From an uncultured Erythrobacter sp. (GTDB lineage: Bacteria; Pseudomonadota; Alphaproteobacteria; Sphingomonadales; Sphingomonadaceae), in the NCBI GenBank assembly GCA_947488085.1, contig CANKYI010000002.1, positions 1-64,000 of the forward strand: a DNA stretch of 64,000 nucleotides, in the 5' to 3' direction. Under the pieces are notes generated by a model, which ran no database searches, was not told the origin of the DNA, and saw only the letters and a list, made by a program, of their open reading frames with translations. A program made the position numbers and the translations under genes. Of this stretch, positions 1-64,000 are shown piece by piece (position 1 is the stretch's first letter; each line of letters begins with the position of its first letter).

Positions 1-224
1 GAGAGCATCGTCGTCGCAAGCGGATAGGTGACCTGATCTTCGACGATGCGTGGAGCTTGCCCAGGATAATTCGAGCGAACCACAACTTGTACATCAGACA
101 GATCGGGGATCGCATCGACCGGCGTTGCGCGCACCGCCCAGAAGCCGGCGAGGGTGACCGCGATGGCCGCCAGAACGATGAAAAACCGATTGGCGATCGA
201 TGCGTCAATAATCCGCGCAATCAT
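1..224 (-). CDS. cusA: CusA/CzcA-family heavy-metal RND efflux pump, N-terminal part (cut by window edge)
   Basis: Only the first 74 codons are in the window; the gene runs off the left edge. The reverse strand reads MIARIIDASIANRFFIVLAA, followed by a hydrophobic first transmembrane helix and the CusA/CzcA signature stretch TPVDAIPDLSDVQVVV. Such proteins form the inner-membrane, proton-driven pump of a tripartite Cu(I)/Ag(I) (or Co/Zn/Cd) exporter. The ATG at 224 overlaps the stop of the upstream adaptor gene in an ATGA arrangement, so the two are translationally coupled. Copper/silver is inferred from the CusF domain on the adaptor; the metal-selecting residues lie outside the window. Confidence 0.9.
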   Translation of the reverse strand, partial: MIARIIDASIANRFFIVLAAIAVTLAGFWAVRATPVDAIPDLSDVQVVVRSNYPGQAPRIVEDQVTYPLATTML

Positions 225-1714
225 CGTTCGACCTTCCGAATGGACTCGATGCGCGGACCGGTGTCGTGCTGCGAGAACGTGAACTCGACATCGTCCCCCG
301 GTTCGAGACCCTCGACCAAAGAGGCGTCGGCCAGGGCGAACGGCATGACCATGCTCGGCCATTCGAGAGCGGGAACCGGCGCGTGATTGAGAGTGATCGA
401 AGCTCCGGCAATCTTTGTTATGCTTCCCGTGGCAGTGTAGGTTTTCATCTTTGCTGAGCCGTCCGACGCCATGCTTATGGTGCCATCGATCGACCTGACA
501 TCGATCCCGGCCAAACTCGCTTCAGAGTCGATCAGGAACTGACCCGAGGTGACGACTTGCTCGCCTTCGGCGAGGCCCCCGAGTATCTCGGTCCTGCCAT
601 TCGCCTCGCGCCCGATTTCGACCTCGGCAGGTAGGAAGGCCCCGTCATCCTGCTTGAGCATCACAAGATTGCGGCGTCCGGTTCGAATAACCGCCTCCGA
701 CGGCACCAGCAGAGCACGCCGTGTGTCGGGTGAGAGCGAAACTTGCGCGAACATGCCCGGCTTCAACCTGCCGCGCGGGTTCGGCAATTCAGCCCGGACG
801 GTGATCGTCCGGCTTGCTGTATCGGCGCTGGGCAAAATGGCCGTAATGCGCCCTGCAAATCGTTCATCGGAAAACGCTGCCAGAGTGGCGCTGACAGTTT
901 GACCCTGCCGTACATTTGCGGCCTGTGCCTCGGGCACTGAGGCTTCAAGCCATATCGGCGAGAAGCCTGTAATCTCGGCCAGTGTCTGACCTTCCATCAC
1001 CGTCATGCCTGGCCGCACGCCGAGCATGGTGACAGCGCCGCCTACCGGAGCCGTGACAGTGATCGTGTTTTGCGCTCTGCGTGTGCGTTCAACCGACGCG
1101 ATCATTGCGTCGGTCATGCCGAGCAGGCGCATGCGCTGCCGCATCGCGTCTGCAAGTGCCTGATCGCCGGTATCGAGCACGGCAATGTACTCACCCTGCG
1201 CACCGCCCCAGTCAGGGACGAGAATGTCGACTATCGGAGTGCCACGACCCACAACATCGTCCTGTGCTAGGCCATAGGTGCGTTGGACATATCCGCCCGC
1301 TCTTGGCTGGACGATGGCGACATCTCGGCTGTTGTAGGCCAGGACGCCCGTCACGGTGATTTCCGGCTCGAGAACTCCGAACTCCGCCGCTGCCGTGCGA
1401 ATGCCGAAATTCTGGACAAGGCCCGGATCAATCCGGACGCCCGCTTCGGCGGCTTCTCCCGCGCATTTGGGTACCAGCATCATGTCCATGAAGGGCGACT
1501 TGCCAGGTTCGTCAAAGCGCTGTCCGGGCACCATCGGATCGTACCAGTAGAGCACGTCCTCGCACTCTGCCGCATCGGAACCGGACATCCCACCCTCGCT
1601 CTCACCGCCTATAAGCGAGAGCGCATATCCCGCGCCGAGGCTGACAAGCGCGACGGCTGCGATGATTGCATAGGTTTGTTTTGAAAGGCCGGAGCCATTG
1701 ACCGCATCGCTCAT
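221..1714 (-). CDS. cusB: CusB-type periplasmic adaptor with N-terminal heavy-metal-binding domain and C-terminal CusF domain
   Basis: A 497-residue membrane-fusion protein linking the RND pump to the outer-membrane channel. An uncleaved N-terminal membrane anchor (about residues 12-36) is followed by a short heavy-metal-binding domain with the motif YWYDPMVPGQRFDEPGKSPF and the following MDMMLVP, then the barrel-sandwich/lipoyl and beta-barrel adaptor core. The last ~75 residues, beginning MKTYTATGSITKIAGASITL, look like a CusF copper chaperone fused to the adaptor; the typical W and M ligands are in EWPSMVMPF. The start at 1714 was chosen because this ATG overlaps the stop of the tolC-like gene (ATGA); a longer in-frame extension reaches into that gene and is rejected. 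Cu(I)/Ag(I) export is inferred from the fused CusF module. Confidence 0.92.
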   Translation of the reverse strand: MSDAVNGSGLSKQTYAIIAAVALVSLGAGYALSLIGGESEGGMSGSDAAECEDVLYWYDPMVPGQRFDEPGKSPFMDMMLVPKCAGEAAEAGVRIDPGLVQNFGIRTAAAEFGVLEPEITVTGVLAYNSRDVAIVQPRAGGYVQRTYGLAQDDVVGRGTPIVDILVPDWGGAQGEYIAVLDTGDQALADAMRQRMRLLGMTDAMIASVERTRRAQNTITVTAPVGGAVTMLGVRPGMTVMEGQTLAEITGFSPIWLEASVPEAQAANVRQGQTVSATLAAFSDERFAGRITAILPSADTASRTITVRAELPNPRGRLKPGMFAQVSLSPDTRRALLVPSEAVIRTGRRNLVMLKQDDGAFLPAEVEIGREANGRTEILGGLAEGEQVVTSGQFLIDSEASLAGIDVRSIDGTISMASDGSAKMKTYTATGSITKIAGASITLNHAPVPALEWPSMVMPFALADASLVEGLEPGDDVEFTFSQHDTGPRIESIRKVER

Positions 1715-2946
1715 GGCTGTTGCTCCCCATAGGTCAGGCGAAGCATCTCGGCCCATTCCACTGTGACCGCTTCGCGTTCGAAGATTTCAAGATCGAGCAG
1801 AGCCAGATCTGCCTTTGCTGCAATCACATCGATCAGGTCTGCGTTTCCGGCAGCAAAGCTCGCCGTTTCCAGTTCAACCCTTTGCCGGGCCAGCGGCAGT
1901 AATTCATCGCGGGCGCGTTCCCATTGGCGCTTCGCGCTGCGCCATGAGGCGAAATCGGATTCGAATTGCACACGCAGTGCCCGCAAACGATCGTCGCGCT
2001 CTGCCTGCATAGCGGCGGCTTCTGCCTCGGCGGCACGAATGCGCGGCTTTTGACGTCGATCGGTAAAGATGGGCAGGGTAACCGATCCCATGACAGAGAA
2101 TGCGTCTCCGAAGGCAGGGTCGCGTCGGCCATAGTTCACGCTTACGCCGAAGTCGGGGCGCAACTCGGCGCGCGCGAGACCGGCGTTCGCTTCTGCGCGT
2201 CCGGTGGCCGCATCTGCAAGACGGATGACTGGGTTAAGGTCCAGAGCTTGCTCGAGGCTGCCGCTGTCGACATTGGCTGCCGGCGCTTCACCCGCGATGG
2301 TAGGACTGTCCGTTCGAATGTAGCTGGCCAGCATAGCGCGTGCAGCGTCGCGTTCGGCTTCTATTCGCGTTATCGCATCCTCGATCACAAGGAGCTCGCG
2401 GCGAATGGCAAGGCTCTCAGCCGGACGCGCTGACCCCGACGCGACAGCGCTGTTTGCCACTGGCTGAAGCCTGCGCAGATCGCTCAGCGCCGTATGGGCG
2501 AAGGCGAGCTTCTCCTCGGCATAGTACAAGTCGATCCAGGCGGTTGATGTGGCGATGTCGGTCCGCTGCTGCGCAACTCCAAGCCGCATTTCTGCGACCG
2601 CGACGTCTGAGTCCGCGACGCCTCGACGGGCTCTTCGCCGTGCAAGGTTTGGGATTGGTTGCTCAACACCAATAGCTATCTGCGTTGGAAGCTGGCGATC
2701 AAACTCGAACGCTACAGGCCCGGTGATTGGTAGGTTTGCAATCCCGCCACGCAAAACAGGATCGGGCAACTCATCTGCGGCTTGCGAGGCATCTCGCGTG
2801 CCGTCGATACGCAATTGCGCCGCCTCGAGCAGCGGCTGATCTTCGCGCGCTGCCCGCAAAGCTTCTTCATAGCCAACCGGCTGCGCGAGCACGACCTGCG
2901 CCGGTATCAGCGTGGCGGCAAGAATGCCGCTTATGGACCATTTCAT
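1711..2946 (-). CDS. cusC: TolC/CusC-family outer-membrane efflux protein
   Basis: A 411-residue outer-membrane factor forming the exit duct of the CusABC pump. It starts with a signal peptide (MKWSISGILAATLIPAQVVLA, cleavage after AQA-like residues) and then shows the long alpha-helical, Ala/Arg/Glu-rich pattern of TolC proteins, including the second repeat near FGVSVNYGRRDPAFGDAFSV and the closing helix VELETASFAAGNADLIDVIA. It is the first gene of the visible tolC-cusB-cusA operon, with 4-base overlaps at both junctions. A GAGA-type ribosome-binding site lies just before the ATG at 2946. It is shorter than E. coli TolC but within the range of alphaproteobacterial CusC proteins. Confidence 0.9.
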   Translation of the reverse strand: MKWSISGILAATLIPAQVVLAQPVGYEEALRAAREDQPLLEAAQLRIDGTRDASQAADELPDPVLRGGIANLPITGPVAFEFDRQLPTQIAIGVEQPIPNLARRRARRGVADSDVAVAEMRLGVAQQRTDIATSTAWIDLYYAEEKLAFAHTALSDLRRLQPVANSAVASGSARPAESLAIRRELLVIEDAITRIEAERDAARAMLASYIRTDSPTIAGEAPAANVDSGSLEQALDLNPVIRLADAATGRAEANAGLARAELRPDFGVSVNYGRRDPAFGDAFSVMGSVTLPIFTDRRQKPRIRAAEAEAAAMQAERDDRLRALRVQFESDFASWRSAKRQWERARDELLPLARQRVELETASFAAGNADLIDVIAAKADLALLDLEIFEREAVTVEWAEMLRLTYGEQQP

Positions 2947-3070
2947 GGGAATTTCTCACTCGATGTAAGGGATGCGCACGTCCGGCAGCCCATCACTGCT
3001 CGTTGATAAGCAGTGACGCGCGCAGAGAGCATCTCAACAAGGGGCCGACAGCCCCGCTGTTACATTGGAG

Positions 3071-3438
3071 TTAGAAACGCGGAGGCGGGTAGTCAGGCGG
3101 AAACGCTCGACCAGCCAATGGATCAGTCACCGCCGCAAAAAACTGTATGGAACTAGAAGGAAAGTTGTTGGAAAGGTTGGGAAGGGTGTTCCCCATCAGA
3201 ACCGGAGCAACGGCGTTCATGGAAAGCATGCACTTTAACGACATGTCATCACAAGGGTCATCTTGATCGTGACCTGCGCGGCCGGAATGATCCGATGCGT
3301 GTGAAGCGTGATGCTTCATCTTGGCGCAGTCCGCCAAGGTCATAGTCTCAGCTTGGGCAGCGATGCAGCCTCGGCCGAAACCTGAAAAATCAGGCCTAGG
3401 CACATTAGAACTGCAATGATGTTCCCGAAAACACGCAT
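3071..3438 (-). pseudogene. small His/Met/Cys-rich exported protein of the copper operon, split by a one-base frameshift
   Basis: Reading the minus strand from ATG 3438 gives MRVFGNIIAVLMCLGLIFQV then SAEAA, a good signal peptide, but that frame stops after about 33 codons. The mature part lies one frame over: it reads AETMTLADCAKMKHHASHAS, then a run rich in His, Asp, Cys and Met (DDPCDDMSLKCMLSMNAVAP) and ends FPPDYPPPRF at 3071. Adding one base to the GGG run at 3355-3357 (CCC on the coding strand) joins signal and mature part without loss. Small metal-binding exported proteins of this kind often precede tolC in sphingomonad cus operons. Another in-frame ATG at 3519 could lengthen the N-terminus. 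It may be a true mutation or a sequencing error. Confidence 0.6.
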
Positions 3439-3914
3439 TGCCGAGACATAGGTGACAAGCGCTTTCCCGACAAGGCGAAAAGTCTGAATAGGCAAGTTGT
3501 TCTGGGTAATGGATCTCATGTTTATGTCGGTTGCGGCATTCTCAAACTCGACATGAAACTGTAATCACCAACCTCCGATTTCAATCCGTTCAGTCCACCA
3601 AAATCAAAATTCAGAGGTACTATTGAACAAGTCAGCGGGCTGTTTTGTGGTCCTTTTGATATTAACGCACGGGAATATGCTTATTTTTCAGAGGTATAGA
3701 GTTTTAATTCGAGTCCTCTTCTGGGCACCATTTACTCATTCATGATAGTCCGCTTGCGGTTGAAAAAACCCCAGAAATCTGCCAATAATGGTCAGTTTCT
3801 GGCCGTTGGCGTTCGTCAAAGTTCGTCCACAGCTGGGGCTCTTGGGGGCCGCGGTGGGGGCTCCTCAAGCAAATAGAGGGCAATTTATGCCAATTTTGAC
3901 GAGAAAGGCCCCCA
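3439..3914. other. intergenic stretch left of the integrase: att-like site and inverted repeats
   Basis: No convincing gene. It separates the copper operon from the integrase. It contains the tRNA-3'-end-like sequence ending CTGGGCACCA (3709-3730), an inverted repeat CCAGAAA / TTTCTGG (3771-3777 / 3796-3802), and a 9-bp inverted repeat next to the integrase start. These are reported separately. Confidence 0.6.
3709..3723 (+). repeat. putative attL: tRNA 3'-end-like core, 15-bp direct repeat with 18157-18171
   Basis: The sequence TCGAGTCCTCTTCTG is followed by GGCACCA, so together it reads like a T-loop, acceptor strand and CCA end of a tRNA. No matching 5' half of a tRNA lies upstream. The same 15 bases recur at 18157-18171, next to a decayed integrase. 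Position 190 bp upstream of a P4-type integrase is where attL is expected. Confidence 0.5.
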
Positions 3915-3915
3915 A
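3842..3915. repeat. 9-bp inverted repeat flanking the integrase ribosome-binding region
   Basis: TTGGGGGCC at 3842-3850 is the exact reverse complement of GGCCCCCAA at 3907-3915. The second arm touches the A of the integrase ATG. It could be a recombinase arm site or an operator or translation-blocking hairpin for the integrase; the sequence alone does not decide. Confidence 0.45.
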
Positions 3916-5135
3916 TGCCTCTAACGGACAATGCTATTCGTGCCGCTAAGCCACGGGAAAAGAACTGGAAACTGTCAGATGAGAAGGGTCTCTACCTGCT
4001 CATCACTCCTAAGGGTTCAAAGCGGTGGAACCTAAAGTTTCGATTCGCAGGCAAGGAGAAGAAGCTATCGCTAGGCCTCTATCCTGATTTGAGCCTCAAA
4101 GAGGCGCGGCGATTGCGCGATGAAGCTAGAAGCGAATTGGCGCTGGGAACTGATCCAGCGCGTCGCAAGCAAGAAGAGAAGGCGGCGGCAAAGCTTGGCG
4201 CTGAGAACAGCTTTGAGGCGGTTGCCGAGGAATATCTCGAAAAGCGTGAGAAAGAGGGCTTGGCAGAGACAACCCTATCGAAGAACCGCTGGTTTCTAGA
4301 TCAGCTGCGTCCGAGCATTGGAAAGCTACCCATTGCCGACATAACCCCGCGAGAAGTGCTGCAAGCGCTCAAAAAGGTCGAGAACGCTGGGAAGCGAGAA
4401 ACAGCCAATCGTATGCGCTCTTTTGCCAGCCGCGTGTTTCGCTACGCGGTCGCCACGGCACGCGCCGAGTCTGACCCTGCCCATGCCTTGAGAGGTGCGT
4501 TAGCGGCTCCGGTTGTGAAACACTTTGCTGCGATCACTGATGCGGCGCGGCTGGGAGAGCTTCTAAGGGCCATCGACGGCTATTCCGGCGAGCCTGCAAC
4601 AATGATTGCGCTCAAGCTAACCCCTCATGTGTTTCAGCGCCCGGGCGAAGTTCGTAAAATGCGCTGGGCTGAATTGGACCTAGAGAAGGCGATTTGGATC
4701 ATTCCCGCCAGTCGAATGAAGCAGCGGCAAGACGATCACGCAGTGCCGCTATCGAGGCAATCGATTGAGCTTTTGCGTTCGATGCAGACTATCTCCAGTC
4801 ACTCTGATTACGTCTTTCCGTCTGCTCGCACCAAGCTTCGACCAATGTCAGAGAACGCAATCAACGGCGCGCTTAGGCGGCTGGGCTTCGCGGGGAGCGA
4901 GATGACTGCACACGGTTTCAGAACAACGGCTAGTTCTTTGCTCAACGAGTCTGGAAAGTGGAACCCAGACGCAATCGAACGCGCACTTTCTCATAAAGAC
5001 AAGAACGCGGTTCGTGGAACTTATAACCGTTCGCCATACTGGAAAGAGCGTGTCGAATTGGCTCAATGGTGGAGTAACTATCTCTATCAGCTCAGAGAAG
5101 GCGGAGAGGTATTGCCCTTCGCTAAGCGTGGATAA
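3915..5135 (+). CDS. P4-type tyrosine integrase (DUF4102 arm-binding domain)
   Basis: A 406-residue site-specific recombinase. Residues ~1-85 form the arm-type DNA-binding domain (LTDNAIRAAKPREKNWKLSD, GLYLLITPKGSKRWNLKFRF, LSLGLYPDLSLKEAR), then a SAM-like core-binding domain (EAVAEEYLEKREKEGLAETT). The catalytic domain shows the first Arg in FQRPGEVRKMRW, the HGFRTT box (H-x-x-R), a later His in ALSHKD and the nucleophilic Tyr in GTYNRSPYWKERVELAQWW. Such integrases insert islands into tRNA genes and usually sit beside the attachment site, as here. Length is typical and all catalytic residues are present, so it is probably active. Two decayed relatives lie at 17.5 and 18.5 kb. Confidence 0.95.
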   Translation: MPLTDNAIRAAKPREKNWKLSDEKGLYLLITPKGSKRWNLKFRFAGKEKKLSLGLYPDLSLKEARRLRDEARSELALGTDPARRKQEEKAAAKLGAENSFEAVAEEYLEKREKEGLAETTLSKNRWFLDQLRPSIGKLPIADITPREVLQALKKVENAGKRETANRMRSFASRVFRYAVATARAESDPAHALRGALAAPVVKHFAAITDAARLGELLRAIDGYSGEPATMIALKLTPHVFQRPGEVRKMRWAELDLEKAIWIIPASRMKQRQDDHAVPLSRQSIELLRSMQTISSHSDYVFPSARTKLRPMSENAINGALRRLGFAGSEMTAHGFRTTASSLLNESGKWNPDAIERALSHKDKNAVRGTYNRSPYWKERVELAQWWSNYLYQLREGGEVLPFAKRG

Positions 5136-5174
5136 CGGACTCGACATTGCAGCTTCCCGGCTCAACTATGAGGC

Positions 5175-5867
5175 GTGGATAAAGTTCGCGAATCTCACAT
5201 TAAATTGCGACTTGAGCATTTGGACGCAAAAACGATGCGCTCGATTGAGACTGCATTTCGATCAATGTTTGCTCAGCATGGAAAGCGGAGAATCCTCGCA
5301 TCGGGCGCAACCTTGCTTGCATCGATTGAGCTGATCGAAGACCTCGCAAACAAGTATCTGGATCAAGCCTTAGAAGCGGTATGCAAAGTCTCGAAAGAGG
5401 AAGAAGCATTCGTTTTGGTCGCTAATCACTTCTCAGCGATCTTGCGAACCCTTGAGGGGCAGAATGCTCGAGCCGCAAGGCAAGCTTGTGGCGGACCGAG
5501 CCGTCCTCCGAACCCAGACATTTTGAGCGCAAGCGAGGCAAAATTCTTGAAGGCCCAAGACATGTTGCTTCAGCGCCTCGAGATTGAGCGCATTGACTTT
5601 ATTGAGCAAGAAGCCCCTGATGAAAAAACGCCCTCGGCAACCATCAAGGTTAAGAGCGCTGGTGGAAAGCCTCTTGCAAAGCACTGGGATGCAATGTGGG
5701 CGGAGATTGCTACAAACCTTTGGAACGGTGACCTCAAACCGGAGAGCCAAGCCGATATTAAGCGAGCCATGTTTGATTGGCTTAGTTCAAATGGAATTGA
5801 TGCTGGCGAAACTGCCGTGGCCGAACGCGCGCGAGCTCTGTGGCAGCGTATGGAAGCTGATGACTAG
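5175..5867 (+). CDS. uncharacterised helical protein between integrase and AlpA
   Basis: A 230-residue soluble protein of unknown function with no signal peptide or membrane segment. It is rich in Ala, Glu, Lys and Leu and likely mostly helical. The GTG at 5175 follows an in-frame TGA directly; an ATG at 5235 is a possible later start. The C-terminal part (KRAMFDWLSSNGIDAGETAV, then AERARALWQRMEADD) resembles the tail of small proteins found on integrative elements, where a domain with an internal gap ends in a W-x-x-M helix. It lies 40 bp after the integrase in the same direction and probably belongs to the same element. I do not recognise the family. Confidence 0.6.
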   Translation: MDKVRESHIKLRLEHLDAKTMRSIETAFRSMFAQHGKRRILASGATLLASIELIEDLANKYLDQALEAVCKVSKEEEAFVLVANHFSAILRTLEGQNARAARQACGGPSRPPNPDILSASEAKFLKAQDMLLQRLEIERIDFIEQEAPDEKTPSATIKVKSAGGKPLAKHWDAMWAEIATNLWNGDLKPESQADIKRAMFDWLSSNGIDAGETAVAERARALWQRMEADD

Positions 5868-5870
5868 TTT

Positions 5871-5894
5871 CCGAACCTTTCCGAACCTTTCCGA
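5871..5894. repeat. short tandem repeat CCGAACCTTT
   Basis: Two perfect 10-bp units (CCGAACCTTT at 5871-5880 and 5881-5890) and the start of a third (CCGA) lie immediately after the stop of the preceding gene and about 80 bp before the AlpA gene. Iteron-like repeats in this position could bind the excisionase or act in its promoter. Confidence 0.5.
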
Positions 5895-5969
5895 GCGATT
5901 CAAACTCTAGATTCGTTGATGCATGTTTGTGCCCGCTGGTGATTGCCAGCTCTCAAATGGAGCACACAC

Positions 5970-6137
5970 ATGGAACCTCTCCTCGTTTCAACCAACGAAG
6001 CCGCAAAGGCCCTGAACCTTGGCCGCACTTCGATCTATGAACTGATCAAGCAAGACAAGCTTGAAAGCCGCAAGATGGGCCGTCGTCGTATGGTTACGAC
6101 CGCTTCGATCCACCGTTTGGTGGATTGCAAGGATTAG
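5970..6137 (+). CDS. AlpA/excisionase-family helix-turn-helix protein
   Basis: A 55-residue DNA-binding protein: STNEAAKALNLGRTSIYELI is a typical MerR/AlpA-type winged helix recognition unit, followed by the wing KMGRRRMVTTASIHRLVD. Proteins of this size act as recombination directionality factors or as activators of excision in P4-like islands. The ATG at 5970 was chosen because GGAG stands 7 bases upstream; a TTG at 5943 would add nine unlikely residues. The next gene starts 4 bp after the stop, so the two are probably co-transcribed and coupled with the recombinase that follows. Confidence 0.85.
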   Translation: MEPLLVSTNEAAKALNLGRTSIYELIKQDKLESRKMGRRRMVTTASIHRLVDCKD

Positions 6138-6141
6138 CTCG

Positions 6142-6621
6142 ATGCCGGTGCGCCGACTCAATCCCAACAAGGTGAAGATCTACTTTAGCTATACTGCGAG
6201 CGAGCTGGCCCAATGCCTTGGCGTGCACAAGAACACCGTGCGCAATTGGCAGCGCGAAGGGCTGGAGCCGGTTGACGATAGCCGCCCGTATCTATTCCAA
6301 GGAGCAACCGTTCGTTCTTTTCTCAAGAGCCGCCGTGCCAGGCGCAAACGCACTTGTCCCGATGGCACGCTCTATTGCGTCTCTTGTCGCGAACCGCGCA
6401 AACCCGTTGATGGGATGCTCGACTACCTCCCTATGCGCGAGACAAGCGGAAACCTGCGAGGCATTTGCGAGGTGTGTGAGCGGCTCATGCATCGCAGCAT
6501 CCGCAAAGCAGAAATCGAGGCCAAGATGCTCGATTGCGATGTCAAATTTCAGGAGGCCCCTTCAAGCCTAAGTGGGCTGGGCTCCCCTTCCGAAAATTGT
6601 GACTTGAATAAGGAAGTCTAG
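6142..6621 (+). CDS. HTH protein with a four-cysteine zinc-binding motif
   Basis: A 159-residue protein. The N-terminal part (FSYTASELAQCLGVHKNTVR, then NWQREGLEPVDDSRPYLFQG) is a MerR-like helix-turn-helix that also predicts the 'arrange-and-fold' wing. The middle part has two CxxC pairs, C79-x2-C82 and C109-x2-C112, separated by a basic stretch, which suggests a zinc ribbon. It stands between the AlpA-like gene and a tyrosine recombinase with gaps of 4 and 3 bp, so the three genes form one transcription unit. It may be a DNA-binding accessory factor of that recombinase. The start ATG at 6142 fits the tight spacing; an upstream in-frame extension runs through the AlpA gene and is rejected. 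Confidence 0.75.
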   Translation: MPVRRLNPNKVKIYFSYTASELAQCLGVHKNTVRNWQREGLEPVDDSRPYLFQGATVRSFLKSRRARRKRTCPDGTLYCVSCREPRKPVDGMLDYLPMRETSGNLRGICEVCERLMHRSIRKAEIEAKMLDCDVKFQEAPSSLSGLGSPSENCDLNKEV

Positions 6622-6624
6622 GTC

Positions 6625-7713
6625 ATGGCAAAACACAACGCTGCAAATGAGCGTATCAAGCGCGAATATTTTGCCTTCTTGAAGGAAGCGAAAGGCCGTG
6701 ATGTGGCCACGATTGACCGGGTGGCGCAATCGCTTGCACGCTTTGAAGCTTCGACGCGGCAGCAGGACTTTAAGCGCTTTCACAAGGAGCAAGCCGTTGC
6801 GTTCAAGAAACGGCTGGGAGAAGCCAAGAACGCAAAGACTGGCGATCAGCTTAGCAAAGCAACTGTTCAATCCATCTTGCGCGATCTCAAAGCCTTCTTT
6901 GAGTGGCTCTCACGTGAGCCCGGTTATCGCTCCCACTTGTCCTATTCGGATGCCGACTATTTCAATTTGAGTGACAAGGACAAAACTATTGCCCGCATAC
7001 CAAGAGAGAAGCGTGTGCCGTTGCTGGAACAAGTGGAGCGCGTGTTAGCGGCAATGCCAGCCGATACGGTGATTGAACGCCGCGACCGGGCTCTTGTCGC
7101 CTTTACCGCTATTACAGCCGCACGGGTCAACGCGCTGGCCAGCTTTTGCGTGGAGCACGTTGACTTAGAATACGGCGTGGTCAAACAAGATGCGCGCACG
7201 GTCCGCACGAAATTCGCAAAAACTTTTGAGACCTACTTTATGCCCGTTTGCGACGGTGCGTTGGAGATCGTAACCGATTGGGTGCGCGAACTTCGCGAGG
7301 AGAATTTGTTCGGTCCAACTGATCCGCTTTTTCCCGCTACACTAATGGGCATTGGTGAGAATGGCGGGTTCCAGCCGATTGGGCTTGCACGCAAGGGCTG
7401 GGCTTCGACCGGACCTATTCGGGATGTCTTTCACAAAGCCTTCGCGACGGCTGGTCTGCCCTATTACAACCCGCACTCCTTCCGAGATATGCTCGTGCGT
7501 CATGCCATGAGTTTGGACCTTTCGGTGATGGAAATGAAGGCTTGGAGTCAAAACCTGGGCCATTCCGATGTTCTCACAACTCTGACGAGCTATGGCAAAG
7601 TGCCTCCTCAAAAGCAGGGCGAATTGGTCCGGGCCTCTAGTGTTGGCGAGAGCGAAGGCCCCACTGACCGAGAGATGTTGGTGTATTTGCAAAAGCGGCT
7701 TGGCTCGCCCTGA
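6625..7713 (+). CDS. tyrosine-type site-specific recombinase, third gene of the AlpA/HTH-zinc trio
   Basis: A 362-residue integrase without the DUF4102 domain, so of a different lineage from the one at 3915. An N-terminal SAM-like core-binding domain (YFAFLKEAKGRDVATIDRVA) precedes the catalytic domain. Catalytic residues visible: Arg in ITAARVNALASF, H-x-x-R in NPHSFRDMLVRH, His in NLGHSDVLTTL and the Tyr in TSYGKVPPQ. It begins 3 bp after the zinc-motif gene. A second complete recombinase with its own small DNA-binding partners, inside an island that already has an integrase, suggests a separate nested element or an excision module. Confidence 0.9.
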   Translation: MAKHNAANERIKREYFAFLKEAKGRDVATIDRVAQSLARFEASTRQQDFKRFHKEQAVAFKKRLGEAKNAKTGDQLSKATVQSILRDLKAFFEWLSREPGYRSHLSYSDADYFNLSDKDKTIARIPREKRVPLLEQVERVLAAMPADTVIERRDRALVAFTAITAARVNALASFCVEHVDLEYGVVKQDARTVRTKFAKTFETYFMPVCDGALEIVTDWVRELREENLFGPTDPLFPATLMGIGENGGFQPIGLARKGWASTGPIRDVFHKAFATAGLPYYNPHSFRDMLVRHAMSLDLSVMEMKAWSQNLGHSDVLTTLTSYGKVPPQKQGELVRASSVGESEGPTDREMLVYLQKRLGSP

Positions 7714-7879
7714 CTGGTAGCGGAGTAGCTATTCAGAAAGCTGCCAGTCCGTTCACGACCCATTTGCGGAAATTGCCCGCAAACCCTCTCGGCAGTTCGA
7801 ATCCATGCTGCTCCGTGGCGAGGGTAGGGCGACCCACAACTAGCGGAGACGAGTTCGCATTAGACTGACAGCACCGTAT

Positions 7880-9169
7880 TCAGGCTGGGCGCGAGAGCCT
7901 GCACTGTCCGATTGATCCGGCATGACAATATGTAAGGTCGTGAAAGATAGCTCCAGAAAAGTTGGTCTGAAGGTGTGAGATATTTGTCCAGTTTGCGCCA
8001 AACAGATTTGTGTTTGAAAAATCCGAATAGTCCATATCGCAACCTTCTAAATCGGCACTCTCAAAGCTCGATCTTGCACAACTAGCGAAGTTTATTTTTG
8101 TGCGTTTTAAAGTTGCACCTTCAAAATCAGCAGAATGCAGCTCCGCATTTTGGAACGTGGAATCTGACAATCGGGAGGACTTCCAACTTGCCTTGAACGA
8201 GCGGACCAAGCTGAAATTGCATTCGTTTGCTGATACGCTTTCAAATGAGCTATCAGTTAATGTAGCTCCCAAGAGTTTTGCTTTCACCATCTTGCTATTC
8301 GAGAGATTTGCAGATCCAAAACCGGCGTAAGAAAAGTCAGCTTCATTGGCTTCAAGCTCGCGTGCTTCGAGTAGATTGAGGCGCGCTCTAACGAAACTTG
8401 CCCTGCTAACATTCGATTGATTGAACTTTGAGTTATCCAAAATGCAATGTGAAAAATTGACGTTTACAGCACTAGCATTGGAGAAATTGCAGTTTATTAG
8501 TTCAACATTGTTAGCTTCAGTTCCACCAAAGTTCACATTCTCGAGGTTACTTTCGCTGAAATTCACCTCATCAAAACCAATGCTCAGCATTTGCCAGTTG
8601 CGGAGGTCGTTCTTGGAGAGGTTCGTGCGAGTGAATGTGCAGCCTGAGACCTGCGGGGCCCGCGCCCCAAAATCTGAGATATCGCAATCCGTGAAACGGC
8701 ATCTTTGCATTTCGGTCGATAGAAATTCCGATCTTTGCAAGTTTACCCGTTCAAAATTGCAATCTTCAATTTTTAGGTTTTTAGCTTTGAAACCGGCCAG
8801 AATACAATCTGTAATCTGAGCGTTTAAAGTTACTAAATCGATCAGAACATTTATTCCAGAGCAGTTGTTTATCACCAGGCGAATTGTCTCATTTGTTCCT
8901 CTAACATGCATTCCGGATAGGTTGCAGCTCTGAAACAAGACGTCTTCCATTTCACATGATGAAAATCTAGCCTCGTCCAAAAGGCATTGCTCAAATTTTG
9001 CTTGACTTATTGTTATCTGGAAATTCAAGCCACCTAAATCCATCCCAAAAAGATCAATTCTCTTGCCTGTATTATTGTTGTTGAGCCAATCGATATGATC
9101 GCGGATCATTTGATCGAGTTCCGGCTGGGTAACTCTATTGTCTGTTGCCAAATTTTCAGGGATGAACAT
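7880..9169 (-). CDS. large pentapeptide-repeat protein
   Basis: A 429-residue protein built almost wholly of pentapeptide repeats of the A(D/N)LxX type (for example FNQSNVSRASFVRARLNLLE, FSYAGFGSANLSNSKMVKAK and ADFEGATLKRTKINFASCAR). Such repeats fold into a right-handed quadrilateral beta-helix. Known members include DNA mimics that protect gyrase, but most have no known role. There is no signal peptide and no extra enzymatic domain. Its codons are visibly richer in A and T than those of the flanking genes, a sign of transfer. It is convergent with the recombinase at 6625-7713 and may be cargo of that element. Confidence 0.88.
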   Translation of the reverse strand: MFIPENLATDNRVTQPELDQMIRDHIDWLNNNNTGKRIDLFGMDLGGLNFQITISQAKFEQCLLDEARFSSCEMEDVLFQSCNLSGMHVRGTNETIRLVINNCSGINVLIDLVTLNAQITDCILAGFKAKNLKIEDCNFERVNLQRSEFLSTEMQRCRFTDCDISDFGARAPQVSGCTFTRTNLSKNDLRNWQMLSIGFDEVNFSESNLENVNFGGTEANNVELINCNFSNASAVNVNFSHCILDNSKFNQSNVSRASFVRARLNLLEARELEANEADFSYAGFGSANLSNSKMVKAKLLGATLTDSSFESVSANECNFSLVRSFKASWKSSRLSDSTFQNAELHSADFEGATLKRTKINFASCARSSFESADLEGCDMDYSDFSNTNLFGANWTNISHLQTNFSGAIFHDLTYCHAGSIGQCRLSRPA

Positions 9170-9924
9170 ACACTTCAGGCTCCACCTAATTGATCAATTT
9201 TAACCTTCTTTCGCCTGCTTAATTTAGACACTCAAAGGCTCCACAGGTCAAATTCGATTCTCCACCCAAGGATATCTTGCGATGGTGCCGTCAGACTAAC
9301 TGTACCTAATTGCAATTCAGTTTGCGCTGGGCAGTGCGTTTGGACGCCAAGACGCCATTAGCGAAACACTCTCTTCAAACGTTGCAACTCATCGCCCCAG
9401 GTCGTCCGCCTCGTTGCGAACTGGACTTCCGCTTTCACCCTCAACAGCAGCCTGAATTGGAACTGACGGCCAATTCTAGGAACGGTCTGTCAGGTCTTTA
9501 GAGGCGTCATCAGCCGTAAGCGGCCTGACGGCTCACGGCCCAACTGCGGTCATTTGGCGAACATTCGCTTCAGTGTCCCACAGTCTTCGAGGTACACTTT
9601 GCCCGGAGATCGATGCAGATGATTACTATTGCCGCAATGGCCTTCTCTGGACAACGCCAACTCTCTCGTCGACAGCTCCAAGCTTGGCTCGGAGGGAGGG
9701 AGCGCAAGCAGCGCTACGATTGGCTTTGCCGCCCCAATTCAACATTCAGTAATCGCTATCGCGGCTAAAAGGCGGCAAATCAGTGATCCAACGTGAATAA
9801 AAACCATGCCGCTGCAAGCCCTAAAACTTGGCGGCTATCCTCTTAAAAGCAGTGGGAGTAGCCAAACTAACCACTTTGTGTAGGTCAAAAGCCGCCTATT
9901 AATTGCCTGATAAGCGCCAGACTT
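9170..9924. other. gene-poor stretch of about 750 bp
   Basis: No convincing gene on either strand. A 51-codon open frame at 9613-9768 (MQMITIAAMAFSGQRQLSRR) has no ribosome-binding site and no resemblance I recognise. The stretch lies between the pentapeptide gene and the caspase-like gene and may be decayed island DNA. Confidence 0.5.
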
Positions 9925-10734
9925 TCAGGGTATGGCCATGACTTTCATGCCTGCGACGAACACATCAAAAGGTATATCCCCTTGCCGCCAAGGAGATTGC
10001 TGGCCGCCTGTCTCTTCATTTACTCGAATAGCCGTGCGGCGCAGCAAATCGTCGAGCGACTGACGCCTACGAACCTCTCTCGCGAACACTTTAGCGAATG
10101 GACTGCCTTCGCCTGCTTCCCCATCGGTCGCCACGTTTCCTGGCTCGGTTGAAAAGAAAACCACTGTCGAAAGGCCGCGCAGATCGCCAATCTGGGCCAG
10201 TCCACCCGTGGTCGCTATAGCATCCTCAGCGACGGAACGCCTCGCATTGCCATTTTCAAGCGTAACACTCCGCCCAGTTGCTATGCCACCGTAGGGGCTG
10301 TTGCGGCATGCGTCGAGAATTACGACAGTCGCCTTCGAACGCTGATTTACGGTATCGATCAAATTTATCAAATTGATCAGAGTTTTTCCATCGCCTGCAA
10401 CAATATAATTCTCACCTTCATACTGTACAGCGTGCCCAGCGTAGTAAATGATGGCTACGTCTTCTTCGGATAAATTGTCACTGAATTGACTTAGGGCCAT
10501 GCGCAGATGACTCTGATCCGGTTCCAACAGGAGGATCACGTCATCGACACCTGCGCGGCTGAATGCGCGAGATATTTCGCGAGCATCTCGAACCGGGTTG
10601 GAAAGGAGCATCCGTTCATCTTCTGCGGTCGTATAATCGATTCCGATGATGAGTACTTTTTCCTCTGCCAAGGCAGCGGAAGAAAGCGCGAAGAATGCGG
10701 TAAATGCGAGCCATATTTGCATCAATTTTGACAC
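9925..10734 (-). CDS. secreted caspase-like (C14 / orthocaspase) peptidase
   Basis: A 269-residue protein with a clear signal peptide (MSKLMQIWLAFTAFFALSSA, cleaved near ALAEE) and one caspase fold. The catalytic dyad is present: His101 in IIYYAGHAVQYEGE and Cys143 in VVILDACRNSPYGG. The family cuts after Arg or Lys. No extra sensor domain is fused to it. The signal peptide places it in the periplasm or outside. It lies 38 bp after, and on the same strand as, a predicted outer-membrane barrel gene, so the two may be one operon. The substrate is unknown. The shape fits the short, single-domain bacterial metacaspases. Confidence 0.85.
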   Translation of the reverse strand: MSKLMQIWLAFTAFFALSSAALAEEKVLIIGIDYTTAEDERMLLSNPVRDAREISRAFSRAGVDDVILLLEPDQSHLRMALSQFSDNLSEEDVAIIYYAGHAVQYEGENYIVAGDGKTLINLINLIDTVNQRSKATVVILDACRNSPYGGIATGRSVTLENGNARRSVAEDAIATTGGLAQIGDLRGLSTVVFFSTEPGNVATDGEAGEGSPFAKVFAREVRRRQSLDDLLRRTAIRVNEETGGQQSPWRQGDIPFDVFVAGMKVMAIP

Positions 10735-10772
10735 CGAATGCCCCTTCCAAAATTTGCCCTCTGCACGTTAGC

Positions 10773-11783
10773 CTAGAAGAGGAAGCTTACGCCAGCATTG
10801 ACCCCGTGGTTGACTCGCGGATCTTGAAAACTGCGACTACCTGCGACAGGAAAATAGAAAGCGCCTCGGTACCGGATGTCAAACGAGATGTTTTCAGCGA
10901 GAGAGAGCTGCATACCAACTGCAAGATCAGGACCAAGTGTGGTTTCGGAAGTCTGCGTGGTTGCCGCGGTAACCAAATTGCCCGTGACGACATCTTCCTG
11001 AGCTGCGATGATATTGGGAGCGGGTTCGTGGCTGAGGTGCATCATGCCGTTCAAAAATACGGTATTGCCTTCCCCGAACGGGATATAACCCGCAACACCG
11101 CCCCTTAATGAGTACACTTCGTACGAGGCTTCAATGGTTTGATCGAGACTGGTCTGGGTGAGCTGAAACTCAGGGGGGGCAAACGTCAAATTGTTGATCA
11201 AGTTGGTGGCGTTGCTCGAGATGCTTATATTTGCGGTCGAGTTCGCATTGGAATCGACATGTTCATATCGAATTCCTCCCATCACAGCGAACCTTTCATT
11301 AATTCGCTTTTGGGCAGTGAACTCGACATCAATCCGCTGAGACTGCTGCACTCCGTCAGCCGTCAATGCCAAAACATCAGTGGCAGTTTGACCAAACAGG
11401 TTGAACGTCTGAATTGCGGAGGAGTTTGCACGGATCGCACCATCAGCTTCGCCGTACATACCGGTCAACGTGTATGACCAGTCTCCATCTACCAGAGTCG
11501 CCGCGAGGCCGAACATCGGCAGAGCAATCTGATCATTGCTGACGCCGGCGCCCTGCGGTTCGACATTTATGCTGGCGGTGGAGCCGAAGAGGTCTTGGAG
11601 CTGCTGGTTTTGTTCGGCCAACTGATCGCTGTCGGCTTGAGCCGCATCCTCCAATCCGGAAGAACGCTGGTTGATGTTGTCAAAATAGTACGAGAAGCGC
11701 GGTGAAATAATGACCTCAGCCGAAGCCATTTGCGGAATGGTTGCGGCAAGGCATCCCAAAAGGCCGAGATATCGAAATTGCAT
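10773..11783 (-). CDS. outer-membrane beta-barrel protein upstream of the caspase-like gene
   Basis: A 336-residue exported protein: signal peptide MQFRYLGLLGCLAATIPQMA then SAEV, many alternating hydrophobic strands (FAVMGGIRYEHVDSNAN, YSLRGGVAGYIPFGEGNTVF, ISFDIRYRGAFYFPVA) and a C-terminal FLF ending, as expected of a barrel handled by the BAM complex. A coiled segment near DQLAEQNQQLQDLFG (about residues 53-67) probably forms a loop. I do not recognise the exact family; the ligand or role is unknown. It is the first gene of a likely two-gene operon with the secreted caspase-like protein. Confidence 0.7.
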   Translation of the reverse strand: MQFRYLGLLGCLAATIPQMASAEVIISPRFSYYFDNINQRSSGLEDAAQADSDQLAEQNQQLQDLFGSTASINVEPQGAGVSNDQIALPMFGLAATLVDGDWSYTLTGMYGEADGAIRANSSAIQTFNLFGQTATDVLALTADGVQQSQRIDVEFTAQKRINERFAVMGGIRYEHVDSNANSTANISISSNATNLINNLTFAPPEFQLTQTSLDQTIEASYEVYSLRGGVAGYIPFGEGNTVFLNGMMHLSHEPAPNIIAAQEDVVTGNLVTAATTQTSETTLGPDLAVGMQLSLAENISFDIRYRGAFYFPVAGSRSFQDPRVNHGVNAGVSFLF

Positions 11784-12094
11784 AAAGTCCCCCAGTTTGG
11801 ATTTTTAGCCGAACCAAACTTGGTTGGTCCGCTGGATGGCCAACCGAACCTTCGCGAAGTGTCAAAAAAACGCGCCCTGAAAGTTGGCTCTGCTAATCAA
11901 CTAGGGTAGAGCCGCATGGCTGTGTATCGGCCAAATGGCCGAGCCGGATGGCCGATACCGCTCGGCAGGGAGAGAATAGTCTGAGGTGCGGCCAGCAAAG
12001 TGGGAATCGGCGATTTGATAGCAAGCCAAGAACTGAAACATGGCTCAGTCTCTAAGGGTGTAGCAATCATTCTCTGCGCTCGTTTAGCGGCCTC
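11784..12094. promoter_or_regulatory. divergent intergenic region with overlapping dyads
   Basis: It separates the minus-strand barrel/caspase pair from the plus-strand kinase gene, so it must hold both promoters. The dyad AACCAA-AC-TTGGTT (11812-11825) overlaps a second inverted repeat GGTTGG (11822-11827) / CCAACC (11840-11845). These lie some 30-60 bp before the barrel gene and may bind a regulator, possibly the LuxR-type response regulator encoded nearby. No sigma-factor boxes are assigned. Confidence 0.4.
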
Positions 12095-14227
12095 TTGAAC
12101 CGGAAAGTGCGAGCATCTAGAGCTAAAAATATCGGGCCGGGGACTTTGTTTTTGCACTCACATTTCTCAGACCTGCTAAAGCGATTTTTTGGGCTCGCGG
12201 CGTTAATTTTGATTATCGTTTTGTATGCGGCGCTGTTTGCGAACCGAACCGATCCCGGCGGTCCCCAAGCGATTGGTGGCATTGCCGACTTTTCGGATGT
12301 TTCTGGTTTTGAAAGGCCAGTTAAGCTCGTGGGCGAATGGGCGTTCCGCTGGTCGCCATCCGGACCACCGGCTCAGAACATTCCTCAAGATACCTTGAAA
12401 GTTCCCGGTGAATGGGATGGCGAAATCAGCCAACAAGGGACAACCTATCGCGATAAAGGTCTTGGCAGTTATTGGCTCACCCTCACGGGTTTGGCTCCAG
12501 GAAGTTATGCGTTGCATGTCCCGGTTCTTTACGGAGCTACCAGAGTTTCCCTTGATGGCCGTGAAGTGTCATCGGCAGGACGGATTGGAACTAGCTCCGT
12601 CCCCACCGAATATGGCGTTCGTTCGCACACGGTCCCGATTGAGGTCCGACAAGCCCCAGTTACAATCCAGATCGATGTTGCGACATCCCGTCACCGTGAC
12701 AACGGAATGGAGGAACCACCGGTTTTTGGCCCAGCCGCTGCAATGAACGCTTGGGGTAACCTTTCAATTGCCCAAGACTTGTTTTTGCCCGCGTCACTGC
12801 TCTTTAGCTTTGTCTTTAGCGTGGTCGTTTTGGTAGCGCGGGGCAATGACCGGCCCTCTTTGTTTCTGGGTCTCAGTTTCATCTTTATGGTACCGATCAT
12901 CTTGATCGTCGCGCATGATAATTTTCTAAGCGCTGCAATTCCGAGTCTTTCATTTACCTCATTGGCATTCTTGCAATACGTTTGCGGCATATTGGCTATA
13001 TGGCTCTTCACCGCTTACGCTGAAAACTTGTTTTACAAGGACCGTGTTCCGTTTGTGATGGCGGGCATCTCAGCCATAATGACGATCCATTTGACAGCGC
13101 TGATGTGGCTGCTTTTGTCGGGTGACACCTACGTCGCATCGTCGGTATCACAGACCATGTATCCGGTGCGCTTAGCAATCTTTCTCTACATCATAAGCTT
13201 GGCCGTTCGCGCAGTGATCCATCGGCGTGAGGCAGCGCACCTTTTCCTTGTCGGCTGGGTGGTATTGTTGGTCAGCTCTGCACTTCGCGCGTTGGTAACC
13301 AATGGCTACGTGGACGCAGATCATCCTTTGTCGTTCAATTTTGTGACGGAAGGCGTGCTGTTCTTTCTGCTGATGCAGATGGTCATCATGGTCGAACGTT
13401 GGTCGCTTGCAATTAAGCGCGAAGAAGCAACCAACCGCGCAAGGGCTCTTGCTGAGCAGGCACAGGTGGAGCTGAACAAGGTACTGTCAGAAGTAAAAGG
13501 ACAGCGCGATGAAGTGACGCGTTTTCTCAGCTCGGCATCGCACGACCTGCAACAACCGATCCAAGCCGCACAGCTGTTCTTTGATCGCGCGGTGGTAGAG
13601 CCAGATATCGCAACCCGCCAAAGAGCAATTGAGGGAGCCGGTCAGGCTTTTGAAGCAGCACAATCGCTCCTTCGAGAAATGCTTGAACATTTGAGACTGG
13701 AAAATCGAGCGATTAACGCTCGCCTCGAACCGGTCGATCTGAATTCGCTTTTGCACGAAATTGCGATCCAATATGGCGCACTGGCGGGCAAATCAGGTAT
13801 ACTCATCAAGACACTATCAACGAGCCATCAACCTGAGGGAAACCTGCGGCTGATCAAACGGATATTGGGAAATGTGGTTTCAAATGCCATCGAGCATTCG
13901 GGCGGCGCACGAATACTGATCGGTACTCGGCGGAAAGGCGCCAAGATTTTGATTTATGTATTTGATGACGGCAATGGCGTGTCGCCGGATCTGCTCGAAA
14001 CAGTCTTCGAAGAATTTGGAAGCCATGCCGAGGAAGGCGATGGAGGGAATATCAACTTTGGGTTGGGACTCTTTGCATCACGCCGTCTTGCGCGCGCCAT
14101 GGGCGGCAATCTGATTTTAGATCGCCAATGGAATTGCGGAAGTTGCTTTATCCTTGAACTTTCGGGCGATAGACCAGTCGGATGCAATTCTTCAAGCCAA
14201 CACTGTCAGAGGCGGGAAGTACTATGA
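12095..14227 (+). CDS. 7TMR-DISM sensor histidine kinase
   Basis: A ~710-residue membrane sensor kinase. After a first transmembrane helix (~31-49) comes an extracytoplasmic jelly-roll of the DISM type (GEWAFRWSPSG, VPGEWDGE, GLGSYWLTLTGLAPGSYALH), then seven helices (~225-425), a coiled coil (ALAEQAQVELNKVLSEVKGQ) and the kinase core. The phospho-acceptor is His483 in SSASHDLQQPIQAAQ; ATP-binding boxes are RILGNVVSNAIEHS (N), FDDGNGVSPD (G1) and NFGLGLFASRRLARAMGG (G2). DISM sensors commonly detect carbohydrates or other small ligands. The start is uncertain: no ATG is near, and TTG 12095 or GTG 12107 are the options. It overlaps the response-regulator gene by ATGA. Confidence 0.88.
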   Translation: MNRKVRASRAKNIGPGTLFLHSHFSDLLKRFFGLAALILIIVLYAALFANRTDPGGPQAIGGIADFSDVSGFERPVKLVGEWAFRWSPSGPPAQNIPQDTLKVPGEWDGEISQQGTTYRDKGLGSYWLTLTGLAPGSYALHVPVLYGATRVSLDGREVSSAGRIGTSSVPTEYGVRSHTVPIEVRQAPVTIQIDVATSRHRDNGMEEPPVFGPAAAMNAWGNLSIAQDLFLPASLLFSFVFSVVVLVARGNDRPSLFLGLSFIFMVPIILIVAHDNFLSAAIPSLSFTSLAFLQYVCGILAIWLFTAYAENLFYKDRVPFVMAGISAIMTIHLTALMWLLLSGDTYVASSVSQTMYPVRLAIFLYIISLAVRAVIHRREAAHLFLVGWVVLLVSSALRALVTNGYVDADHPLSFNFVTEGVLFFLLMQMVIMVERWSLAIKREEATNRARALAEQAQVELNKVLSEVKGQRDEVTRFLSSASHDLQQPIQAAQLFFDRAVVEPDIATRQRAIEGAGQAFEAAQSLLREMLEHLRLENRAINARLEPVDLNSLLHEIAIQYGALAGKSGILIKTLSTSHQPEGNLRLIKRILGNVVSNAIEHSGGARILIGTRRKGAKILIYVFDDGNGVSPDLLETVFEEFGSHAEEGDGGNINFGLGLFASRRLARAMGGNLILDRQWNCGSCFILELSGDRPVGCNSSSQHCQRREVL

Positions 14228-14850
14228 AAAGCTGCCTTATTTGCGATGATCATGCGTTAATTCGCGAGGCTCTCTCGGCAACGATTATGGGGCGATGGCC
14301 GATGGCGAAGGTGGCCGAAGCATCTGATTTTACTAAGGCAAAGACTTTAGCAAAGACTCAACCCGACATCTGTCTGGTCGATCTAGTGATGCCGGGTGCC
14401 AAGCCCGTGGAGGGCGTAAAAAGTTTACTTGAAGCCGCACCCCGGTCAAGTGTCGTTGTCGTTACCGGTTCTGCAGATGATCGGCTGATGCTTGAACTGT
14501 TGGATATTGGTGTTCACGGATTTTTGGAAAAGACATCAACAAGCGCAGTCATTTTGGCGGCTGTTGATCTTGTATTGGCGGGCGGGCGCTATCTGCCCCC
14601 TTCAGTGGCCGAACTCGCTCAGGAGCCCAAGCCTCCTGATAATGTAACGCCGCGATTGCCGATTTTCTCAGCGCGCCAGATCGAGGTTTTGTCACTGATA
14701 GCCGATGGTCAGTCAAATAAAGAAATTGCGCGGGCTTTGCATTTGTCGCCTTCAACAGTGAAAACCCATGTCGCAAACGTAATTGCTACTAGCGGTGCAA
14801 ACAATAGAACCGATGCGGCCATTCAGGCGAGGACAATGGGATTAATCTGA
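14224..14850 (+). CDS. NarL/FixJ-type response regulator, partner of the DISM kinase
   Basis: A 208-residue regulator. The receiver domain has the acidic pair in CLICDDHALIREAL, the phospho-acceptor Asp in DICLVDLVMPGAKP, the Thr/Ser in VVVVTGSADD and the Lys in HGFLEKTSTS. The C-terminal LuxR-type HTH reads FSARQIEVLSLIADGQSNKE, then IARALHLSPSTVKTHVANVI. The start ATG at 14224 overlaps the kinase stop, a sign of a cognate pair. The targets are unknown, but the dyads in the divergent promoter upstream of the barrel/caspase genes are candidates. Confidence 0.92.
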   Translation: MKSCLICDDHALIREALSATIMGRWPMAKVAEASDFTKAKTLAKTQPDICLVDLVMPGAKPVEGVKSLLEAAPRSSVVVVTGSADDRLMLELLDIGVHGFLEKTSTSAVILAAVDLVLAGGRYLPPSVAELAQEPKPPDNVTPRLPIFSARQIEVLSLIADGQSNKEIARALHLSPSTVKTHVANVIATSGANNRTDAAIQARTMGLI

Positions 14851-15030
14851 TTCAACCTTTGACCGCCGCTTGCGCTGTGCCCGTCGCCTATGGCGCTAAA
14901 AGCCACACTGATCGCTTTCGGGGCGTAACAATTATTGGCGAAGGCGGGTTAAGCGCCCGCTTTCACCTCCATTCTCGGTCATGCAGTAATGGCTTGAACT
15001 GGGCCGCTAACAGAATGTTCGCTTTCGATC

Positions 15031-15141
15031 ATGGTGACTAAAAAAGCAGACGTGTGCGAACTGGTCCGTCATCTCCGCCGCGCCGCCAATTGTCGACTGA
15101 GACTGGATCGCTCGCTAAACGAGATCCATGGAGCAGTTTGA
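15031..15141 (+). pseudogene. truncated MarR-family regulator, N-terminal stub
   Basis: An open frame of 36 codons whose sequence, KADVCELVRHLRRAANCRLR followed by LDRSLNEIHGAV, matches the first helices of sphingomonad MarR-type regulators, which continue at this point into the HTH. It stops in TGA at 15139-15141, in the first codons of the next gene. The rest of a MarR protein is not seen downstream. It therefore looks like a resident gene cut by insertion or deletion just where the unknown gene at 15128 begins. Confidence 0.45.
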
Positions 15142-15847
15142 TCTAAAATTCCTGCAAGCGGTCAACAATTGGCAGCGCGGAGGAAATCACAAACAGAAGG
15201 TTAGGCGGGGAGCGACGCTGAAAGCGTGTACGTTGACGATTGATGATCGATTTAAATCGTGCGCAGAGACCTGTTATCGACAAGAGGCGCACGAGACGGA
15301 CCGCCTGTGGAATCTTCTTGCCGAAGACAAGTTAGATGAAACAATCGCCGCTTGGACGCTCGATCTAAGTTTCGCCCAAAATTTTAAAGGAGGGGTGCCA
15401 CCACCCGGACTGCAGGGAGTGATTTTTGAAATCACACCACCGGTTGGAAGCGTTGTTCTCAATCTCGCGGAGCTCTATCGCGACCGCGAGTTTCTTGACG
15501 CAATTCACAAATATGAGGCGGAGATCTCCGCTTATGCCGAAGGTATCGGAAAGTACGGAGCGTCGCAAAACGAGGTTGTGCTAGACCTCGGCTGCCTCGC
15601 GCAAGCCCATATTCGGCAATACGGTGGCTATGCCAGCAGTCGTCCCGAGCTCGCCGAGCGTCATTTTGGACGAATGCCCACTGCGGATGATCTCGAAGAA
15701 TTCGACCAATTGTGCGAGATAGCTTGCCTTGATTCCCTCGGAAGTTGGTGGCTCTCACCTAACGGTACGAAGCGGGTAATGACTAGGGTCTATCCTCACA
15801 TCGATCGCCTCAAACATCAGAAGGCCAATCAGTCGGGCAGTGAGTAG
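15128..15847 (+). CDS. unknown protein, possible island cargo
   Basis: A 239-residue soluble protein that I do not recognise. It has no signal peptide or membrane helix. Visible points: several Cys in the N-terminal half (KACTLTIDDRFKSCAETCYR), a Gly/Pro-rich loop (FKGGVPPPGLQGVIFEITPP) and a C-terminal region DLGSWWLSPNGTKRV-like with a Trp pair at ~216-217. It begins inside the truncated MarR stub and is followed after 170 bp by a HEPN-like gene in the same direction. The pair could be one functional unit, but nothing in the sequence proves it. Confidence 0.55.
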   Translation: MEQFDLKFLQAVNNWQRGGNHKQKVRRGATLKACTLTIDDRFKSCAETCYRQEAHETDRLWNLLAEDKLDETIAAWTLDLSFAQNFKGGVPPPGLQGVIFEITPPVGSVVLNLAELYRDREFLDAIHKYEAEISAYAEGIGKYGASQNEVVLDLGCLAQAHIRQYGGYASSRPELAERHFGRMPTADDLEEFDQLCEIACLDSLGSWWLSPNGTKRVMTRVYPHIDRLKHQKANQSGSE

Positions 15848-16016
15848 AATTTGGGCCGATAGAGGGCAGGCGGCTTTGTGACGCAGATAGGGTTACGCCC
15901 GGATTGCTCAGTTAGGATTGTTCGCTTGATCGTTTGGGTGGGAGTATTCAGTACAGGCGGTGAAGTGTTAGCGATCCGACTTGTTTGTCGGTGCCAACCT
16001 CCAGGGAGCTGCGCTG

Positions 16017-17258
16017 GTGACCGAGATGGCTGATCCACCAAACGAAGGTGTCATAACTGACCCCTTCTTTCAGATACTCAACGATGGCGAATGGAATGCT
16101 TGCATCGGCAAACAGAGTGACGAGCTCAACTATGTTGAAGGCTATCTTCAATCCGCTCAGCTGCTCGTAGACACGCTGATCAAGGACGAGCTACTTGGCC
16201 AACGTGACAAGCTTGTATTGCCAATTCTCTACAACGTAAGGCACGGTCTCGAACTCGCGCTAAAGTTTGTACTTGATGAGCTCGTCAAGCTTGATCTTGC
16301 TCGACCACGAAAGCTCGCCGATAGTCATAACCTAGTGGCCTACTGGCGCCATCTTGATGGCGAACAAATCGGCGACCGGCAAACTCGCTCTCTGATCGCT
16401 GAACTAAGGCCTTATGTCGAAAGCCTTTCAAAGATCGACGAGGACGGTCAGAGGTTGCGCTATTTTATGAGCCGCAGCGGCGAGCAGAGCCTAGGCGACC
16501 AGGCAGTTGCGAACTTGCGACTGATTCAGGCTAGCGTCCAAGCGCTTCGCAATATTGTCGACAAACTAATCGATCGAATGTGTCGATTATACCTGGAGGC
16601 GGTAACTGGAACGCGCACCAATTGCTGTTCGCGGACCGATTTAGTGGAGATCGCTCAGATGGTTGGGCCACGAAGGAGTTGGTCCGATGAGGGCTTTGCC
16701 GAGAGGAAGGCCGAAGTAAGAGTGCGTTTCGATCTCAGCAGCACTGCTTTTTCTAAGGCTCTCAACGCGATCCAGGCATCAAGAGAGTTGCAGGTGCTGC
16801 TCGAAGTAGAAACGCCATTGCTCTATCTCAATCCGCAGCTGGTGCAGGAGGTCGCCAGCCGTTGGCTTGAGGCCCAACCGGCGCGACGCGGCCCAGCCAA
16901 GGTGATTGACCTAACCAAGGTTGATATCGATGCGTTCTTAGCTGACGAGGATGGGTCTATTGCTCGCTTGGCAACTCTCGTCCGATGGACTCTGGATTCA
17001 CTGACTGTCGAGCAATTCGCCGATCTTCAAACCATCTTTTATTTGGGTCGAAATGACGAGTTTGGGGAGCAATATGCGCGAAATGTCGCTGATACGCTTC
17101 GGGCTCATCAGCTTGATAGCGGCAGGATAGCTCAGATCCATCACATCATGTCGAAAACCAACTTCACTGAAGGTCTTTTGCGTGGGCTCGAGCGGATTGG
17201 ACAGCCCGCACTTGCAACAACAATCGCGAATCTTCGAAGCGAAGCGCGGACGAGATGA
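16017..17258 (+). CDS. HEPN-like protein of unknown function
   Basis: A 413-residue soluble protein. Residues ~60-120 contain LPILYNVRHGLELALKFVLD and, after a charged segment, DSHNLVAYWRHLDG; the RHxxEL...LK helix followed by a short HN(L) motif is a pattern I associate with HEPN-type four-helix domains in uncharacterised and defence-linked proteins. The C-terminal half (residues ~210-413) is helical and has no motif I can name. GTG 16017 was chosen because GGGAG stands 8 bases upstream; ATG 16026 is the alternative. Its place on an island with a neighbouring unknown gene makes a toxin or antiphage role possible, but this is inference only. Confidence 0.55.
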   Translation: MTEMADPPNEGVITDPFFQILNDGEWNACIGKQSDELNYVEGYLQSAQLLVDTLIKDELLGQRDKLVLPILYNVRHGLELALKFVLDELVKLDLARPRKLADSHNLVAYWRHLDGEQIGDRQTRSLIAELRPYVESLSKIDEDGQRLRYFMSRSGEQSLGDQAVANLRLIQASVQALRNIVDKLIDRMCRLYLEAVTGTRTNCCSRTDLVEIAQMVGPRRSWSDEGFAERKAEVRVRFDLSSTAFSKALNAIQASRELQVLLEVETPLLYLNPQLVQEVASRWLEAQPARRGPAKVIDLTKVDIDAFLADEDGSIARLATLVRWTLDSLTVEQFADLQTIFYLGRNDEFGEQYARNVADTLRAHQLDSGRIAQIHHIMSKTNFTEGLLRGLERIGQPALATTIANLRSEARTR

Positions 17259-17518
17259 TTTGGTCCCTAGGCTGAGGGTCAGGTGTCAGTCTGATACCGC
17301 GAAAGAGCCTAGATTCGCCTCTGCTTCCTTTCACGAGCCAGAGTTTCAGTTATGCAGCTTGCCATATGGCCCATTCGGATTGTGATCGCCTCGGAAGCAG
17401 TTGAATCTAGCCACTAACGACCGTGCGCCGCAAGAGCTCTAATATTGAGGCCCTTTGCTAAGCTGATTCTGGATCGAGCCATTTTCGGGAACAGGCACAG
17501 CGTCCGCCCTTGGTCATA

Positions 17519-18010
17519 ACGTATCTCGAATTGCAATCACTGGAACCAAAGGAAAAACCCTACAAGAAGGCCGACGGAAGCGGATTGTATATCGAGGTCT
17601 GATCCAATGGCTCCAAGCTCTGGCGTTTCAAGTATCGATTGCTCGGTGCCGAGAAACGCATCTCGCTGGGCAAGTTCCCCGAGGTTTCGCTCGCAGAGAC
17701 ACGCAAGCAGCACGAAGAAATGATGGCCTTCGTTCGGCTGGATAAAGACCCCGTAATTGAACGCCAACGAGCAAAGCTGATTGCCTCGCCAAGTGCTAAG
17801 ACGACCTTTTATTCCGTAGCTCGCGAGTTCATCGACAAGCGAGCCAATGAGGGTCTGTCTGAAACGACAACGACGAAGAGCCTATGGCTTCTTGAGCAGC
17901 TCAAACCGCCAGAAGTCTTGGCGGCGCTCAAACGTATCGAGGCTCAGGGTAAGTATGAAACTGCGAGAGGCTTACTGAGGCGCCGCGCCGCTATTTCGTT
18001 CACGCTCCAG
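17519..18010 (+). pseudogene. decayed P4-type integrase, copy 1
   Basis: The plus strand reads KEKPYKKADGSGLYIEV, then an in-frame TGA (17600-17602), then SNGSKLWRFKYRLLGAEKRI, SLGKFPEVSLAETRKQHEEM and FIDKRANEGLSETTTTKSLW. This is the DUF4102 arm-binding and SAM-like region of an integrase related to the one at 3915. After LLEQLKP about 10 residues are missing before PEVLAALKRIEAQGKYETAR, and beyond ~17970 the frame is lost. No catalytic domain remains. It sits just inside the right-hand direct repeat, as expected of an old island end. Confidence 0.8.
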
Positions 18011-18156
18011 TGGTGGACGGAAAGACCAGTTAAAAGTGCTGCGCGACGGCGGAACACGCACCAGATTGGGCGATCAGGGCAAGGGGGTCAGGGTGAGGAC
18101 TTCAAAATTCGCAGCTGAAACAAGTAAAAACAAAATTAGGTCATTGGCGGTATCGG

Positions 18157-18171
18157 TCGAGTCCTCTTCTG
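18157..18171 (+). repeat. putative attR: second copy of the 15-bp direct repeat
   Basis: TCGAGTCCTCTTCTG is identical to 3709-3723. Downstream the two copies diverge (GGCACCA at the left copy, CTGGGATCACC here). It lies between two integrase remnants. If this is the right attachment site the island spans about 14.4 kb. Confidence 0.4.
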
Positions 18172-18525
18172 CTGGGATCACCTCCAGTGACCATTATGGT
18201 GACCTCAGATATCAAGGCGTTTCATTTTCGCTTTGGCTTCAGTATTCTGAAGTCAGATCCGATTCCGGCGGTTGTCAGCTGCTAAATCGGTTGGCAGTAG
18301 GCCGCAGAACTGTCGGAGCGCACTTAAACTCCTTGGAAATCGCAGCGTCAATGATAGGTAAAGGTCTTTGATTAGTATTAGCTGCGGTTTTCAAGCCCTC
18401 GGTTTTCCGCGGCGTCTCTGGTGATATCTCCATTTCTCAACGCCGAAGGGGGTATAGCCGGGAGTATTATTTGCGACTTCTCCGGGGGACTCAAATTCCC
18501 CCAGATAGATCCTCAGACTAGAGCG

Positions 18526-18795
18526 CTAAGGCTCCCCGATCGCCAATATAAGGCCGCAGATTTCGAGGGGCTCTATACTAGCCAGGCCGAGTGGCTCCAA
18601 CCTCTGGCGCACAAGTTTCGAACTGCAGGCAGAGAGAATCTGCTGAGCAACCGCCGCTACCTAGACGCGGGTCTCGCCGAAACCATTTTCGAATATCCAG
18701 AGAAATTGTCGCAATTCCAAAGGAAGCCACCAAAATGGCGTTTTACGCCGTTTCTTTATTTGGATTTCTGCCTAAATCGGATCGAGCAAGTATAA
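18526..18795 (+). pseudogene. decayed integrase fragment, copy 2 (N-terminal domain only)
   Basis: The frame reads LRLPDRQYKAADFEGLYTSQ, then HKFRTAGRENLLSNRRYLDA and GLAETIF. This lines up residue by residue with the arm-binding domain of P4-type integrases (LTDxxIRAAKP..., KYRFAGKEKLLSxGxYPDVSLAEA), but with many changes and a short internal deletion in the GLYLLVxPxGSKLW region. No later domain follows. It lies outside the candidate right att site, so it is the scar of another, older insertion at the same spot. Confidence 0.6.
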
Positions 18796-18818
18796 TTGTC
18801 TAATAGTCTTAGGTAAGA

Positions 18819-21800
18819 ATGACTGCCATAAGAACTGGGGTAAGTAGTTTAACGAAGGGGCAATTTGTGGAGGAGCAATCGATCCAGGAACCGGAAATGC
18901 GAGCACAATTGGATTTTCCGGTGGTCGGTGTTGGGGCATCGGCGGGTGGATTAGAAGCGGTTACTTCGATGTTCCAAAATATCGAAAGTGGCACAGGCAT
19001 GGCTTTTGTGCTGGTTATGCATCTCGATCCACATCATGAAAGCATGATGGCCGAATTGCTGTCGAGTAAGACGCAGATATCGGTCCGCCAAATCGCTGAT
19101 AATGACCATATTGAGCCCGATTGTCTGCATGTTATCCCGCCAGGTTCTAGCCTTAGAATAGAGGGCAAGAAATTTCGACTTGATAAGTTCAGCGAGCCGC
19201 GCGGACTACGGCGTCCTATCGATAGTTTCTTCACTTCGCTTGCGCAGGTGCAGGGAGAAAAAGCGGCCTGCGTGGTGTTATCGGGAACCGGCGGAGACGG
19301 CACTGCAGGCCTTCGTACGGTCAAGGAATTTGGCGGGATCAGCGCAGTTCAGTCGCCCGAAGAGGCGCGCTACGATGGTATGCCGTTTTCTGCAATTGGG
19401 ACCAAGCTGGTTGATTTCACACTCCCCGCAATCGACATTGTGCCCCGGATCAAAGCATTCTTCGATGGTGCGGACAAATCGCGCTTTCCGGAAAACACTC
19501 ACGCTGCGGAGCGAGTGTTACGAGAGATCTTCAGCATGCTCAAACAGAGCGTTGGGATCGATTTTTCGGGCTATAAGCGCTCGACTCTGCTGAGGCGGCT
19601 CAATCGCAGGCTTCAGCTAAAAGAGATCGCAGAGGTTGAAAACTATCTCCTTGATCTCGCGAAGGACAAAGATGAGCAGGCAGCTCTGGCCGGCGATTTT
19701 CTGATTAATGTTACAAGCTTCTTTCGCGATCGTGAGAACTTTGAGCTTTTGCGCCAAGCTGTGATCGTACCTTTGATTGAGGGGCGAGATGCCTCGGACG
19801 AAGTGCGAATATGGGTGCCGGGCTGTTCGAGCGGGCAAGAAGCGTACTCTATTGCCATGATGATAGACGAAACCTGCGTAGAGTTGCAGCGGCGACCGCT
19901 GGTGCAGATATTTGCGACAGATATTGATGAGCCGATGATCGATCAGGCACGTCGCGGCGTCTACCCGGTCTCGATGATGTCGGAGATGCCCCGGCGATAT
20001 CAAGAGGCCTACACGGTGTCCCTCGATGAACGGTTCGAAGTGCTGCCCCGTATCCGCGAGATGGTGCGGTTTTCCGCACACAATATCATTCAGGATCCGC
20101 CTTTTTCCAAGGTTGATCTGATCTCTTGCCGCAACATGCTCATCTATTTGGGCGACGAACTGCAAGAAGGTGTCTTGCCGTTATTTCATTTCAGTTTGCG
20201 TCCAGGTGGTCATCTGTTCTTAGGAACTTCGGAAAGCGTCACTAAGCGCAAGGACCTTTTCATCAGCCTCGATCAACGTGCACGCATTTTCCGTCGCAAC
20301 GATTCCGCCAGACGAGTGCCGTTGAACCTGCCTTTGAGTTTGAGCACGAATGAATCAGGTGCCAATCGTGGCTTGCAGCGATTGGCGCAAGAAGAGGACT
20401 TCCCGCGGCACAGCAGCCTGGGTTCGAGTAACTCGACGATCTACGAATTCTATGCGCCGCCATTCTTGCGCGTCACTCAGGACGGACGGATTATCGATAG
20501 CTCGGGCGATCTCAGCTTGTTCATGATGTCGCGCCCTGGTGCTGATCGCAACATCGATATTCTGGCGCGTGAAGGTGTCTATGAGGTAATCGCGCCTCTG
20601 ATCAAAGATGCGTCCGCAACAGGTGAGCGTCAGGCGATGAAGGACGTGGAGGTCGCCTCGCAGTTTGGCGTTCAGTCTACCGATATAGTGGCACATCCCA
20701 TGCCGGATGAGACGATTGCAATCATCTTTTTGCCTAAGGATCGTCTGAAGCCTGTCGTAGATCAATTCGCTGTTCGACCCGTGACCCGTGACCGCCAGAT
20801 TGCGACATTGCAGGATGATCTGCAAAAGACCCGGCTTCAGCTAAAGAGCAAAGTCGAAGAAATCGAAACGGCGAATGAGGAGCTCAAGAGTTCCAACGAA
20901 GAAATGATGTCGATGAACGAGGAGCTTCAGTCGGCCAACGAAGAGTTGACGACGGCCAATGAAGAACTGAAAAACAAGATAGACGAATTGACATTGGCCA
21001 ATGCCGATTTGGACAATTTCCTGCAATCCTCCGACCTTGCCATGATCGTTCTAGATCGCGGCTTGAAGATTCGTCACGTGACTGATGCCGCACGCAGGAT
21101 GGTGCCAGTCATGCGCTCTGATGAAGGGCGCATGCTCAGCGAGTTTAACATCCCATTTGGCGAATTTGACGTGATGAGTGAGGCGCGCAAGGTCATCGAA
21201 ACAGGAGCCTCGTTCTCCATTACAACACAAGCCAATCAGAACGGACAATCCTTCTTTCTACGCATTACTCCGTATTTCTTTGCAGACGGAGCTGTGGAAG
21301 GGGCTTCAGTCACGTTGATCAACATCTCGCAAGAAGTTGAACTACGGCAGAACCTTAGCCTAGAGAGCAAAAAGCTTCAGCTGGCGATGCGAGCCGCACG
21401 AATGGGATCGTGGGATACGAATTTGGAGACCGGAGAAATGGAGATCGACGCTGTCGCTGCTCAACTCTCCGGTTTGGATGGCGCAGGTACTGTAAACCGT
21501 GATGCCTTTTTTACTCATATGCATACCGACGATGCGCAAGAACTTGCCCGTTTGAGAGACGGCTCGGTTTCCGTAAACGAAGGTTATTCGTTCCAGGTCC
21601 GTTTTGTGAAAGAGGGCGAAGAGATGCGGTGGGTGCAGCTTCACGCTAAGCCTTACACCGCGCGCGATGGAAGCAGGCGCGTCGCTGGCCTTGGGTTTGA
21701 TGTCACCGAGTTGATGACCCTTCAACGTGCTTTGGAGCTTGAATCTACTCGTCGTGAGTTAGCGATGCGGGCCGGACGTATGGGCATAGCGGAACTAGAC

Positions 21801-22670
21801 GTGGAAAGCGGTGAAGTGATCGTGGATGAGATGATGGCGGAACAGCTCGCCTTGCCTTCTCATGGTGCGATTCCATTGACCAATTTGACCAATAGTTTCG
21901 TTGAGGATGATGCTCAATTGTTCCAACAGAACCTCCAACGCGCGATTGAGCATGATGAGGAATATGAGCTAGACTTCCGGATCGATGCCGATGGCGAAGA
22001 CTTGAGATGGGTGCGTACTAGAGGCTTACCTTACAAAGCACTCGATGGACGGCGCAAAGTGGTTGGGCCAACACTCGATGTAACAGCCGAAAAACAGCAA
22101 AGCATGCTGCTTGATGAGATGAGTCACCGGATCAAGAACCTGTTCGCGGTTATCAGTGGTTTGGTTCAGGCGGCGCCCAAGGAGCATGAAGAGACCAAGC
22201 AGATGGCCGATGAATTGGTCGAGCGGATCGTGTCGCTAAGCAGGGTTTATGACCTCGCACGCAAAGACGTTTCGGCCAATGGACTTGATTTGGAAGAACT
22301 GTTGAAATCAGTTCTCGAACCGCACCGCTCCGATCAAAGCATGGAACTGCATGGCCCGGCTGTACAGATCGATCCGGAATTGGTGAACACTTTCACATTG
22401 ATCGTGCATGAGCTCACCACCAACACGGCAAAATATGGTGCCTTCAGCAATTCAGAAGGCTCGCTGACTGTGAATTGGTCAGTTGATGAAACGGGGATGG
22501 TCGCAATCGAGTGGTGTGAAAAGGTTCCAGGTTTTCAAGAGCCTGGGCCGCATTCAGGGTTTGGTAGCTTGCTGATAGAGTCTGGGATTCGACAACTTCG
22601 TGGGAAGTTTGCACGGTCTTTTTCGCAGGACGGGGCAATAATTGAATTTACTGTATCCGCAGGTGAGTGA
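18819..22670 (+). CDS. CheB-CheR-PAS-HWE histidine kinase fusion
   Basis: A 1283-residue cytoplasmic signalling protein. Domains in order: CheB methylesterase (~32-210; Ser41 in GASAGG, His68 in MHLDPHH, Asp160 in GTGGDGTAG); CheR methyltransferase (~225-480; PGCSSGQEAYSIAM SAM site, CRNMLIYL); a long coiled coil (~665-745) of NEELKSSNEEMMSMNEEL-type repeats; three PAS-like domains (~745-1090); and an HWE/HisKA_2 kinase with His1103 in DEMSHRIKNLFAV, the N-box HELTTNTAKYG (~1197) and the family-defining W-x-E in VAIEWCEK. It is followed 13 bp later by a receiver gene. Fusions of this kind are found outside chemotaxis clusters; the signal is unknown. No transmembrane segment is visible. Confidence 0.93.
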   Translation: MTAIRTGVSSLTKGQFVEEQSIQEPEMRAQLDFPVVGVGASAGGLEAVTSMFQNIESGTGMAFVLVMHLDPHHESMMAELLSSKTQISVRQIADNDHIEPDCLHVIPPGSSLRIEGKKFRLDKFSEPRGLRRPIDSFFTSLAQVQGEKAACVVLSGTGGDGTAGLRTVKEFGGISAVQSPEEARYDGMPFSAIGTKLVDFTLPAIDIVPRIKAFFDGADKSRFPENTHAAERVLREIFSMLKQSVGIDFSGYKRSTLLRRLNRRLQLKEIAEVENYLLDLAKDKDEQAALAGDFLINVTSFFRDRENFELLRQAVIVPLIEGRDASDEVRIWVPGCSSGQEAYSIAMMIDETCVELQRRPLVQIFATDIDEPMIDQARRGVYPVSMMSEMPRRYQEAYTVSLDERFEVLPRIREMVRFSAHNIIQDPPFSKVDLISCRNMLIYLGDELQEGVLPLFHFSLRPGGHLFLGTSESVTKRKDLFISLDQRARIFRRNDSARRVPLNLPLSLSTNESGANRGLQRLAQEEDFPRHSSLGSSNSTIYEFYAPPFLRVTQDGRIIDSSGDLSLFMMSRPGADRNIDILAREGVYEVIAPLIKDASATGERQAMKDVEVASQFGVQSTDIVAHPMPDETIAIIFLPKDRLKPVVDQFAVRPVTRDRQIATLQDDLQKTRLQLKSKVEEIETANEELKSSNEEMMSMNEELQSANEELTTANEELKNKIDELTLANADLDNFLQSSDLAMIVLDRGLKIRHVTDAARRMVPVMRSDEGRMLSEFNIPFGEFDVMSEARKVIETGASFSITTQANQNGQSFFLRITPYFFADGAVEGASVTLINISQEVELRQNLSLESKKLQLAMRAARMGSWDTNLETGEMEIDAVAAQLSGLDGAGTVNRDAFFTHMHTDDAQELARLRDGSVSVNEGYSFQVRFVKEGEEMRWVQLHAKPYTARDGSRRVAGLGFDVTELMTLQRALELESTRRELAMRAGRMGIAELDVESGEVIVDEMMAEQLALPSHGAIPLTNLTNSFVEDDAQLFQQNLQRAIEHDEEYELDFRIDADGEDLRWVRTRGLPYKALDGRRKVVGPTLDVTAEKQQSMLLDEMSHRIKNLFAVISGLVQAAPKEHEETKQMADELVERIVSLSRVYDLARKDVSANGLDLEELLKSVLEPHRSDQSMELHGPAVQIDPELVNTFTLIVHELTTNTAKYGAFSNSEGSLTVNWSVDETGMVAIEWCEKVPGFQEPGPHSGFGSLLIESGIRQLRGKFARSFSQDGAIIEFTVSAGE

Positions 22671-22683
22671 AGCGAGGTGGAAA

Positions 22684-23079
22684 ATGTCATATGATTTAGA
22701 TGGCCTTTCGGTGTTGGTCGTCGAAAACGAGTTCTTGCTCGCACTGAATCTCGAGACAATCATGCGTGACGCGGGCGCAGGTTTAATAGAGCTTGCGGCT
22801 TCAGTTGCTGATGCAACAAAGTTGATTGCGGCCACGAAGTTCGATGCTGCGATACTCGACATCCGATTGATGGACGGTGATTCGCTGCCTCTTGCTGTGG
22901 AATTGATTGGGCAAGGAGTGCCGGTGGTTATCCATTCTGGACATGCAAACCTTGGCCATTCGCAGATTGTGCCGGACGCAGTCTTTCTGCCTAAGCCTTC
23001 CACGCCTGCTGAGATTGTTCAGGCGGTTTTAAAGGCGCGAGGTGTATCAGGCTCATTCGAACTCGCGGCTCACGCATAG
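22684..23079 (+). CDS. stand-alone receiver protein paired with the HWE kinase
   Basis: A 131-residue single-domain response regulator: LSVLVVENEFLLALNLETIM (acidic site), phospho-acceptor Asp in FDAAILDIRLMDGDSLP, Ser/Thr position in VVIHSGHANL and Lys in DAVFLPKPSTPAEI. It carries no output domain. It begins 13 bp after the CheB-CheR-HWE kinase stop; ATG 22684 was preferred over an earlier in-frame start that lies inside the kinase gene. HWE kinases often partner such single receivers, which pass phosphate on or act as a sink. Confidence 0.9.
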   Translation: MSYDLDGLSVLVVENEFLLALNLETIMRDAGAGLIELAASVADATKLIAATKFDAAILDIRLMDGDSLPLAVELIGQGVPVVIHSGHANLGHSQIVPDAVFLPKPSTPAEIVQAVLKARGVSGSFELAAHA

Positions 23080-23179
23080 AGACTTCGGCTTGAGCAATTT
23101 CGCGTGTGAGGCTGACATTAATGCGGCTGGAAAACTTCGGAAGGCACGGTAGGGGTGATAGCGCCTGCTGTTCTTCCGG

Positions 23180-24343
23180 ATGTTACCTGCTTCTATGTTT
23201 CAATTTCCTCGCCTCGATTTCGACACTGATGCTGAGACTTTGCGCAGTGATGTACGCGCGTTTCTTGCCTCTGAATTGAAAAACGGGGGGTTCGTCCCTG
23301 CTGCGGATTGTTGGGTGTCTGCCGCTGATCCGGACTTTAGCCGAAAAATGGGAGAGCGCGGCTGGCTGGGAATGACTTGGCCGCGTGAATATGGCGGGCA
23401 TGAACGACCTGCACATCACCGCTTTGTTGTGACAGAGGAAATGCTTGCTGCAGGGGCACCTGTTGCGGCGCACTGGATCGCCGACCGTCAGACCGGTAGC
23501 CACATTCTAGAGTACGGGACCGAAGAGCAAAAGCGCGACATTCTGCCGCGGATTTCTGCTGGCGAGTGCTTTACGGCTATCGGGATGAGCGAGCCGCAAG
23601 CGGGTTCGGACCTCGCGGCGATTCAGACTGCCGCGACACGCAATGATAAAGGATGGGTGCTCTCTGGTCGCAAAATATGGTCAACGGGCGCACATTATTC
23701 GCACTTTATGATCGTCCTAGCGCGGACGTCCCCAGCGGAAGGGCGCAATCGGCAAGTCGGACTGTCGCAATTCCTCGTCGATCTTTCACTGCCGGGGATC
23801 CATATTTCCGGGATCCAGGACTTGGGCGGAACGCCGCATTTCAATGAAACCTTGTTCGAGAATGTCCAGCTGCCTGTAGACGCGTTGCTAGGGCAAGAGG
23901 GCAATGGCTGGGCGCAATGCATGGGTGAGCTGGCGTTGGAACGTTCTGGTCCAGAGCGGTTTTTGACCTCCCTCGTCGTGCTTGAAAAGGCGCTTCCGAT
24001 GATAGCCCGTCACCGCGATGTTCGGCGTGTGAGTGAGGTGGGTTCAATTCTTGCTAATTTACGTGTGCTGCGACGGATGTCGCTAGGCGTTGCGAGAATG
24101 CTGGAAGACGGAGCATCGCCCGCGACGGCAGCCGCAGTCGTTAAGGAAATGGGCAACCGGCTGGAGAACGATATTGTAGCGCGGCTTAGAGCCATGCTCG
24201 CAGGCATCCCACGTCGCGAATGGCCGGACGGGTTCGAGAACTTGTTGCGTGAGGCTGTGCTGCACTTGCCTTCCAACACTTTGCGCGGCGGAACCACTGA
24301 GATTTTGCGCGGTATTATCGCGCGTGAGATGGGGATGCGCTGA
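23180..24343 (+). CDS. acyl-CoA dehydrogenase (large subunit type)
   Basis: A 387-residue flavoenzyme that makes a trans-2-enoyl-CoA. It shows the N-terminal helical domain (KMGERGWLGMTWPREYGGHE), the FAD/substrate motif CFTAIGMSEPQAGSDLAAIQ and the C-terminal helical bundle ending LPSNTLRGGTTEILRGIIAR. The TEILRGIIAREMG ending is typical. Its stop overlaps the start of a second acyl-CoA dehydrogenase by one base, and an enoyl-CoA hydratase follows. Paired ACADs of this kind form heteromeric enzymes for steroid or branched acyl-CoA substrates; the substrate here is not known. ATG 23195 is an alternative start. Confidence 0.92.
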   Translation: MLPASMFQFPRLDFDTDAETLRSDVRAFLASELKNGGFVPAADCWVSAADPDFSRKMGERGWLGMTWPREYGGHERPAHHRFVVTEEMLAAGAPVAAHWIADRQTGSHILEYGTEEQKRDILPRISAGECFTAIGMSEPQAGSDLAAIQTAATRNDKGWVLSGRKIWSTGAHYSHFMIVLARTSPAEGRNRQVGLSQFLVDLSLPGIHISGIQDLGGTPHFNETLFENVQLPVDALLGQEGNGWAQCMGELALERSGPERFLTSLVVLEKALPMIARHRDVRRVSEVGSILANLRVLRRMSLGVARMLEDGASPATAAAVVKEMGNRLENDIVARLRAMLAGIPRREWPDGFENLLREAVLHLPSNTLRGGTTEILRGIIAREMGMR

Positions 24344-25356
24344 TGGAGCGCGATGATCTAAAAATGATCACTGACGGGTTGGAGCGGATATTGGGCGACG
24401 CCTCGCTCGAAGCTATCGACAAGGCCGACGGGCAAGGCTCCGACGCAGAAGCGCTGTGGACAACACTTGAGGGGAACGGATATCCTCGATTGTGCGCCTC
24501 TCTGGATCATGGCGGATTTGATGCAAATGTCGCGGACATCTGTGGACTTGCGACTATCGCGGGACGCCATGCGTTGGCTTTGCCACTGGCCGATAGCATC
24601 GTGGCGGGCGGCCTTTTGTCCGCTGGCGGCATAGAACCTCCCACTGGGCCAATTGGCCTTGCGAATGCGCTCGACACATCTGCACCATTACCGCATGCGA
24701 TGCAGGTGGGGGCATATGTTGATCTGAACGAAGGTCGACTGCGCTGCGTCCGATTGGCTCATAGTGATGTGACAGTTCTAGAACAGGCGGAGGATGGTGC
24801 AGGTCATCTGCCCGAAGAGCATGCAGATGTCGTGCAAGATGTTGCGGCACCGAGCTGGCTCACCCCACAAATGTTCCAAGCGCTTGCTGCGTTTATCCGC
24901 GCAGCAAGCATGGCAGGGGCAATGCAGGCGGTGCTTGATTTAACACTGTCCTACACGCGGGAACGTGAGCAGTTCGGGCGCCCGCTGGCTAAGTTTCAGG
25001 CGATTCAGCATCACTTATCCGACATCGCTTGTGAAACTGCCGCTTCCATCGCCGCAGTTGAATTGGCAAGCGATGCCTTGCGATCTGCTCCTGAACCCAA
25101 TTCAGGCATGATTGACGAAATCGCGATCGCCAAAATTCGTTGTGGTCAAGCGGCATCAACGGTCGCTGCGGCCGCGCATCAAGCGCATGGCGCAATGGGT
25201 TTCACCAGAGAATATGCGTTGGGTCGCTTCACACGACGACTGTGGCAATGGCAAGACGAGTTCGGCACCGAAACCGAATGGGCTACGCTACTGGGCAACA
25301 CTGTTCTGTCCGAACCCAATCCCAATCTTTGGCTGCGTATAAGCAAGCCACTCTAG
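24343..25356 (+). CDS. acyl-CoA dehydrogenase (smaller, divergent partner subunit)
   Basis: A 337-residue member of the ACAD superfamily. The C-terminal bundle is well preserved (LSYTREREQFGRPLAKFQAI, AAAAHQAHGAMGFTREYALG, RFTRRLWQWQDEFGTETEWA), whereas the N-terminal and middle parts are shortened and the usual FAD motif with SEP-x-G-S-D is absent. This suggests a non-catalytic or half-site partner of the preceding dehydrogenase. Start ATG overlaps the previous TGA (TGATG), so both are coupled. An enoyl-CoA hydratase gene follows 12 bp downstream. Confidence 0.88.
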   Translation: MERDDLKMITDGLERILGDASLEAIDKADGQGSDAEALWTTLEGNGYPRLCASLDHGGFDANVADICGLATIAGRHALALPLADSIVAGGLLSAGGIEPPTGPIGLANALDTSAPLPHAMQVGAYVDLNEGRLRCVRLAHSDVTVLEQAEDGAGHLPEEHADVVQDVAAPSWLTPQMFQALAAFIRAASMAGAMQAVLDLTLSYTREREQFGRPLAKFQAIQHHLSDIACETAASIAAVELASDALRSAPEPNSGMIDEIAIAKIRCGQAASTVAAAAHQAHGAMGFTREYALGRFTRRLWQWQDEFGTETEWATLLGNTVLSEPNPNLWLRISKPL

Positions 25357-25368
25357 GAGATATGAGTA

Positions 25369-26166
25369 ATGTCCGATCCGGTTCTTTTCGCACGCGACGA
25401 AAGTGTCGCAACAATTACCCTGAATCGTGATGACAGCCGCAACTCCTTGACCGACGAAGTCATTGAAGGATTGCTCGATGCGATGGCCAAAGCTGAGGGA
25501 GATAGTTCGGTCAGCTGTGTGATCTTGACCGGTGCTGGCAAAGCGTTTTCATCTGGTGGAAATCTGCGAGACATTGGTGCGATGACCGCTGAAAAAGGTA
25601 TGAGCCCGCTCGATATTGAGGCTTGGTACACGAACGGCATTCAGCGCATTCCGCTATTGATGGAACAATTGACGGTGCCAGTGATTGCCGCAGTCAATGG
25701 TCCCGCGATTGGTGCAGGGAATGATCTGGCGACGATGTGCGACATGCGGATTGCATCGAGCAAAGCGCTATTTGCTGAGAGTTTTCTGAAAGTTGGGATT
25801 ATTCCTGGTGACGGTGGGGCATGGTTTTTGCCGCGTATTGTCGGATATGCTCGCGCGGCTGAAATGCTCTACACCGCCGAAGCGATCAGTGCACAAAAGG
25901 CGCTCGATTGGGGACTTGTCAGTCAAGTCGTTGAACCAGATGATTTGATGGATGCGGCGAAAGCATTGGCTGCAAAGGTCGTTGCCAACCCTCCCTTTGC
26001 CTTGCGCAAGGGTAAGGAAATCATGCTGGCTGCGCAACGTATGGGGCTGGAGGACAGTTTGGCCAAGGCGGCTTTGACGCAAGGTGTGCTGCAACAGATG
26101 GAAGACCACCAAGAGGCGGTTCATGCGATTCTGGAAAAGCGAAAACCCGACTTCAAAGGGCGTTAG
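25369..26166 (+). CDS. enoyl-CoA hydratase/isomerase family protein (crotonase fold)
   Basis: A 265-residue crotonase. The CoA-binding and oxyanion-hole segments are FSSGGNLRDIGAM (first hole) and VNGPAIGAGNDLATMCDMRI (second hole); the catalytic-side residues follow in ESFLKVGIIPGDGGAWFLPR. It probably hydrates the enoyl-CoA made by the two dehydrogenases in front of it. An AGGAG-like site precedes ATG 25369. It is the last gene of this operon; the next gene is convergent and begins 6 bp away. Confidence 0.92.
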   Translation: MSDPVLFARDESVATITLNRDDSRNSLTDEVIEGLLDAMAKAEGDSSVSCVILTGAGKAFSSGGNLRDIGAMTAEKGMSPLDIEAWYTNGIQRIPLLMEQLTVPVIAAVNGPAIGAGNDLATMCDMRIASSKALFAESFLKVGIIPGDGGAWFLPRIVGYARAAEMLYTAEAISAQKALDWGLVSQVVEPDDLMDAAKALAAKVVANPPFALRKGKEIMLAAQRMGLEDSLAKAALTQGVLQQMEDHQEAVHAILEKRKPDFKGR

Positions 26167-26172
26167 GACAGC

Positions 26173-26889
26173 TCAGCATTGCTCATTGGCTAGGGCAGTT
26201 AGTTCCGCTCCCGCGACGTCGTCTCGATTGCTCATAACGCTTGTGATCCGGTTGAAAACTGCACAATCATAGCGGGTACCATTCTCGATTGTCGTGCTGA
26301 CGATTTCGACAAATGCATCAGTCGGCATAACTCGAACGCCGCGGTTGAGAAACTGATTGTGCCAGCGTGATCCTCCACTGACGATCCCAATTAAAGTCTT
26401 GCGACCTTCGCCACCCGGCTGAGCAAGCACCGGAGGTCCCAGTTCCACAAGGAGCGCATCTTGCGTATCTCTGCGGAGGAAGAGAGCAGCATAGCGCCTG
26501 GCTGCTTCTGGTGCGTCTCCAGCGTCAATTGCCAAACGCAGCATCGCTTCCTGCGCTAAAGGATCGCGCCATCCGCGCTGCGCTGCATATTGGATCGACA
26601 ATGCGCCTTGATCAAATGTGCCTGCTGCAATTTGCGCCTGCGCTAACAACCGCAAATGTTCGGCCGGAAGCGGTCGGCGACGGATCAACCGTTCTGCCTC
26701 GTCGATGGCAAGTGCAGGATCTTCGCCCGTCAAGGCGTAGGCTGTGACTGGTAGTTGTGCAGTCGAGCGAAACAACTCTGGTACTGATTGTGCCAGCGCT
26801 GGGGTTCGTTCAGCCTGTCGGTCAAGGTGTACCCCGACGGTCACCACCGCAATCACCAATAGAGCAATGCGCCACGCAATAGCACCCAT
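26173..26889 (-). CDS. membrane-anchored TPR-like protein at the left end of the polysaccharide locus
   Basis: A 238-residue protein with one N-terminal membrane helix (MGAIAWRIALLVIAVVTVGV) and a helical, TPR-like periplasmic part (LAIDEAERLIRRRPLPAEHL, GALSIQYAAQRGWRDPLAQE, EAARRYAALFLRRDT). The function is unknown. The ATG overlaps the TGA of the upstream O-antigen-ligase-like gene, so the two are translationally coupled and may work together in chain length or polymerisation. It ends only 6 bp from the convergent crotonase gene. Confidence 0.7.
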   Translation of the reverse strand: MGAIAWRIALLVIAVVTVGVHLDRQAERTPALAQSVPELFRSTAQLPVTAYALTGEDPALAIDEAERLIRRRPLPAEHLRLLAQAQIAAGTFDQGALSIQYAAQRGWRDPLAQEAMLRLAIDAGDAPEAARRYAALFLRRDTQDALLVELGPPVLAQPGGEGRKTLIGIVSGGSRWHNQFLNRGVRVMPTDAFVEIVSTTIENGTRYDCAVFNRITSVMSNRDDVAGAELTALANEQC

Positions 26890-28295
26890 CACAGGACCGT
26901 CTCCTGCGAAGAGTTAGTGTGGATGGGCGCGGAAAACCGCACCAGGATAAGCAGTGCGTATCCACCAAAGGCGAGCATCGACACGTTACGCAATGGGTAG
27001 TCAGTGATCGATTGCAGCGCAATTGTCAGTAAGATCACTCCTCCACTCCACGCGATCCATCGTTGCGGCGATGTGCGCGCTTTCCAGGTGAACCACACTA
27101 TCGATGCCAGCCACCCTGCAAGAAGCGCGAGGCCCGGCAAGCCGGCTTCAATTGCGACCTCCAAATAATCATTGTGTGCCCGTCCGGCTCGACGAAGGGT
27201 CATATTCTCTAACGATTCATCGATCTGAAAAACGTCATCAAAGGTGCCTGTGCCCGATCCCACAGGCCAATAGCGCTTAGCGGAATAGGCCGCATCCTCC
27301 CACATATAGCTGCGCGCATCTTCCCCCTCGTTGAAACGTTCGAGGACGTCATTCACTCGGCCAGGTGCTGCGACCACGACAGTGCCTGCCAATACCACAA
27401 CGACTACAATAGGAGCGATTAACAACAAGGCACTGCGCGGTCCGCGAACCGCCGCCGAGCTGTTCCGTCGTATTTGCCACAAGATCGCCTGCAAAACGGC
27501 AAGCGCGATTGGGATGATTGCGAGAATGAGTGCGGTGCGTGAACGCGTTAAGATCACAGCCACAAACAACAAAGTGCATATTGTGATGCGTCCAGCGAGT
27601 GCGGCATGCGCGAAGCGGGCAGGCGCTGGCAAGGTCGCCGCCAGCGCTAGGGTTCCAACCAAGAACAATCCCGCAGAATTGCGATTGGCAAATGAACCGA
27701 ACAGCACTCCACGCATAAGGTTTTCGGGGTAAAGTAGCCATTCTTGGCCGGTGGAGAGCGCTTGGGGAATACCCATAAGGAAGTTGATTAGACCCAACGC
27801 CACTACGATCCAACCGACTGTGATCAATTGATCGCGCGATGCGGTCCAGCCGATCGTCAGGATGGCCATTGGTGTGATCAAGGCGGTGACTGCGAGCAGG
27901 GTTCGAATTGGGTCAACGCTAGCTGTTGCCCACTCTTTGCCTCCAATCAGTTCAAACGACTGCACCATCAATTCGCGGCCCGGCAGCGCGCTCCATACTG
28001 GTGATGGTAAGGGGATGATATAGAGAAGCGGTACAATCACTGACAGGGCCGTCAGCACTCTCAATATGATTGGGGCGGTTCGCCAAAATGCGAAGAATCC
28101 GCGTTGATGGAACGACAGGGCAGCGAGTGCGGCGAGCTGAACGATCAGGTTTGAGATACCATATTTTGATCCGCCTCCGCCAAGGGCGACTGCCAGCACC
28201 AAGATAGTGATCAGAGCCCAAATAGGCCTGCCGCCACCAGCAGGGCTGTTGGTAAAGGCCAAACCGGCTTGATTGGGGATTCCCGCTTGCGTCAT
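26889..28295 (-). CDS. O-antigen ligase / Wzy-type polysaccharide polymerase
   Basis: A 468-residue inner-membrane protein with about 11-12 hydrophobic helices. The large loop holds the Wzy_C-type signature: SAKRYWPVGSGTGTFDDVFQ followed by RRAGRAHNDYLEVAIEAGLP. Members join or polymerise lipid-linked repeat units in the periplasm. It is first in a minus-strand pair with the TPR-like gene. A second protein of the superfamily is encoded at 45692, so one may be the polymerase and the other a ligase, which the sequence does not tell. Confidence 0.85.
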   Translation of the reverse strand: MTQAGIPNQAGLAFTNSPAGGGRPIWALITILVLAVALGGGGSKYGISNLIVQLAALAALSFHQRGFFAFWRTAPIILRVLTALSVIVPLLYIIPLPSPVWSALPGRELMVQSFELIGGKEWATASVDPIRTLLAVTALITPMAILTIGWTASRDQLITVGWIVVALGLINFLMGIPQALSTGQEWLLYPENLMRGVLFGSFANRNSAGLFLVGTLALAATLPAPARFAHAALAGRITICTLLFVAVILTRSRTALILAIIPIALAVLQAILWQIRRNSSAAVRGPRSALLLIAPIVVVVVLAGTVVVAAPGRVNDVLERFNEGEDARSYMWEDAAYSAKRYWPVGSGTGTFDDVFQIDESLENMTLRRAGRAHNDYLEVAIEAGLPGLALLAGWLASIVWFTWKARTSPQRWIAWSGGVILLTIALQSITDYPLRNVSMLAFGGYALLILVRFSAPIHTNSSQETVL

Positions 28296-28382
28296 GAAAC
28301 CTGCGATTTCAGAGTTTTTGGGTCTGACAGTTTCGCACCAACGGCGCGTAGCCAGCAGTCGATCAAAATTTTGGGCAAAGAA

Positions 28383-28419
28383 AAAGCGCCCGGAATGAAC
28401 CGCGCGCTTACTCTTTTCA
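28383..28419 (-). terminator. hairpin downstream of the small exported protein
   Basis: AAGCGC and GCGCTT form the stem around a loop of about 17 bases, with T/A-rich flanks (TTTTTC on the minus strand). It lies between the stop of the 28453 gene and the start of the next minus-strand gene and probably ends transcription of the small gene. Confidence 0.5.
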
Positions 28420-28452
28420 CATCAAGTCACCGCTGACCTGAGGAATGCCAAG

Positions 28453-28725
28453 TTAGGTACCAGGCGAACCATCGTCAGAATCGTTGCCAGCAAGAACGAC
28501 GATGCCAGCAATAGCCGCTGCCGCAGCCAAAAGCGCGATCAGGATGCCAGGCGTACCACGAAGCTCTTCACCATCGGCAGCGCGAGCAGTGCCGGGCTGA
28601 GCGTTTGAAGTGCTGTAAACCGGCGTATTGTCGCCAGCGCGGGTGTTAGCTTGAGCAGCGATTGGCGCAAAAGCCATGCTAGCCGCAGCCACAGTCACCA
28701 ACAGGCGAGACGTCGTTTTAATCAT
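28453..28725 (-). CDS. small exported protein with C-terminal membrane helix
   Basis: A 90-residue protein. It has a signal peptide (MIKTTSRLLVTVAAASMAFA, cleaved near AQA), a polar middle and a C-terminal hydrophobic helix (GILIALLAAAAAIAGIVVLA) followed by an acidic Gly/Ser tail. Small proteins of this design are common beside polysaccharide loci in Sphingomonadales, but no function is known to me. ATG 28725 was preferred over an ATG five codons earlier because it gives the usual signal-peptide start. A near-perfect palindrome lies in its promoter (28762-28782). Confidence 0.7.
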   Translation of the reverse strand: MIKTTSRLLVTVAAASMAFAPIAAQANTRAGDNTPVYSTSNAQPGTARAADGEELRGTPGILIALLAAAAAIAGIVVLAGNDSDDGSPGT

Positions 28726-28761
28726 CGGTAGGCCCTTCAATTGAACTCGTTACGTGCTAAT

Positions 28762-28782
28762 ACTTAGTGCAGTGCAGTAAGT
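28762..28782. promoter_or_regulatory. 21-bp near-perfect palindrome, probable operator
   Basis: Left arm ACTTAGTGCA and right arm TGCAGTAAGT surround a single G; the arms match as inverted repeats at 9 of 10 positions. It lies about 37-57 bp upstream of the ATG of the small exported protein, where a dimeric regulator would act. It is also the intergenic side facing the lasso B2 gene (ending at 28856). Confidence 0.55.
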
Positions 28783-28855
28783 TTGACAACTGGAGCATTA
28801 CGAAAAAATGGTAAACCAAGCCTTTCACGGGGCAGAAATGCGCTGTTTCGCTTGA

Positions 28856-29383
28856 TTAACGTGCACTCTTACTAGCCCTAACGGCTCTATGCACGCCAGA
28901 TCCTTCCGAATCATCGCAGTTGGTCGAATCAGCAAGGATGAGGTCGTATTGATCAATCTCGCCGCCTGTGACTACCTTGCCATCATGCAACAGCCAGGCA
29001 TGGGCACCGAACTGCCCATCTGTTGGATTCTCGACCCCGATCTGAATTTCACTCACCGCCTGCAAGCCCGAAAGCCAGTTTTGCGCAGCGATAGCTTGGA
29101 TGAGGCAATCACTTCGCCAGGGGAGCCTGTCCGACAAACGAGGCAAAACATAAGAAATCCGGGCAACGTCCGAAGGTTTGGCACGCGAGTGCCGATCCGT
29201 ATTTTTCTTAGCCTCGCGGTTGCGGAATGGGAGGTCCCTTACTTCAAATCGTGAGAAAACGATCCGAGCTTTGACCAATTCCCAAAGCCCACGCGTGACA
29301 AAAACTGTAAGCCAAGGGAGGTCTTTCAGCGCTGGCTTTTGACCAGCTTGTGGAACGTGTGGTGATTGCGCCGGATTCATCAT
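28856..29383 (-). CDS. lasso peptide biosynthesis B2 protein (leader peptidase)
   Basis: A 175-residue transglutaminase-like cysteine protease that removes the leader of the lasso precursor. The family core is plain: ISYVLPRLSDRLPWRSDCLI with catalytic Cys93, then GLQAVSEIQIGV and FGAHAWLLHDGKVVTGGE with catalytic His128; an acidic third residue is Asp144 or Asp147. It acts with the separate RRE protein encoded at 32870, which holds the leader. It is divergent from the cyclase gene with 98 bp between them. Length is normal for split B2 proteins. Confidence 0.9.
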   Translation of the reverse strand: MMNPAQSPHVPQAGQKPALKDLPWLTVFVTRGLWELVKARIVFSRFEVRDLPFRNREAKKNTDRHSRAKPSDVARISYVLPRLSDRLPWRSDCLIQAIAAQNWLSGLQAVSEIQIGVENPTDGQFGAHAWLLHDGKVVTGGEIDQYDLILADSTNCDDSEGSGVHRAVRASKSAR

Positions 29384-29405
29384 GTGCCTATGCCGCGAGC
29401 ATCAT

Positions 29406-29422
29406 GACACATAGGCTGTGTC
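29406..29422. promoter_or_regulatory. perfect dyad in the divergent lasso promoter region
   Basis: GACACA (29406-29411), five bases, then TGTGTC (29417-29422). A second, weaker dyad TGGCG/CGCCA follows at 29439-29454. Both lie in the 98-bp gap between the divergent B2 and cyclase genes. A regulator site shared by both operons is inferred. Confidence 0.4.
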
Positions 29423-29481
29423 GCTGCAAAGCGTGGTTTGGCGGTTGTGCGCCAGCGATCAAGGACAAGAGACCTATTTAG

Positions 29482-31350
29482 ATGTCTGCCATTGGAGCCA
29501 TTTTCTCGCCCGACGGTGTGTGCGAAGAGCAACTCGACCGGATGAAGGAAATCCTCGGTCAGGTCCCACACGATGATGCAGGCAAATGGTCTGCAGGCAA
29601 GGTTGGGCTGGCGGGCTGCACCCTCCACACTAACCTGCAATCGCGTGATCAGGCGCAACCTCACACAAATGAAGACGGCCGGATCGCGGCGGTTTTTGAT
29701 GGTTATCTGCTTAACCCTGACGAGTTAATGGATACTCTCTCGTCCAAGGGCGCGGTGTTTCGCAACCGGTCAGACGTCGAGATTACCTTGCGCGCCTATG
29801 AGGCTTGGGGAGATGCCTGCGCGGACCGGTTAGAAGGCGAGTTTGCGTTCATCGTTGCGGATACGCGGGCCGGTCGGCTGTTCGCCGCGCGCGACCACAT
29901 GGGCTTTGTCCCGTTGTATTATCGGGTGGAGCATGGTCGCCTAATTCTTGCGTCTGACTTTCGAACATTGACGGCTTTGTCAAAGACGGCGGTCAGGCCG
30001 AACCATGCATTTCTCGCGCAGATTGTGACCAACACTTGGCATCTGCGTGAAGACACACCTTGGCGCGAGATCAAAAGGCTGGTGCGGGCTCACACGCTGA
30101 GTTTTGATGGCCGCAATCTTAAGCTTCAGAAATACTGGTCGCCACCGACGGACATCACGATCCGTTATAAAACCGATCAGGAATATGCCGAGCATTACCG
30201 CGAGCTTTTGTTCGATTGCGTCAAGCGGGCCTCCCGCTCCGATAGACAGGTTGGTGTCGCGGTAAGCGGGGGCCTTGATTCTTCCGCGTTGTTTTTGGTG
30301 GGGCACCAACTTGAGGAGAAAGGCGAATGGCTGTCTCCTGGATTGGCGGGATATTCACTCGCAGCCTCAGAAGATGGCAATGCCTTTGAGTTGCCCTTTG
30401 CGCGCGCCGCCGCAGTGCATGCCGGAAGGGAGTTGAACGAGATCCCTTTGTTCGATCCCGATATCGACTGGTATACGAAGGATGCGCATTGGCATTGCGA
30501 TCTCCCGATACCTTCGAATGGCGCGATGATGCTCGATATGGAGCGGCGTGTCGTGGAGGATGGCGGGCGCGTGATCATCAATGGTGTTGGCGGCGACGAG
30601 TGGTTGACCGGCAACAATCTGGACTATCGCGAATATATAAAAGAGCGCGATCTGCTCAGTTTCTGGCAAGCTTGGAAGTATGATCGAATGGCATTCGGAT
30701 CTGCTGATGCTTTTAGAACGGCGCTTCGCCAAATCATCGGAGAAGTTACACCTGAGCCTTTACGCCGCGTGATCCGTGCGCGTTTTCGTGAAAAGCAACG
30801 GGCAAACGACGTTGCCTTGAAGTGGATCGTGCCAGAATTGCGGTCGGCCTTAGCAGAGGCTGAGGAAGCATATGAAGCATCAATGCCATCCGATGCGGTC
30901 GATTGGGCGAAAACGAATTTGGCGACGTCACCGTTTAGCGACCTTTCGCATTCGATGATGCGGCGTCAGAGGGCCATGATTGGCGTTGAATCGCGCCATC
31001 CGATGTTGAGTCGGGCCTTCATCGAATTTTCGCTTAGAACACCGACGAATATCAAGCGCCGTGGGCGTGTCACGAAACTTGTGCATCGCAATGCAATGGC
31101 AGGCATTTTGCCTGAAATTATCCTTAATCGGACTTCCAAGGCTAACTTCACAAATACGAAAATTGATATGCAGTTCGCCGCCTATGCGCGAGAGCATGCC
31201 GCAGAACGGCTGGCGGAAATATGCGATCTCGAAGGACTGTCAGATATTTTTGATGTCGACTTTGGCTCGCCAGAGGGCGACTATTGGGCGTGGGAAATTT
31301 GGGGTCTTTACGCATCCGCAGCATTTTTGTACTACGGCGGACGCAAATAA
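29482..31350 (+). CDS. lasso peptide cyclase (asparagine-synthetase-like, C protein)
   Basis: A 622-residue enzyme that adenylates the side chain of the ring Asp/Glu of the core peptide and closes the macrolactam with its N-terminal amine. The N-terminal glutaminase-like domain (MSAIGAIFSPDGV; RLEGEFAFIVADTRAGRLFA; ARDHMGFVPLYYRV) has Ser, not Cys, at position 2, so it cannot release ammonia, as in other lasso cyclases. The ATP-pyrophosphatase motif is VAVSGGLDSSALF (residues 260-270). Later conserved segments are NGVGGDEWLTGN and GVESRHPMLSRAFIEFSLRT. The precursor gene follows 43 bp later, on the same strand. Confidence 0.93.
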   Translation: MSAIGAIFSPDGVCEEQLDRMKEILGQVPHDDAGKWSAGKVGLAGCTLHTNLQSRDQAQPHTNEDGRIAAVFDGYLLNPDELMDTLSSKGAVFRNRSDVEITLRAYEAWGDACADRLEGEFAFIVADTRAGRLFAARDHMGFVPLYYRVEHGRLILASDFRTLTALSKTAVRPNHAFLAQIVTNTWHLREDTPWREIKRLVRAHTLSFDGRNLKLQKYWSPPTDITIRYKTDQEYAEHYRELLFDCVKRASRSDRQVGVAVSGGLDSSALFLVGHQLEEKGEWLSPGLAGYSLAASEDGNAFELPFARAAAVHAGRELNEIPLFDPDIDWYTKDAHWHCDLPIPSNGAMMLDMERRVVEDGGRVIINGVGGDEWLTGNNLDYREYIKERDLLSFWQAWKYDRMAFGSADAFRTALRQIIGEVTPEPLRRVIRARFREKQRANDVALKWIVPELRSALAEAEEAYEASMPSDAVDWAKTNLATSPFSDLSHSMMRRQRAMIGVESRHPMLSRAFIEFSLRTPTNIKRRGRVTKLVHRNAMAGILPEIILNRTSKANFTNTKIDMQFAAYAREHAAERLAEICDLEGLSDIFDVDFGSPEGDYWAWEIWGLYASAAFLYYGGRK

Positions 31351-31393
31351 GGAATTAACCCTGCCACTGGGGTGCAACAGGACAGGATTTTTA

Positions 31394-31522
31394 ATGACCA
31401 AGACTACTGAAAAAGCCAAATACGAAGCGCCAAAGCTCACTGTTTTTGGCTCGGTTCGTAACCTTACCGGTGGTAGCGGTACCATGTTCCGCGATGGCGC
31501 GGTTAACAACTCGCGCTTCTGA
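31394..31522 (+). CDS. lasso peptide precursor (A gene), predicted core GSGTMFRDGAVNNSRF
   Basis: A 42-residue precursor. The leader carries the motif read by RRE proteins, YEAPKLTVFGSVRNLT (Y-x-x-P-x-L-x-x-x-G-x-x-x-x-L-T). By the rule that Thr is the penultimate leader residue, cleavage falls after residue 26 (LTG), leaving a 16-residue core that starts with Gly. Asp8 of the core would close an eight-membered-residue ring with Gly1; cleavage one residue earlier would give a nine-residue ring to Asp9. The AGGA at 31379-31382 is a good ribosome-binding site. From the residue masses, the cyclised 16-mer has a monoisotopic mass of about 1696.77 Da. The core ends in Phe, not Ser. Confidence 0.88.
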   Translation: MTKTTEKAKYEAPKLTVFGSVRNLTGGSGTMFRDGAVNNSRF

Positions 31523-31574
31523 TCTTTTGATTGGAACGCAGCCGCATAGCGGACGCGTTTCGTTCGATTTTCGA

Positions 31575-31606
31575 AAGGCATCCCGATTGGGGTGCCTTTT
31601 GTTTTT
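31575..31606 (+). terminator. rho-independent terminator after the lasso precursor
   Basis: A ten-base-pair stem, AAGGCATCCC and GGGGTGCCTT, with loop GATT and then TTGTTTTT. It lies 53 bp after the precursor stop. It should end most transcripts of the cyclase-precursor unit, so the kinase and RRE genes downstream probably have their own promoter or rely on read-through. Confidence 0.85.
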
Positions 31607-31964
31607 GGGCGTAAGTCACGCTACTTCTTGGATAATTTTATCTAAACCTCCATCGTGAGAAAACCCGGAATGAGGTTCATCGCGCGCAGCGAGCTTCTAT
31701 TCGAACTATGACGGATCAGCGGCTCTTGAAGCTGGTGGGGAATTGCCTTTGCAGATTGATCAGCCCAAATGCGCCTGCTCAAAGGTTAACTTGCAGGCTC
31801 ATCACTAATTAACGCTCACGGACTGAAGCCTTTCTCTAGCCGGTGCTTCGAATCAGGCGGGTTGAGCTCGCTGCGAATCAATTGACGCAACCGCCGATGA
31901 CTGCGCTGAAACGAAGGCAACGTCTTGGCGGCTGGTCCCGGATAACGCTAGGGGCTTATCTCAC
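31607..31964. other. intergenic stretch between lasso precursor terminator and kinase
   Basis: No gene is supported. A 34-codon open frame at 31708-31812 has no leader motif and no Gly/Asp core, so it is not a second precursor. The promoter of the kinase/RRE pair must lie here; I cannot assign boxes with confidence. Confidence 0.5.
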
Positions 31965-32840
31965 ATGCAATGGAAACCCGAACCACCGCGAGCGCAGCAG
32001 CCTCTGCCCACTGAACCGTATGATCGCTGGGTATCGCCCGAAGGGGAATGCATGGCTGAATTTCACCGAGCTACTGCCGGCATTCTCATCCGGTTCCCCA
32101 AGCAGGTCGATTTCTTGCTTTCCCCAAATGAGGATGGACCTGAGTTCAGCATCGCCGGTTGGCCGTCTCCAGAAAGTGACTCTAAAACGGCGATCAATCT
32201 TTATCACAACGCGATAGAACCAATCTTGGGCAATCACTCAGGTGGATTGTTCTTGCATGGCAGCGCGGTACAAATCGAGGATGATAGTTGTGCGGCAAGT
32301 GGTGCGGCGGCGATTGCCTTTCTTGGGCTGTCACGCGGAGGAAAGACAACATTGGCGGGCTCTCTTGCGAGAGTAGGACATCCCTTTTTGACCGAAGATG
32401 TCATCGATTTGCGGTTGGAAGAGGGGCGATATTGGCTGCAACCCAAACGTTCTAAACTGCGGTTGTTCGCGGACAGCGCTCGGTTTCTTTTGGGTAGCGA
32501 CACTGTAATTGAAGACGCGGAAACCAAGCAAGATGTGGAGGCGGGTGAAACCCTGCCGTTTGCTGATATTTCGGTTCCCCTGCGTCAAATCTATATCCTC
32601 GGGACTGACCATGCTGCAGCGTTGTCGATCAAGCGTTTCTCGATGCAGGAAGCGTTGAGCGCGCTTATGCCACACTCCTTTATTCTGGATGTGGAGGACC
32701 GGGAACGTCTGCGGGCGCATTTTGCAAGAATGGCTGACCTATCTCAGGACGTCGAATGCTATGCGCTTGACTTTACACGCGACTACGCGGATTTGCCGCG
32801 CGTGGTGGCCGCCATCCTGGATCAATACCGATCCAGATAG
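31965..32840 (+). CDS. HPr-kinase-like protein of the lasso cluster
   Basis: A 291-residue protein related to the catalytic part of HPr kinase. It has the HGSAV strand (residues 98-102), the P-loop FLGLSRGGKTTLAG (119-132) and the acidic segment FLTEDVIDLRL (141-151). Proteins of this type are frequent in proteobacterial and Bacillus lasso clusters; in the paeninodin and pseudomycoidin systems the homologue phosphorylates the hydroxyl of a C-terminal Ser. Here the predicted core ends in Phe with Ser three residues earlier, so the target is open. It precedes the RRE gene by 29 bp. ATG 31965 is used; a Met at residue 30 is possible. Confidence 0.85.
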   Translation: MQWKPEPPRAQQPLPTEPYDRWVSPEGECMAEFHRATAGILIRFPKQVDFLLSPNEDGPEFSIAGWPSPESDSKTAINLYHNAIEPILGNHSGGLFLHGSAVQIEDDSCAASGAAAIAFLGLSRGGKTTLAGSLARVGHPFLTEDVIDLRLEEGRYWLQPKRSKLRLFADSARFLLGSDTVIEDAETKQDVEAGETLPFADISVPLRQIYILGTDHAAALSIKRFSMQEALSALMPHSFILDVEDRERLRAHFARMADLSQDVECYALDFTRDYADLPRVVAAILDQYRSR

Positions 32841-32869
32841 CGAGCAAGAACGGAAACGCAGGCCCGCAT

Positions 32870-33151
32870 ATGCAGCTCACAGATCGCTTTACAGTGTCAC
32901 AAGATGTCGTCGCACGCGAAGTGGGCGGCGAATTGGTTCTATTGGATCTTGCGAGCGGCCAATATTTTGGCCTTGATTCCGTCGGCGGGCGAATCTGGGA
33001 ATTGCTGTCAGAGCGTCCGTATGAATTGTCTGAACTGTGTGACTGTATCGAAGCGGAATTCGACGCGCCGCGCGAACAGATCGAAGCTGATTTGATAGCG
33101 CTTGCTGCCCAGCTTTGTGAGCAGGAATTGATCGAAGCAGAGGCTGCCTAA
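32870..33151 (+). CDS. lasso peptide RRE protein (PqqD-like, B1)
   Basis: A 93-residue leader-binding protein of the PqqD fold. Typical features: VSQDVVAREVGGELVLLDL, SGQYFGLDSVGGRIWELLSE, then the helical part ELCDCIEAEFDAPREQIEAD. In split lasso systems this RNA-free RiPP recognition element holds the leader motif (here YxxPxLxxxG) and delivers it to the B2 protease. Its 3' end overlaps the 3' end of the convergent ABC exporter gene by four bases. Confidence 0.92.
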   Translation: MQLTDRFTVSQDVVAREVGGELVLLDLASGQYFGLDSVGGRIWELLSERPYELSELCDCIEAEFDAPREQIEADLIALAAQLCEQELIEAEAA

Positions 33152-34824
33152 GCGCCCTTGTATGGTTCTTCGCTGACGCCGTTCGGTGTCAATTTTAGAA
33201 CGCGATCGGCCAAGGCCAAACTGGCTGGCCGATGGGTGATAATGATGACTGTTCGGTCTTTGAGCGTTGAAACGCAGTTCTCTATAAACGCAGCCTCACC
33301 TTCCAAGTCATACATGCTTGTCGCTTCGTCAAGGATGTAAATCGGTGGGTCGCGAAACAATGCGCGAGCCAGCGCGATGCGCTGTCTTTGCCCGCCAGAT
33401 AAACGAACGCCATGGTCGCCTATCTGGGTTTCATAGCCATCAGGCAGCGCGTCGATAAACTTATCCGCCTGAGCCGATTTAGCGGCGCGAATCACCATTT
33501 CCTCGGTATCAGTGGGGGCTTGTCCAAAGGCGATATTCTCAGCAATCGTTCCGTTGAACAGCAAAGCTCGTTGAGGAACGTACCCAAACTGGCGACGCAG
33601 ATCCTGCACGTCTAGGTCTCGAATGTCGTCGCCATCCAGTGATATTTCTCCGGCTTGCGCATCATAGAAACGCAGCAGCAATCGCACGAGAGTGGATTTG
33701 CCGACACCATTGTCACCGGTAAGTGCGACAGTTTCTCCAGCGGCAATGACTAGGTCTAATCCAGTGAAAACTTCGGGTCTGCCGGGATAGGAAAAATGCA
33801 ATTGCTCAATTGCAATCGCGCCTTCTGACCGCTTGACCTTCTTACCATCCAGATGGCCTTGCTCAGGGTCAAGCGCCAAGACGGCCTCAAGGCGAGCGAG
33901 CGTGCCGCGAGCCATCTGATATGCGCCGTACATTGCTGCGAGGCTACCCACGGGCCGGGTCAGAAGGGCGGCATAAAGCAGAAATGCAAATAACTCAGCC
34001 GCAGAATTTCTACCCTCGGTCAGCGTCTCGCTGCCAAATATCAGTACCGCGATTGCTGCCAAAGCAGCCACCAGCGCCATCGCAGGGCCGATAAAGGCGT
34101 TAAGTCGCGCTTGCTTCATCGCAAGATGCCGTGACTTCTCGGCAGCTGCGGCAAATTCTTGGCGATGATGCTCCTCGGTCGCAAAAGCTTTGATCGCGGG
34201 AAGTATCTCCAGATCCCGTTCTGCGATCGCAATCAGGGCCACCTCTGCAGCCCGCACCTTGCCTGAAAATCCACGTAACCGCCTGCCGGCAATTCGGGCC
34301 ATGATAATGAAGACCGGGATCAGCACTGGTACTATCATCGCCATTACCGGATCGATCCAAAACAAGATCAGCAGCGCGCCGATCGCGGTTAGGATCAGTG
34401 CGGGAGCATTGGCGATCGTGTTGGCCAGAAAGTCGCTCAGATTGCCGACTTCATACGATGTAAGCGCGAGCACATCGCCGCTGCGCGAAGCGTCGTGAAA
34501 ACTCAGCTGCATCATTTGAACATGATTGTAGATCCGTTTGCGAAGCTCAGTGAGGATGCTCAAGGACGCACGCTCCGAGACAATTGCTGCAGCGATATTG
34601 AGCGTCGTAAGTAAAACAAGTGCGGCGATCAGAGGGGCAATTGCTTGTGAGAGCTCGAAGTCCGAAGACGCTTCAGAACCGCTTGTGACTACGCCGCCTA
34701 AGACCTGTGCCGCAAGCCATGGCACAGCTAAAGTCGCCAACGAACTGAGCAGAGTGAGCGCTCCGATAAGCGTCAACTGCCACCGGAATCGCCGTGCCCA
34801 TTCTGACCAGAAACGAAAACTCAT
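33148..34824 (-). CDS. lasso peptide ABC exporter (D protein)
   Basis: A 558-residue half-transporter: six membrane helices (~15-310; e.g. LIGALTLLSSLATLAVPWLA) fused to an ATPase with Walker A GDNGVGKSTLVRLLLR, Q-loop FGYVPQRALLFN, signature VRLSGGQRQRIALARALF and Walker B PIYILDEATS. In lasso clusters this exports the mature peptide and gives self-immunity. It may instead, or also, serve the surrounding polysaccharide locus. ATG 34824 overlaps the TGA of the upstream nucleotidyltransferase gene (ATGA); a 117-residue in-frame extension upstream lies inside that gene and is rejected. Confidence 0.9.
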   Translation of the reverse strand: MSFRFWSEWARRFRWQLTLIGALTLLSSLATLAVPWLAAQVLGGVVTSGSEASSDFELSQAIAPLIAALVLLTTLNIAAAIVSERASLSILTELRKRIYNHVQMMQLSFHDASRSGDVLALTSYEVGNLSDFLANTIANAPALILTAIGALLILFWIDPVMAMIVPVLIPVFIIMARIAGRRLRGFSGKVRAAEVALIAIAERDLEILPAIKAFATEEHHRQEFAAAAEKSRHLAMKQARLNAFIGPAMALVAALAAIAVLIFGSETLTEGRNSAAELFAFLLYAALLTRPVGSLAAMYGAYQMARGTLARLEAVLALDPEQGHLDGKKVKRSEGAIAIEQLHFSYPGRPEVFTGLDLVIAAGETVALTGDNGVGKSTLVRLLLRFYDAQAGEISLDGDDIRDLDVQDLRRQFGYVPQRALLFNGTIAENIAFGQAPTDTEEMVIRAAKSAQADKFIDALPDGYETQIGDHGVRLSGGQRQRIALARALFRDPPIYILDEATSMYDLEGEAAFIENCVSTLKDRTVIIITHRPASLALADRVLKLTPNGVSEEPYKGA

Positions 34825-35978
34825 CGTAACACAGCCCGTCGCATGATGCGGCCCGCAGTTTCGATCATCAGGCGGGCTTGTAAAATCGCTGTCGGCCAAT
34901 TTTGCGCACTGGGATATTTCTCCATCAGATGCTGGCGGGGAGGTAAGGCTCGGCTCCGGATTAAATGCGCTTTTGCACGCACCCCTCGTGTCTTGCGTAG
35001 ATCGAGCCAGAACTGGCTCAGCCCGTCCAGCTTGGTAAAGTAGGTCAATATGTCGGGGGCGATGGGATACGCTTCCAACTCTGCCAAGTGTGACTCCGGT
35101 AGGACCGCACCCAGATCGCGCTGAGCGCCGCGCAAAGCTTCGGCGACCAACGGACCCGTTCGCTCGCGCGTGCAATGACGCGTCAGAATGGCCCAGTCGT
35201 CGTCCGTCATTGATCGAACCAATAGGTCAAAATCGACCATCCAGATTAGTCTGCTCGGACTAGCTAGCCGTGCTTTTTCGGCGTCATAGCCGTGCATCGC
35301 ATGCCATTTCTGATTGATCGCGCCGTGCAACACCATGGTAGCATTGTCAGGCCGAAACGTGTCTTTACAAAATTCAGGCAGAGGCTGTTTTGTTGAGAAG
35401 AACAGATCCAATGGTAAGACGCTATGCAAAACTGCGCGCTCTGAAGGCTCCCAATGCAGATCGAGGGCATGCACAAAAAACCCAGCCGCATTGTGCAGCC
35501 ACCCCTCTTGATAGTTCAAGCCGTGAGGATCAGGTTTGCGGTACCAGCCGAGCTTCTTCAAGGTCGCTCGCGTTTGCTCCTTGTCACGGGGTCGGATCAG
35601 AAGGTCGGTATCGCCACGTCTTCGTATGGGAGGCGCATCATGAAAACCGTAGGCAAGCGCGGTGCCTTTCATAATGACGCTGGCAATATTGGACGCGTTC
35701 AATTCGCGGAGCAGTGTGCAGATGGCGTCATGGTGGGTCGTCTCCCATAGCACCATCAACCGGGCCTCTTCCGCCATCCGCTCAAGCAAAGGTTGCGGCC
35801 AAGCATCCAAAAGCTCTACCCGGCGATGAAGCAGCAAAGGAATTCCGTGATATTCGATCCGGGTCCATACGTCTGACCAAGCCGCGTCTGCATCAGTTTT
35901 CCAACGCGCCGGCTCACCTGCACGGATGGCGCGGACGGCAGCTGCCAGAAATTTGTCAATGTCGGGCGTATCAATCAT
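34821..35978 (-). CDS. nucleotidyltransferase-family protein of the lasso cluster
   Basis: A 385-residue protein of the uncharacterised nucleotidyltransferase (NTP_transf_5) family. The active-site pattern is VIMKGTALAYGF followed by RRRGDTDLLIRPRD, with the two metal-binding Asp in G-D-T-D (residues 122-125). In the pseudomycoidin system a related protein adds sugar to the phosphate that the lasso kinase puts on the peptide. Coupling to the exporter (ATGA overlap) and presence of the kinase gene on the other strand fit a tailoring role here too, although the same family also occurs in polysaccharide loci. Confidence 0.82.
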   Translation of the reverse strand: MIDTPDIDKFLAAAVRAIRAGEPARWKTDADAAWSDVWTRIEYHGIPLLLHRRVELLDAWPQPLLERMAEEARLMVLWETTHHDAICTLLRELNASNIASVIMKGTALAYGFHDAPPIRRRGDTDLLIRPRDKEQTRATLKKLGWYRKPDPHGLNYQEGWLHNAAGFFVHALDLHWEPSERAVLHSVLPLDLFFSTKQPLPEFCKDTFRPDNATMVLHGAINQKWHAMHGYDAEKARLASPSRLIWMVDFDLLVRSMTDDDWAILTRHCTRERTGPLVAEALRGAQRDLGAVLPESHLAELEAYPIAPDILTYFTKLDGLSQFWLDLRKTRGVRAKAHLIRSRALPPRQHLMEKYPSAQNWPTAILQARLMIETAGRIMRRAVLR

Positions 35979-36178
35979 GATCTTGGCGAGGAGCTATGTT
36001 GGCCCAATTGGCAAAGACTTTCTCAAAAAGAGCGCGTCCAGTTGCACTATAATGGTGCAATTCATAGGCTTTGACCAGCGCTCGCGCCCACCGAACCCGC
36101 TGCACAAGATTAGGTGTTGACCCTCTTATGCCGTGCTGCAATGCAAAATGCCCTCATGCGGGGTAGGGATAAGAAACA

Positions 36179-37069
36179 TTGGCGCAGCGACGTAAAGGCA
36201 TCATTCTGGCGGGCGGATCCGGCACCCGGCTATATCCATTGACCCGCGGTGTGTCGAAGCAGTTGATGCCAATCTTTGACAAACCAATGATCTACTATCC
36301 GCTCAGCACACTGATGCTGGCGGGCATCCAAGACATTTTGATCATCACTACACCAGAAGATGCTGCTCAGTTTCAGCGTGTGTTAGGCGATGGATCGGAT
36401 TTCGGCGTAAACCTGGTCTATGCTGAACAGCCAAGGCCAGAAGGGTTGGCGCAAGCGTTTCACATTGGTGCAGACTTTACTGCGGGGCACCCAAGCGCAC
36501 TAATCCTGGGCGACAATATCTTTTATGGTCATGGCCTGCCAAGTTTGCTGAATAGCGCGAACGCGAAGCCCACGGGATCAACAGTGTTCGCCTATCGCGT
36601 GACCAATCCAAAAGACTTCGGTGTGGTAGAATTCGACAAAGGCGGCACTGCGATCTCAATCGAGGAAAAGCCTGTCGAGCCACGATCAAACTATGCCGTC
36701 ACGGGCCTCTATTTCTATGACGAAACGGTAGTGGATCGCGCCCGCGATCTTAAACCATCGCCGCGCGGAGAATTGGAAATTACTGATCTCAACCGGCTCT
36801 ACTTGGATGACGGTGCTATGTCGGTCGAGATCATGGGACGCGGCTTCGCGTGGCTTGATACCGGTACGCATTCTTCGTTGCTAGATGCCGCCACATATGT
36901 TCGCATCACTGAGGAGCGCCAGGGCTTGAAGATTGCTTGTCCTGAAGAGATCGCTTGGCGGCAAGGCTTTATCGATGATGAGCAACTGGCCCGCATTGCT
37001 GAGCCGTTGCGCAAATCCGGATATGGCGATTATCTGATTCAATTGCTTGAGAAGTCGGTGTTTTCGTGA
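36179..37069 (+). CDS. rmlA: glucose-1-phosphate thymidylyltransferase
   Basis: A 296-residue enzyme making dTDP-glucose from dTTP and glucose-1-phosphate. Signature [20 protein letters not shown] followed by [20 protein letters not shown]; later [20 protein letters not shown] and ITDLNRLYL. Start TTG 36179 follows GGGTAGGGAT; no better ATG exists. First gene of rmlA-C-D-B, all four overlapping or touching, so one operon for dTDP-L-rhamnose. Confidence 0.96.
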
Positions 37070-37611
37070 AAGTTGCTGAAACCGAAATCCCTGGTCCGAT
37101 GATCATTGAACCGCATGTTTTTGGCGATGCGCGCGGGTTTTTTATGGAGACATGGAGCGAGGCAGGCTTTGCAGCAGCTGGTCTCAACATGACCTGGGTC
37201 CAAGACAATCACAGTCGATCACAAAAAGGCGTCCTGCGAGGCCTGCATTTCCAAAACCCCGGTGCGCAAGGCAAACTGGTTCGAGTGACGCGCGGTGCGG
37301 TGTTTGATGTAGCGGTGGATTTGCGCAAGAGTTCTGCACATTTCGGACAATGGGTTGGTGTTGAACTGACCGCAGAAAATAGCCGCATGTTTTGGGTGCC
37401 GGAGGGCTTCGCACATGGCTTTCTGACTTTGGCTGACGACACAGATTTTCTTTACAAATGCACTGCGCCTTATGCGCCAGAATCAGAATACACCTTGGCA
37501 TGGGACGATCCGGTGGTGGGTATCGATTGGCCCGTTCAGGGCTTTGAACCGATTATTTCGGAAAAAGATGCCAAGGGCCTGACGCTGTCAGATGCGCCGG
37601 TTTTCGCATGA
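37066..37611 (+). CDS. rmlC: dTDP-4-dehydrorhamnose 3,5-epimerase
   Basis: A 181-residue cupin epimerase, third step (acting after RmlB) in dTDP-L-rhamnose synthesis. Conserved motifs: [35 protein letters not shown] (catalytic His in RGLHFQ), [40 protein letters not shown] and the DPVVGIDWP segment. GTG 37066 overlaps the rmlA stop (GTGA). Length normal. Confidence 0.96.
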
Positions 37612-38465
37612 GGGTTTTGATAACAGGGGCGGGTGGACAGCTGGGCAGTGCTTTGCAAAGCACTGCGCCCCGACACGCCGATATTTGTGCAATTGATGTG
37701 GAGGACGTGGATCTCACGGATTCAGCGATGTTGCGTGCACGTTTGGCCGTTGAGGCGCCCAACATCATTATCAATGCTGCTGCCTATACTGCGGTCGATA
37801 GAGCTGAAAGCGAAGAGGAACTTGCTTACGCCATCAACGCCGATGCTGTTGGAGTTATGGCGGAGGCGATGTCTGCCACCGGGGGAAAGCTGGTGTACGT
37901 TTCGACTGATTTTGTCTTCGATGGTACTGCATTGCAGGCATATAAGCCTAACGATGCACGTGCTCCGATCAGCGTCTACGGTCGTAGCAAAGCAGCCGGA
38001 GAGGACCATCTAGGGGCCACCGATCTCCTTGTCCGTACCGCATGGGTCTATTCTGCAGGAGGCGCGAATTTCGTGCGTACTATGATCCGGCTAATGAACG
38101 AGCGCTCGAACCTGGATATAGTCGCAGATCAGATCGGATCACCAACTTGGGCAACTGGTCTTGCTCGTACCATCTGGGGGCTGATCGATAAGGGTGCATC
38201 TGGGACTTTCCACCACAGCGACGCGGGCGAGATCAGCTGGTATGACTTTGCTGTGGCGATTGCGGAAGAGTCCCATGCGTTGGGATTGATCAATGCAATT
38301 CCGACGATCAAACCCGTCACCACCGCCGATTATCCTACCCCAGCCAGCCGGCCGGCGTTCTCGCCTTTGGATTGCCAGAAGACACGTGCGCTTCTGGGGG
38401 ATGACCACATCCATTGGCGCGAAAACCTACGCTTCATGCTGAAAGAGGAAGTGTCTCTTGGCTAA
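37608..38465 (+). CDS. rmlD: dTDP-4-dehydrorhamnose reductase
   Basis: A 285-residue short-chain reductase giving dTDP-L-rhamnose. NAD(P)-binding GAGGQLGSALQ, YVSTDFVFDG, the YxxxK pair in ISVYGRSKAAGEDHL, and LVRTAWVYSAGGANFVRTMI. ATG 37608 overlaps the rmlC stop by four bases; its own stop overlaps rmlB by eight. All family residues are visible. Confidence 0.95.
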   Translation: MRVLITGAGGQLGSALQSTAPRHADICAIDVEDVDLTDSAMLRARLAVEAPNIIINAAAYTAVDRAESEEELAYAINADAVGVMAEAMSATGGKLVYVSTDFVFDGTALQAYKPNDARAPISVYGRSKAAGEDHLGATDLLVRTAWVYSAGGANFVRTMIRLMNERSNLDIVADQIGSPTWATGLARTIWGLIDKGASGTFHHSDAGEISWYDFAVAIAEESHALGLINAIPTIKPVTTADYPTPASRPAFSPLDCQKTRALLGDDHIHWRENLRFMLKEEVSLG

Positions 38466-39516
38466 TGTGCTTGTGACCGGGGGGGCCGGCTTTATCGGCG
38501 GCAATTTCGTGTATTTCTGGAATGCACATCACCCTGATGATAGGGTAGTTGTGCTGGACGCACTGACCTATGCGGGTAATCGTTCAACTATCGCCAATGC
38601 TCCATGTTCAGAATTGATCGAAGGGGACATTCGAGACCAAGCTCTGGTCGAGAAGCTCCTGCGCGAGCGCGACATTGCGACAATCGTGCATTTTGCTGCT
38701 GAGAGTCATGTTGACAGATCGATTACCGGCCCTGACGCGTTCATCGATACAAATATTTTGGGCACCAATAGCCTTTTGAAAGCAGCCCGAGCTGTTTGGC
38801 TTGACGGCAGTGGCCAAGGGCACCGTTTCCACCACATCTCGACTGATGAAGTTTACGGCTCGTTGGGCAACGATGATCCCGCGTTTAGCGAAAACACGCC
38901 CTATGCGCCCAACTCGCCCTATTCCGCATCCAAAGCTGCATCTGATCATCTGGTTCGCGCATACCATCACACTTACGGGTTGAATGTGACGACTAGCAAT
39001 TGCTCAAACAATTACGGGCCGTATCAATACCCGGAGAAGCTAATTCCTCTGTTCTTCCTAAACGCACTTTCAGGAAGGGCGCTGCCAATTTACGGCGACG
39101 GAATGAATGTGCGCGATTGGTTGCATGTTGAGGATCATTGCCGCGGGATTGAGGCATGCTTGATCAACGGTCAGCCGGGCGAGACTTACAATATTGGCGG
39201 TGGGGCGGAGCTGCCCAACTTAGAAGTGATCGACGCGATTTGCCGCGAGGTTGATCGTGCATTTGAAGAAATTGATGGTCTGGACGCCCGCTATCCCGAT
39301 GCTCCGGCAGCAAAGGGCGGCAAGACTGAAACCCTGAAAACTTTTGTAACTGACAGAGCGGGCCATGACCGCCGCTATGCAATCGATGAGACTAAGGCTC
39401 GCGGCGAACTTGGTTATGCCGCACGGCATGGCTTTGAGGCAGGGTTGTGTCAAACACTGCGCTGGTATCTGTCCAACGAAGATTGGTGGCGACCGCTTTT
39501 GAAGGCTGAAAAGTGA
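38458..39516 (+). CDS. rmlB: dTDP-glucose 4,6-dehydratase
   Basis: A 352-residue SDR enzyme forming dTDP-4-keto-6-deoxyglucose. Motifs: LVTGGAGFIGGNFVYFW, FAAESHVDRSI, HISTDEVYGSLG, APNSPYSASKAASDHLVRAY (catalytic Y-x-x-x-K), NCSNNYGPYQYPEKLIPLF and IYGDGMNVRDWLHVEDHC. It starts with TTG at 38458, inside the end of rmlD, the only start that keeps the N-terminal Rossmann strand. Last of the four rhamnose genes; an acyltransferase follows one base later. Confidence 0.96.
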   Translation: MANVLVTGGAGFIGGNFVYFWNAHHPDDRVVVLDALTYAGNRSTIANAPCSELIEGDIRDQALVEKLLRERDIATIVHFAAESHVDRSITGPDAFIDTNILGTNSLLKAARAVWLDGSGQGHRFHHISTDEVYGSLGNDDPAFSENTPYAPNSPYSASKAASDHLVRAYHHTYGLNVTTSNCSNNYGPYQYPEKLIPLFFLNALSGRALPIYGDGMNVRDWLHVEDHCRGIEACLINGQPGETYNIGGGAELPNLEVIDAICREVDRAFEEIDGLDARYPDAPAAKGGKTETLKTFVTDRAGHDRRYAIDETKARGELGYAARHGFEAGLCQTLRWYLSNEDWWRPLLKAEK

Positions 39517-39517
39517 T

Positions 39518-40630
39518 ATGAAGCTGTTCGGCAATCAGCCAAGGCTTGACGATTGTCTTGCTGGCCGGGACAATAATTTGAATCTTATCCGAGTGATTGC
39601 AGCTGGTGCTGTATTGGTCTCGCACGCCTTTCCGATTGCCTTGGGAGAGGGCGCTGCGGAGCCGCTAAAAGCTCTTACAGGGATGTCACTTGGCGCGCAT
39701 GCAGTGGCAATATTTTTCATACTTTCAGGTCTCTTGATCGCGCGAAGCTTTGATCGAGGAAGCAGCAAGGTGCGATTTGTGATGGCGCGTATCTTGCGCC
39801 TGTTCCCTGCATTGATCGTTGTTCTGATTCTGACGGTCTTTGCAGGCGCTTTGATGACGACCCTGTCCTTTAGTCAGTACTTTTCGTCGCTAGAGACTCT
39901 GACCTACGTCCCGCGCAATCTCAGCTTGGCTTTTCTGCAATACCCACTTCCGGGATTGTTCGCTGACAACCCACTCCCCGGTGCTATCAATGGGAGCCTC
40001 TGGACGCTTTTCTATGAGGTCGTTTGCTACGCTGGCGTTTTTGTCGTCGGCATATTGGGCGTGCTGCGTATGCGGCTCATGTTCACCTGCTTAACGCTCG
40101 CTTTAGCCGGCGCTTTTGTATTCAGCGGCATTTGGGTGCCAGAGGGGGGGCTCGCGTATCGCATGGATAAGCTCGTACAATTGGGCTTTCCTTTTGCGCT
40201 GGGAATGCTTGCCTATGTTTGGCGTGACCGTCTTCTGCTCGATTGGCGAATTGCAGGTCTGCTCTGGTCTCTGCCGGTTATTTTCGGATTCACCATCTTG
40301 TTACCACTCGTGATTTTGGTTGCAGTGGGCTATTCATTGCTCTGGCTGGGCTTTGTGGCGAAGGGCACTGTTCTGTCCTACAATCGGCTGGGCGATTACT
40401 CCTATGGCATCTACATCTATGCATTTCCCGTGCAGCAATCGCTCGCACTCATTTTTCCGGGAATTGGTCCATACGAAAATATGGCGTTGGCGGCCCCGAT
40501 CACGATTTTGTTGGCAGTGCTATCGTGGCATCTCATTGAGGAAAACGCTTTGGCCAAGGTGAAACCTTTGGCCGCTTGGCTGGAACTGCGGTTGCCGCGT
40601 TTCGTTAGGTTGGGCGGTACGACCAGTTAA
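39518..40630 (+). CDS. acyltransferase family 3 (OafA/YrhL type)
   Basis: A 370-residue inner-membrane O-acyltransferase with about ten helices. The N-terminal active-site segment is NNLNLIRVIAAGAVLVSHAF (catalytic His) with HAVAIFFILSGLLIARSF, typical of Acyl_transf_3. Such enzymes acetylate or otherwise acylate surface polysaccharides. It starts one base after the rmlB stop and belongs to the same operon. Its 3' end overlaps that of the convergent flippase gene by 26 bp. Confidence 0.9.
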   Translation: MKLFGNQPRLDDCLAGRDNNLNLIRVIAAGAVLVSHAFPIALGEGAAEPLKALTGMSLGAHAVAIFFILSGLLIARSFDRGSSKVRFVMARILRLFPALIVVLILTVFAGALMTTLSFSQYFSSLETLTYVPRNLSLAFLQYPLPGLFADNPLPGAINGSLWTLFYEVVCYAGVFVVGILGVLRMRLMFTCLTLALAGAFVFSGIWVPEGGLAYRMDKLVQLGFPFALGMLAYVWRDRLLLDWRIAGLLWSLPVIFGFTILLPLVILVAVGYSLLWLGFVAKGTVLSYNRLGDYSYGIYIYAFPVQQSLALIFPGIGPYENMALAAPITILLAVLSWHLIEENALAKVKPLAAWLELRLPRFVRLGGTTS

Positions 40631-41858
40631 GAAACCCATTGATACTGTTGCGAAGGAGGTCCGCCACAAGCAGTCCCATCGCCGCGCCAGCCAATCCCCA
40701 TAGCGGCAACAAAACGGTCGCCGTTAGCAAGCCAGCACCGACAGCGATTACCTCGACCAGCAACACAGTGCGTTCCCGGTTTCGCATAATCAAAGCGGCG
40801 CCCACGGGCCCCGCTGCCACGCTGAAAAGCTGACCGATTGCCAACAGTTGCAGTGCCAGTGCACCGCTTTCAAATTCTTCGCCAAACAGTTTGAGAACGG
40901 CCTCTGGAAACAATACGGCGACCACCCCAACGGGTGAAGCGATCGCCAGACCAATGCCGCCAGCGATCAAGATCACTTTGCGAATTTGCCACTGATCCGC
41001 CTCTTTCGCGGCCTGTGCAAGATAAGGCCCCGCCATGGTGGCAAACGAGCTTTTAATCATCTGCATCAGCATGCAGATCAAAACGCCCACTCTAAAAATC
41101 CCTGCGTCATCCGCACCCAGCTGTGCGGCGATGGCAAGTAGTATGATCCAATGTCCAGCATGACTGATGATTGGAGCCGCCGCCGTCCATGCACCCGATT
41201 TCTTATCTGGCGCAATAGATGCTCCACCTTGCGACCATTCGCGCAAATGTTCTCTGGTGAAGCCAAAGCTCATTGCAACAGACACACCAAGCCCGATGGT
41301 CACAAGGATAGGCGCGGCGATTGGCACTATTCGATCCGATACGGCCCAAAGCAGGAGCAAGCCCAATATGCCAAAGCTGGTGTAGAAGACCCCCTCGAGC
41401 GATTGAGACAGTTTTACACGGCCAAGGCAGCGCAACAGCGCATTGTGGACACGCATAAGAGGCAAAAGAAGGACGGCAGGAGCCAACGCAAGGATGAAAG
41501 GTGCGACCTCTCCATCATTCAGGCCGAATTCCGCGAGAGGGAAAGCCAGAATTGCAGCAAACCCAGCTAACGCAGCGCCGAGTAGTAGGACAAGCCGCCG
41601 CGCTCCAAGGAAATGCCGAGTAGCTTCGGCAAAGCTCCCTTCTTTGAGCAAGGGAGCGATCTTTCGCACTAGCAGCACATCTTGGCTGAGGACGGCAATC
41701 GTCGCGAGCAATGTGACGGTGGTAAAACCAATCTGGTAAAGACCGACAGTGCGTGCGCCAAACAACTGTGCGAGCACATAAGCGAGCGCAAAGCTCGACA
41801 CCGCTCCAGCACCGCGCAGGACGAGGCCGAACAGCAGATCGGATCTCAGCCTTGAAAT
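40605..41858 (-). CDS. Wzx-type polysaccharide flippase, probable ATT start codon
   Basis: A membrane protein of about 417 residues with 12-14 helices, related to MATE/MOP oligosaccharide flippases that turn lipid-linked repeat units to the periplasmic side. The usual family beginning is visible only upstream of the first standard start (GTG 41801): reading back in frame gives ISRLRSDLLFGLVLRGAGAV followed by SSFALAYVLAQLFGARTVGL. No ATG, GTG or TTG opens this part. An ATT at 41858 lies 8 bases after GAGG, which is ideal spacing, so ATT is proposed as start. If the GTG is used, the protein loses half of its first helix. Confidence 0.8.
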   Translation of the reverse strand: MSRLRSDLLFGLVLRGAGAVSSFALAYVLAQLFGARTVGLYQIGFTTVTLLATIAVLSQDVLLVRKIAPLLKEGSFAEATRHFLGARRLVLLLGAALAGFAAILAFPLAEFGLNDGEVAPFILALAPAVLLLPLMRVHNALLRCLGRVKLSQSLEGVFYTSFGILGLLLLWAVSDRIVPIAAPILVTIGLGVSVAMSFGFTREHLREWSQGGASIAPDKKSGAWTAAAPIISHAGHWIILLAIAAQLGADDAGIFRVGVLICMLMQMIKSSFATMAGPYLAQAAKEADQWQIRKVILIAGGIGLAIASPVGVVAVLFPEAVLKLFGEEFESGALALQLLAIGQLFSVAAGPVGAALIMRNRERTVLLVEVIAVGAGLLTATVLLPLWGLAGAAMGLLVADLLRNSINGFLNWSYRPT

Positions 41859-41953
41859 GGTTGCCGCCTCAGTGGTTCAAAAGGTACTGGAGGTGTCGTG
41901 CATGAAGGATGGACAAAGGCCGGTCAAGCAAGCGCCGACCCGCTTAGCAAATC

Positions 41954-42661
41954 TCAATTCACTCTAAATTGACTGACTACATGCTCGGCCAAGGCCTCGC
42001 GCCCAGCTGCGCTCAGATGCAGGCCATCTCTTTGGAGAGGCGCAGAAACCGAATGCCAAGCAGGAACAGGATCAAGGAACATCACGTCTTTCGACTGGGC
42101 GACTTGGAGCGCCGCTTTCCGGTATGGGGCCAGTCGGCGAGCCATAGCGGTACTGCCCGGTGGGAGCGGGTCGATGATCACGACCTTAGACCCGCATTGG
42201 TGGTGGCGATCAATGATGCGGTTCATGGCTTCTTTATACACATCAACGGCAATACCACTTCGTCGAAGCAGCCATCCGCGTACTCCGGCGTCATTCGCCC
42301 CATAGAGCAGAATCGCAACGTCAGCACAGGGGGCTTCTTGCCATTCGCGCTCGCCTGCCTGTGCAGTATGTCCACCACGCCCACGATTGATCACTCGGGG
42401 GCCGCCCAACATCTGTTCAAGGAGTTCAGGCCAAGGAGGTCCGCTGTCAGGTCTGCCGCGTAAGCCGGCAACAAGACTGTCGCCTTCAATGACGATCACT
42501 GCGTCAGGTTCAATTTCTAGCGGAAATGCGCCAATTTGCGTCAGTCTTTGCTCGACCACAGCGGCGCTCCCGCTGCCGGTCCACCGGATCCGCTCTGGCC
42601 AAAGTAAGACAAGCCCGACCACCACGATCATGCTTGCAACGGCCAGAACCCGCACTAACAC
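41954..42661 (-). CDS. SGNH/GDSL-type hydrolase, membrane-anchored
   Basis: A 235-residue protein: one N-terminal membrane anchor ([17 protein letters not shown]) and an SGNH hydrolase domain with block [15 protein letters not shown] (Ser), block [12 protein letters not shown] (Gly), block [12 protein letters not shown] (Asn) and block [10 protein letters not shown] (Asp/His). Periplasmic. It probably adds or removes acetyl or other acyl groups on the polysaccharide. It is divergent from the hexapeptide transferase gene, with only 42 bp between. Confidence 0.88.
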
Positions 42662-42703
42662 GGTGCGCCAACGCGCAATTCAACAAATGAGAGAAAAACT
42701 GCC

Positions 42704-43138
42704 ATGCGCTCCCTTAATCAATTTTTGCCGATCCGGTCGGCTATTATTAGCGCAAAAATTCTGATCTGGAATCGTTTCTGGGGCATGGATATTGACCCAA
42801 CAGCGAAAATCTCTCTCAGCACTAAGCTCGACAGAACCAACCCGTCAGGTGTTCATATCGGACCCTACACCACAATCACATTCGGAGTAGCAATTCTAAC
42901 CCATGACATGTGCCGGAAGAAACGCTCTGACACGTATATTGGCGCGAATTGCTTTATCGGAGCGCATAGCGTTATCTTGCCGGGTGTCACGATCGGGGAC
43001 CAGTGTATTGTGGCAGCGGGTTCCATCGTGAACCGTGATGTGCCGCCCAACTCAATTGTTGGCGGTAATCCTGCAAAGATTATCCGATCAGGGATTCAAA
43101 CGACTAAATATGGTGTTCTGACCGAAGAGTTTAGATAG
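42704..43138 (+). CDS. hexapeptide-repeat acetyltransferase (LbH fold)
   Basis: A 144-residue acetyltransferase with left-handed beta-helix hexapeptide repeats: [60 protein letters not shown] and the standard end [12 protein letters not shown]. It is likely to O-acetylate a sugar in the polysaccharide repeat unit. A strong hairpin terminator lies right after its stop. Catalytic His is probably the one in ILTHDM. Confidence 0.88.
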
Positions 43139-43160
43139 CGCACGCGCGCATTCGCCAAGC

Positions 43161-43194
43161 GGCAACCGGAGCGGTTTCCACCCCGGTTGCCTTT
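43161..43194. terminator. bidirectional rho-independent terminator
   Basis: GGCAACCGG (43161-43169) pairs with CCGGTTGCC (43183-43191), nine base pairs, followed by TTT. It lies between two convergent genes (ending at 43138 and 43205) and can serve both. Confidence 0.8.
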
Positions 43195-43204
43195 CAACTA
43201 ACTG

Positions 43205-45277
43205 CTAATTTAGAGCACCCGCTGACGCGGGGTTTGAACGCGGTTGATTATTAAGATCCAAACCAAGGGTTGGTGCCACAAGGTTCGTCAGCAAGTCCCC
43301 AGACGGTGCGAAGTCACCCGTTTGCGCACCCGGAACCTTGGTTGTGGATGTTCCCGCTATTACGGTTCTGATAGAAGTCGCCGGATATGTCTCGCCAGCG
43401 TTGATCACATTGTCCTTGATAGTGCCAGTGCCTAACGGTCCGTCCGCAGACCAATAGATATCTTGCAGGACATTGCAGGACGTCAATGTGAAGTCGTCCG
43501 GCGTATAGTCTTGAGATGACCGCAGCAGCATCGATTGGTTGGGTACAGTGTTGTGAGCAATCACGACATGGCTGTGATCAAAGGATAGCTGGATCAGATT
43601 TGGGTCGGGGATGTTGTGAATCGCATTGTCGATGATGAACCAATCGCGCGCGCCCGTTTCTTCGGTCACAAAGAATGCCTGGCCTTTGACCCCGGTCGCA
43701 TGAGTGAAGCCCCATACGACATTCTCTTCGGGTCCATTGACGTTCTGTTTAAACAGATCAGTGTGAACGTCGAAATAGGTGCTGAAAGTCTGGCCGCTCC
43801 CGGATACATCAATATTGGCAAATGCAACGCCCTTGTTTTGACCAAATGCCATGGCGGTTGCGCGACGTTCATTAGTCAGCACAGTCGCCGACCAGCCGGA
43901 AAAGCTATTGAGCCAATCAGCGACATCTTGAACGAAGTATCCCTCACCAGAAGAGAGGGGGTCGTAATCGGGAGCAGTTGCCGCGCTGTAGGCAGACTGT
44001 GTAGGCCTTACCCTAAAGGTGCCAATGGCCTGTCCGTTGACTTTGGCTGTAAAGGTGCGGACATTCGTCTCATTCCCTCCGGCAAGAGATAGGGTCGCCC
44101 CGGATGGACCGACAATTGTGAGCGATGGCACATAAGTCTGCCATGGATCAGTGCTATTCCAATTCGTGACACGATTATGCAGCGCGCACTCTGTATCCAT
44201 GAAGCAATCATTGTATCCATCGCGTATCGTGCAACCCAAAGCCAATGTTGATGAGCGGAACGGGTCGTTGACGTATTCACTATCGCAATTGGTGAACCAG
44301 CTTCCGGTCCCCGCCTCGACGAACATAAAGAAAGGACGCGTGCCTGCGCGCCAATAAGGCGATGATGCGGAGTTGATAAGCCGGACGCCTTCGAACCAGA
44401 TCCAGTTGTCTGTCGTCGCTTGCTCCTGCGCAATGCGTGACAGATGGACCACATCAAAGATGATGTTCGAGCCTTTGAAGTGTAGCCCTGCATAGAGCGG
44501 TCGAAAGCTGTTGGCGCCGTCTGACACAAAGGAGGGGAAGCCGAACTTTACCGGCGTTTCGGCCTCGATCATGCAGCGACCCGTTGCGCCATAGTAGTTG
44601 GGTGAGCGAGAAGGCAGGCTATAGAAGCCACTCGGGTCAGCCTCTGTGATGTTTATGTGAGGATTTTGCGCATTCACGCCTTTGAAGAAGTGCAGGGCAT
44701 TCGAAACGTTGTGATAGTTGGCGCCAACCACTTCCGGGGTACTGGGTGTTACGGTGACGGAGTAATCGTGAAGCGTTTCCACCGGGCAGTAAGAAAGAGG
44801 GCCAAGAACACGTCGTTGCATAGCGGGATCAGACGGCACTGCTTCGATGTAGAGATGTGCATCCCCAGTTTGGGAAACAGGCTTACTCAGTACGATCCAA
44901 TAGCCTAGGCATTGATATGTTGATCCATCGAAACGTGTAAATGTGCGGAATTCAGGCTCCGTTACATCCACGGTGTTGCCTTCGAAGTGAAAGCGCACTC
45001 GGTCGATCCCGCCGATTAGTGTCCCCCCATTATTCGCTAAAGCAAGTACGCCGACTTCCATCGAATCGGTAAAATGCTGATAGTCCGGTGTCAGCAAGCG
45101 CAAGGCGGGCTTTGCCGTAATGCGCAAGGGATCGGCTGGCGGCGCGCTGAACCCGGAGCCAGCAGTTCCGTCCCAAGCGCTTGAGGGTAGCAGTTCACTT
45201 TGGTGGATGAACTCGCCTGAAGCCATGATCTGCGATCGATGCCTCCCTGCGCCATGACCAAATCCAAATGAGACCAT
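43205..45277 (-). CDS. large beta-helix protein, possible tail/head-spike or polysaccharide-binding protein
   Basis: A 690-residue protein. It has no signal peptide. The middle (~180-640) shows the short, Asn/Gly/Thr/Val-rich rungs of a right-handed parallel beta-helix (RFHFEGNTVDVTEPEFRTFT, YAGLHFKGSNIIFDVVHLSR, WFIIDNAIHNIPDPNLIQLS, FDHSHVVIAHNTVPNQSMLL), and it ends in a segment NQPRSNPASAGALN like other such proteins. It overlaps by one base (TGATG) a gene resembling the GTA/phage spike-base family, so the two are coupled. Proteins of this shape bind or cut surface polysaccharides. Polysaccharide lyase, acetyl-esterase or pure adhesin are the alternatives; I see no catalytic motif with certainty. 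Confidence 0.7.
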   Translation of the reverse strand: MVSFGFGHGAGRHRSQIMASGEFIHQSELLPSSAWDGTAGSGFSAPPADPLRITAKPALRLLTPDYQHFTDSMEVGVLALANNGGTLIGGIDRVRFHFEGNTVDVTEPEFRTFTRFDGSTYQCLGYWIVLSKPVSQTGDAHLYIEAVPSDPAMQRRVLGPLSYCPVETLHDYSVTVTPSTPEVVGANYHNVSNALHFFKGVNAQNPHINITEADPSGFYSLPSRSPNYYGATGRCMIEAETPVKFGFPSFVSDGANSFRPLYAGLHFKGSNIIFDVVHLSRIAQEQATTDNWIWFEGVRLINSASSPYWRAGTRPFFMFVEAGTGSWFTNCDSEYVNDPFRSSTLALGCTIRDGYNDCFMDTECALHNRVTNWNSTDPWQTYVPSLTIVGPSGATLSLAGGNETNVRTFTAKVNGQAIGTFRVRPTQSAYSAATAPDYDPLSSGEGYFVQDVADWLNSFSGWSATVLTNERRATAMAFGQNKGVAFANIDVSGSGQTFSTYFDVHTDLFKQNVNGPEENVVWGFTHATGVKGQAFFVTEETGARDWFIIDNAIHNIPDPNLIQLSFDHSHVVIAHNTVPNQSMLLRSSQDYTPDDFTLTSCNVLQDIYWSADGPLGTGTIKDNVINAGETYPATSIRTVIAGTSTTKVPGAQTGDFAPSGDLLTNLVAPTLGLDLNNQPRSNPASAGALN

Positions 45278-45546
45278 CAGGCAAGCCCCACAATGTCTGA
45301 TGCCGTTGTGCCAGTGGCGCGAACAGCGCGAGTGCGAATGTCTATTATGCTGCCGCCGACGACATTGCGAAGTGTGACGTCATTTTCCGATCCGACGGAC
45401 CTGAGTACGATGTTGCCACCTGTGCCAACGTACAAGGCCTTCGTCGCCTGGCTCAGATCGTTCGTGTCATCCGGAGTGATTTGGAAACAATCAGAAGCGG
45501 GAGCGGTGACGCTGTCTACGGCACTTGCGAAAGGGTCCTCAAACAT
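45277..45546 (-). CDS. spike-base-like protein (GTA/phage type)
   Basis: An 89-residue protein. It reads MFEDPFASAVDSVTAPASDC, then TKALYVGTGGNIVLRS, NDVTLRNVVGGSIIDIRTRA and VRATGTTASDIVGLA. This compact pattern (ALYVGTGG..., VTxxNVxxG...IRxxxVxATGTTAxDIV) is that of the small 'spike base' proteins known from phages and from the Rhodobacter capsulatus gene transfer agent (Rcc01079/GhsA family). ATG 45546 has AAGGA at good distance; a 27-codon extension upstream lacks one. It is coupled to the large beta-helix gene. No other virion gene is in the window. Confidence 0.7.
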   Translation of the reverse strand: MFEDPFASAVDSVTAPASDCFQITPDDTNDLSQATKALYVGTGGNIVLRSVGSENDVTLRNVVGGSIIDIRTRAVRATGTTASDIVGLA

Positions 45547-45691
45547 TGCAATTCCTTGTGTTGCGAACAAAACAAGAACACATTTATCAGGGGATTGCTC
45601 TGTAGGAAAATCTATTCTCGTCAACAAACGGGTGGAGTAAAATGAGATATCTTGCTTGGCACTGCATAGGCGTCACCCTATAGGCTCCGCC

Positions 45692-47092
45692 ATGGCTACA
45701 ACGCGAATTCAGCCGTTACCCAGGCTACGGCCAGTGCAGCAGACCTTAGTTCAACCTGGGTCGCGGTTGACAGGGCTTGCCTTGATCATGCCAGCTTTGG
45801 TGTTGTTCTATGCTGCATTGATGCCCTCTGAATTTCGGTTGGTGATTGCGGATCAAACCTTTTATCCGCCGCGTCTTGCCAGCATCCTTGTGCTTCCCGC
45901 GATTATTTGGCGGCTTGCCGCTCGCGAGGTGCGACTGACGATCTGGGATGGATTTGTTTTTTTTGCTTCGCTGTGGATGATGGTCTCGTTCATGGTTGTC
46001 TATGGGCCAGAAAGCGGACTCCTACGTGGTGCTGCACTCGGATATGATGTGGCGATGCCGTACCTAATTGGACGGCTTAGCTTTCGTGATGCAACTGATC
46101 TGCGGCGGTTCCTCGTGTACGCAGCGCCTGGACTGTTCGTTGCGGGCGGTACACTGCTTCTCGAAGTTATTGCGGGTCAGCCGCTGGTGCGACCGGCCGC
46201 TGCTGCAATATTCGGACCGCTTCCATTCTACGAAAACGGGGTCGCAGTAGGCTCGCGTGGCATCGTAATGGAGGCTCGCCTCGGCATTTTGCGAGCGACT
46301 GGACCATTCTCTCACCCCATTCTTGCAGGTGTTTTTCTTGCAAGCTTCCTGCCGCTATACTTTGCATCCAGTCTACGCAAATGGCCGGGATATTCTGGGG
46401 TGATTGCGTCCATTTTTGGAATATTCTCGGTCAGCTCGACAGCTATTCTGGCCTTTCTAATTGGGCTTGCACTCTTGTTTGTTGACTGGTTCCAAAGGAT
46501 TATTGAATTCCTGTCTTGGAAGATTTTTATCGCTGTGATCGGTACGGCTGTTTTGGCGGTTCAATTGGCTAGTCAGAACGGGATTGTGCCGATTATCACC
46601 CGTTACACATTCAACTCTCAGTCAGCGCGATACCGCCGTTTCATTTGGGAGTTTGGTAGCGAGTCTGTTGCAAATCACCCTTGGTTTGGAATTGGCTTCA
46701 AAGCCTATGCGCGGCCGGATTGGATGAACTCGCCGAGTGTCGATAATCATTGGTTGCTGTTGGCCATCCGGTTCGGAGTCATTCCTTCTTACTCTCTATT
46801 CATCGTTACCCTCGCTGGGATTGTTTTGCTTTCCATAGCCGCCGCAAAGAAACCCGAACTGGATCGAAGAATGTTTGTGGGCCTCGCAATTTCCTTGTTC
46901 ACTGTGGGCCTGTTGGGGTTTTCGGTAGCGTTGTTCAGCGGTCTGCAGGCATGGTTTTACATGATGATGGCAATTGCGATTTCGCTGGGCACAAACAAGA
47001 TGATTCAAGCTCGCCGTGTGACTCTGCCAGCGCATCGGTCGTTGCGTGAAAAGATGCCATTGACCTTTAAGGGCGAACGACGCGCACCGTGA
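45692..47092 (+). CDS. O-antigen ligase-superfamily membrane protein / exopolysaccharide polymerase
   Basis: A 466-residue inner-membrane protein with about 12 helices and a central cytoplasmic/periplasmic loop (ARYRRFIWEFGSESVANHPW, FGIGFKAYARPDWMNSPSVD, NHWLLLAIRFG) that matches the Wzy/EPS polymerase group. It probably links repeat units. ATG 45692 is chosen because the predicted 12 extra residues before it have no ribosome-binding site. The sulfotransferase gene downstream overlaps its stop (GTGA), so the two are coupled. Confidence 0.82.
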   Translation: MATTRIQPLPRLRPVQQTLVQPGSRLTGLALIMPALVLFYAALMPSEFRLVIADQTFYPPRLASILVLPAIIWRLAAREVRLTIWDGFVFFASLWMMVSFMVVYGPESGLLRGAALGYDVAMPYLIGRLSFRDATDLRRFLVYAAPGLFVAGGTLLLEVIAGQPLVRPAAAAIFGPLPFYENGVAVGSRGIVMEARLGILRATGPFSHPILAGVFLASFLPLYFASSLRKWPGYSGVIASIFGIFSVSSTAILAFLIGLALLFVDWFQRIIEFLSWKIFIAVIGTAVLAVQLASQNGIVPIITRYTFNSQSARYRRFIWEFGSESVANHPWFGIGFKAYARPDWMNSPSVDNHWLLLAIRFGVIPSYSLFIVTLAGIVLLSIAAAKKPELDRRMFVGLAISLFTVGLLGFSVALFSGLQAWFYMMMAIAISLGTNKMIQARRVTLPAHRSLREKMPLTFKGERRAP

Positions 47093-47937
47093 ACGAGCCG
47101 TTGATCATACTGGGGATGCACCGGTCAGGTACATCCATGCTGACACGCATATTGCGCGAGCAAGGTGTGTTTTTGGGCCACGAGATTATTTCCGACGATG
47201 AAGCGCGCTTTTTTGTCGATCTGAACCGCTGGGTGTTGAGGATTGCCGGAACAGATTGGGACAATCCGCTGCCGGCGCTCAAGATGCTTGAGAGCACTGA
47301 TCACAACGATCGGATCGCTGATTACCTCGCTACCCGAATGTCAGGCTTGCGAACCTATACGTATCTTGGTCCCAAATCCCTTGCCGCCGGCATGCGCATC
47401 GGGACACATCTTCCATTTCTCTGGGGCTTCAAGGATCCGCGCTCCAGCATCACTTTACCAATTTGGTTGAAGCTCTTTCCTAATGCTAAACTGCTTCGCA
47501 TTCAGCGTCACGGGATGGATGTAGCTGCCAGTTTGCAGACACGCCAAAAAAAGGTTCTCACACCATTGCTTGGCCAATATGCTCGTGCTGTGCGACTGGG
47601 CCTGCGTGATCCCGCTCGCACACATATCGTCGGATCGGTGCGCAGTGCAACTCTACGAGGCGGAGTGGAGTTGTGGTCGGAATATGAAGGTGCGCTCGAT
47701 AAGAGCCTCGCTCAGATTCCGTCAGAGCAGCAAATGACTTTGCGCTATGAGGACTATCTTTCCGACTTTGACGCTCTCCATCAAAAGGTAGCGAATTTTA
47801 TCGGAATTGATCCGTCCGTTCCCTTACCATCCGGCATTGAGCCCAACCCAAGTCGCGCTTTTGCTTTTCGTAAGAAACCGGAATTGATTGCTGAGGCTGA
47901 AAAATTTACCGCTGTCTTTGCTCGTCACGGATATTGA
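47089..47937 (+). CDS. sulfotransferase family protein 1
   Basis: A 282-residue PAPS-dependent sulfotransferase. The 5'-phosphosulfate loop is LIILGMHRSGTSMLTRILRE; the 3'-phosphate region fits AKLLRIQRHGMDVAASLQTR; FKDPRSSITLPIWLKLFP is the intervening conserved segment. It moves sulfate from PAPS to sugar hydroxyls. Its start is coupled to the polymerase gene. With a second sulfotransferase 10 bp away on the other strand, it suggests a sulfated exopolysaccharide. Confidence 0.88.
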   Translation: MNEPLIILGMHRSGTSMLTRILREQGVFLGHEIISDDEARFFVDLNRWVLRIAGTDWDNPLPALKMLESTDHNDRIADYLATRMSGLRTYTYLGPKSLAAGMRIGTHLPFLWGFKDPRSSITLPIWLKLFPNAKLLRIQRHGMDVAASLQTRQKKVLTPLLGQYARAVRLGLRDPARTHIVGSVRSATLRGGVELWSEYEGALDKSLAQIPSEQQMTLRYEDYLSDFDALHQKVANFIGIDPSVPLPSGIEPNPSRAFAFRKKPELIAEAEKFTAVFARHGY

Positions 47938-47947
47938 GAAACGGGGG

Positions 47948-48883
47948 CTAGCGCGACCTAAGCTTTGCCAAGGCCGATTGAAGCATCGTCTCGTCCTCAT
48001 CTGAAAGGAGCCTTGCAGGCCGCGTTTCGAACGCTGCCGGAACGTCAAGGCGGTCACGCAGATAACAGCCATGATCAGCAGAAAAACTCGCGATTCTTTG
48101 AAGCGTTTGCCTTGGCTCGGCGCATAATTCCGAATAATCGATCGAAAGCAAACGATCAGTTCCCACTACTTCTATGTCCTGCGCAATGTCCTGTGCGACA
48201 CCTTCAACTTGAGCGATGGCTCTTAAGGTATCCGCCCTTCCAGCATATTGCGTGGCCAACCTCGGCCGCACCGACCACCAATCGTCATGATGCTTCTCTG
48301 GCCCCCCTGATTGGCGTTCTGCTCGCAAAATCGAACGCGCGTTGTCGAGAGTATCGCGCCTTACTTCAATAAATAATGCGTCGGGCCACACCTGATCCAT
48401 CAGCATCAGACGATTTGAATGCATAACATTCTTGTTGAGGAAGGGCGCATCCAAGCTCTGAGAGATGCCCGAAGCTAAGCGCCGCAAAGCATCAACGGAA
48501 TTCTCCGAGACGCAACTTCCGTCGGTCCACGGCCCATCATCCAGCCATCGTTGCCAAACCCAGCCTCCCTCATTGGGCGCGCCCCACCCGTCAATATGGC
48601 CAAAGCGGCTGGAGAAATCGCCTTGCCAATTTTTAATCTGGCTTCGAAACAGTCTCGTCGCGGCCAGTGGTGTTTTGAAGAACCGATGTGCGGCGTTCGA
48701 AATGTAAGCGAAGTAATACTTCGTGATCATCAGCTCATAGAGAAGCGAGGTCCCTGAACGGGGTGCGCCAATAATGAAGATCGGCTTGTGCTGCTCTGCC
48801 GAGTTTCGCATTAAACGACGCTCAAACGGATTCATGGCCGCGTGTGCAACGGAGCGAGTGACGCCGATCGCTAGACGCTTCAT
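47948..48883 (-). CDS. sulfotransferase family protein 2
   Basis: A 311-residue protein of the same superfamily: PAPS loop PIFIIGAPRSGTSLLYELMI, later WPDALFIEVRRDTLDNARSI and DRLLSIDYSELCAEPRQTLQ, which carry the 3'-phosphate and second conserved blocks. It overlaps the downstream end of the upstream glycosyltransferase gene by four bases (ATGA at 48880). It is convergent with sulfotransferase 1. Substrate unknown; a sugar of the local polysaccharide is the best guess. Confidence 0.88.
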   Translation of the reverse strand: MKRLAIGVTRSVAHAAMNPFERRLMRNSAEQHKPIFIIGAPRSGTSLLYELMITKYYFAYISNAAHRFFKTPLAATRLFRSQIKNWQGDFSSRFGHIDGWGAPNEGGWVWQRWLDDGPWTDGSCVSENSVDALRRLASGISQSLDAPFLNKNVMHSNRLMLMDQVWPDALFIEVRRDTLDNARSILRAERQSGGPEKHHDDWWSVRPRLATQYAGRADTLRAIAQVEGVAQDIAQDIEVVGTDRLLSIDYSELCAEPRQTLQRIASFSADHGCYLRDRLDVPAAFETRPARLLSDEDETMLQSALAKLRSR

Positions 48884-49914
48884 CTTTGCACGTTTTCCGG
48901 GTCCGGAAGATCAACAGACTGACCACGAGGCAAGGCCACTAATGCGCTCAGCAGATACTTGAACCGAGCCCACCATGGTTTTGTGTTTTCAGTTACTCGC
49001 AAGCCGTTCAGCAAGGCCAGAATTCCGTAATAAGGCGCACGGATGAAGTCGCGCAAAGCCATCAGGATTGCCGCTAGCCATGCGACAAGACTTCCGCGCG
49101 TCAAACGAAAGAAGAGGATTTGCCCACGCGTCATCTCGACCGCTTTCCATTCACTCATATGAGCAGTGCTTGCCGCACCATGATGAAGGATTTCGGCATC
49201 AGGATTATAGACCACGTCCCATCCTGCCCGCTTGGCTCTGTGGCACCACTCAATTTCCTCACCATACATGAAGAAGCGGGTGTCAAGCCCGCCGATTGCC
49301 TCAAACACTTCGCGTCTGACAAACATGAAACAACCGGAAACGCTGTCGACCTTATGCGCGAGATCCTTAGGCAGGCTTGCGTAACGTGTGTCCCCTAGCA
49401 TCGGGATTTTGCGCTGGAGCGTGTTGCTGACGACGAGATTATAAGCGAATTGCCTGAGCGTCAGAAACCGCATCATACTGGATTGTTGGGTCCCATCGTC
49501 AAGCCATACGCGTGAGCCCATTATTCCAGTCATTGGGCTCTCAGACATATGCCGCATCGCGGCTGGAAGCGTTTCGGCGTAAATCTCTGCGTCTGGGTTA
49601 AGCAAGAGAATATGACGCCCGCTTGCTTGCTCAACCCCTATCGTATTTCCAAAGGCGAAACCGCCATTGGTTGGGCTGTCAATGACTGTGATCTCTGGAA
49701 ATTCGGCCCTTAAAGCCGATCCGCTTCCGTCGCTTGATTGATTATCGACTACGATAATTTCCACCGCGAACTCGTCTGAATGCTCGAAGATGGACCGGAC
49801 GCAGGCCAGCGTCATTTCGCGTGTGTTGTAGCTGACGATCACGACGGAAATATCGTGGGTCACATTGCCGCGCAAACGCACTCGTGTGCTCAAAGAGCGC
49901 GTATCTGTGGTCAT
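48880..49914 (-). CDS. family 2 glycosyltransferase (rhamnosyltransferase-like)
   Basis: A 344-residue GT-A enzyme. ISVVIVSYNTREMTLACVRS, EIIVVDNQSSDGS, NGGFAFGNTIGVEQASGRHI followed by LLLNPDAEI (DxD-like), and SGCFMFVRREVFEAIGGLDT with FMYGEEIEWCHRAKRAGWDV (catalytic E/D region). Two C-terminal hydrophobic segments may tether it to the membrane. The sequence type is close to WbbL rhamnosyltransferases, consistent with the rhamnose genes. Coupled to sulfotransferase 2. Confidence 0.9.
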   Translation of the reverse strand: MTTDTRSLSTRVRLRGNVTHDISVVIVSYNTREMTLACVRSIFEHSDEFAVEIIVVDNQSSDGSGSALRAEFPEITVIDSPTNGGFAFGNTIGVEQASGRHILLLNPDAEIYAETLPAAMRHMSESPMTGIMGSRVWLDDGTQQSSMMRFLTLRQFAYNLVVSNTLQRKIPMLGDTRYASLPKDLAHKVDSVSGCFMFVRREVFEAIGGLDTRFFMYGEEIEWCHRAKRAGWDVVYNPDAEILHHGAASTAHMSEWKAVEMTRGQILFFRLTRGSLVAWLAAILMALRDFIRAPYYGILALLNGLRVTENTKPWWARFKYLLSALVALPRGQSVDLPDPENVQR

Positions 49915-50019
49915 CAGTGTTTTGGGCCCTGTAAAGAACTGTCAGGCAGGAGAGAGCGTCGCGATAAATCGGACGCGGCGCTATTTCAATCTGTTTCCCG
50001 CTGGGTTATCGGGCGCCAC

Positions 50020-51045
50020 ATGGCGAGTTGTGCTGACCTGAAAGCTAGTTTGACGGTGCGGCAGCTGCCCGCGAGCGAGGCACGCGAATACCTGACCACC
50101 GCAACAACAGCAAGTTGGCGGCAATTTCCCGCCTATTCATCGGTTGCAGCGAGCTGCTCGGGCTCGGAAAGCTGCTACTTTCTGGTCAGTGACAGTTCTA
50201 CTGCAATCGCCGTGGCAAATGTACGCATCAAACGCCTCCCAATAGTGCAAGCTGGCATCGCGATGATCGCGCAGGGACCCGTGATGCTTAAGGGTGAACC
50301 GGCTTTGCGAGACGTGGTCATTCAGACCCTTTCCGATCATGTTGTCGGCACATTAGGATTAACCTTACGGATCAACCCAGCGGTTGAAATTAACTCACGT
50401 GAACACAAATTTCCGGTGCCATTCCGGCCGCTCCCATCATCCGAATATGAGACGTTTCTGATTGATCTTGCGCCAAGCATTGATGATCTTCGTAAGCGCT
50501 TGAATGGCAAATGGCGGACAGACCTGCGACGCGGCGAGAAAGCGGAGGTTGTCATTACACGCTCCTCCTGCACCAAAGACTTTGCGGCGTTCCAACCTTT
50601 GCTAGACGACCTTTCAAAAAGTAAGGGATTTGCCGTTCCCCAAGATGCGCTCTTTTTTGCAAAAGTCGCCGACGAGGCCGAAAGTGAGGAGAAAATTGAG
50701 GTTCATCTCGCATATCATCAAGGGCGCGTTATCGGTGGGCATGTTGGCGCATTTACCGGCGATATGGCCGTTTATCTGATTGGTGCAGTGAATGATGAAG
50801 GCCGTGATTTGCGCGCGTCTTTTTTGTTGCAATGGTCGGTGATTCAATACGCCAAAAGCCTCGGCATGAGATGGTACGATCTGGGCGGCGCAAATGAAGC
50901 CGACAATCCGCACGTCTATCGCTTCAAAAAGCGCATGGGTGGGATACATTACGTCGGTGCCCCAGTCTTGGAATCTGAGGCAGCCTGGCCCTGCGGCCAG
51001 ATTGTTCGGCTCGCTGAGCAATTGTATACCCGTGTGAAAGGGTAG
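50020..51045 (+). CDS. GNAT/FemAB-like acyltransferase
   Basis: A 341-residue protein with the double-GNAT look of the FemAB family (Acetyltransf_6): FLIDLAPSIDDLRKRLNGKW then RTDLRRGEKAEVVIT, and GRVIGGHVGAFTGDMAVYLI, LGMRWYDLGGANEADNPHVY, RFKKRMGG in the second half. Members transfer amino-acyl or acyl groups, in polysaccharide loci probably to amino sugars. ATG 50020 was preferred over an open frame 80 codons earlier that lies opposite the glycosyltransferase. The next gene follows after 7 bp. Confidence 0.82.
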   Translation: MASCADLKASLTVRQLPASEAREYLTTATTASWRQFPAYSSVAASCSGSESCYFLVSDSSTAIAVANVRIKRLPIVQAGIAMIAQGPVMLKGEPALRDVVIQTLSDHVVGTLGLTLRINPAVEINSREHKFPVPFRPLPSSEYETFLIDLAPSIDDLRKRLNGKWRTDLRRGEKAEVVITRSSCTKDFAAFQPLLDDLSKSKGFAVPQDALFFAKVADEAESEEKIEVHLAYHQGRVIGGHVGAFTGDMAVYLIGAVNDEGRDLRASFLLQWSVIQYAKSLGMRWYDLGGANEADNPHVYRFKKRMGGIHYVGAPVLESEAAWPCGQIVRLAEQLYTRVKG

Positions 51046-51052
51046 TGTCTCA

Positions 51053-51715
51053 GTGAGCTTGATTCTTAATTTTCACGGGATTGGTAGCCCCGACCGGCCA
51101 TATGAGGCTGGTGAGGAGCCGTACTGGATCAGTGAAGAGCAATTCACGAGCTTCCTCGATTTTGCGCAAAGTGCTTCAACGCCCATCAAGATAACCTTTG
51201 ATGATGGGAATGGCAGTGACTTTAGCATTGCGGTACCCGAACTGCGCCAGAGGGGCATCAAGGCAACATTTTTTGTGTTGGCCGGGAAGCTTGACCAAGC
51301 CGGCTACTTATCATCTTGCCAAGCAGTTGAAATCGATACCGATCCGCTCTTTTTGATTGGGTCGCACGGCATGGATCACCAGCCTTGGCCTGAGCTATCG
51401 CAAGATGAACTGCTGCGTGAAACGGCCCATTCCCAGCAAATCCTGTCACAGCTATGCGGTCGCCCAATCACTGAAGTAGGGTTGCCGTTTGGACGATATG
51501 ACCGGCGGACACTGAAGCGTCTTATCGAACAAGGGTACAAGACGATCTATTCTAGTGACGGTTCTCCCAGGTTCACTTCGGACAATCCGATTCCAAGGTT
51601 TAGCCCGCGCAAGACGACCAGCCTTTCTGATCTCCGCACGCTGGTTCGAAATGGCGATTCCGTTGCGAGCCGTCTCAAGCGCGAGGCGATCTTGCGGGTT
51701 AAGGCGCTGCGGTAG
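51053..51715 (+). CDS. polysaccharide deacetylase (NodB-type)
   Basis: A 220-residue NodB-domain protein: metal-binding Asp in IKITFDDGNGSDFSIAVPEL, the H-x-x-x-H pair in IGSHGMDHQPWPELS, and GLPFGRYDRRTLKRLIEQGY. It removes acetyl from an amino sugar. No signal peptide is present, so it acts in the cytoplasm on a precursor. Start GTG 51053. It pairs with the FemAB-like gene just before it: deacetylation followed by another acylation is one reading. Confidence 0.87.
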   Translation: MSLILNFHGIGSPDRPYEAGEEPYWISEEQFTSFLDFAQSASTPIKITFDDGNGSDFSIAVPELRQRGIKATFFVLAGKLDQAGYLSSCQAVEIDTDPLFLIGSHGMDHQPWPELSQDELLRETAHSQQILSQLCGRPITEVGLPFGRYDRRTLKRLIEQGYKTIYSSDGSPRFTSDNPIPRFSPRKTTSLSDLRTLVRNGDSVASRLKREAILRVKALR

Positions 51716-51783
51716 TAGCTACCTCAGACGATTGTTGCGGCCAGAACAGGCGACCGCTAAGCGCTAGGCTATTAGGGGGCTTC

Positions 51784-52719
51784 ATGCTGCGAATTATTGA
51801 TCTTTTTTTGGCGCCAATCATTTTCTTGGCAGCGATCCCGATGAAGTTGGTGCGCAAGAAATCCATGCGCGACCTCCCACTTGTGGCGGCTACCCTAAAA
51901 AAGATGGGCGTCTTCCCGATTACGGGCCATTACTACGAACCTCTTTTTGACATGAGTGAAGTGGATCTTTCGGGCCGGGCAAGAGACCTGCCGGGAATTG
52001 ATCTGCGACATGAGGCGCAAGTGGCAATGCTCGGCCAGTTAGACGGCGATGACATCCCTGACACATGGGAAAAGCCAGCAACAAATGATATTGCCTACTC
52101 CCTGCAGAACCGCAATTTTGGCGCGGGCGATGCAGATATGTGGTGGCAGGTTATCCGGCACTTTAAGCCATCGCGGATAATTGAGATCGGATCAGGGCAT
52201 TCAACCCGAGTGGCACGGGAAGCGATAGCCAAGAACACTAGTGAGCGACCCGACTACACCTGCGAACATACCTGCATTGAACCCTATGAGATGGCTTGGT
52301 TGGAAAAACTTGGCATTGAGATCAAGCGTTCAAAGCTTGAAGACGTTGATCAGAGCCTTTTTGGAACGCTGGGTGATGGGGACATTCTGTTCATCGACAG
52401 CTCGCATATGATCCGTCCAGATGGTGAGGTGCTGATGGAATTTTTGCAGGTTCTTCCGCGGCTTGCCAAGGGTGTGATTGTCCATGTGCACGATATTTTC
52501 ACTCCACATGACTATCCGGCTAAGTGGTTGGAAGACCCTCGTTTTTGGAACGAACAATACCTGCTCGAAGCATTCCTTTCGCACAATGCCGACTGGGAAG
52601 TTTTGATGGGGGGCAACTACCTTGCGCATCATGCACCGGAAGAGCTGAAGGATGCTTGTCGGTACTTTAAGCCCGGCGAGCATGAGCCCGGCTCATTCTA
52701 TGTGCGGCGGATCGCCTGA
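51784..52719 (+). CDS. SAM-dependent methyltransferase-like protein
   Basis: A 311-residue protein. An N-terminal hydrophobic stretch (IIDLFLAPIIFLAAIPMKL) may bind the membrane. The methyltransferase motif I is RIIEIGSGHSTRVAREAI, with DILFIDSSHMIRPDGEVLME and GVIVHVHDIFTPHDYPAKWL further on; this is the class I fold of macrocin-O-methyltransferase-like enzymes. It probably O-methylates a sugar. The last 22 bases overlap the convergent glycosyltransferase gene. Confidence 0.85.
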   Translation: MLRIIDLFLAPIIFLAAIPMKLVRKKSMRDLPLVAATLKKMGVFPITGHYYEPLFDMSEVDLSGRARDLPGIDLRHEAQVAMLGQLDGDDIPDTWEKPATNDIAYSLQNRNFGAGDADMWWQVIRHFKPSRIIEIGSGHSTRVAREAIAKNTSERPDYTCEHTCIEPYEMAWLEKLGIEIKRSKLEDVDQSLFGTLGDGDILFIDSSHMIRPDGEVLMEFLQVLPRLAKGVIVHVHDIFTPHDYPAKWLEDPRFWNEQYLLEAFLSHNADWEVLMGGNYLAHHAPEELKDACRYFKPGEHEPGSFYVRRIA

Positions 52720-53909
52720 TTTAGGCCTGCTTCAAATTTGTTTGCGATCTGCTCGCGGGTGAACGCCTCGGCCTCAGGCGATTTCAGCCAAGTGGCGAGC
52801 GCTGCTTTCAGCTCTACTTCCTTGGTGACGACATCCTCGATGGCTGCCGCGATGCTTTTGGGTGAGTTTGCATCCACTCGAAGAGCGAAAGGCAGATCAT
52901 CAAAGTAGCCATCAACTGCGGCGCCTTTCGGATAGATGATTGGCAATCCCGCGAAGAGAGCCTCGATGAAAATCAAGCCAAAGCTCTCACGAAGGGACGG
53001 CATCAGGCAAGCTGTGGCGCACGCCATGCGCTCGGGCAGTTTGGTGGGGTCCATATGTCCGGCAAACGTGATGTTAGTAATGCCTTGAGTGATCGCTTTG
53101 CAGGCGTTCAATTCTCGCTCAGTCCCGCCGCCTACAATTTCTAGAGGAGGTGCAGTTCCGTGTCGCCCAAGCAAGCGATAAGCTTTGGCGATACCTGTCA
53201 GATTCTTTGTCTTGTAGTTCTTAAGGTGGAAAACCGAGACAAGGCCATTTCCCTTGGGTTGTGAGGGTGTTGGCTCATCCAGATCTGTTGGGCAGGGCAA
53301 CAAATGTGTTGGTCCAGTGCGCTCGCCCAGCCTAGCTTCTATAGCTCGCTGTGCCCACGGGGCGAATGGGAACACAACCTGCCCACCATGGTAGATGTCC
53401 GCGAAAACCGATTTCAGATCTGGGCGGCTTGCGAGAATTTTCGTGTCCGTATTGCCCTGAATTGATAGCGCATAGGGCAGTCCCAGCTTGGATGCTGCAT
53501 GGCGCACGGCGATTCCTTCAATAGTCAGCTTATGCCCGACTAGCAGGCTCGGCGTACGGTCCATTTCTTTGATTTGAGCCACGATCTCCTCGCCCAGCAG
53601 TCGGAGCATGGTTTGATGCCGAATGCCTTTGGCAGGAGCGCTGTACTCGAGTGCAGTGCCATATTTGAAAGGCGTGCCGCTAACCGTCAACGTGCCAGGA
53701 AACAGCGTCATTCTGGCGGTGCTGGCAATTGATGGCGTGCTACGATTGATTGAAATCACATGGTGATCGAAGGCGTGCGCAGTTAGATCAACCAGCTTGC
53801 GTATGACTGGGGTTTTGAATGCCTCGAACGTATCGGGAAAGTCGCCCGATACGTGTACTACAAGGGGGCGATCGTCAGCGGCTCTGTGTGCCGAAGCCGT
53901 GCGAGACAT
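52698..53909 (-). CDS. family 4 glycosyltransferase A
   Basis: A 403-residue GT-B enzyme. The C-terminal domain has the sugar-nucleotide segment PLEIVGGGTERELNACKAIT and TNITFAGHMDPTKLPERMAC, followed by the E-x7-E motif in MPSLRESFGLIFIEALFAGL. The N-terminal domain starts PLVVHVSGDFPDTFEAFKTP. Six bp separate it from the Wzc gene upstream in the minus-strand operon wza-wzc-GT4. Confidence 0.9.
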   Translation of the reverse strand: MSRTASAHRAADDRPLVVHVSGDFPDTFEAFKTPVIRKLVDLTAHAFDHHVISINRSTPSIASTARMTLFPGTLTVSGTPFKYGTALEYSAPAKGIRHQTMLRLLGEEIVAQIKEMDRTPSLLVGHKLTIEGIAVRHAASKLGLPYALSIQGNTDTKILASRPDLKSVFADIYHGGQVVFPFAPWAQRAIEARLGERTGPTHLLPCPTDLDEPTPSQPKGNGLVSVFHLKNYKTKNLTGIAKAYRLLGRHGTAPPLEIVGGGTERELNACKAITQGITNITFAGHMDPTKLPERMACATACLMPSLRESFGLIFIEALFAGLPIIYPKGAAVDGYFDDLPFALRVDANSPKSIAAAIEDVVTKEVELKAALATWLKSPEAEAFTREQIANKFEAGLNQAIRRT

Positions 53910-53915
53910 GTCGGG

Positions 53916-56132
53916 TTACTTCTTATCGCCGCCGTATTGATAGTACTGATACTGGTATTGATAGGCGTAATCGGACCCTGCTTCCAACGCACGATATTTG
54001 GTCAAGATGCCACCAATGACGTTAGCCCCAACATGCGTAAGGCGTTTCACTGCGGTCTTGGCCTGCGCAAAGCTCGTCCGGTTCGCTTCGATCACGAAGA
54101 TCGTTGCGTCAGCAACTTGTGCAATCTCTGGAGAGTCAGCAAGGCCCAGCACCGGTGGTGAATCGATAATGATCAACGAATATTCTTTCCGCTGAGCTTC
54201 GACGAAATCGCGGAAGTGAGTGGAGGACAGCAACTCAACTGGGTTCGGCGGAATTCCAGCTACTGAAAGAATGCGGAGATTCTCATGAACACCTTCAATC
54301 GTTGCATCATCCATTGATGCATGGCCCAACAACACCTCGGTTATGCCAGCTTCTTTAGGTTCGATATCCAAGAGTTTCACAATCGATGGTTTGCGGAGAT
54401 CGGCGTCAATCAGAAGCGTACGGCGACCGAGCCTAGCGAACAGTTCCGCGATGATGAGCGCGGTCGTCGATTTGCCTTCAGATCCTTGACTGCTCGTCAG
54501 TTGCACCACTGCACCGTCGCGTGGAATGCTGAAGTCTATGGTGGAACGGATGGAGGCATAGGCTTCCATCAGGGAGCTGAACTGGTTCGCTTCCTGCCGG
54601 TCTATTTCCTCTGACTTCACATAAGGCGTAAGCCCCAGCACTGGTATTCCAAGTCGTTCATCAACATCCTCGGAGCGGCGGAACTGGTCGACGAATATCT
54701 CACGAACCAGCGCGAGAGCACCTGCTAGCGCAACCCCCATCACCAACGCCAGTATCATATTGCGAACCAAATCTGGTGCGACTGGTGAACTTGGAACAAT
54801 CGCACGATCCAGCACCGTGATCGCTCCATTTTCGACATTGGCAGCGGTGCTTATGGAATTGTAGCGGTCCAGCAGGGCCGTCAATTGTGTTCGCAAAGCT
54901 TCGGCTTCTCGCTCAAGGCCGGTGAACTCGACTGTTTCGTCCTGCTCTACCAGAGCCTCTTGCGTAACCGAAGACAACTCACTGGTCAGTGCGGCTTCTT
55001 GATTGCGGGCGATAGTGAATTCATTGCGAATGGTGGCTTTGACGTTGGCACCAGTTTGTTCGATTTGCTCATCGATGATGTCGATACGCGCTTTCACGTC
55101 GACAATTTCGGGAAACTGATCGTTGTAGCGTTGGCGCAGATTAGTGAGTTCACCAGTCAGTTCTGCTTTTTGCTGGATCAAACCCTGGATTGCCGGGTTA
55201 TTTTGCACTTCGGGAAGCTGCGCGGCAGGAATGTTCGCGACTGATCGCCAACGCTGTTCCGCTGCAATGCGATTGGCTCGCGCTTGGGCTACGGTCTGGT
55301 TGATGCTCGATAGATTTGCGCCAGTGATGGTTGGACCGCCACCTTCGCCGTCAGTACCTGTGGTCTGCGGAGTAACAATGCCAGCCGAACGCGCATAAGC
55401 ATTCGCCGATCGCTCAGAATCGGACAGCCGTGAGCGAATGTCAGAAATTTGTTCGAGTAGATATTCGCGCGCGTAGGCGTTGCTCTCAACATTGCGGCGC
55501 GTATCCGATTGCTGGAAGGCCTGCGCATAGGCATTGACGATTTCGGCGGCCAGCACGGGATCCGTTGAACGAAAGCTGATGGTGATAATCTGGCTATCAA
55601 ACGGTACATCCGCCGACACTCCGCGCTGCAAAGCCGAGATAGCCATGCGAGTACGGTCCTGCGCCCATTCTTCATCGGATCTTTGTGGAGGTCGACTGGC
55701 ATCAACATCTGGGCCAAGCAGCGCATTGCGCGCACCCAGATCGAGGTCTTGTGCGACCACCTCTGCGAGATTGCGGCTTTGAATGACTGTTCCAAGCGTC
55801 GCCATAAACCCAGCAATTTCATTGGTAGAGTTGATTGGGGAACTAACGTCTTGCCCCTCAACGATGAAATTGCCCCAAGGCTGGATCCGTACCGTGGCGT
55901 TCGCCTGATAAATTGGTGTTGAGAGCAATGTGATCACAAGGCCAAGCAACAATGCGGCCAATAGGGTTGCTCCGACTAACCACCGCTGACGAAACAATGC
56001 CCCACGCAACCATGCCGTATCGAGTTGCAGGCCTGATGGTTTCTGCTGCTCGACCGCGCCTGGCAGGTAACCGTCAACCCAAAGCTCGCGGTCACCTACA
56101 ACAGGGGTCTCAATGATGGAACGATCATTCAT
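53916..56132 (-). CDS. Wzc-type polysaccharide co-polymerase and tyrosine autokinase
   Basis: A 738-residue bitopic inner-membrane protein that controls chain length and export. N-terminal Wzz domain with helix ~57-77 (WLVGATLLAALLLGLVITLL), a long periplasmic coiled part (GELTNLRQRYNDQFPEIVDV, RNEFTIARNQEAALTSELSS), second helix (NMILALVMGVALAGALALVR). Kinase: Walker A TSSQGSEGKSTTALI, Walker A' TLLIDADLRKPS, Walker B IIIDSPPVLGLAD. The Tyr cluster at the very end is GSDYAYQYQYQYYQYGGDK. ATG 56132 is used; the start 18 codons earlier falls in the wza gene. Confidence 0.93.
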   Translation of the reverse strand: MNDRSIIETPVVGDRELWVDGYLPGAVEQQKPSGLQLDTAWLRGALFRQRWLVGATLLAALLLGLVITLLSTPIYQANATVRIQPWGNFIVEGQDVSSPINSTNEIAGFMATLGTVIQSRNLAEVVAQDLDLGARNALLGPDVDASRPPQRSDEEWAQDRTRMAISALQRGVSADVPFDSQIITISFRSTDPVLAAEIVNAYAQAFQQSDTRRNVESNAYAREYLLEQISDIRSRLSDSERSANAYARSAGIVTPQTTGTDGEGGGPTITGANLSSINQTVAQARANRIAAEQRWRSVANIPAAQLPEVQNNPAIQGLIQQKAELTGELTNLRQRYNDQFPEIVDVKARIDIIDEQIEQTGANVKATIRNEFTIARNQEAALTSELSSVTQEALVEQDETVEFTGLEREAEALRTQLTALLDRYNSISTAANVENGAITVLDRAIVPSSPVAPDLVRNMILALVMGVALAGALALVREIFVDQFRRSEDVDERLGIPVLGLTPYVKSEEIDRQEANQFSSLMEAYASIRSTIDFSIPRDGAVVQLTSSQGSEGKSTTALIIAELFARLGRRTLLIDADLRKPSIVKLLDIEPKEAGITEVLLGHASMDDATIEGVHENLRILSVAGIPPNPVELLSSTHFRDFVEAQRKEYSLIIIDSPPVLGLADSPEIAQVADATIFVIEANRTSFAQAKTAVKRLTHVGANVIGGILTKYRALEAGSDYAYQYQYQYYQYGGDKK

Positions 56133-56139
56133 TGATTTA

Positions 56140-56889
56140 TCAGTTGCCGTCTGCCGCGTTGAGGCCAACATTGGCAAAGACGCCAAACGCAGGAAGCGCA
56201 GTCAACACATCTTGCCAGAAGACCGACAGGCCGTCCGTACCCACAACAACGCGATCGCCGGGCTCCAAGATGGGATCAAGCATCGTACCTTGGCTGACCT
56301 GCGTGTAGTCAAATTTTGCAATTGAAATGCCGTCGCCTGTTTCGCGGAAAACGGCCACTTGATCGCGCTTAGCCGTGCGGTTGGTTCCGCCACCCATTGC
56401 GATAGCCGAAGATAGGCGGGCGCCTGGCTGGAATGAATACACCCCAGGTGAGGCCACAGCCCCTTCGACAGTGACCAGATGTGAAGCGTATTCGTTCACA
56501 TTCACCGATACCATTGGCAGGCGTAAGCCAGCGGCAGTGAGGCGCCGTGCGACATCTTGTTCAAACTGTGCGGCTGTCATTCCTGCCGCAGGAATTGATC
56601 CGAGCATGGGCAGCGAGACGTTGCCTCCAACGCCGATGCGCACGTTCTCAAGCGAGAAATCCGGCTCACGGAAAACATTCACCGAAATCTGGTCCGATGG
56701 GCGCATCAGATAGGTCTGCGAACGCTGCACGGCGAAGCCCGCTTGACCGAGATCGCTGCGAGGGGTGCTTACAGCTGCGCCAATCACCGGATCAGGGGTT
56801 GATGCACATGCGCCAAGAGACATGACTGCAAGAGCGCTAAGGCCGGTTTTAAAACTGCGGGTTTTGATAAAGCTCACGCATCCCTCCAT
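56140..56889 (-). CDS. Wza-type polysaccharide export lipoprotein
   Basis: A 249-residue outer-membrane export protein. Lipoprotein signal ends in the lipobox SLGAC, then the Poly_export motif LMRPSDQISVNVFREPDFSL and SLPMLGSIPAAGMTAAQFEQ, followed by SLBB-like HLVTVEGAVASPGVYSFQPG. It is shorter than E. coli Wza, as usual in Sphingomonadales. ATG 56889 was chosen since the signal peptide starts there. First of a minus-strand operon with the Wzc and GT4 genes. Confidence 0.92.
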   Translation of the reverse strand: MEGCVSFIKTRSFKTGLSALAVMSLGACASTPDPVIGAAVSTPRSDLGQAGFAVQRSQTYLMRPSDQISVNVFREPDFSLENVRIGVGGNVSLPMLGSIPAAGMTAAQFEQDVARRLTAAGLRLPMVSVNVNEYASHLVTVEGAVASPGVYSFQPGARLSSAIAMGGGTNRTAKRDQVAVFRETGDGISIAKFDYTQVSQGTMLDPILEPGDRVVVGTDGLSVFWQDVLTALPAFGVFANVGLNAADGN

Positions 56890-57179
56890 TGTTACGCGCC
56901 GGTGCTTAGACGCTCGCTTTCGGCAGTGCAACATGCTTGGCTTGTCGCAATGCGTTGGGCATGACCGTATACGTGGCGACAGTATGAAGGTTCAAAAATG
57001 CACGAGTTGCAGCGTTGCTGATTGCGGCAAGCAGCAAAAGCACACAAGAATTTGCCTGTCGATGGCGTGCATACTTGCGACCAAAAGAGAACTGCTTACG
57101 CTGCCGTCCCGCGATGGAACACTTCCGAAGCTGACCCAACAGACTGCAGGGAAAAGGCGGCGATGTCCGACTATAAGTT

Positions 57180-57713
57180 ATGACAACTCTTAGCATGATT
57201 GCGAGCGCATTTTATGCGGTGGTCGTTCTGAGTTGTGTTTGGGCAGCTGGTACTGCGGTAAATAAACGGCAGCAGGTGTGGCACAAGAACACGTGGATTG
57301 CGCTTGCCATGCTTTTCATCGCGCTTCTCTTTCTGCGAGGTATGGGGATTGAGGATTGGCTGCGCTCTTCGGCTCGAGACATGCTTCGTAGTGATGGCGC
57401 GTACGGGGGACGGCGCACTTTTCAAAGCGTGACCGTTGCCGCAATTCTCTTAACTGTGGGCGCTGCTGGTTTCTGGTGGTTCTATCGTGTCAGCAAAGGA
57501 CTGACCGGGCGCCGGAACATCGTTACAATGGCGGCCCTCGCGGCTGGAGCGACGATGATGTCGCTTGTCGTTCTGCGTATGATTTCGTTGCATGCGATTG
57601 ATCGCATTCTTTACGGGCCGCTCAAACTCAATTGGGTCGGCGACCTTGGCTCAAGCCTCATGGTGCTTTTGGCCGGTCTTTATTATGTCAAGATTGTCCG
57701 AGAGCGTCCGTGA
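57180..57713 (+). CDS. four-helix inner-membrane protein of unknown function
   Basis: A 177-residue protein with about five hydrophobic segments (e.g. MIASAFYAVVVLSCVWAAGT, TWIALAMLFIALLFLRGMGI, VTVAAILLTVGAAGFWWFYR). I do not recognise the family, although similar small membrane proteins are seen next to wza in polysaccharide loci of this group. It is divergent from the wza operon, with 290 bp between that must hold both promoters. Confidence 0.7.
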   Translation: MTTLSMIASAFYAVVVLSCVWAAGTAVNKRQQVWHKNTWIALAMLFIALLFLRGMGIEDWLRSSARDMLRSDGAYGGRRTFQSVTVAAILLTVGAAGFWWFYRVSKGLTGRRNIVTMAALAAGATMMSLVVLRMISLHAIDRILYGPLKLNWVGDLGSSLMVLLAGLYYVKIVRERP

Positions 57714-57995
57714 CAAGCGGGGCCAGTGCTCTGCGCTGATCAATCCAGCTTCAAAATGGCCTATTGGTATCCGCTGAAAGTAGCAGGAAAACGTTGCCAT
57801 CATTGTGGTCAAACTGCCGCTATGCACGAGCAGATGATCTGGCTTTTCCGGGCTCCCCTTGGTGCGCTAGCCAGGAGAACCATGGGCCGACTACGTCCCC
57901 GGCCAGTGACGGCAATTTGGTGCTTCGGTGAAGGTTGGACTGCAGATCGACACCGAGTTAGCTGCTGTTGATAAACAACCTATTTCATACACAAG
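57714..57995. other. intergenic stretch between membrane protein and glycosyltransferase
   Basis: An open frame of 73 codons at 57753-57971 contains a single CxxC (RCHHCGQTAAMHEQMIWLF) but has no ribosome-binding site or recognisable relation, so it is not called. The short dyad GGTTG...CAACC (around 57966-57980) could be part of a terminator. Confidence 0.35.
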
Positions 57996-59255
57996 TTAGA
58001 GGTGTAGCGCCTGTTTATATGCGGCCAGGAGTGGATCGATCTGGTGCTGCCAATTGAGTTCTTCGACAACGCGTGTTCGGCCGAATTTGCCCATTTCAGC
58101 GCGCTTGCCCGGATCATCGACCAACTCCGCTATTTTATTTGCCAGATCGATTGGATCGTTCGGCTCGGCATAGAGCGATGCCTCACCCGCAGAAAATTTC
58201 CCTTCGGTCACGTCAAATTGGACCATGGGTTTTTCGAGCGACATATACTCCATGATCTTATTCATGGTCGATTTGTCGTTCATGGCGTTCACCCTGTCAG
58301 GGTTTACGCCCAGCACCATCGTCGAGAGCACCTCAAACAGTTCCTGATCGGGAGCGCGACCCGTGAAGGTGATGAAGTCAGCCAGGCCCTTTTCATTGGT
58401 CAATGCCTTAAGATCATCGAGCGCAGGGCCGCCGCCTACGAGCACAAATTGTATATCCGTGCGTTGTGTGTCTCGAACCAAATAATGGACCGCGTCGATC
58501 AGAAGGTCGATCCCTTCTTGCTCGCCCATTACTCCGACATAGCCGACCATATGATCGCGACCATTCTTCCATCGTTCAACTGCCGGCACCTTGCGCAACC
58601 GGGAAAGGTCGGGACCAGAACGCACAATATGAACTCGTTCCGGCTCCATTCCGCCGCGCTCGACTGCGATCTTTTTATAGCTCGCATTGGTCGCGATTGA
58701 GACGTTGGCTGACATGAAAGTGATCTTTTCAAACCAGACCATAAGGCGCCAGAAGAATCCCCGCTTTTCGAATTTCGCTTCGTAGAGTTCGGGATTGATG
58801 TCGTGGTGGTCAAAAATGTATTTCACGCCGAACAGCTTAAACGGCAGCGCGACAATAAAGATCAAATCAGGCGGGTTGCACCCTTGAATAACGTCAAAGC
58901 GATTGCCGAAAAATATGCGCCAAGCGAGCACAGTTTCCCAAAATAATGCGGCTCCATATTCAGCCAAGAAGCCTATTGGCCCCTTAGCCTCGAGCGGCAA
59001 AGGATGGCGGTAAATCTCTACGCCCTCAATTGTCTCGCGGCGTCTTTCATGACCTTTGCCCGTCGGACAAATGATAGAAACTTTTGCACCCGCCGCCTTC
59101 AAAGTTCGAGCCTCTTGCCAAACTCGCCGGTCGAAAGGCAGTGGCAAGTTTTCGACTATGATCAAGGCGTGTTTGCCTGTGAGCGGCTCTCCCTCGATAA
59201 CCGCAGGGATGCCTTCTTCGGCCGTAGTGGTCATGTCAGTGGAAGGAATGCTCAT
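57996..59255 (-). CDS. family 4 glycosyltransferase B (WcaI/PimB-like)
   Basis: A 419-residue GT-B glycosyltransferase. N-terminal NLPLPFDRRVWQEARTLKAA and INPELYEAKFEKRGFFWRLM segments; donor site MVGYVGVMGEQEGIDLLIDA, FITFTGRAPDQELFEVLSTM and NDKSTMNKIMEYMSLEKPMV where the E-x7-E motif is reduced to E-Y-M-S-L-E. It is typical of the enzymes that add the second or third sugar in EPS loci. Coupled in a minus-strand pair with the nucleotide-sugar dehydrogenase, 11 bp apart. Confidence 0.9.
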   Translation of the reverse strand: MSIPSTDMTTTAEEGIPAVIEGEPLTGKHALIIVENLPLPFDRRVWQEARTLKAAGAKVSIICPTGKGHERRRETIEGVEIYRHPLPLEAKGPIGFLAEYGAALFWETVLAWRIFFGNRFDVIQGCNPPDLIFIVALPFKLFGVKYIFDHHDINPELYEAKFEKRGFFWRLMVWFEKITFMSANVSIATNASYKKIAVERGGMEPERVHIVRSGPDLSRLRKVPAVERWKNGRDHMVGYVGVMGEQEGIDLLIDAVHYLVRDTQRTDIQFVLVGGGPALDDLKALTNEKGLADFITFTGRAPDQELFEVLSTMVLGVNPDRVNAMNDKSTMNKIMEYMSLEKPMVQFDVTEGKFSAGEASLYAEPNDPIDLANKIAELVDDPGKRAEMGKFGRTRVVEELNWQHQIDPLLAAYKQALHL

Positions 59256-59266
59256 CGGATCAAGCC

Positions 59267-60532
59267 TTACGGAATAGAGCTTGTATCGACGATATTCGCA
59301 GAACTAATTTCGAGATTATCGATTAGCCTGTTGGTCGCGATCACCAGATCATAGTTGCGGCTTTCAGCCACATCTTTTGTCACCAGCAGATCATCAATCT
59401 TAGGCAGCCATGCGTAGGCATAACCAAGGTTTTGGCCGACAAGATTCTCCGGCTCGATCTGAGGGTCAAAGATATCGAGGTCAAAGCCAGCTTCAAGCAG
59501 CTTGCGCGCCATATCTACCGCTGGACTCTCGCGCAGGTCGTCGGTGTGCAGTTTGAATGCAAGGCCTACGAGAAGCACTTTTGAGCCGCGTTCCAAGCCC
59601 TTGATTGATTGCAAAAACTGATGGTGCTTGTGCGCTTCGTTCGATCTTATGAGCGAATCCACCAAATGCGTTGAAGAGCCCGTATCGGCAGAGATGTACT
59701 GCAGCGCGCGCACATCCTTGGGCAAACATGATCCGCCAAATGCCCCGCCGGGCCGGGTGTAATAGGCTGAAAGGTTCAGCTTAGTGTCGCTCTTGAAGAT
59801 TTTATGGACCTCTGCCGCCGAGATATCGAGGTTTTGGCACACTCGCCCAATCTCATTGGCGAACGCGACTTTGACGGCGTGCCATGAATTGTCGACAAAT
59901 TTTGTGATCTCTGCTTCGCGCAGTCCAACTTCGAAGACTGAAGCTTCAATGCCCTCATGCAGAGTATGCATATTGGCAGATGGTTTGCCGTTCAGTGTGC
60001 CAATCACGATCTTTGGCGGGTTAAAGTAGTCCTGAATGGCCGAGGCTTCGCGCAAAAACTCCGGATTATAAACCAACTCAACCAAGTCATTCGCGCGTTC
60101 ACCCAGAGCGTTTTGGATGATGGGCCAGATTACATTCTCGCACGACCCGGGTCGCATGGTGGACCGGTATGCAAGTGTGAGTGGCTTGGTTCGGTCGGCC
60201 TGAATCGTTTGCGCAATGTTCTGTGTCACCTGCGCGATATAGCTCATATCATGAGCGCCATCGACGCCGCTTGGTGTGCCAACGCAAACGATCGCAAGAT
60301 CGCAATCATCGAGCTGACCATCCAACTTTATCGTTGCGGTAATGCGCCCCTCGGCATGAGCCTTTGCGATCAGGTCATCAAGGCCTGGTTCGTAAACCGG
60401 AGCGCGCGCAGAATTGAGAGCATCGACCTTCGCCTGACTCACATCCACGCCGATCACGGTGTGGCCCTGGCTCGCAATGCAGCCTGCAGCAGTCGACCCG
60501 ACATAGCCGAGCCCAAAAATGGCGATCTTCAA
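59267..60532 (-). CDS. UDP-glucose/GDP-mannose dehydrogenase family enzyme
   Basis: A 421-residue NAD-dependent enzyme making a nucleotide-activated uronic acid. NAD site KIAIFGLGYVGSTAAGCIAS, middle domain AEITKFVDNSWHAVKVAFAN (catalytic Lys/Asn), catalytic Cys in GGAFGGSCLPKDVRALQY. The sequence G-G-S-C-L-P-K-D-V-R-A-L is closer to GDP-mannose 6-dehydrogenase (AlgD) than to most UDP-glucose dehydrogenases. Start TTG 60532 has AGGAG seven bases upstream and puts KIAIFGLG right at the N-terminus; a longer extension is rejected. Confidence 0.92.
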   Translation of the reverse strand: MKIAIFGLGYVGSTAAGCIASQGHTVIGVDVSQAKVDALNSARAPVYEPGLDDLIAKAHAEGRITATIKLDGQLDDCDLAIVCVGTPSGVDGAHDMSYIAQVTQNIAQTIQADRTKPLTLAYRSTMRPGSCENVIWPIIQNALGERANDLVELVYNPEFLREASAIQDYFNPPKIVIGTLNGKPSANMHTLHEGIEASVFEVGLREAEITKFVDNSWHAVKVAFANEIGRVCQNLDISAAEVHKIFKSDTKLNLSAYYTRPGGAFGGSCLPKDVRALQYISADTGSSTHLVDSLIRSNEAHKHHQFLQSIKGLERGSKVLLVGLAFKLHTDDLRESPAVDMARKLLEAGFDLDIFDPQIEPENLVGQNLGYAYAWLPKIDDLLVTKDVAESRNYDLVIATNRLIDNLEISSANIVDTSSIP

Positions 60533-60696
60533 ATTCAGGCTCCTGATCAAGGTCGAGCGAATGTCGGGTTGGCGCGTAGCAAGGCGATGTGTTTGGTGCA
60601 ACGCACAATGCCGCGATGGCCCGTTCGCGCAAGATCAGCGCTATTGCAAGCAAGGATCGCTATCGCCAGAAGGATTGACGAGAGGGGAAATTGAAG

Positions 60697-61776
60697 ATGA
60701 GCGAAGCACAAGGACCGCTGTCCGGACTAAAAGTTATTGAATTCGCTGGCATCGGACCGGGACCCCATGTGGCGATGCTGCTGGCTGATCTTGGTGCGGA
60801 GGTGGTGCGGATTGATCGGCTCGGTGCGGTCGTGTCAAACTCGGTTGTTGAGCGTGCCCGCCACAGGGCTGCTGTCGATTTGAAGAGCGAACACGGTAAA
60901 GCGTTTTGCTTAGAAGCCGCGGCCAAAGCGGACGTGTTGCTAGAAGGGTTTCGCCCCGGCGTGATGGAGCGTCTTGGGTTGGGACCGCAGGAATTGCAGG
61001 CGGTGAACTCTCGCTTGATTTATGCCCGCATGACGGGTTGGGGGCAGGATGGACCGCTCGCCCAAGCTGCCGGTCACGACATCAATTATATCGCGATCAC
61101 TGGCGCTCTGTGCGCAATTGGCCGCGCAGGCGAAACAGCGACACCGCCGCAAAATTTGGTCGGCGATTTCGGCGGTGGGTCAATGTACTGCGCGTTCGGC
61201 ATCATGGCTGCGCTTTACGAGCGGGAACGCTCTGGCAAAGGTCAGGTAGTCGACGCCGCCATTGTCGATGGTACGACCAGCTTGATGAGCTTTTTCTTCG
61301 GCAATCGCGATAAGCCATTCCTGACCACTGAGCGCGGTAAGGGGATGCTGGGCGGGGCGGCCCACTTTTACCAATGTTTCGAATGTGCGGATGGCAAAGA
61401 GGTCTCTGTCGGAGCCATTGAGCCGCAATTTTACGCTGAGCTATTGGCAAAATCGGGTGCACCCGCGCAGCTGACCGAAGCGCAGATGAACCCAGCCAAT
61501 TGGGATGGTTATGCTGATCAATTGACGGCCTTGTTTAAGACCAAGCCGCAGGCAGAATGGGTGGAATTGCTGGAGGGTAGCGATGCGTGTTTTGCGCCTG
61601 TTCTGACTTTGGACGAAGCGCGCGATCATCCGCATATGAAATCGCGCGACGCCTATGTTGAACATGATGGCGAATGGCACACGGCGCCTGCTCCTCGGTT
61701 CAGTCGGACACCGGGTGCGGTGCGATCCAGCACTGATGACGGTGCTGATATCGTTGCAGGTTGGAGCAAAGGATAA
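60697..61776 (+). CDS. CaiB/BaiF CoA-transferase family protein (alpha-methylacyl-CoA racemase-like)
   Basis: A 359-residue family III protein. GLKVIEFAGIGPGPHVAMLL, LLADLGAEVVRIDR and AGHDINYIAITGALCAIGRA, GDFGGGSMYCAFGIMAALYE match alpha-methylacyl-CoA racemases (catalytic His in AAGHDINY, Asp in GDFGGG). It probably changes the configuration of 2-methyl-branched acyl-CoAs. ATG 60697, two codons after a TTG, follows GAGGGGA. It starts a plus-strand run with a MaoC hydratase gene. Confidence 0.93.
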   Translation: MSEAQGPLSGLKVIEFAGIGPGPHVAMLLADLGAEVVRIDRLGAVVSNSVVERARHRAAVDLKSEHGKAFCLEAAAKADVLLEGFRPGVMERLGLGPQELQAVNSRLIYARMTGWGQDGPLAQAAGHDINYIAITGALCAIGRAGETATPPQNLVGDFGGGSMYCAFGIMAALYERERSGKGQVVDAAIVDGTTSLMSFFFGNRDKPFLTTERGKGMLGGAAHFYQCFECADGKEVSVGAIEPQFYAELLAKSGAPAQLTEAQMNPANWDGYADQLTALFKTKPQAEWVELLEGSDACFAPVLTLDEARDHPHMKSRDAYVEHDGEWHTAPAPRFSRTPGAVRSSTDDGADIVAGWSKG

Positions 61777-61779
61777 TCC

Positions 61780-62229
61780 ATGGCTGGTAAGTTCTTCGAT
61801 CAATGGCAGGTCGGTGAGACCCTTGATCACGACATTCGGCGCACGGTGACCGAAACCGATAATCTGTTGTTCTCAACAATGACTCACAATCCGCAGCCGC
61901 TGCATCTCGATGTGGAGGCCGCCAAGGAAAGTGGGTTCGGTCAGATTTTAGTGAACTCCACTTTCACCTTTGCCTTGCTCGTCGGGCTTTCGGTCGGCGA
62001 CACTACGCTTGGCACGTTGGTTGCCAATCTGGGGTTCGACAAAGTGGTCACGCCCAAGCCTGTTTTCATCGGCGATACCCTTCGCGCGCGCAGCGCAGTA
62101 AAGGAGTTGAGGGAGAGCAAGTCGCGTCCCAATGCAGGCATCGTTACCTTCACTCATGAACTGCTTAATCAGCGCGATGAGATCGTATGCAAATGCGAAC
62201 GCTCGGCCCTATTGTCGAAGTCTTCTTGA
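61780..62229 (+). CDS. MaoC-like (R)-enoyl-CoA hydratase
   Basis: A 149-residue hotdog-fold hydratase. GKFFDQWQVGETLDHDIRRT, VTETDNLLFSTMTHNPQPLH (active-site Asp and His), LDVEAAKESGFGQILVNSTF and VTPKPVFIGDTLRARSAVKE. It starts 3 bp after the CaiB-type gene, so the two are co-transcribed. With the dehydrogenases and crotonase at 23-26 kb it would fit one acyl-CoA degradation pathway. Confidence 0.92.
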   Translation: MAGKFFDQWQVGETLDHDIRRTVTETDNLLFSTMTHNPQPLHLDVEAAKESGFGQILVNSTFTFALLVGLSVGDTTLGTLVANLGFDKVVTPKPVFIGDTLRARSAVKELRESKSRPNAGIVTFTHELLNQRDEIVCKCERSALLSKSS

Positions 62230-62286
62230 CGAACGCTCGTTGAAAAGCGCACACTCCTTACCGAAAGTGAAAATCGGGAGAGAGCC

Positions 62287-64000
62287 GTGCAAAAGACATG
62301 GAATGTGCGCGCAGCTGTCAGCGTATTTGCGCTGGCGATAACGGGTTGTAGCAGTGAGGCTTCGCTGGATCCGGCGCAGACCGGCAATGGCGAGGAAACA
62401 ATCGAACTCGCAGAGTTTCCCGACCGCCCGTATTGGGGCGACACTCACCTGCATACGGATAACTCGGTTGACGCATTCGGCTTTGGCACGCGGCTTGGTC
62501 CAGAGGCGGCCTTGCGGTTTGCGCGCGGCGAAGAAGTTACCGCCACAACTGGTGCGCCCGCACAACTCGCCCGCCCGCTGGATTTTCTGGTCATCGCAGA
62601 CCATTCCGATGGCCTTGGCGCAACCCGTCGCCTCTATGACGCACCACGCTGGTATGTGAGCTGGGTTATCGGCGATGAGACCGTGCTGCGCTGGTATGAC
62701 ATGATGCATGAAAGCCCCGAGCAATCGACGCTGGCGGTGGCAGAGATTATTACGTCGGCGGCTGACGGCACCTTACCAGCAGCATTTTCCGATCCTGAAG
62801 CTGCGCGTGAAGGAACTATCGATCTCTGGAACACTCAGCTTGGCTTGCTGGACCGTTATAATGAGCCGGGCACTTTCACCGCTTTCGCGGGGTTTGAGTG
62901 GACTGCAATGCCGGATGGCAACAACTTGCATCGTGTCGTGATGTTCCGCGACGGCAGCGACCGGACCAGCCAAACGCTTCCGTTTCCTGGTCTTGGGACC
63001 GAGGCTGAGGGGCTTTGGGATTACATGCTCGCCTATGAAGAAGAGACGGGCGGGCAAGCGTTGGCGATTCCGCACAATCCGAACCTGTCCAATGGGCTGA
63101 TGTTTGAAACAACAATGCCCGACGGCTCACCCATGACAGCTGAATATGCTGCCAAGCGTGCAGCTGCTGAGCCCGTCGTCGAAGTCACTCAGATCAAAGG
63201 CGATAGCGAGACGCATCCGTTCCTTTCGCCCAACGATGAAATGGCAGGCTTTGGAGTAAAGGGCTGGGAGCTCGGCAATTTGCCGCTCACGGCGAAGACT
63301 GAACCAGAAATGCTTGCGGGCTCCTATGCCCGGTCTGCCTTGTTGCGAGGGCTTTCGTTGGAGCAACAGCTGGGCGTGAACCCCTATGCATTTGGCATGA
63401 TCGGTGCGACCGATAGCCATACAAGCCTTGCCACGGGCGATGAAGACAATTTCTGGGGCAAGCACACCGGGAATGAATATACCGATGAAACGCGCGCCAA
63501 TGCCTCTCAGAATCTTGGCACGCGAGAGGGGCGCTTCGGCTGGCACTATCTAGCTGGGGGCTATGCTGCGGCTTGGGCACGGGGAAATACGCGCGCGGAG
63601 ATTTTCGACGCTTTTGCGCGGCGCGAAGTTTACGCCACAACCGGCCCGCGCATGAGCGTGCGCATCTTTGGTGGGTTCGATTTCACTGATGCCGATTGGG
63701 ACGATGATTGGGTGCGTGCAGGTTATTCGCGCGGCGTGCCGATGGGCGGCGAACTGACTGATAGAGGCAGCGCACCGACATTTCTCGTCAGCGCATTGAA
63801 GGACCCCGATGGCGCCAATCTGGACAAGGTTCAGATCGTCAAAGGCTGGGTCGATGGCTCAGGCGAGACGCAGGAACGCGTGTATGATGTGGTGTGGAGC
63901 GATATGGATGCACGACCACGCAGCGCAGGCAGCGTTCCGGCGGTAGGCAATACAGTGAACCGCGACGATGCGACTTACACCAACACAATTGGTGCAGCCG
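62287..64000 (+). CDS. DUF3604 lipoprotein, C-terminus cut by window edge
   Basis: Open from GTG 62287 to the end of the window (571 codons) with no stop. A lipoprotein signal (WNVRAAVSVFALAITGCSSE, lipobox ITGC) is followed by the DUF3604 core, a PHP-like metal-binding fold: PYWGDTHLHTDNSVDAFGFG, DFLVIADHSDGLGATRRLYD, FAGFEWTAMPDGNNLHRVVM, ALAIPHNPNLSNGLMFE and IGATDSHTSLATGDEDNFWG. His/Asp residues of these blocks bind metal. The reaction is unknown; relatives occur in many marine bacteria. Confidence 0.88.
   Translation, partial: MQKTWNVRAAVSVFALAITGCSSEASLDPAQTGNGEETIELAEFPDRPYWGDTHLHTDNSVDAFGFGTRLGPEAALRFARGEEVTATTGAPAQLARPLDFLVIADHSDGLGATRRLYDAPRWYVSWVIGDETVLRWYDMMHESPEQSTLAVAEIITSAADGTLPAAFSDPEAAREGTIDLWNTQLGLLDRYNEPGTFTAFAGFEWTAMPDGNNLHRVVMFRDGSDRTSQTLPFPGLGTEAEGLWDYMLAYEEETGGQALAIPHNPNLSNGLMFETTMPDGSPMTAEYAAKRAAAEPVVEVTQIKGDSETHPFLSPNDEMAGFGVKGWELGNLPLTAKTEPEMLAGSYARSALLRGLSLEQQLGVNPYAFGMIGATDSHTSLATGDEDNFWGKHTGNEYTDETRANASQNLGTREGRFGWHYLAGGYAAAWARGNTRAEIFDAFARREVYATTGPRMSVRIFGGFDFTDADWDDDWVRAGYSRGVPMGGELTDRGSAPTFLVSALKDPDGANLDKVQIVKGWVDGSGETQERVYDVVWSDMDARPRSAGSVPAVGNTVNRDDATYTNTIGAA

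Follow-up and report, generated by a model that had tools for sequence, protein, structure and literature searches.

Does the gene cluster at positions 28856–35978 of the window (the whole 64,000-nt stretch of a contig from an uncultured, marine Erythrobacter sp. that we analyzed) produce a lasso peptide, which residue would its kinase modify, and what ties it to the polysaccharide genes around it? To our knowledge, the role of lasso peptides for their producers is not known for most of them. We consider it reasonably likely that the locus specifies a ring-phosphorylated lasso peptide elaborated by N, that its enzymes serve a second precursor in trans, and that the product is a partner of polysaccharide.

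Gene content and layout

Open reading frames and profile scans identified a complete lasso-peptide cluster consisting of B2, C, A, K, B1, D and N (Table 1), and all seven genes were found where a sequence-only reading had placed them. As that reading proposed, the strands define three putative transcription units, B2 (−), C-A-K-B1 (+) and D-N (−), and the protease is split between the PqqD match B1 and the lasso_biosyn_B2 match B2. The C protein starts with Met-Ser, in agreement with the Ser2 noted earlier. A leader-bearing precursor, an RRE (B1), a B2 peptidase and an asparagine-synthetase-like cyclase occur together; the 239.9 bits of the cyclase fall short of the 525 required by the NCBIfam lasso cyclase model. 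That the region is a lasso cluster is close to certain. Seventeen related loci (L017–L033) carry these genes in an identical order, among which B2 was undetected in L024 and D in L024 and L025; this recurrence argues against a chance assembly. Within the set, dN is smallest for A in 5/5 comparisons (0.02–0.085 vs 0.07–0.44).

Table 1. Features of the lasso cluster and its conserved neighbors in the window
Feature	Coordinates	Strand	Evidence
TPR-like protein, conserved neighbor	26173..26892	−	PF13432 19.7 bits, below cut-off; accompanies Wzy homologue in related loci
Wzy_C / O-antigen ligase-type polymerase, conserved neighbor	26889..28295	−	PF04932 68.7 bits
90-aa small protein, signal-peptide-like start (by eye)	28453..28725	−	most related loci have a homologue at the matching position
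B2, leader peptidase (transglutaminase-like)	28856..29383	−	NCBIfam lasso_biosyn_B2 NF033537 60.1 bits (cut-off 33); PF13471 65.6 bits
C, lasso macrolactam cyclase (asparagine-synthetase-like)	29482..31350	+	PF00733 122.4 bits; GATase_7/6
A, 42-aa precursor	31394..31522	+	NCBIfam lasso leader NF033521 26.2 bits (cut-off 19); alignment of 18 precursors, window's included
K, HPr-kinase-like peptide kinase	31965..32840	+	motif H98, G121, G126-K127-T128, E144-D145; weak fold match
B1, RRE / PqqD-like leader-binding protein	32870..33151	+	PF05402 PqqD 70.2 bits
D, ABC exporter	33148..34824	−	PF00664, PF00005
N, nucleotidyltransferase-like protein (NTP_transf_5)	34821..35978	−	PF14907 91 bits; R-R-R-G-D-T-D stretch
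presumed rfbA-rfbC-rfbD-rfbB, conserved neighbor on the other side	36179..39516	+	names by eye

In the genome as a whole, B2 is the sole PF13471 match at E 0.001, and just two of six PF00733 matches exceed 31 bits: C, with 123.8 bits, and an asparagine-synthase-like frame of 671 aa, with 339.4 bits. Precursor A also scored 25.9 bits against the cyanobacterial lasso model NF033528, below the cut-off of 33. A screen of 72,556 plasmid records with the cyclase gave no match at E 1e-40; records of the genome under study may be absent from this collection. In the open reading frame list, D continues as far as the TTG of position 35175; a start at ATG 34824 leaves a 4-base overlap with the end of N.

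Core peptide and probable site of phosphorylation

The precursor is divided into the leader Y(-17)EAPKLTVFGSVRNLTG(-1) and the core GSGTMFRDGAVNNSRF, with Tyr(-17), Pro(-14), Leu(-12) and Thr(-2) as anchors for the cleavage site before Gly1. We anchored 78 family precursors including that of the window; two of 80 could not be anchored and were dropped, L112 (from G334, containing a single TAG) and, at L119, a spurious match of 16 residues. Thr(-2) is present in 78/78, position 1 is Gly in 74 and Ala in 4, and the ring acceptor is Asp8 in 71/78, Asp9 in six and Glu8 in one. The Gly1 and Asp8 of the window fit the lasso pattern of Gly/Ala1 with Asp/Glu at 7–9. The leader anchors and this conservation uphold the core and eight-residue ring of the sequence-only reading, and the Gly1–Asp8 ring is predicted with high confidence; the fold would be threaded. 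Calculation also reproduced the mass given earlier (M+H 1697.7812 for the cyclized 16-mer, 1777.7476 with HPO3).

The lasso system, core, ring and possible tailoring by K and N thus stood, but the tailoring model drawn from paeninodin and pseudomycoidin did not. In those two systems the kinase targets the C-terminal Ser (PMC9266682, PMC10368454), whereas the core of the window ends in Phe and only 2/78 family cores end in Ser. BsfK, whose kinase form is G-K-S ... D-D and which phosphorylates a ring residue, Ser3 of BsfA, is a better precedent (PMC10368454). The window core matches this type, having Ser2 near the start of the ring and no C-terminal Ser. A ring hydroxyl is conserved throughout the family: 72/78 cores have Ser2, 1/78 has Thr2 and the remaining five have Ser/Thr3. 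A strict Ser2 rule was dropped in favor of Ser/Thr at position 2 or 3, given Met2 cores in L149–L152 and a Gly2 core in L153.

The kinase motif tracks the position of this hydroxyl. Leaving out two cores whose kinase is truncated, we found GKT/ED kinases paired with Ser/Thr2 in 34/34 distinct cores (32 under a strict motif pattern, 2 under a relaxed pattern) and GKS/DD kinases with Ser/Thr3-only cores in 5/5, both counts being uncorrected for relatedness. GKS/DD kinases make up a small group (four in one genus, the fifth in a different genus), and a single evolutionary event may lie behind the split. With no C-terminal Ser, a conserved ring hydroxyl and a motif that follows its position, phosphorylation probably falls in the ring, at Ser2, rather than at the tail. 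A switch between positions 2 and 3 matched by the kinase motif would be a direct, testable specificity rule; BsfA is the one experimental case of ring phosphorylation of a lasso precursor in the literature searched.

H98, G121, G126-K127-T128 and E144-D145 of K are invariant in nine aligned sequences including the window, as are R119, R120, R121, G122, D123 and D125 of N. Set against the H-G-G-G-K-S-D-D of BsfK by the order of named residues rather than by alignment, K keeps His, Lys and the second Asp, while Ser is replaced by Thr, the first Asp by Glu and the second Gly by Arg. K had no Pfam match, and NCBIfam gave only a weak PEP-carboxykinase match (14.4 bits, cut-off 369). In a Foldseek search with its predicted model (pLDDT 62), the top 14 PDB chains were all HPr kinases (best E 5.6e-3), although neither this model nor that of N (pLDDT 60) had a fold match beyond E 0.001. 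By sequence, a search for solved relatives of K and N returned just matches at E of at least 0.15 to unrelated-looking molecules. The earlier label "HPr-kinase-like" therefore draws on the motif and the weak fold match, and Pfam lends it nothing.

The cluster most resembles the Bradymonas BsfA/BsfK system, with which it shares split B1/B2, an HPr-kinase-like K, an N gene, a YxxPxL leader at −17 to −12, a Gly1–Asp8 ring, the absence of a C-terminal Ser and a hydroxyl residue near the ring start; it differs in Thr(-2) instead of Ile(-2), in Ser2 instead of the phosphorylated Ser3 and, by motif order, in GKT...ED instead of GKS...DD (PMC10368454). With paeninodin, pseudomycoidin and SyanA it shares a kinase in the cluster, and with pseudomycoidin also N, but those peptides are modified at a C-terminal Ser (PMC9266682). 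K and N are both present here, N by PF14907 and K by its motif and weak fold match.

Cyclase-precursor pairs with no K close by were examined in three genomes. Two of these encode a kinase elsewhere; G321 (100% complete, 20 contigs) keeps Ser2 and gave no kinase match, and Ser2 may therefore serve another role or outlast the kinase.

Second precursor and S74 fusions

On the main chromosome of the same genome, a further precursor adjoins a methyltransferase. With two precursors in the genome and a single B2 and a single lasso cyclase, this second precursor would need processing in trans. The C-terminal domain of the methyltransferase had been taken by eye for a PqqD/RRE; this was rejected after a profile comparison with B1 (1.3% probability). 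We also looked for a methyltransferase remnant in the A-K gap (31523–31964): three methyltransferases gave no tblastn match in the window at E 1e-4, and the one frame translated contained no long frame.

In 13/78 family precursors, a Peptidase_S74-like self-cleaving chaperone is fused to the precursor, and PF13884 matched both fused precursors tested. A Ser and a Lys five residues on are found in 13/13 and FG-x-[ML]-A-[DQ]-E-V in 12/13, counts again uncorrected for relatedness. This conserved Ser/Lys and motif resemble those of S74 chaperones such as endosialidase and MyRF, but the known domains sit on a spike, fibre or transcription factor (PMC8326128), unlike here, where the domain is joined to a lasso leader and core. 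The 42-aa precursor of the window has no S74 domain. We found no report of lasso precursors fused to an S74 chaperone in the literature searched, and they would be a new precursor design. Neither a link to polysaccharide genes nor a methyltransferase, an S74 fusion or a precursor processed in trans is described in the sections of the Bradymonas report drawn on here (PMC10368454).

Polysaccharide neighborhood and proposed mechanism

The cluster is flanked by polysaccharide genes, on one side Wzy and on the other what we take to be rfbA-rfbC-rfbD-rfbB, the dTDP-L-rhamnose set; the 90-aa protein between Wzy and B2 had no Pfam or NCBIfam match. Window included, a close homologue of Wzy lies within 5 kb of the cyclase at 25/28 loci and an RfbA homologue within 6 kb at 22/28, a count that leaves out L065–L067 (found through Wzy) and L158 (no cyclase found there). 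At L160 the lasso genes are rearranged and the tie to Wzy is retained. Six genomes have a close Wzy homologue and no lasso gene set within 14–20 kb around it, so the polysaccharide genes can do without the lasso genes. Wzy and TPR homologues likewise adjoin the divergent kinase-lasso clusters L065–L067 and L193–L195, whose cyclases are 26–27% identical to the window type. L066 and L067 have matches to K, B1, B2, C, D and N as in the window, whereas the precursors at L065, L066 and L193 differ in a W..P.L leader, Ile(-2) and a C-terminal Ser, and the kinases of L065–L067 have GKS and DD instead of GKT/ED.

Of 25 loci with divergent cyclases, 20 were retrieved; two of the other five are L066 and L067, described above. 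At 15 of the 17 more divergent loci L196–L212, including 9 of the 11 with a kinase match, none of 18 polysaccharide queries matched; these were the window's own proteins searched at E 1e-15, which unlike polysaccharide genes would escape. The exceptions are L208, with OPX/Wzc/Wzy-like genes, and L200, where RfbB gave a weak match, and polysaccharide linkage as a general kinase-lasso trait was dropped. A partial match in Burkholderiales, L034 (38% identity over query residues 1–163), was left out.

In the mechanism we propose, B1 would bind the leader and K, acting before leader removal, would phosphorylate the side-chain hydroxyl of Ser2, in the segment that later forms the ring. B2 would then cleave after Gly(-1), C would join Gly1 to Asp8, N would attach a sugar or nucleotide to the phosphate, and D would export the product; B1, B2 and C may also process the second precursor in trans. 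The tailored peptide would probably act with a cell-surface polysaccharide.

Known lasso peptides are often antimicrobial, and the exporter D would also suit a secreted antibiotic or signal for which the polysaccharide locus is a mere landing place. We regard this as rather unlikely: no immunity or receptor gene was recognized among ten proteins scanned, and the core is almost fixed in close relatives (that of the window equals L026), which is unexpected for an arms-race product. Given the stable place of the cluster within a polysaccharide locus, its peptide would sooner work with a cell-surface polysaccharide than as a free-standing antibiotic, and to a functional tie as such we give somewhat less than an even chance.

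Shared descent alone could keep such neighbors together, and an ordinary paeninodin/pseudomycoidin-type cluster, with an identical parts list including K and N (PMC9266682), might have come to lie here by chance, its kinase modifying the tail Ser14 that the window shares with many SRF-type cores. This is improbable, since the core lacks a C-terminal Ser, 21 cores carry Ser and 13 carry Thr at position 14 against Ser/Thr2 in 73/78, and the kinase motif tracks ring position 2 or 3. A meaningless neighborhood fits poorly with a Wzy tie that outlasts rearrangement at L160, is common to a second, different kinase-lasso type (L066, L067, L193–L195) and is accompanied by the lack of any query match at 15/17 more divergent loci. 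It is very unlikely that K or N is now inactive and the peptide unmodified: K goes unrecognized by Pfam and has Glu144 where the BsfK motif, by order, has its first Asp, but H98, K127, E144 and D145 are invariant in the nine aligned sequences, and its dN of 0.092 is far below its dS of 1.101 against L026.

Ring phosphorylation with N elaboration thus remains our preferred reading, and a wider, speculative extension, itself unlikely to hold in full, would make the lasso machinery a hub in polysaccharide assembly: N would add a sugar, perhaps from the dTDP-rhamnose genes, to the Ser2 phosphate, the glyco-lasso would join or regulate the Wzy polysaccharide, and one machinery would serve several precursors, some of which, in relatives, would bear a self-cleaving trimeric chaperone to retain the peptide tail and later release it. 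The recurring tie of a lasso cluster to a polysaccharide polymerase is a clue to the role that such peptides play in the bacteria producing them. This tie, the second precursor, the methyltransferase and the S74-fused precursors had all been missed in the sequence-only reading.

Lasso genes, core and ring

All seven genes of the lasso cluster proposed in the sequence-only reading were found and are intact. Pfam and NCBIfam scans gave family matches above cut-off for B2, the precursor A, the RRE protein B1, the exporter D and the nucleotidyltransferase N (PF14907), and domain matches for the cyclase C. K has no Pfam match, and its identification as a kinase is based on a His / Walker-A Lys / Glu-Asp pattern that does not vary across nine aligned sequences (the window and eight relatives), together with a low-confidence model (pLDDT 62) for which HPr kinases account for all of the top 14 PDB matches (best E 5.6e-3). 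The model of N is also weak (pLDDT 60); nucleotidyltransferases rank first and second among its fold matches, with E-values of only 0.33 and 0.57.

Using Tyr(-17) as the anchor, 78 of 80 distinct precursors could be placed in register. Thr(-2) is present in all 78, position 1 is Gly (74) or Ala (4), and Asp8 occurs in 71, the remaining seven having Asp9 (six) or Glu8 (one). This comparison places the predicted cleavage site and ring position. In each of five comparisons with relatives, dN was lower for the precursor than for any other lasso gene (0.02-0.085 vs 0.07-0.44), although these values are rough because the precursor is short, and dS was often near saturation. The G334 genome carries a precursor match with one in-frame TAG (L112), close to C, K and B1 matches; relatives hold intact copies.

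The cyclase search located the cluster in 10 of 298 family genomes (own genome counted) and 3 of 96 genera. In the genome_contigs collection, the same search located it in eight named Erythrobacteraceae loci, a partial Burkholderiales match being left out; the eight are labelled Erythrobacter (six, including E. longus DSM 6997 and Erythrobacter sp. NAP1), Qipengyuania (one) and an Erythrobacteraceae MAG (one). A precursor profile built from 18 precursors, the window's included, retrieved family members from 42 of 114 genomes in the window's own genus, 21 of 40 in another genus, and 28 of 396 in the order (3 of 84 genera). Lasso clusters were previously predicted in Erythrobacter genomes and, in the accessible text of that paper, not studied further (PMC9723273).

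Kinase motif and the modified residue

The phosphorylation site of paeninodin, pseudomycoidin and SyanA is a C-terminal Ser (PMC9266682), whereas only two of the 78 family cores end in Ser. Instead, position 2 is Ser in 72 cores and Thr in one, and in the other five position 3 is Ser or Thr. Experiments on the Bradymonas system established ring Ser3 as the phosphorylation site of BsfK, a kinase of the GKS...DD form (PMC10368454). The same form accompanies all five position-3 cores, whereas GKT...ED is found with all 34 distinct Ser/Thr2 cores that have a readable kinase (32 by the strict pattern, two by a relaxed one). This split is perfect, but a single evolutionary event may underlie it. Counting against a link between kinase motif and Ser2, genome G321 has Ser2 but lacks a kinase match altogether. 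In G375 and G394, the tested precursor loci lack K nearby and a kinase lies elsewhere in the genome. The stretches from G321 (L165) and G375 (L166) carry a cyclase and precursor(s), with no match to K, B1, B2 or N.

Orphan and S74-fused precursors

The window's genome encodes a second precursor, with core GSANVGQDGALGMTMNP, on its main chromosome beside a methyltransferase (table) and, by eye, an ssb-like gene. The 14 kb stretch around it contains no lasso machinery match, and the genome has only one B2 and, among Asn_synthase matches, one lasso cyclase. The methyltransferase exceeds the cut-off for Pfam methyltransferase domains, its PRMT domain matches falling short of theirs, and its homologues lie between A and K in many related clusters. 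Met occurs in the tail of 33 of 35 precursors directly before a methyltransferase gene vs 11 of 43 others. Three loci (L087, L091 and L146) have a tandem precursor pair behind one cyclase, with Cys in the L091 and L146 precursors.

A subset of 13 among the 78 precursors reaches 100 residues or more. Ser-Asp-x-Arg-x-Lys-x-Asn directly follows the core in all 13, and an FG-x-[ML]-A-[DQ]-E-V stretch is present in 12, L014 having Glu-Ile. Both long precursors scanned with Pfam matched Peptidase_S74 (27.4 and 33.8 bits; cut-off 22). The self-cleaving dyad of endosialidase and MyRF pairs a Ser with a Lys located five residues further along, a spacing paralleled by Ser-Asp-x-Arg-x-Lys in the long precursors, and MyRF self-cleavage requires a trimer (PMC8326128, PMC3742440). 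The predicted self-cleavage would yield cores of 15-30 residues. The window's own precursor has no S74 domain. The literature searched, which misses most subscription-journal papers and so does not prove novelty, contained no paper on lasso peptides with either Peptidase S74 or an orphan precursor; the match for chaperone of endosialidase and RiPP concerns polinton-like viruses.

The polysaccharide locus

Among 28 window-type loci holding a cyclase (window included, some with short flanks), the cyclase has a Wzy homologue no more than 5 kb away in 25 and an RfbA homologue no more than 6 kb away in 22. Even in L160, where the lasso genes are divergent and their order changed, rfbCA still flanks them on one side and the Wzy-TPR pair on the other. 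At E 1e-20, Wzy genes are widespread in the family (193 of 298 genomes); close copies (E <1e-60) occur in 19, ten of which are the lasso genomes. Three of the other nine (L065-L067) have a different kinase-lasso set adjoining Wzy, partial in L065, where the contig ends, and six have none in the 14-20 kb fetched. The leader of this second set reads W..P.L, with Ile(-2) and a C-terminal Ser in the three precursors read. The three loci that come next to this set in cyclase similarity (L193-L195) likewise adjoin Wzy and TPR. In a further 17 loci whose cyclases are more divergent, 11 of them having a kinase match, OPX/Wzc/Wzy-like genes occur only in L208 and a weak RfbB-like match only in L200. 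Sixteen orphan-precursor loci (12-14 kb) served as a control: at E 1e-15, the 18 polysaccharide queries had no match in them. The synteny, divergent-locus and control results therefore indicate that the polysaccharide tie is a clade trait, neither general nor a chance placement, and shared descent explains much of it.

Coordinates of precursors, the methyltransferase and other genes in the window
Feature	Location	Strand	Remark
Second precursor	L127:7012-7176	-	
Methyltransferase	L127:5749-6870	-	
Lasso leader and core fused to Peptidase_S74-like domain	L023:8012-8398	-	one of 13 cases
Lasso leader and core fused to Peptidase_S74-like domain	L024:10428-10787	+	one of 13 cases
Lasso leader and core fused to Peptidase_S74-like domain	L138, L140, L141, L145, others		among 13 cases
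CusB-like membrane-fusion protein	window 221-1756		C-terminal CusF copper-binding domain (Pfam)
Two phage-type integrases	window 3915-5135, 6625-7713		Pfam; left of lasso/polysaccharide locus
Caspase-domain (Peptidase_C14) protein	window 9925-10734		Pfam; signal-peptide-like start by eye
Shorter integrase-like frame	window 17639-18118		by eye; left of lasso/polysaccharide locus
CheB-CheR-PAS-HWE histidine kinase fusion	window 18819-22670		1283 aa (Pfam)
690-aa protein	window 43205-45277		no Pfam match at E 1e-5
Second Wzy_C protein and two sulfotransferase-family proteins	window 45656-47092, 47089-47937, 47948-48883		Pfam

A tRNA search of the window found none. The second Wzy_C gene and its sulfotransferase-family neighbours perhaps form a second, sulfated polysaccharide set. 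By eye, L066 starts with a frame similar to that of the 690-aa protein.
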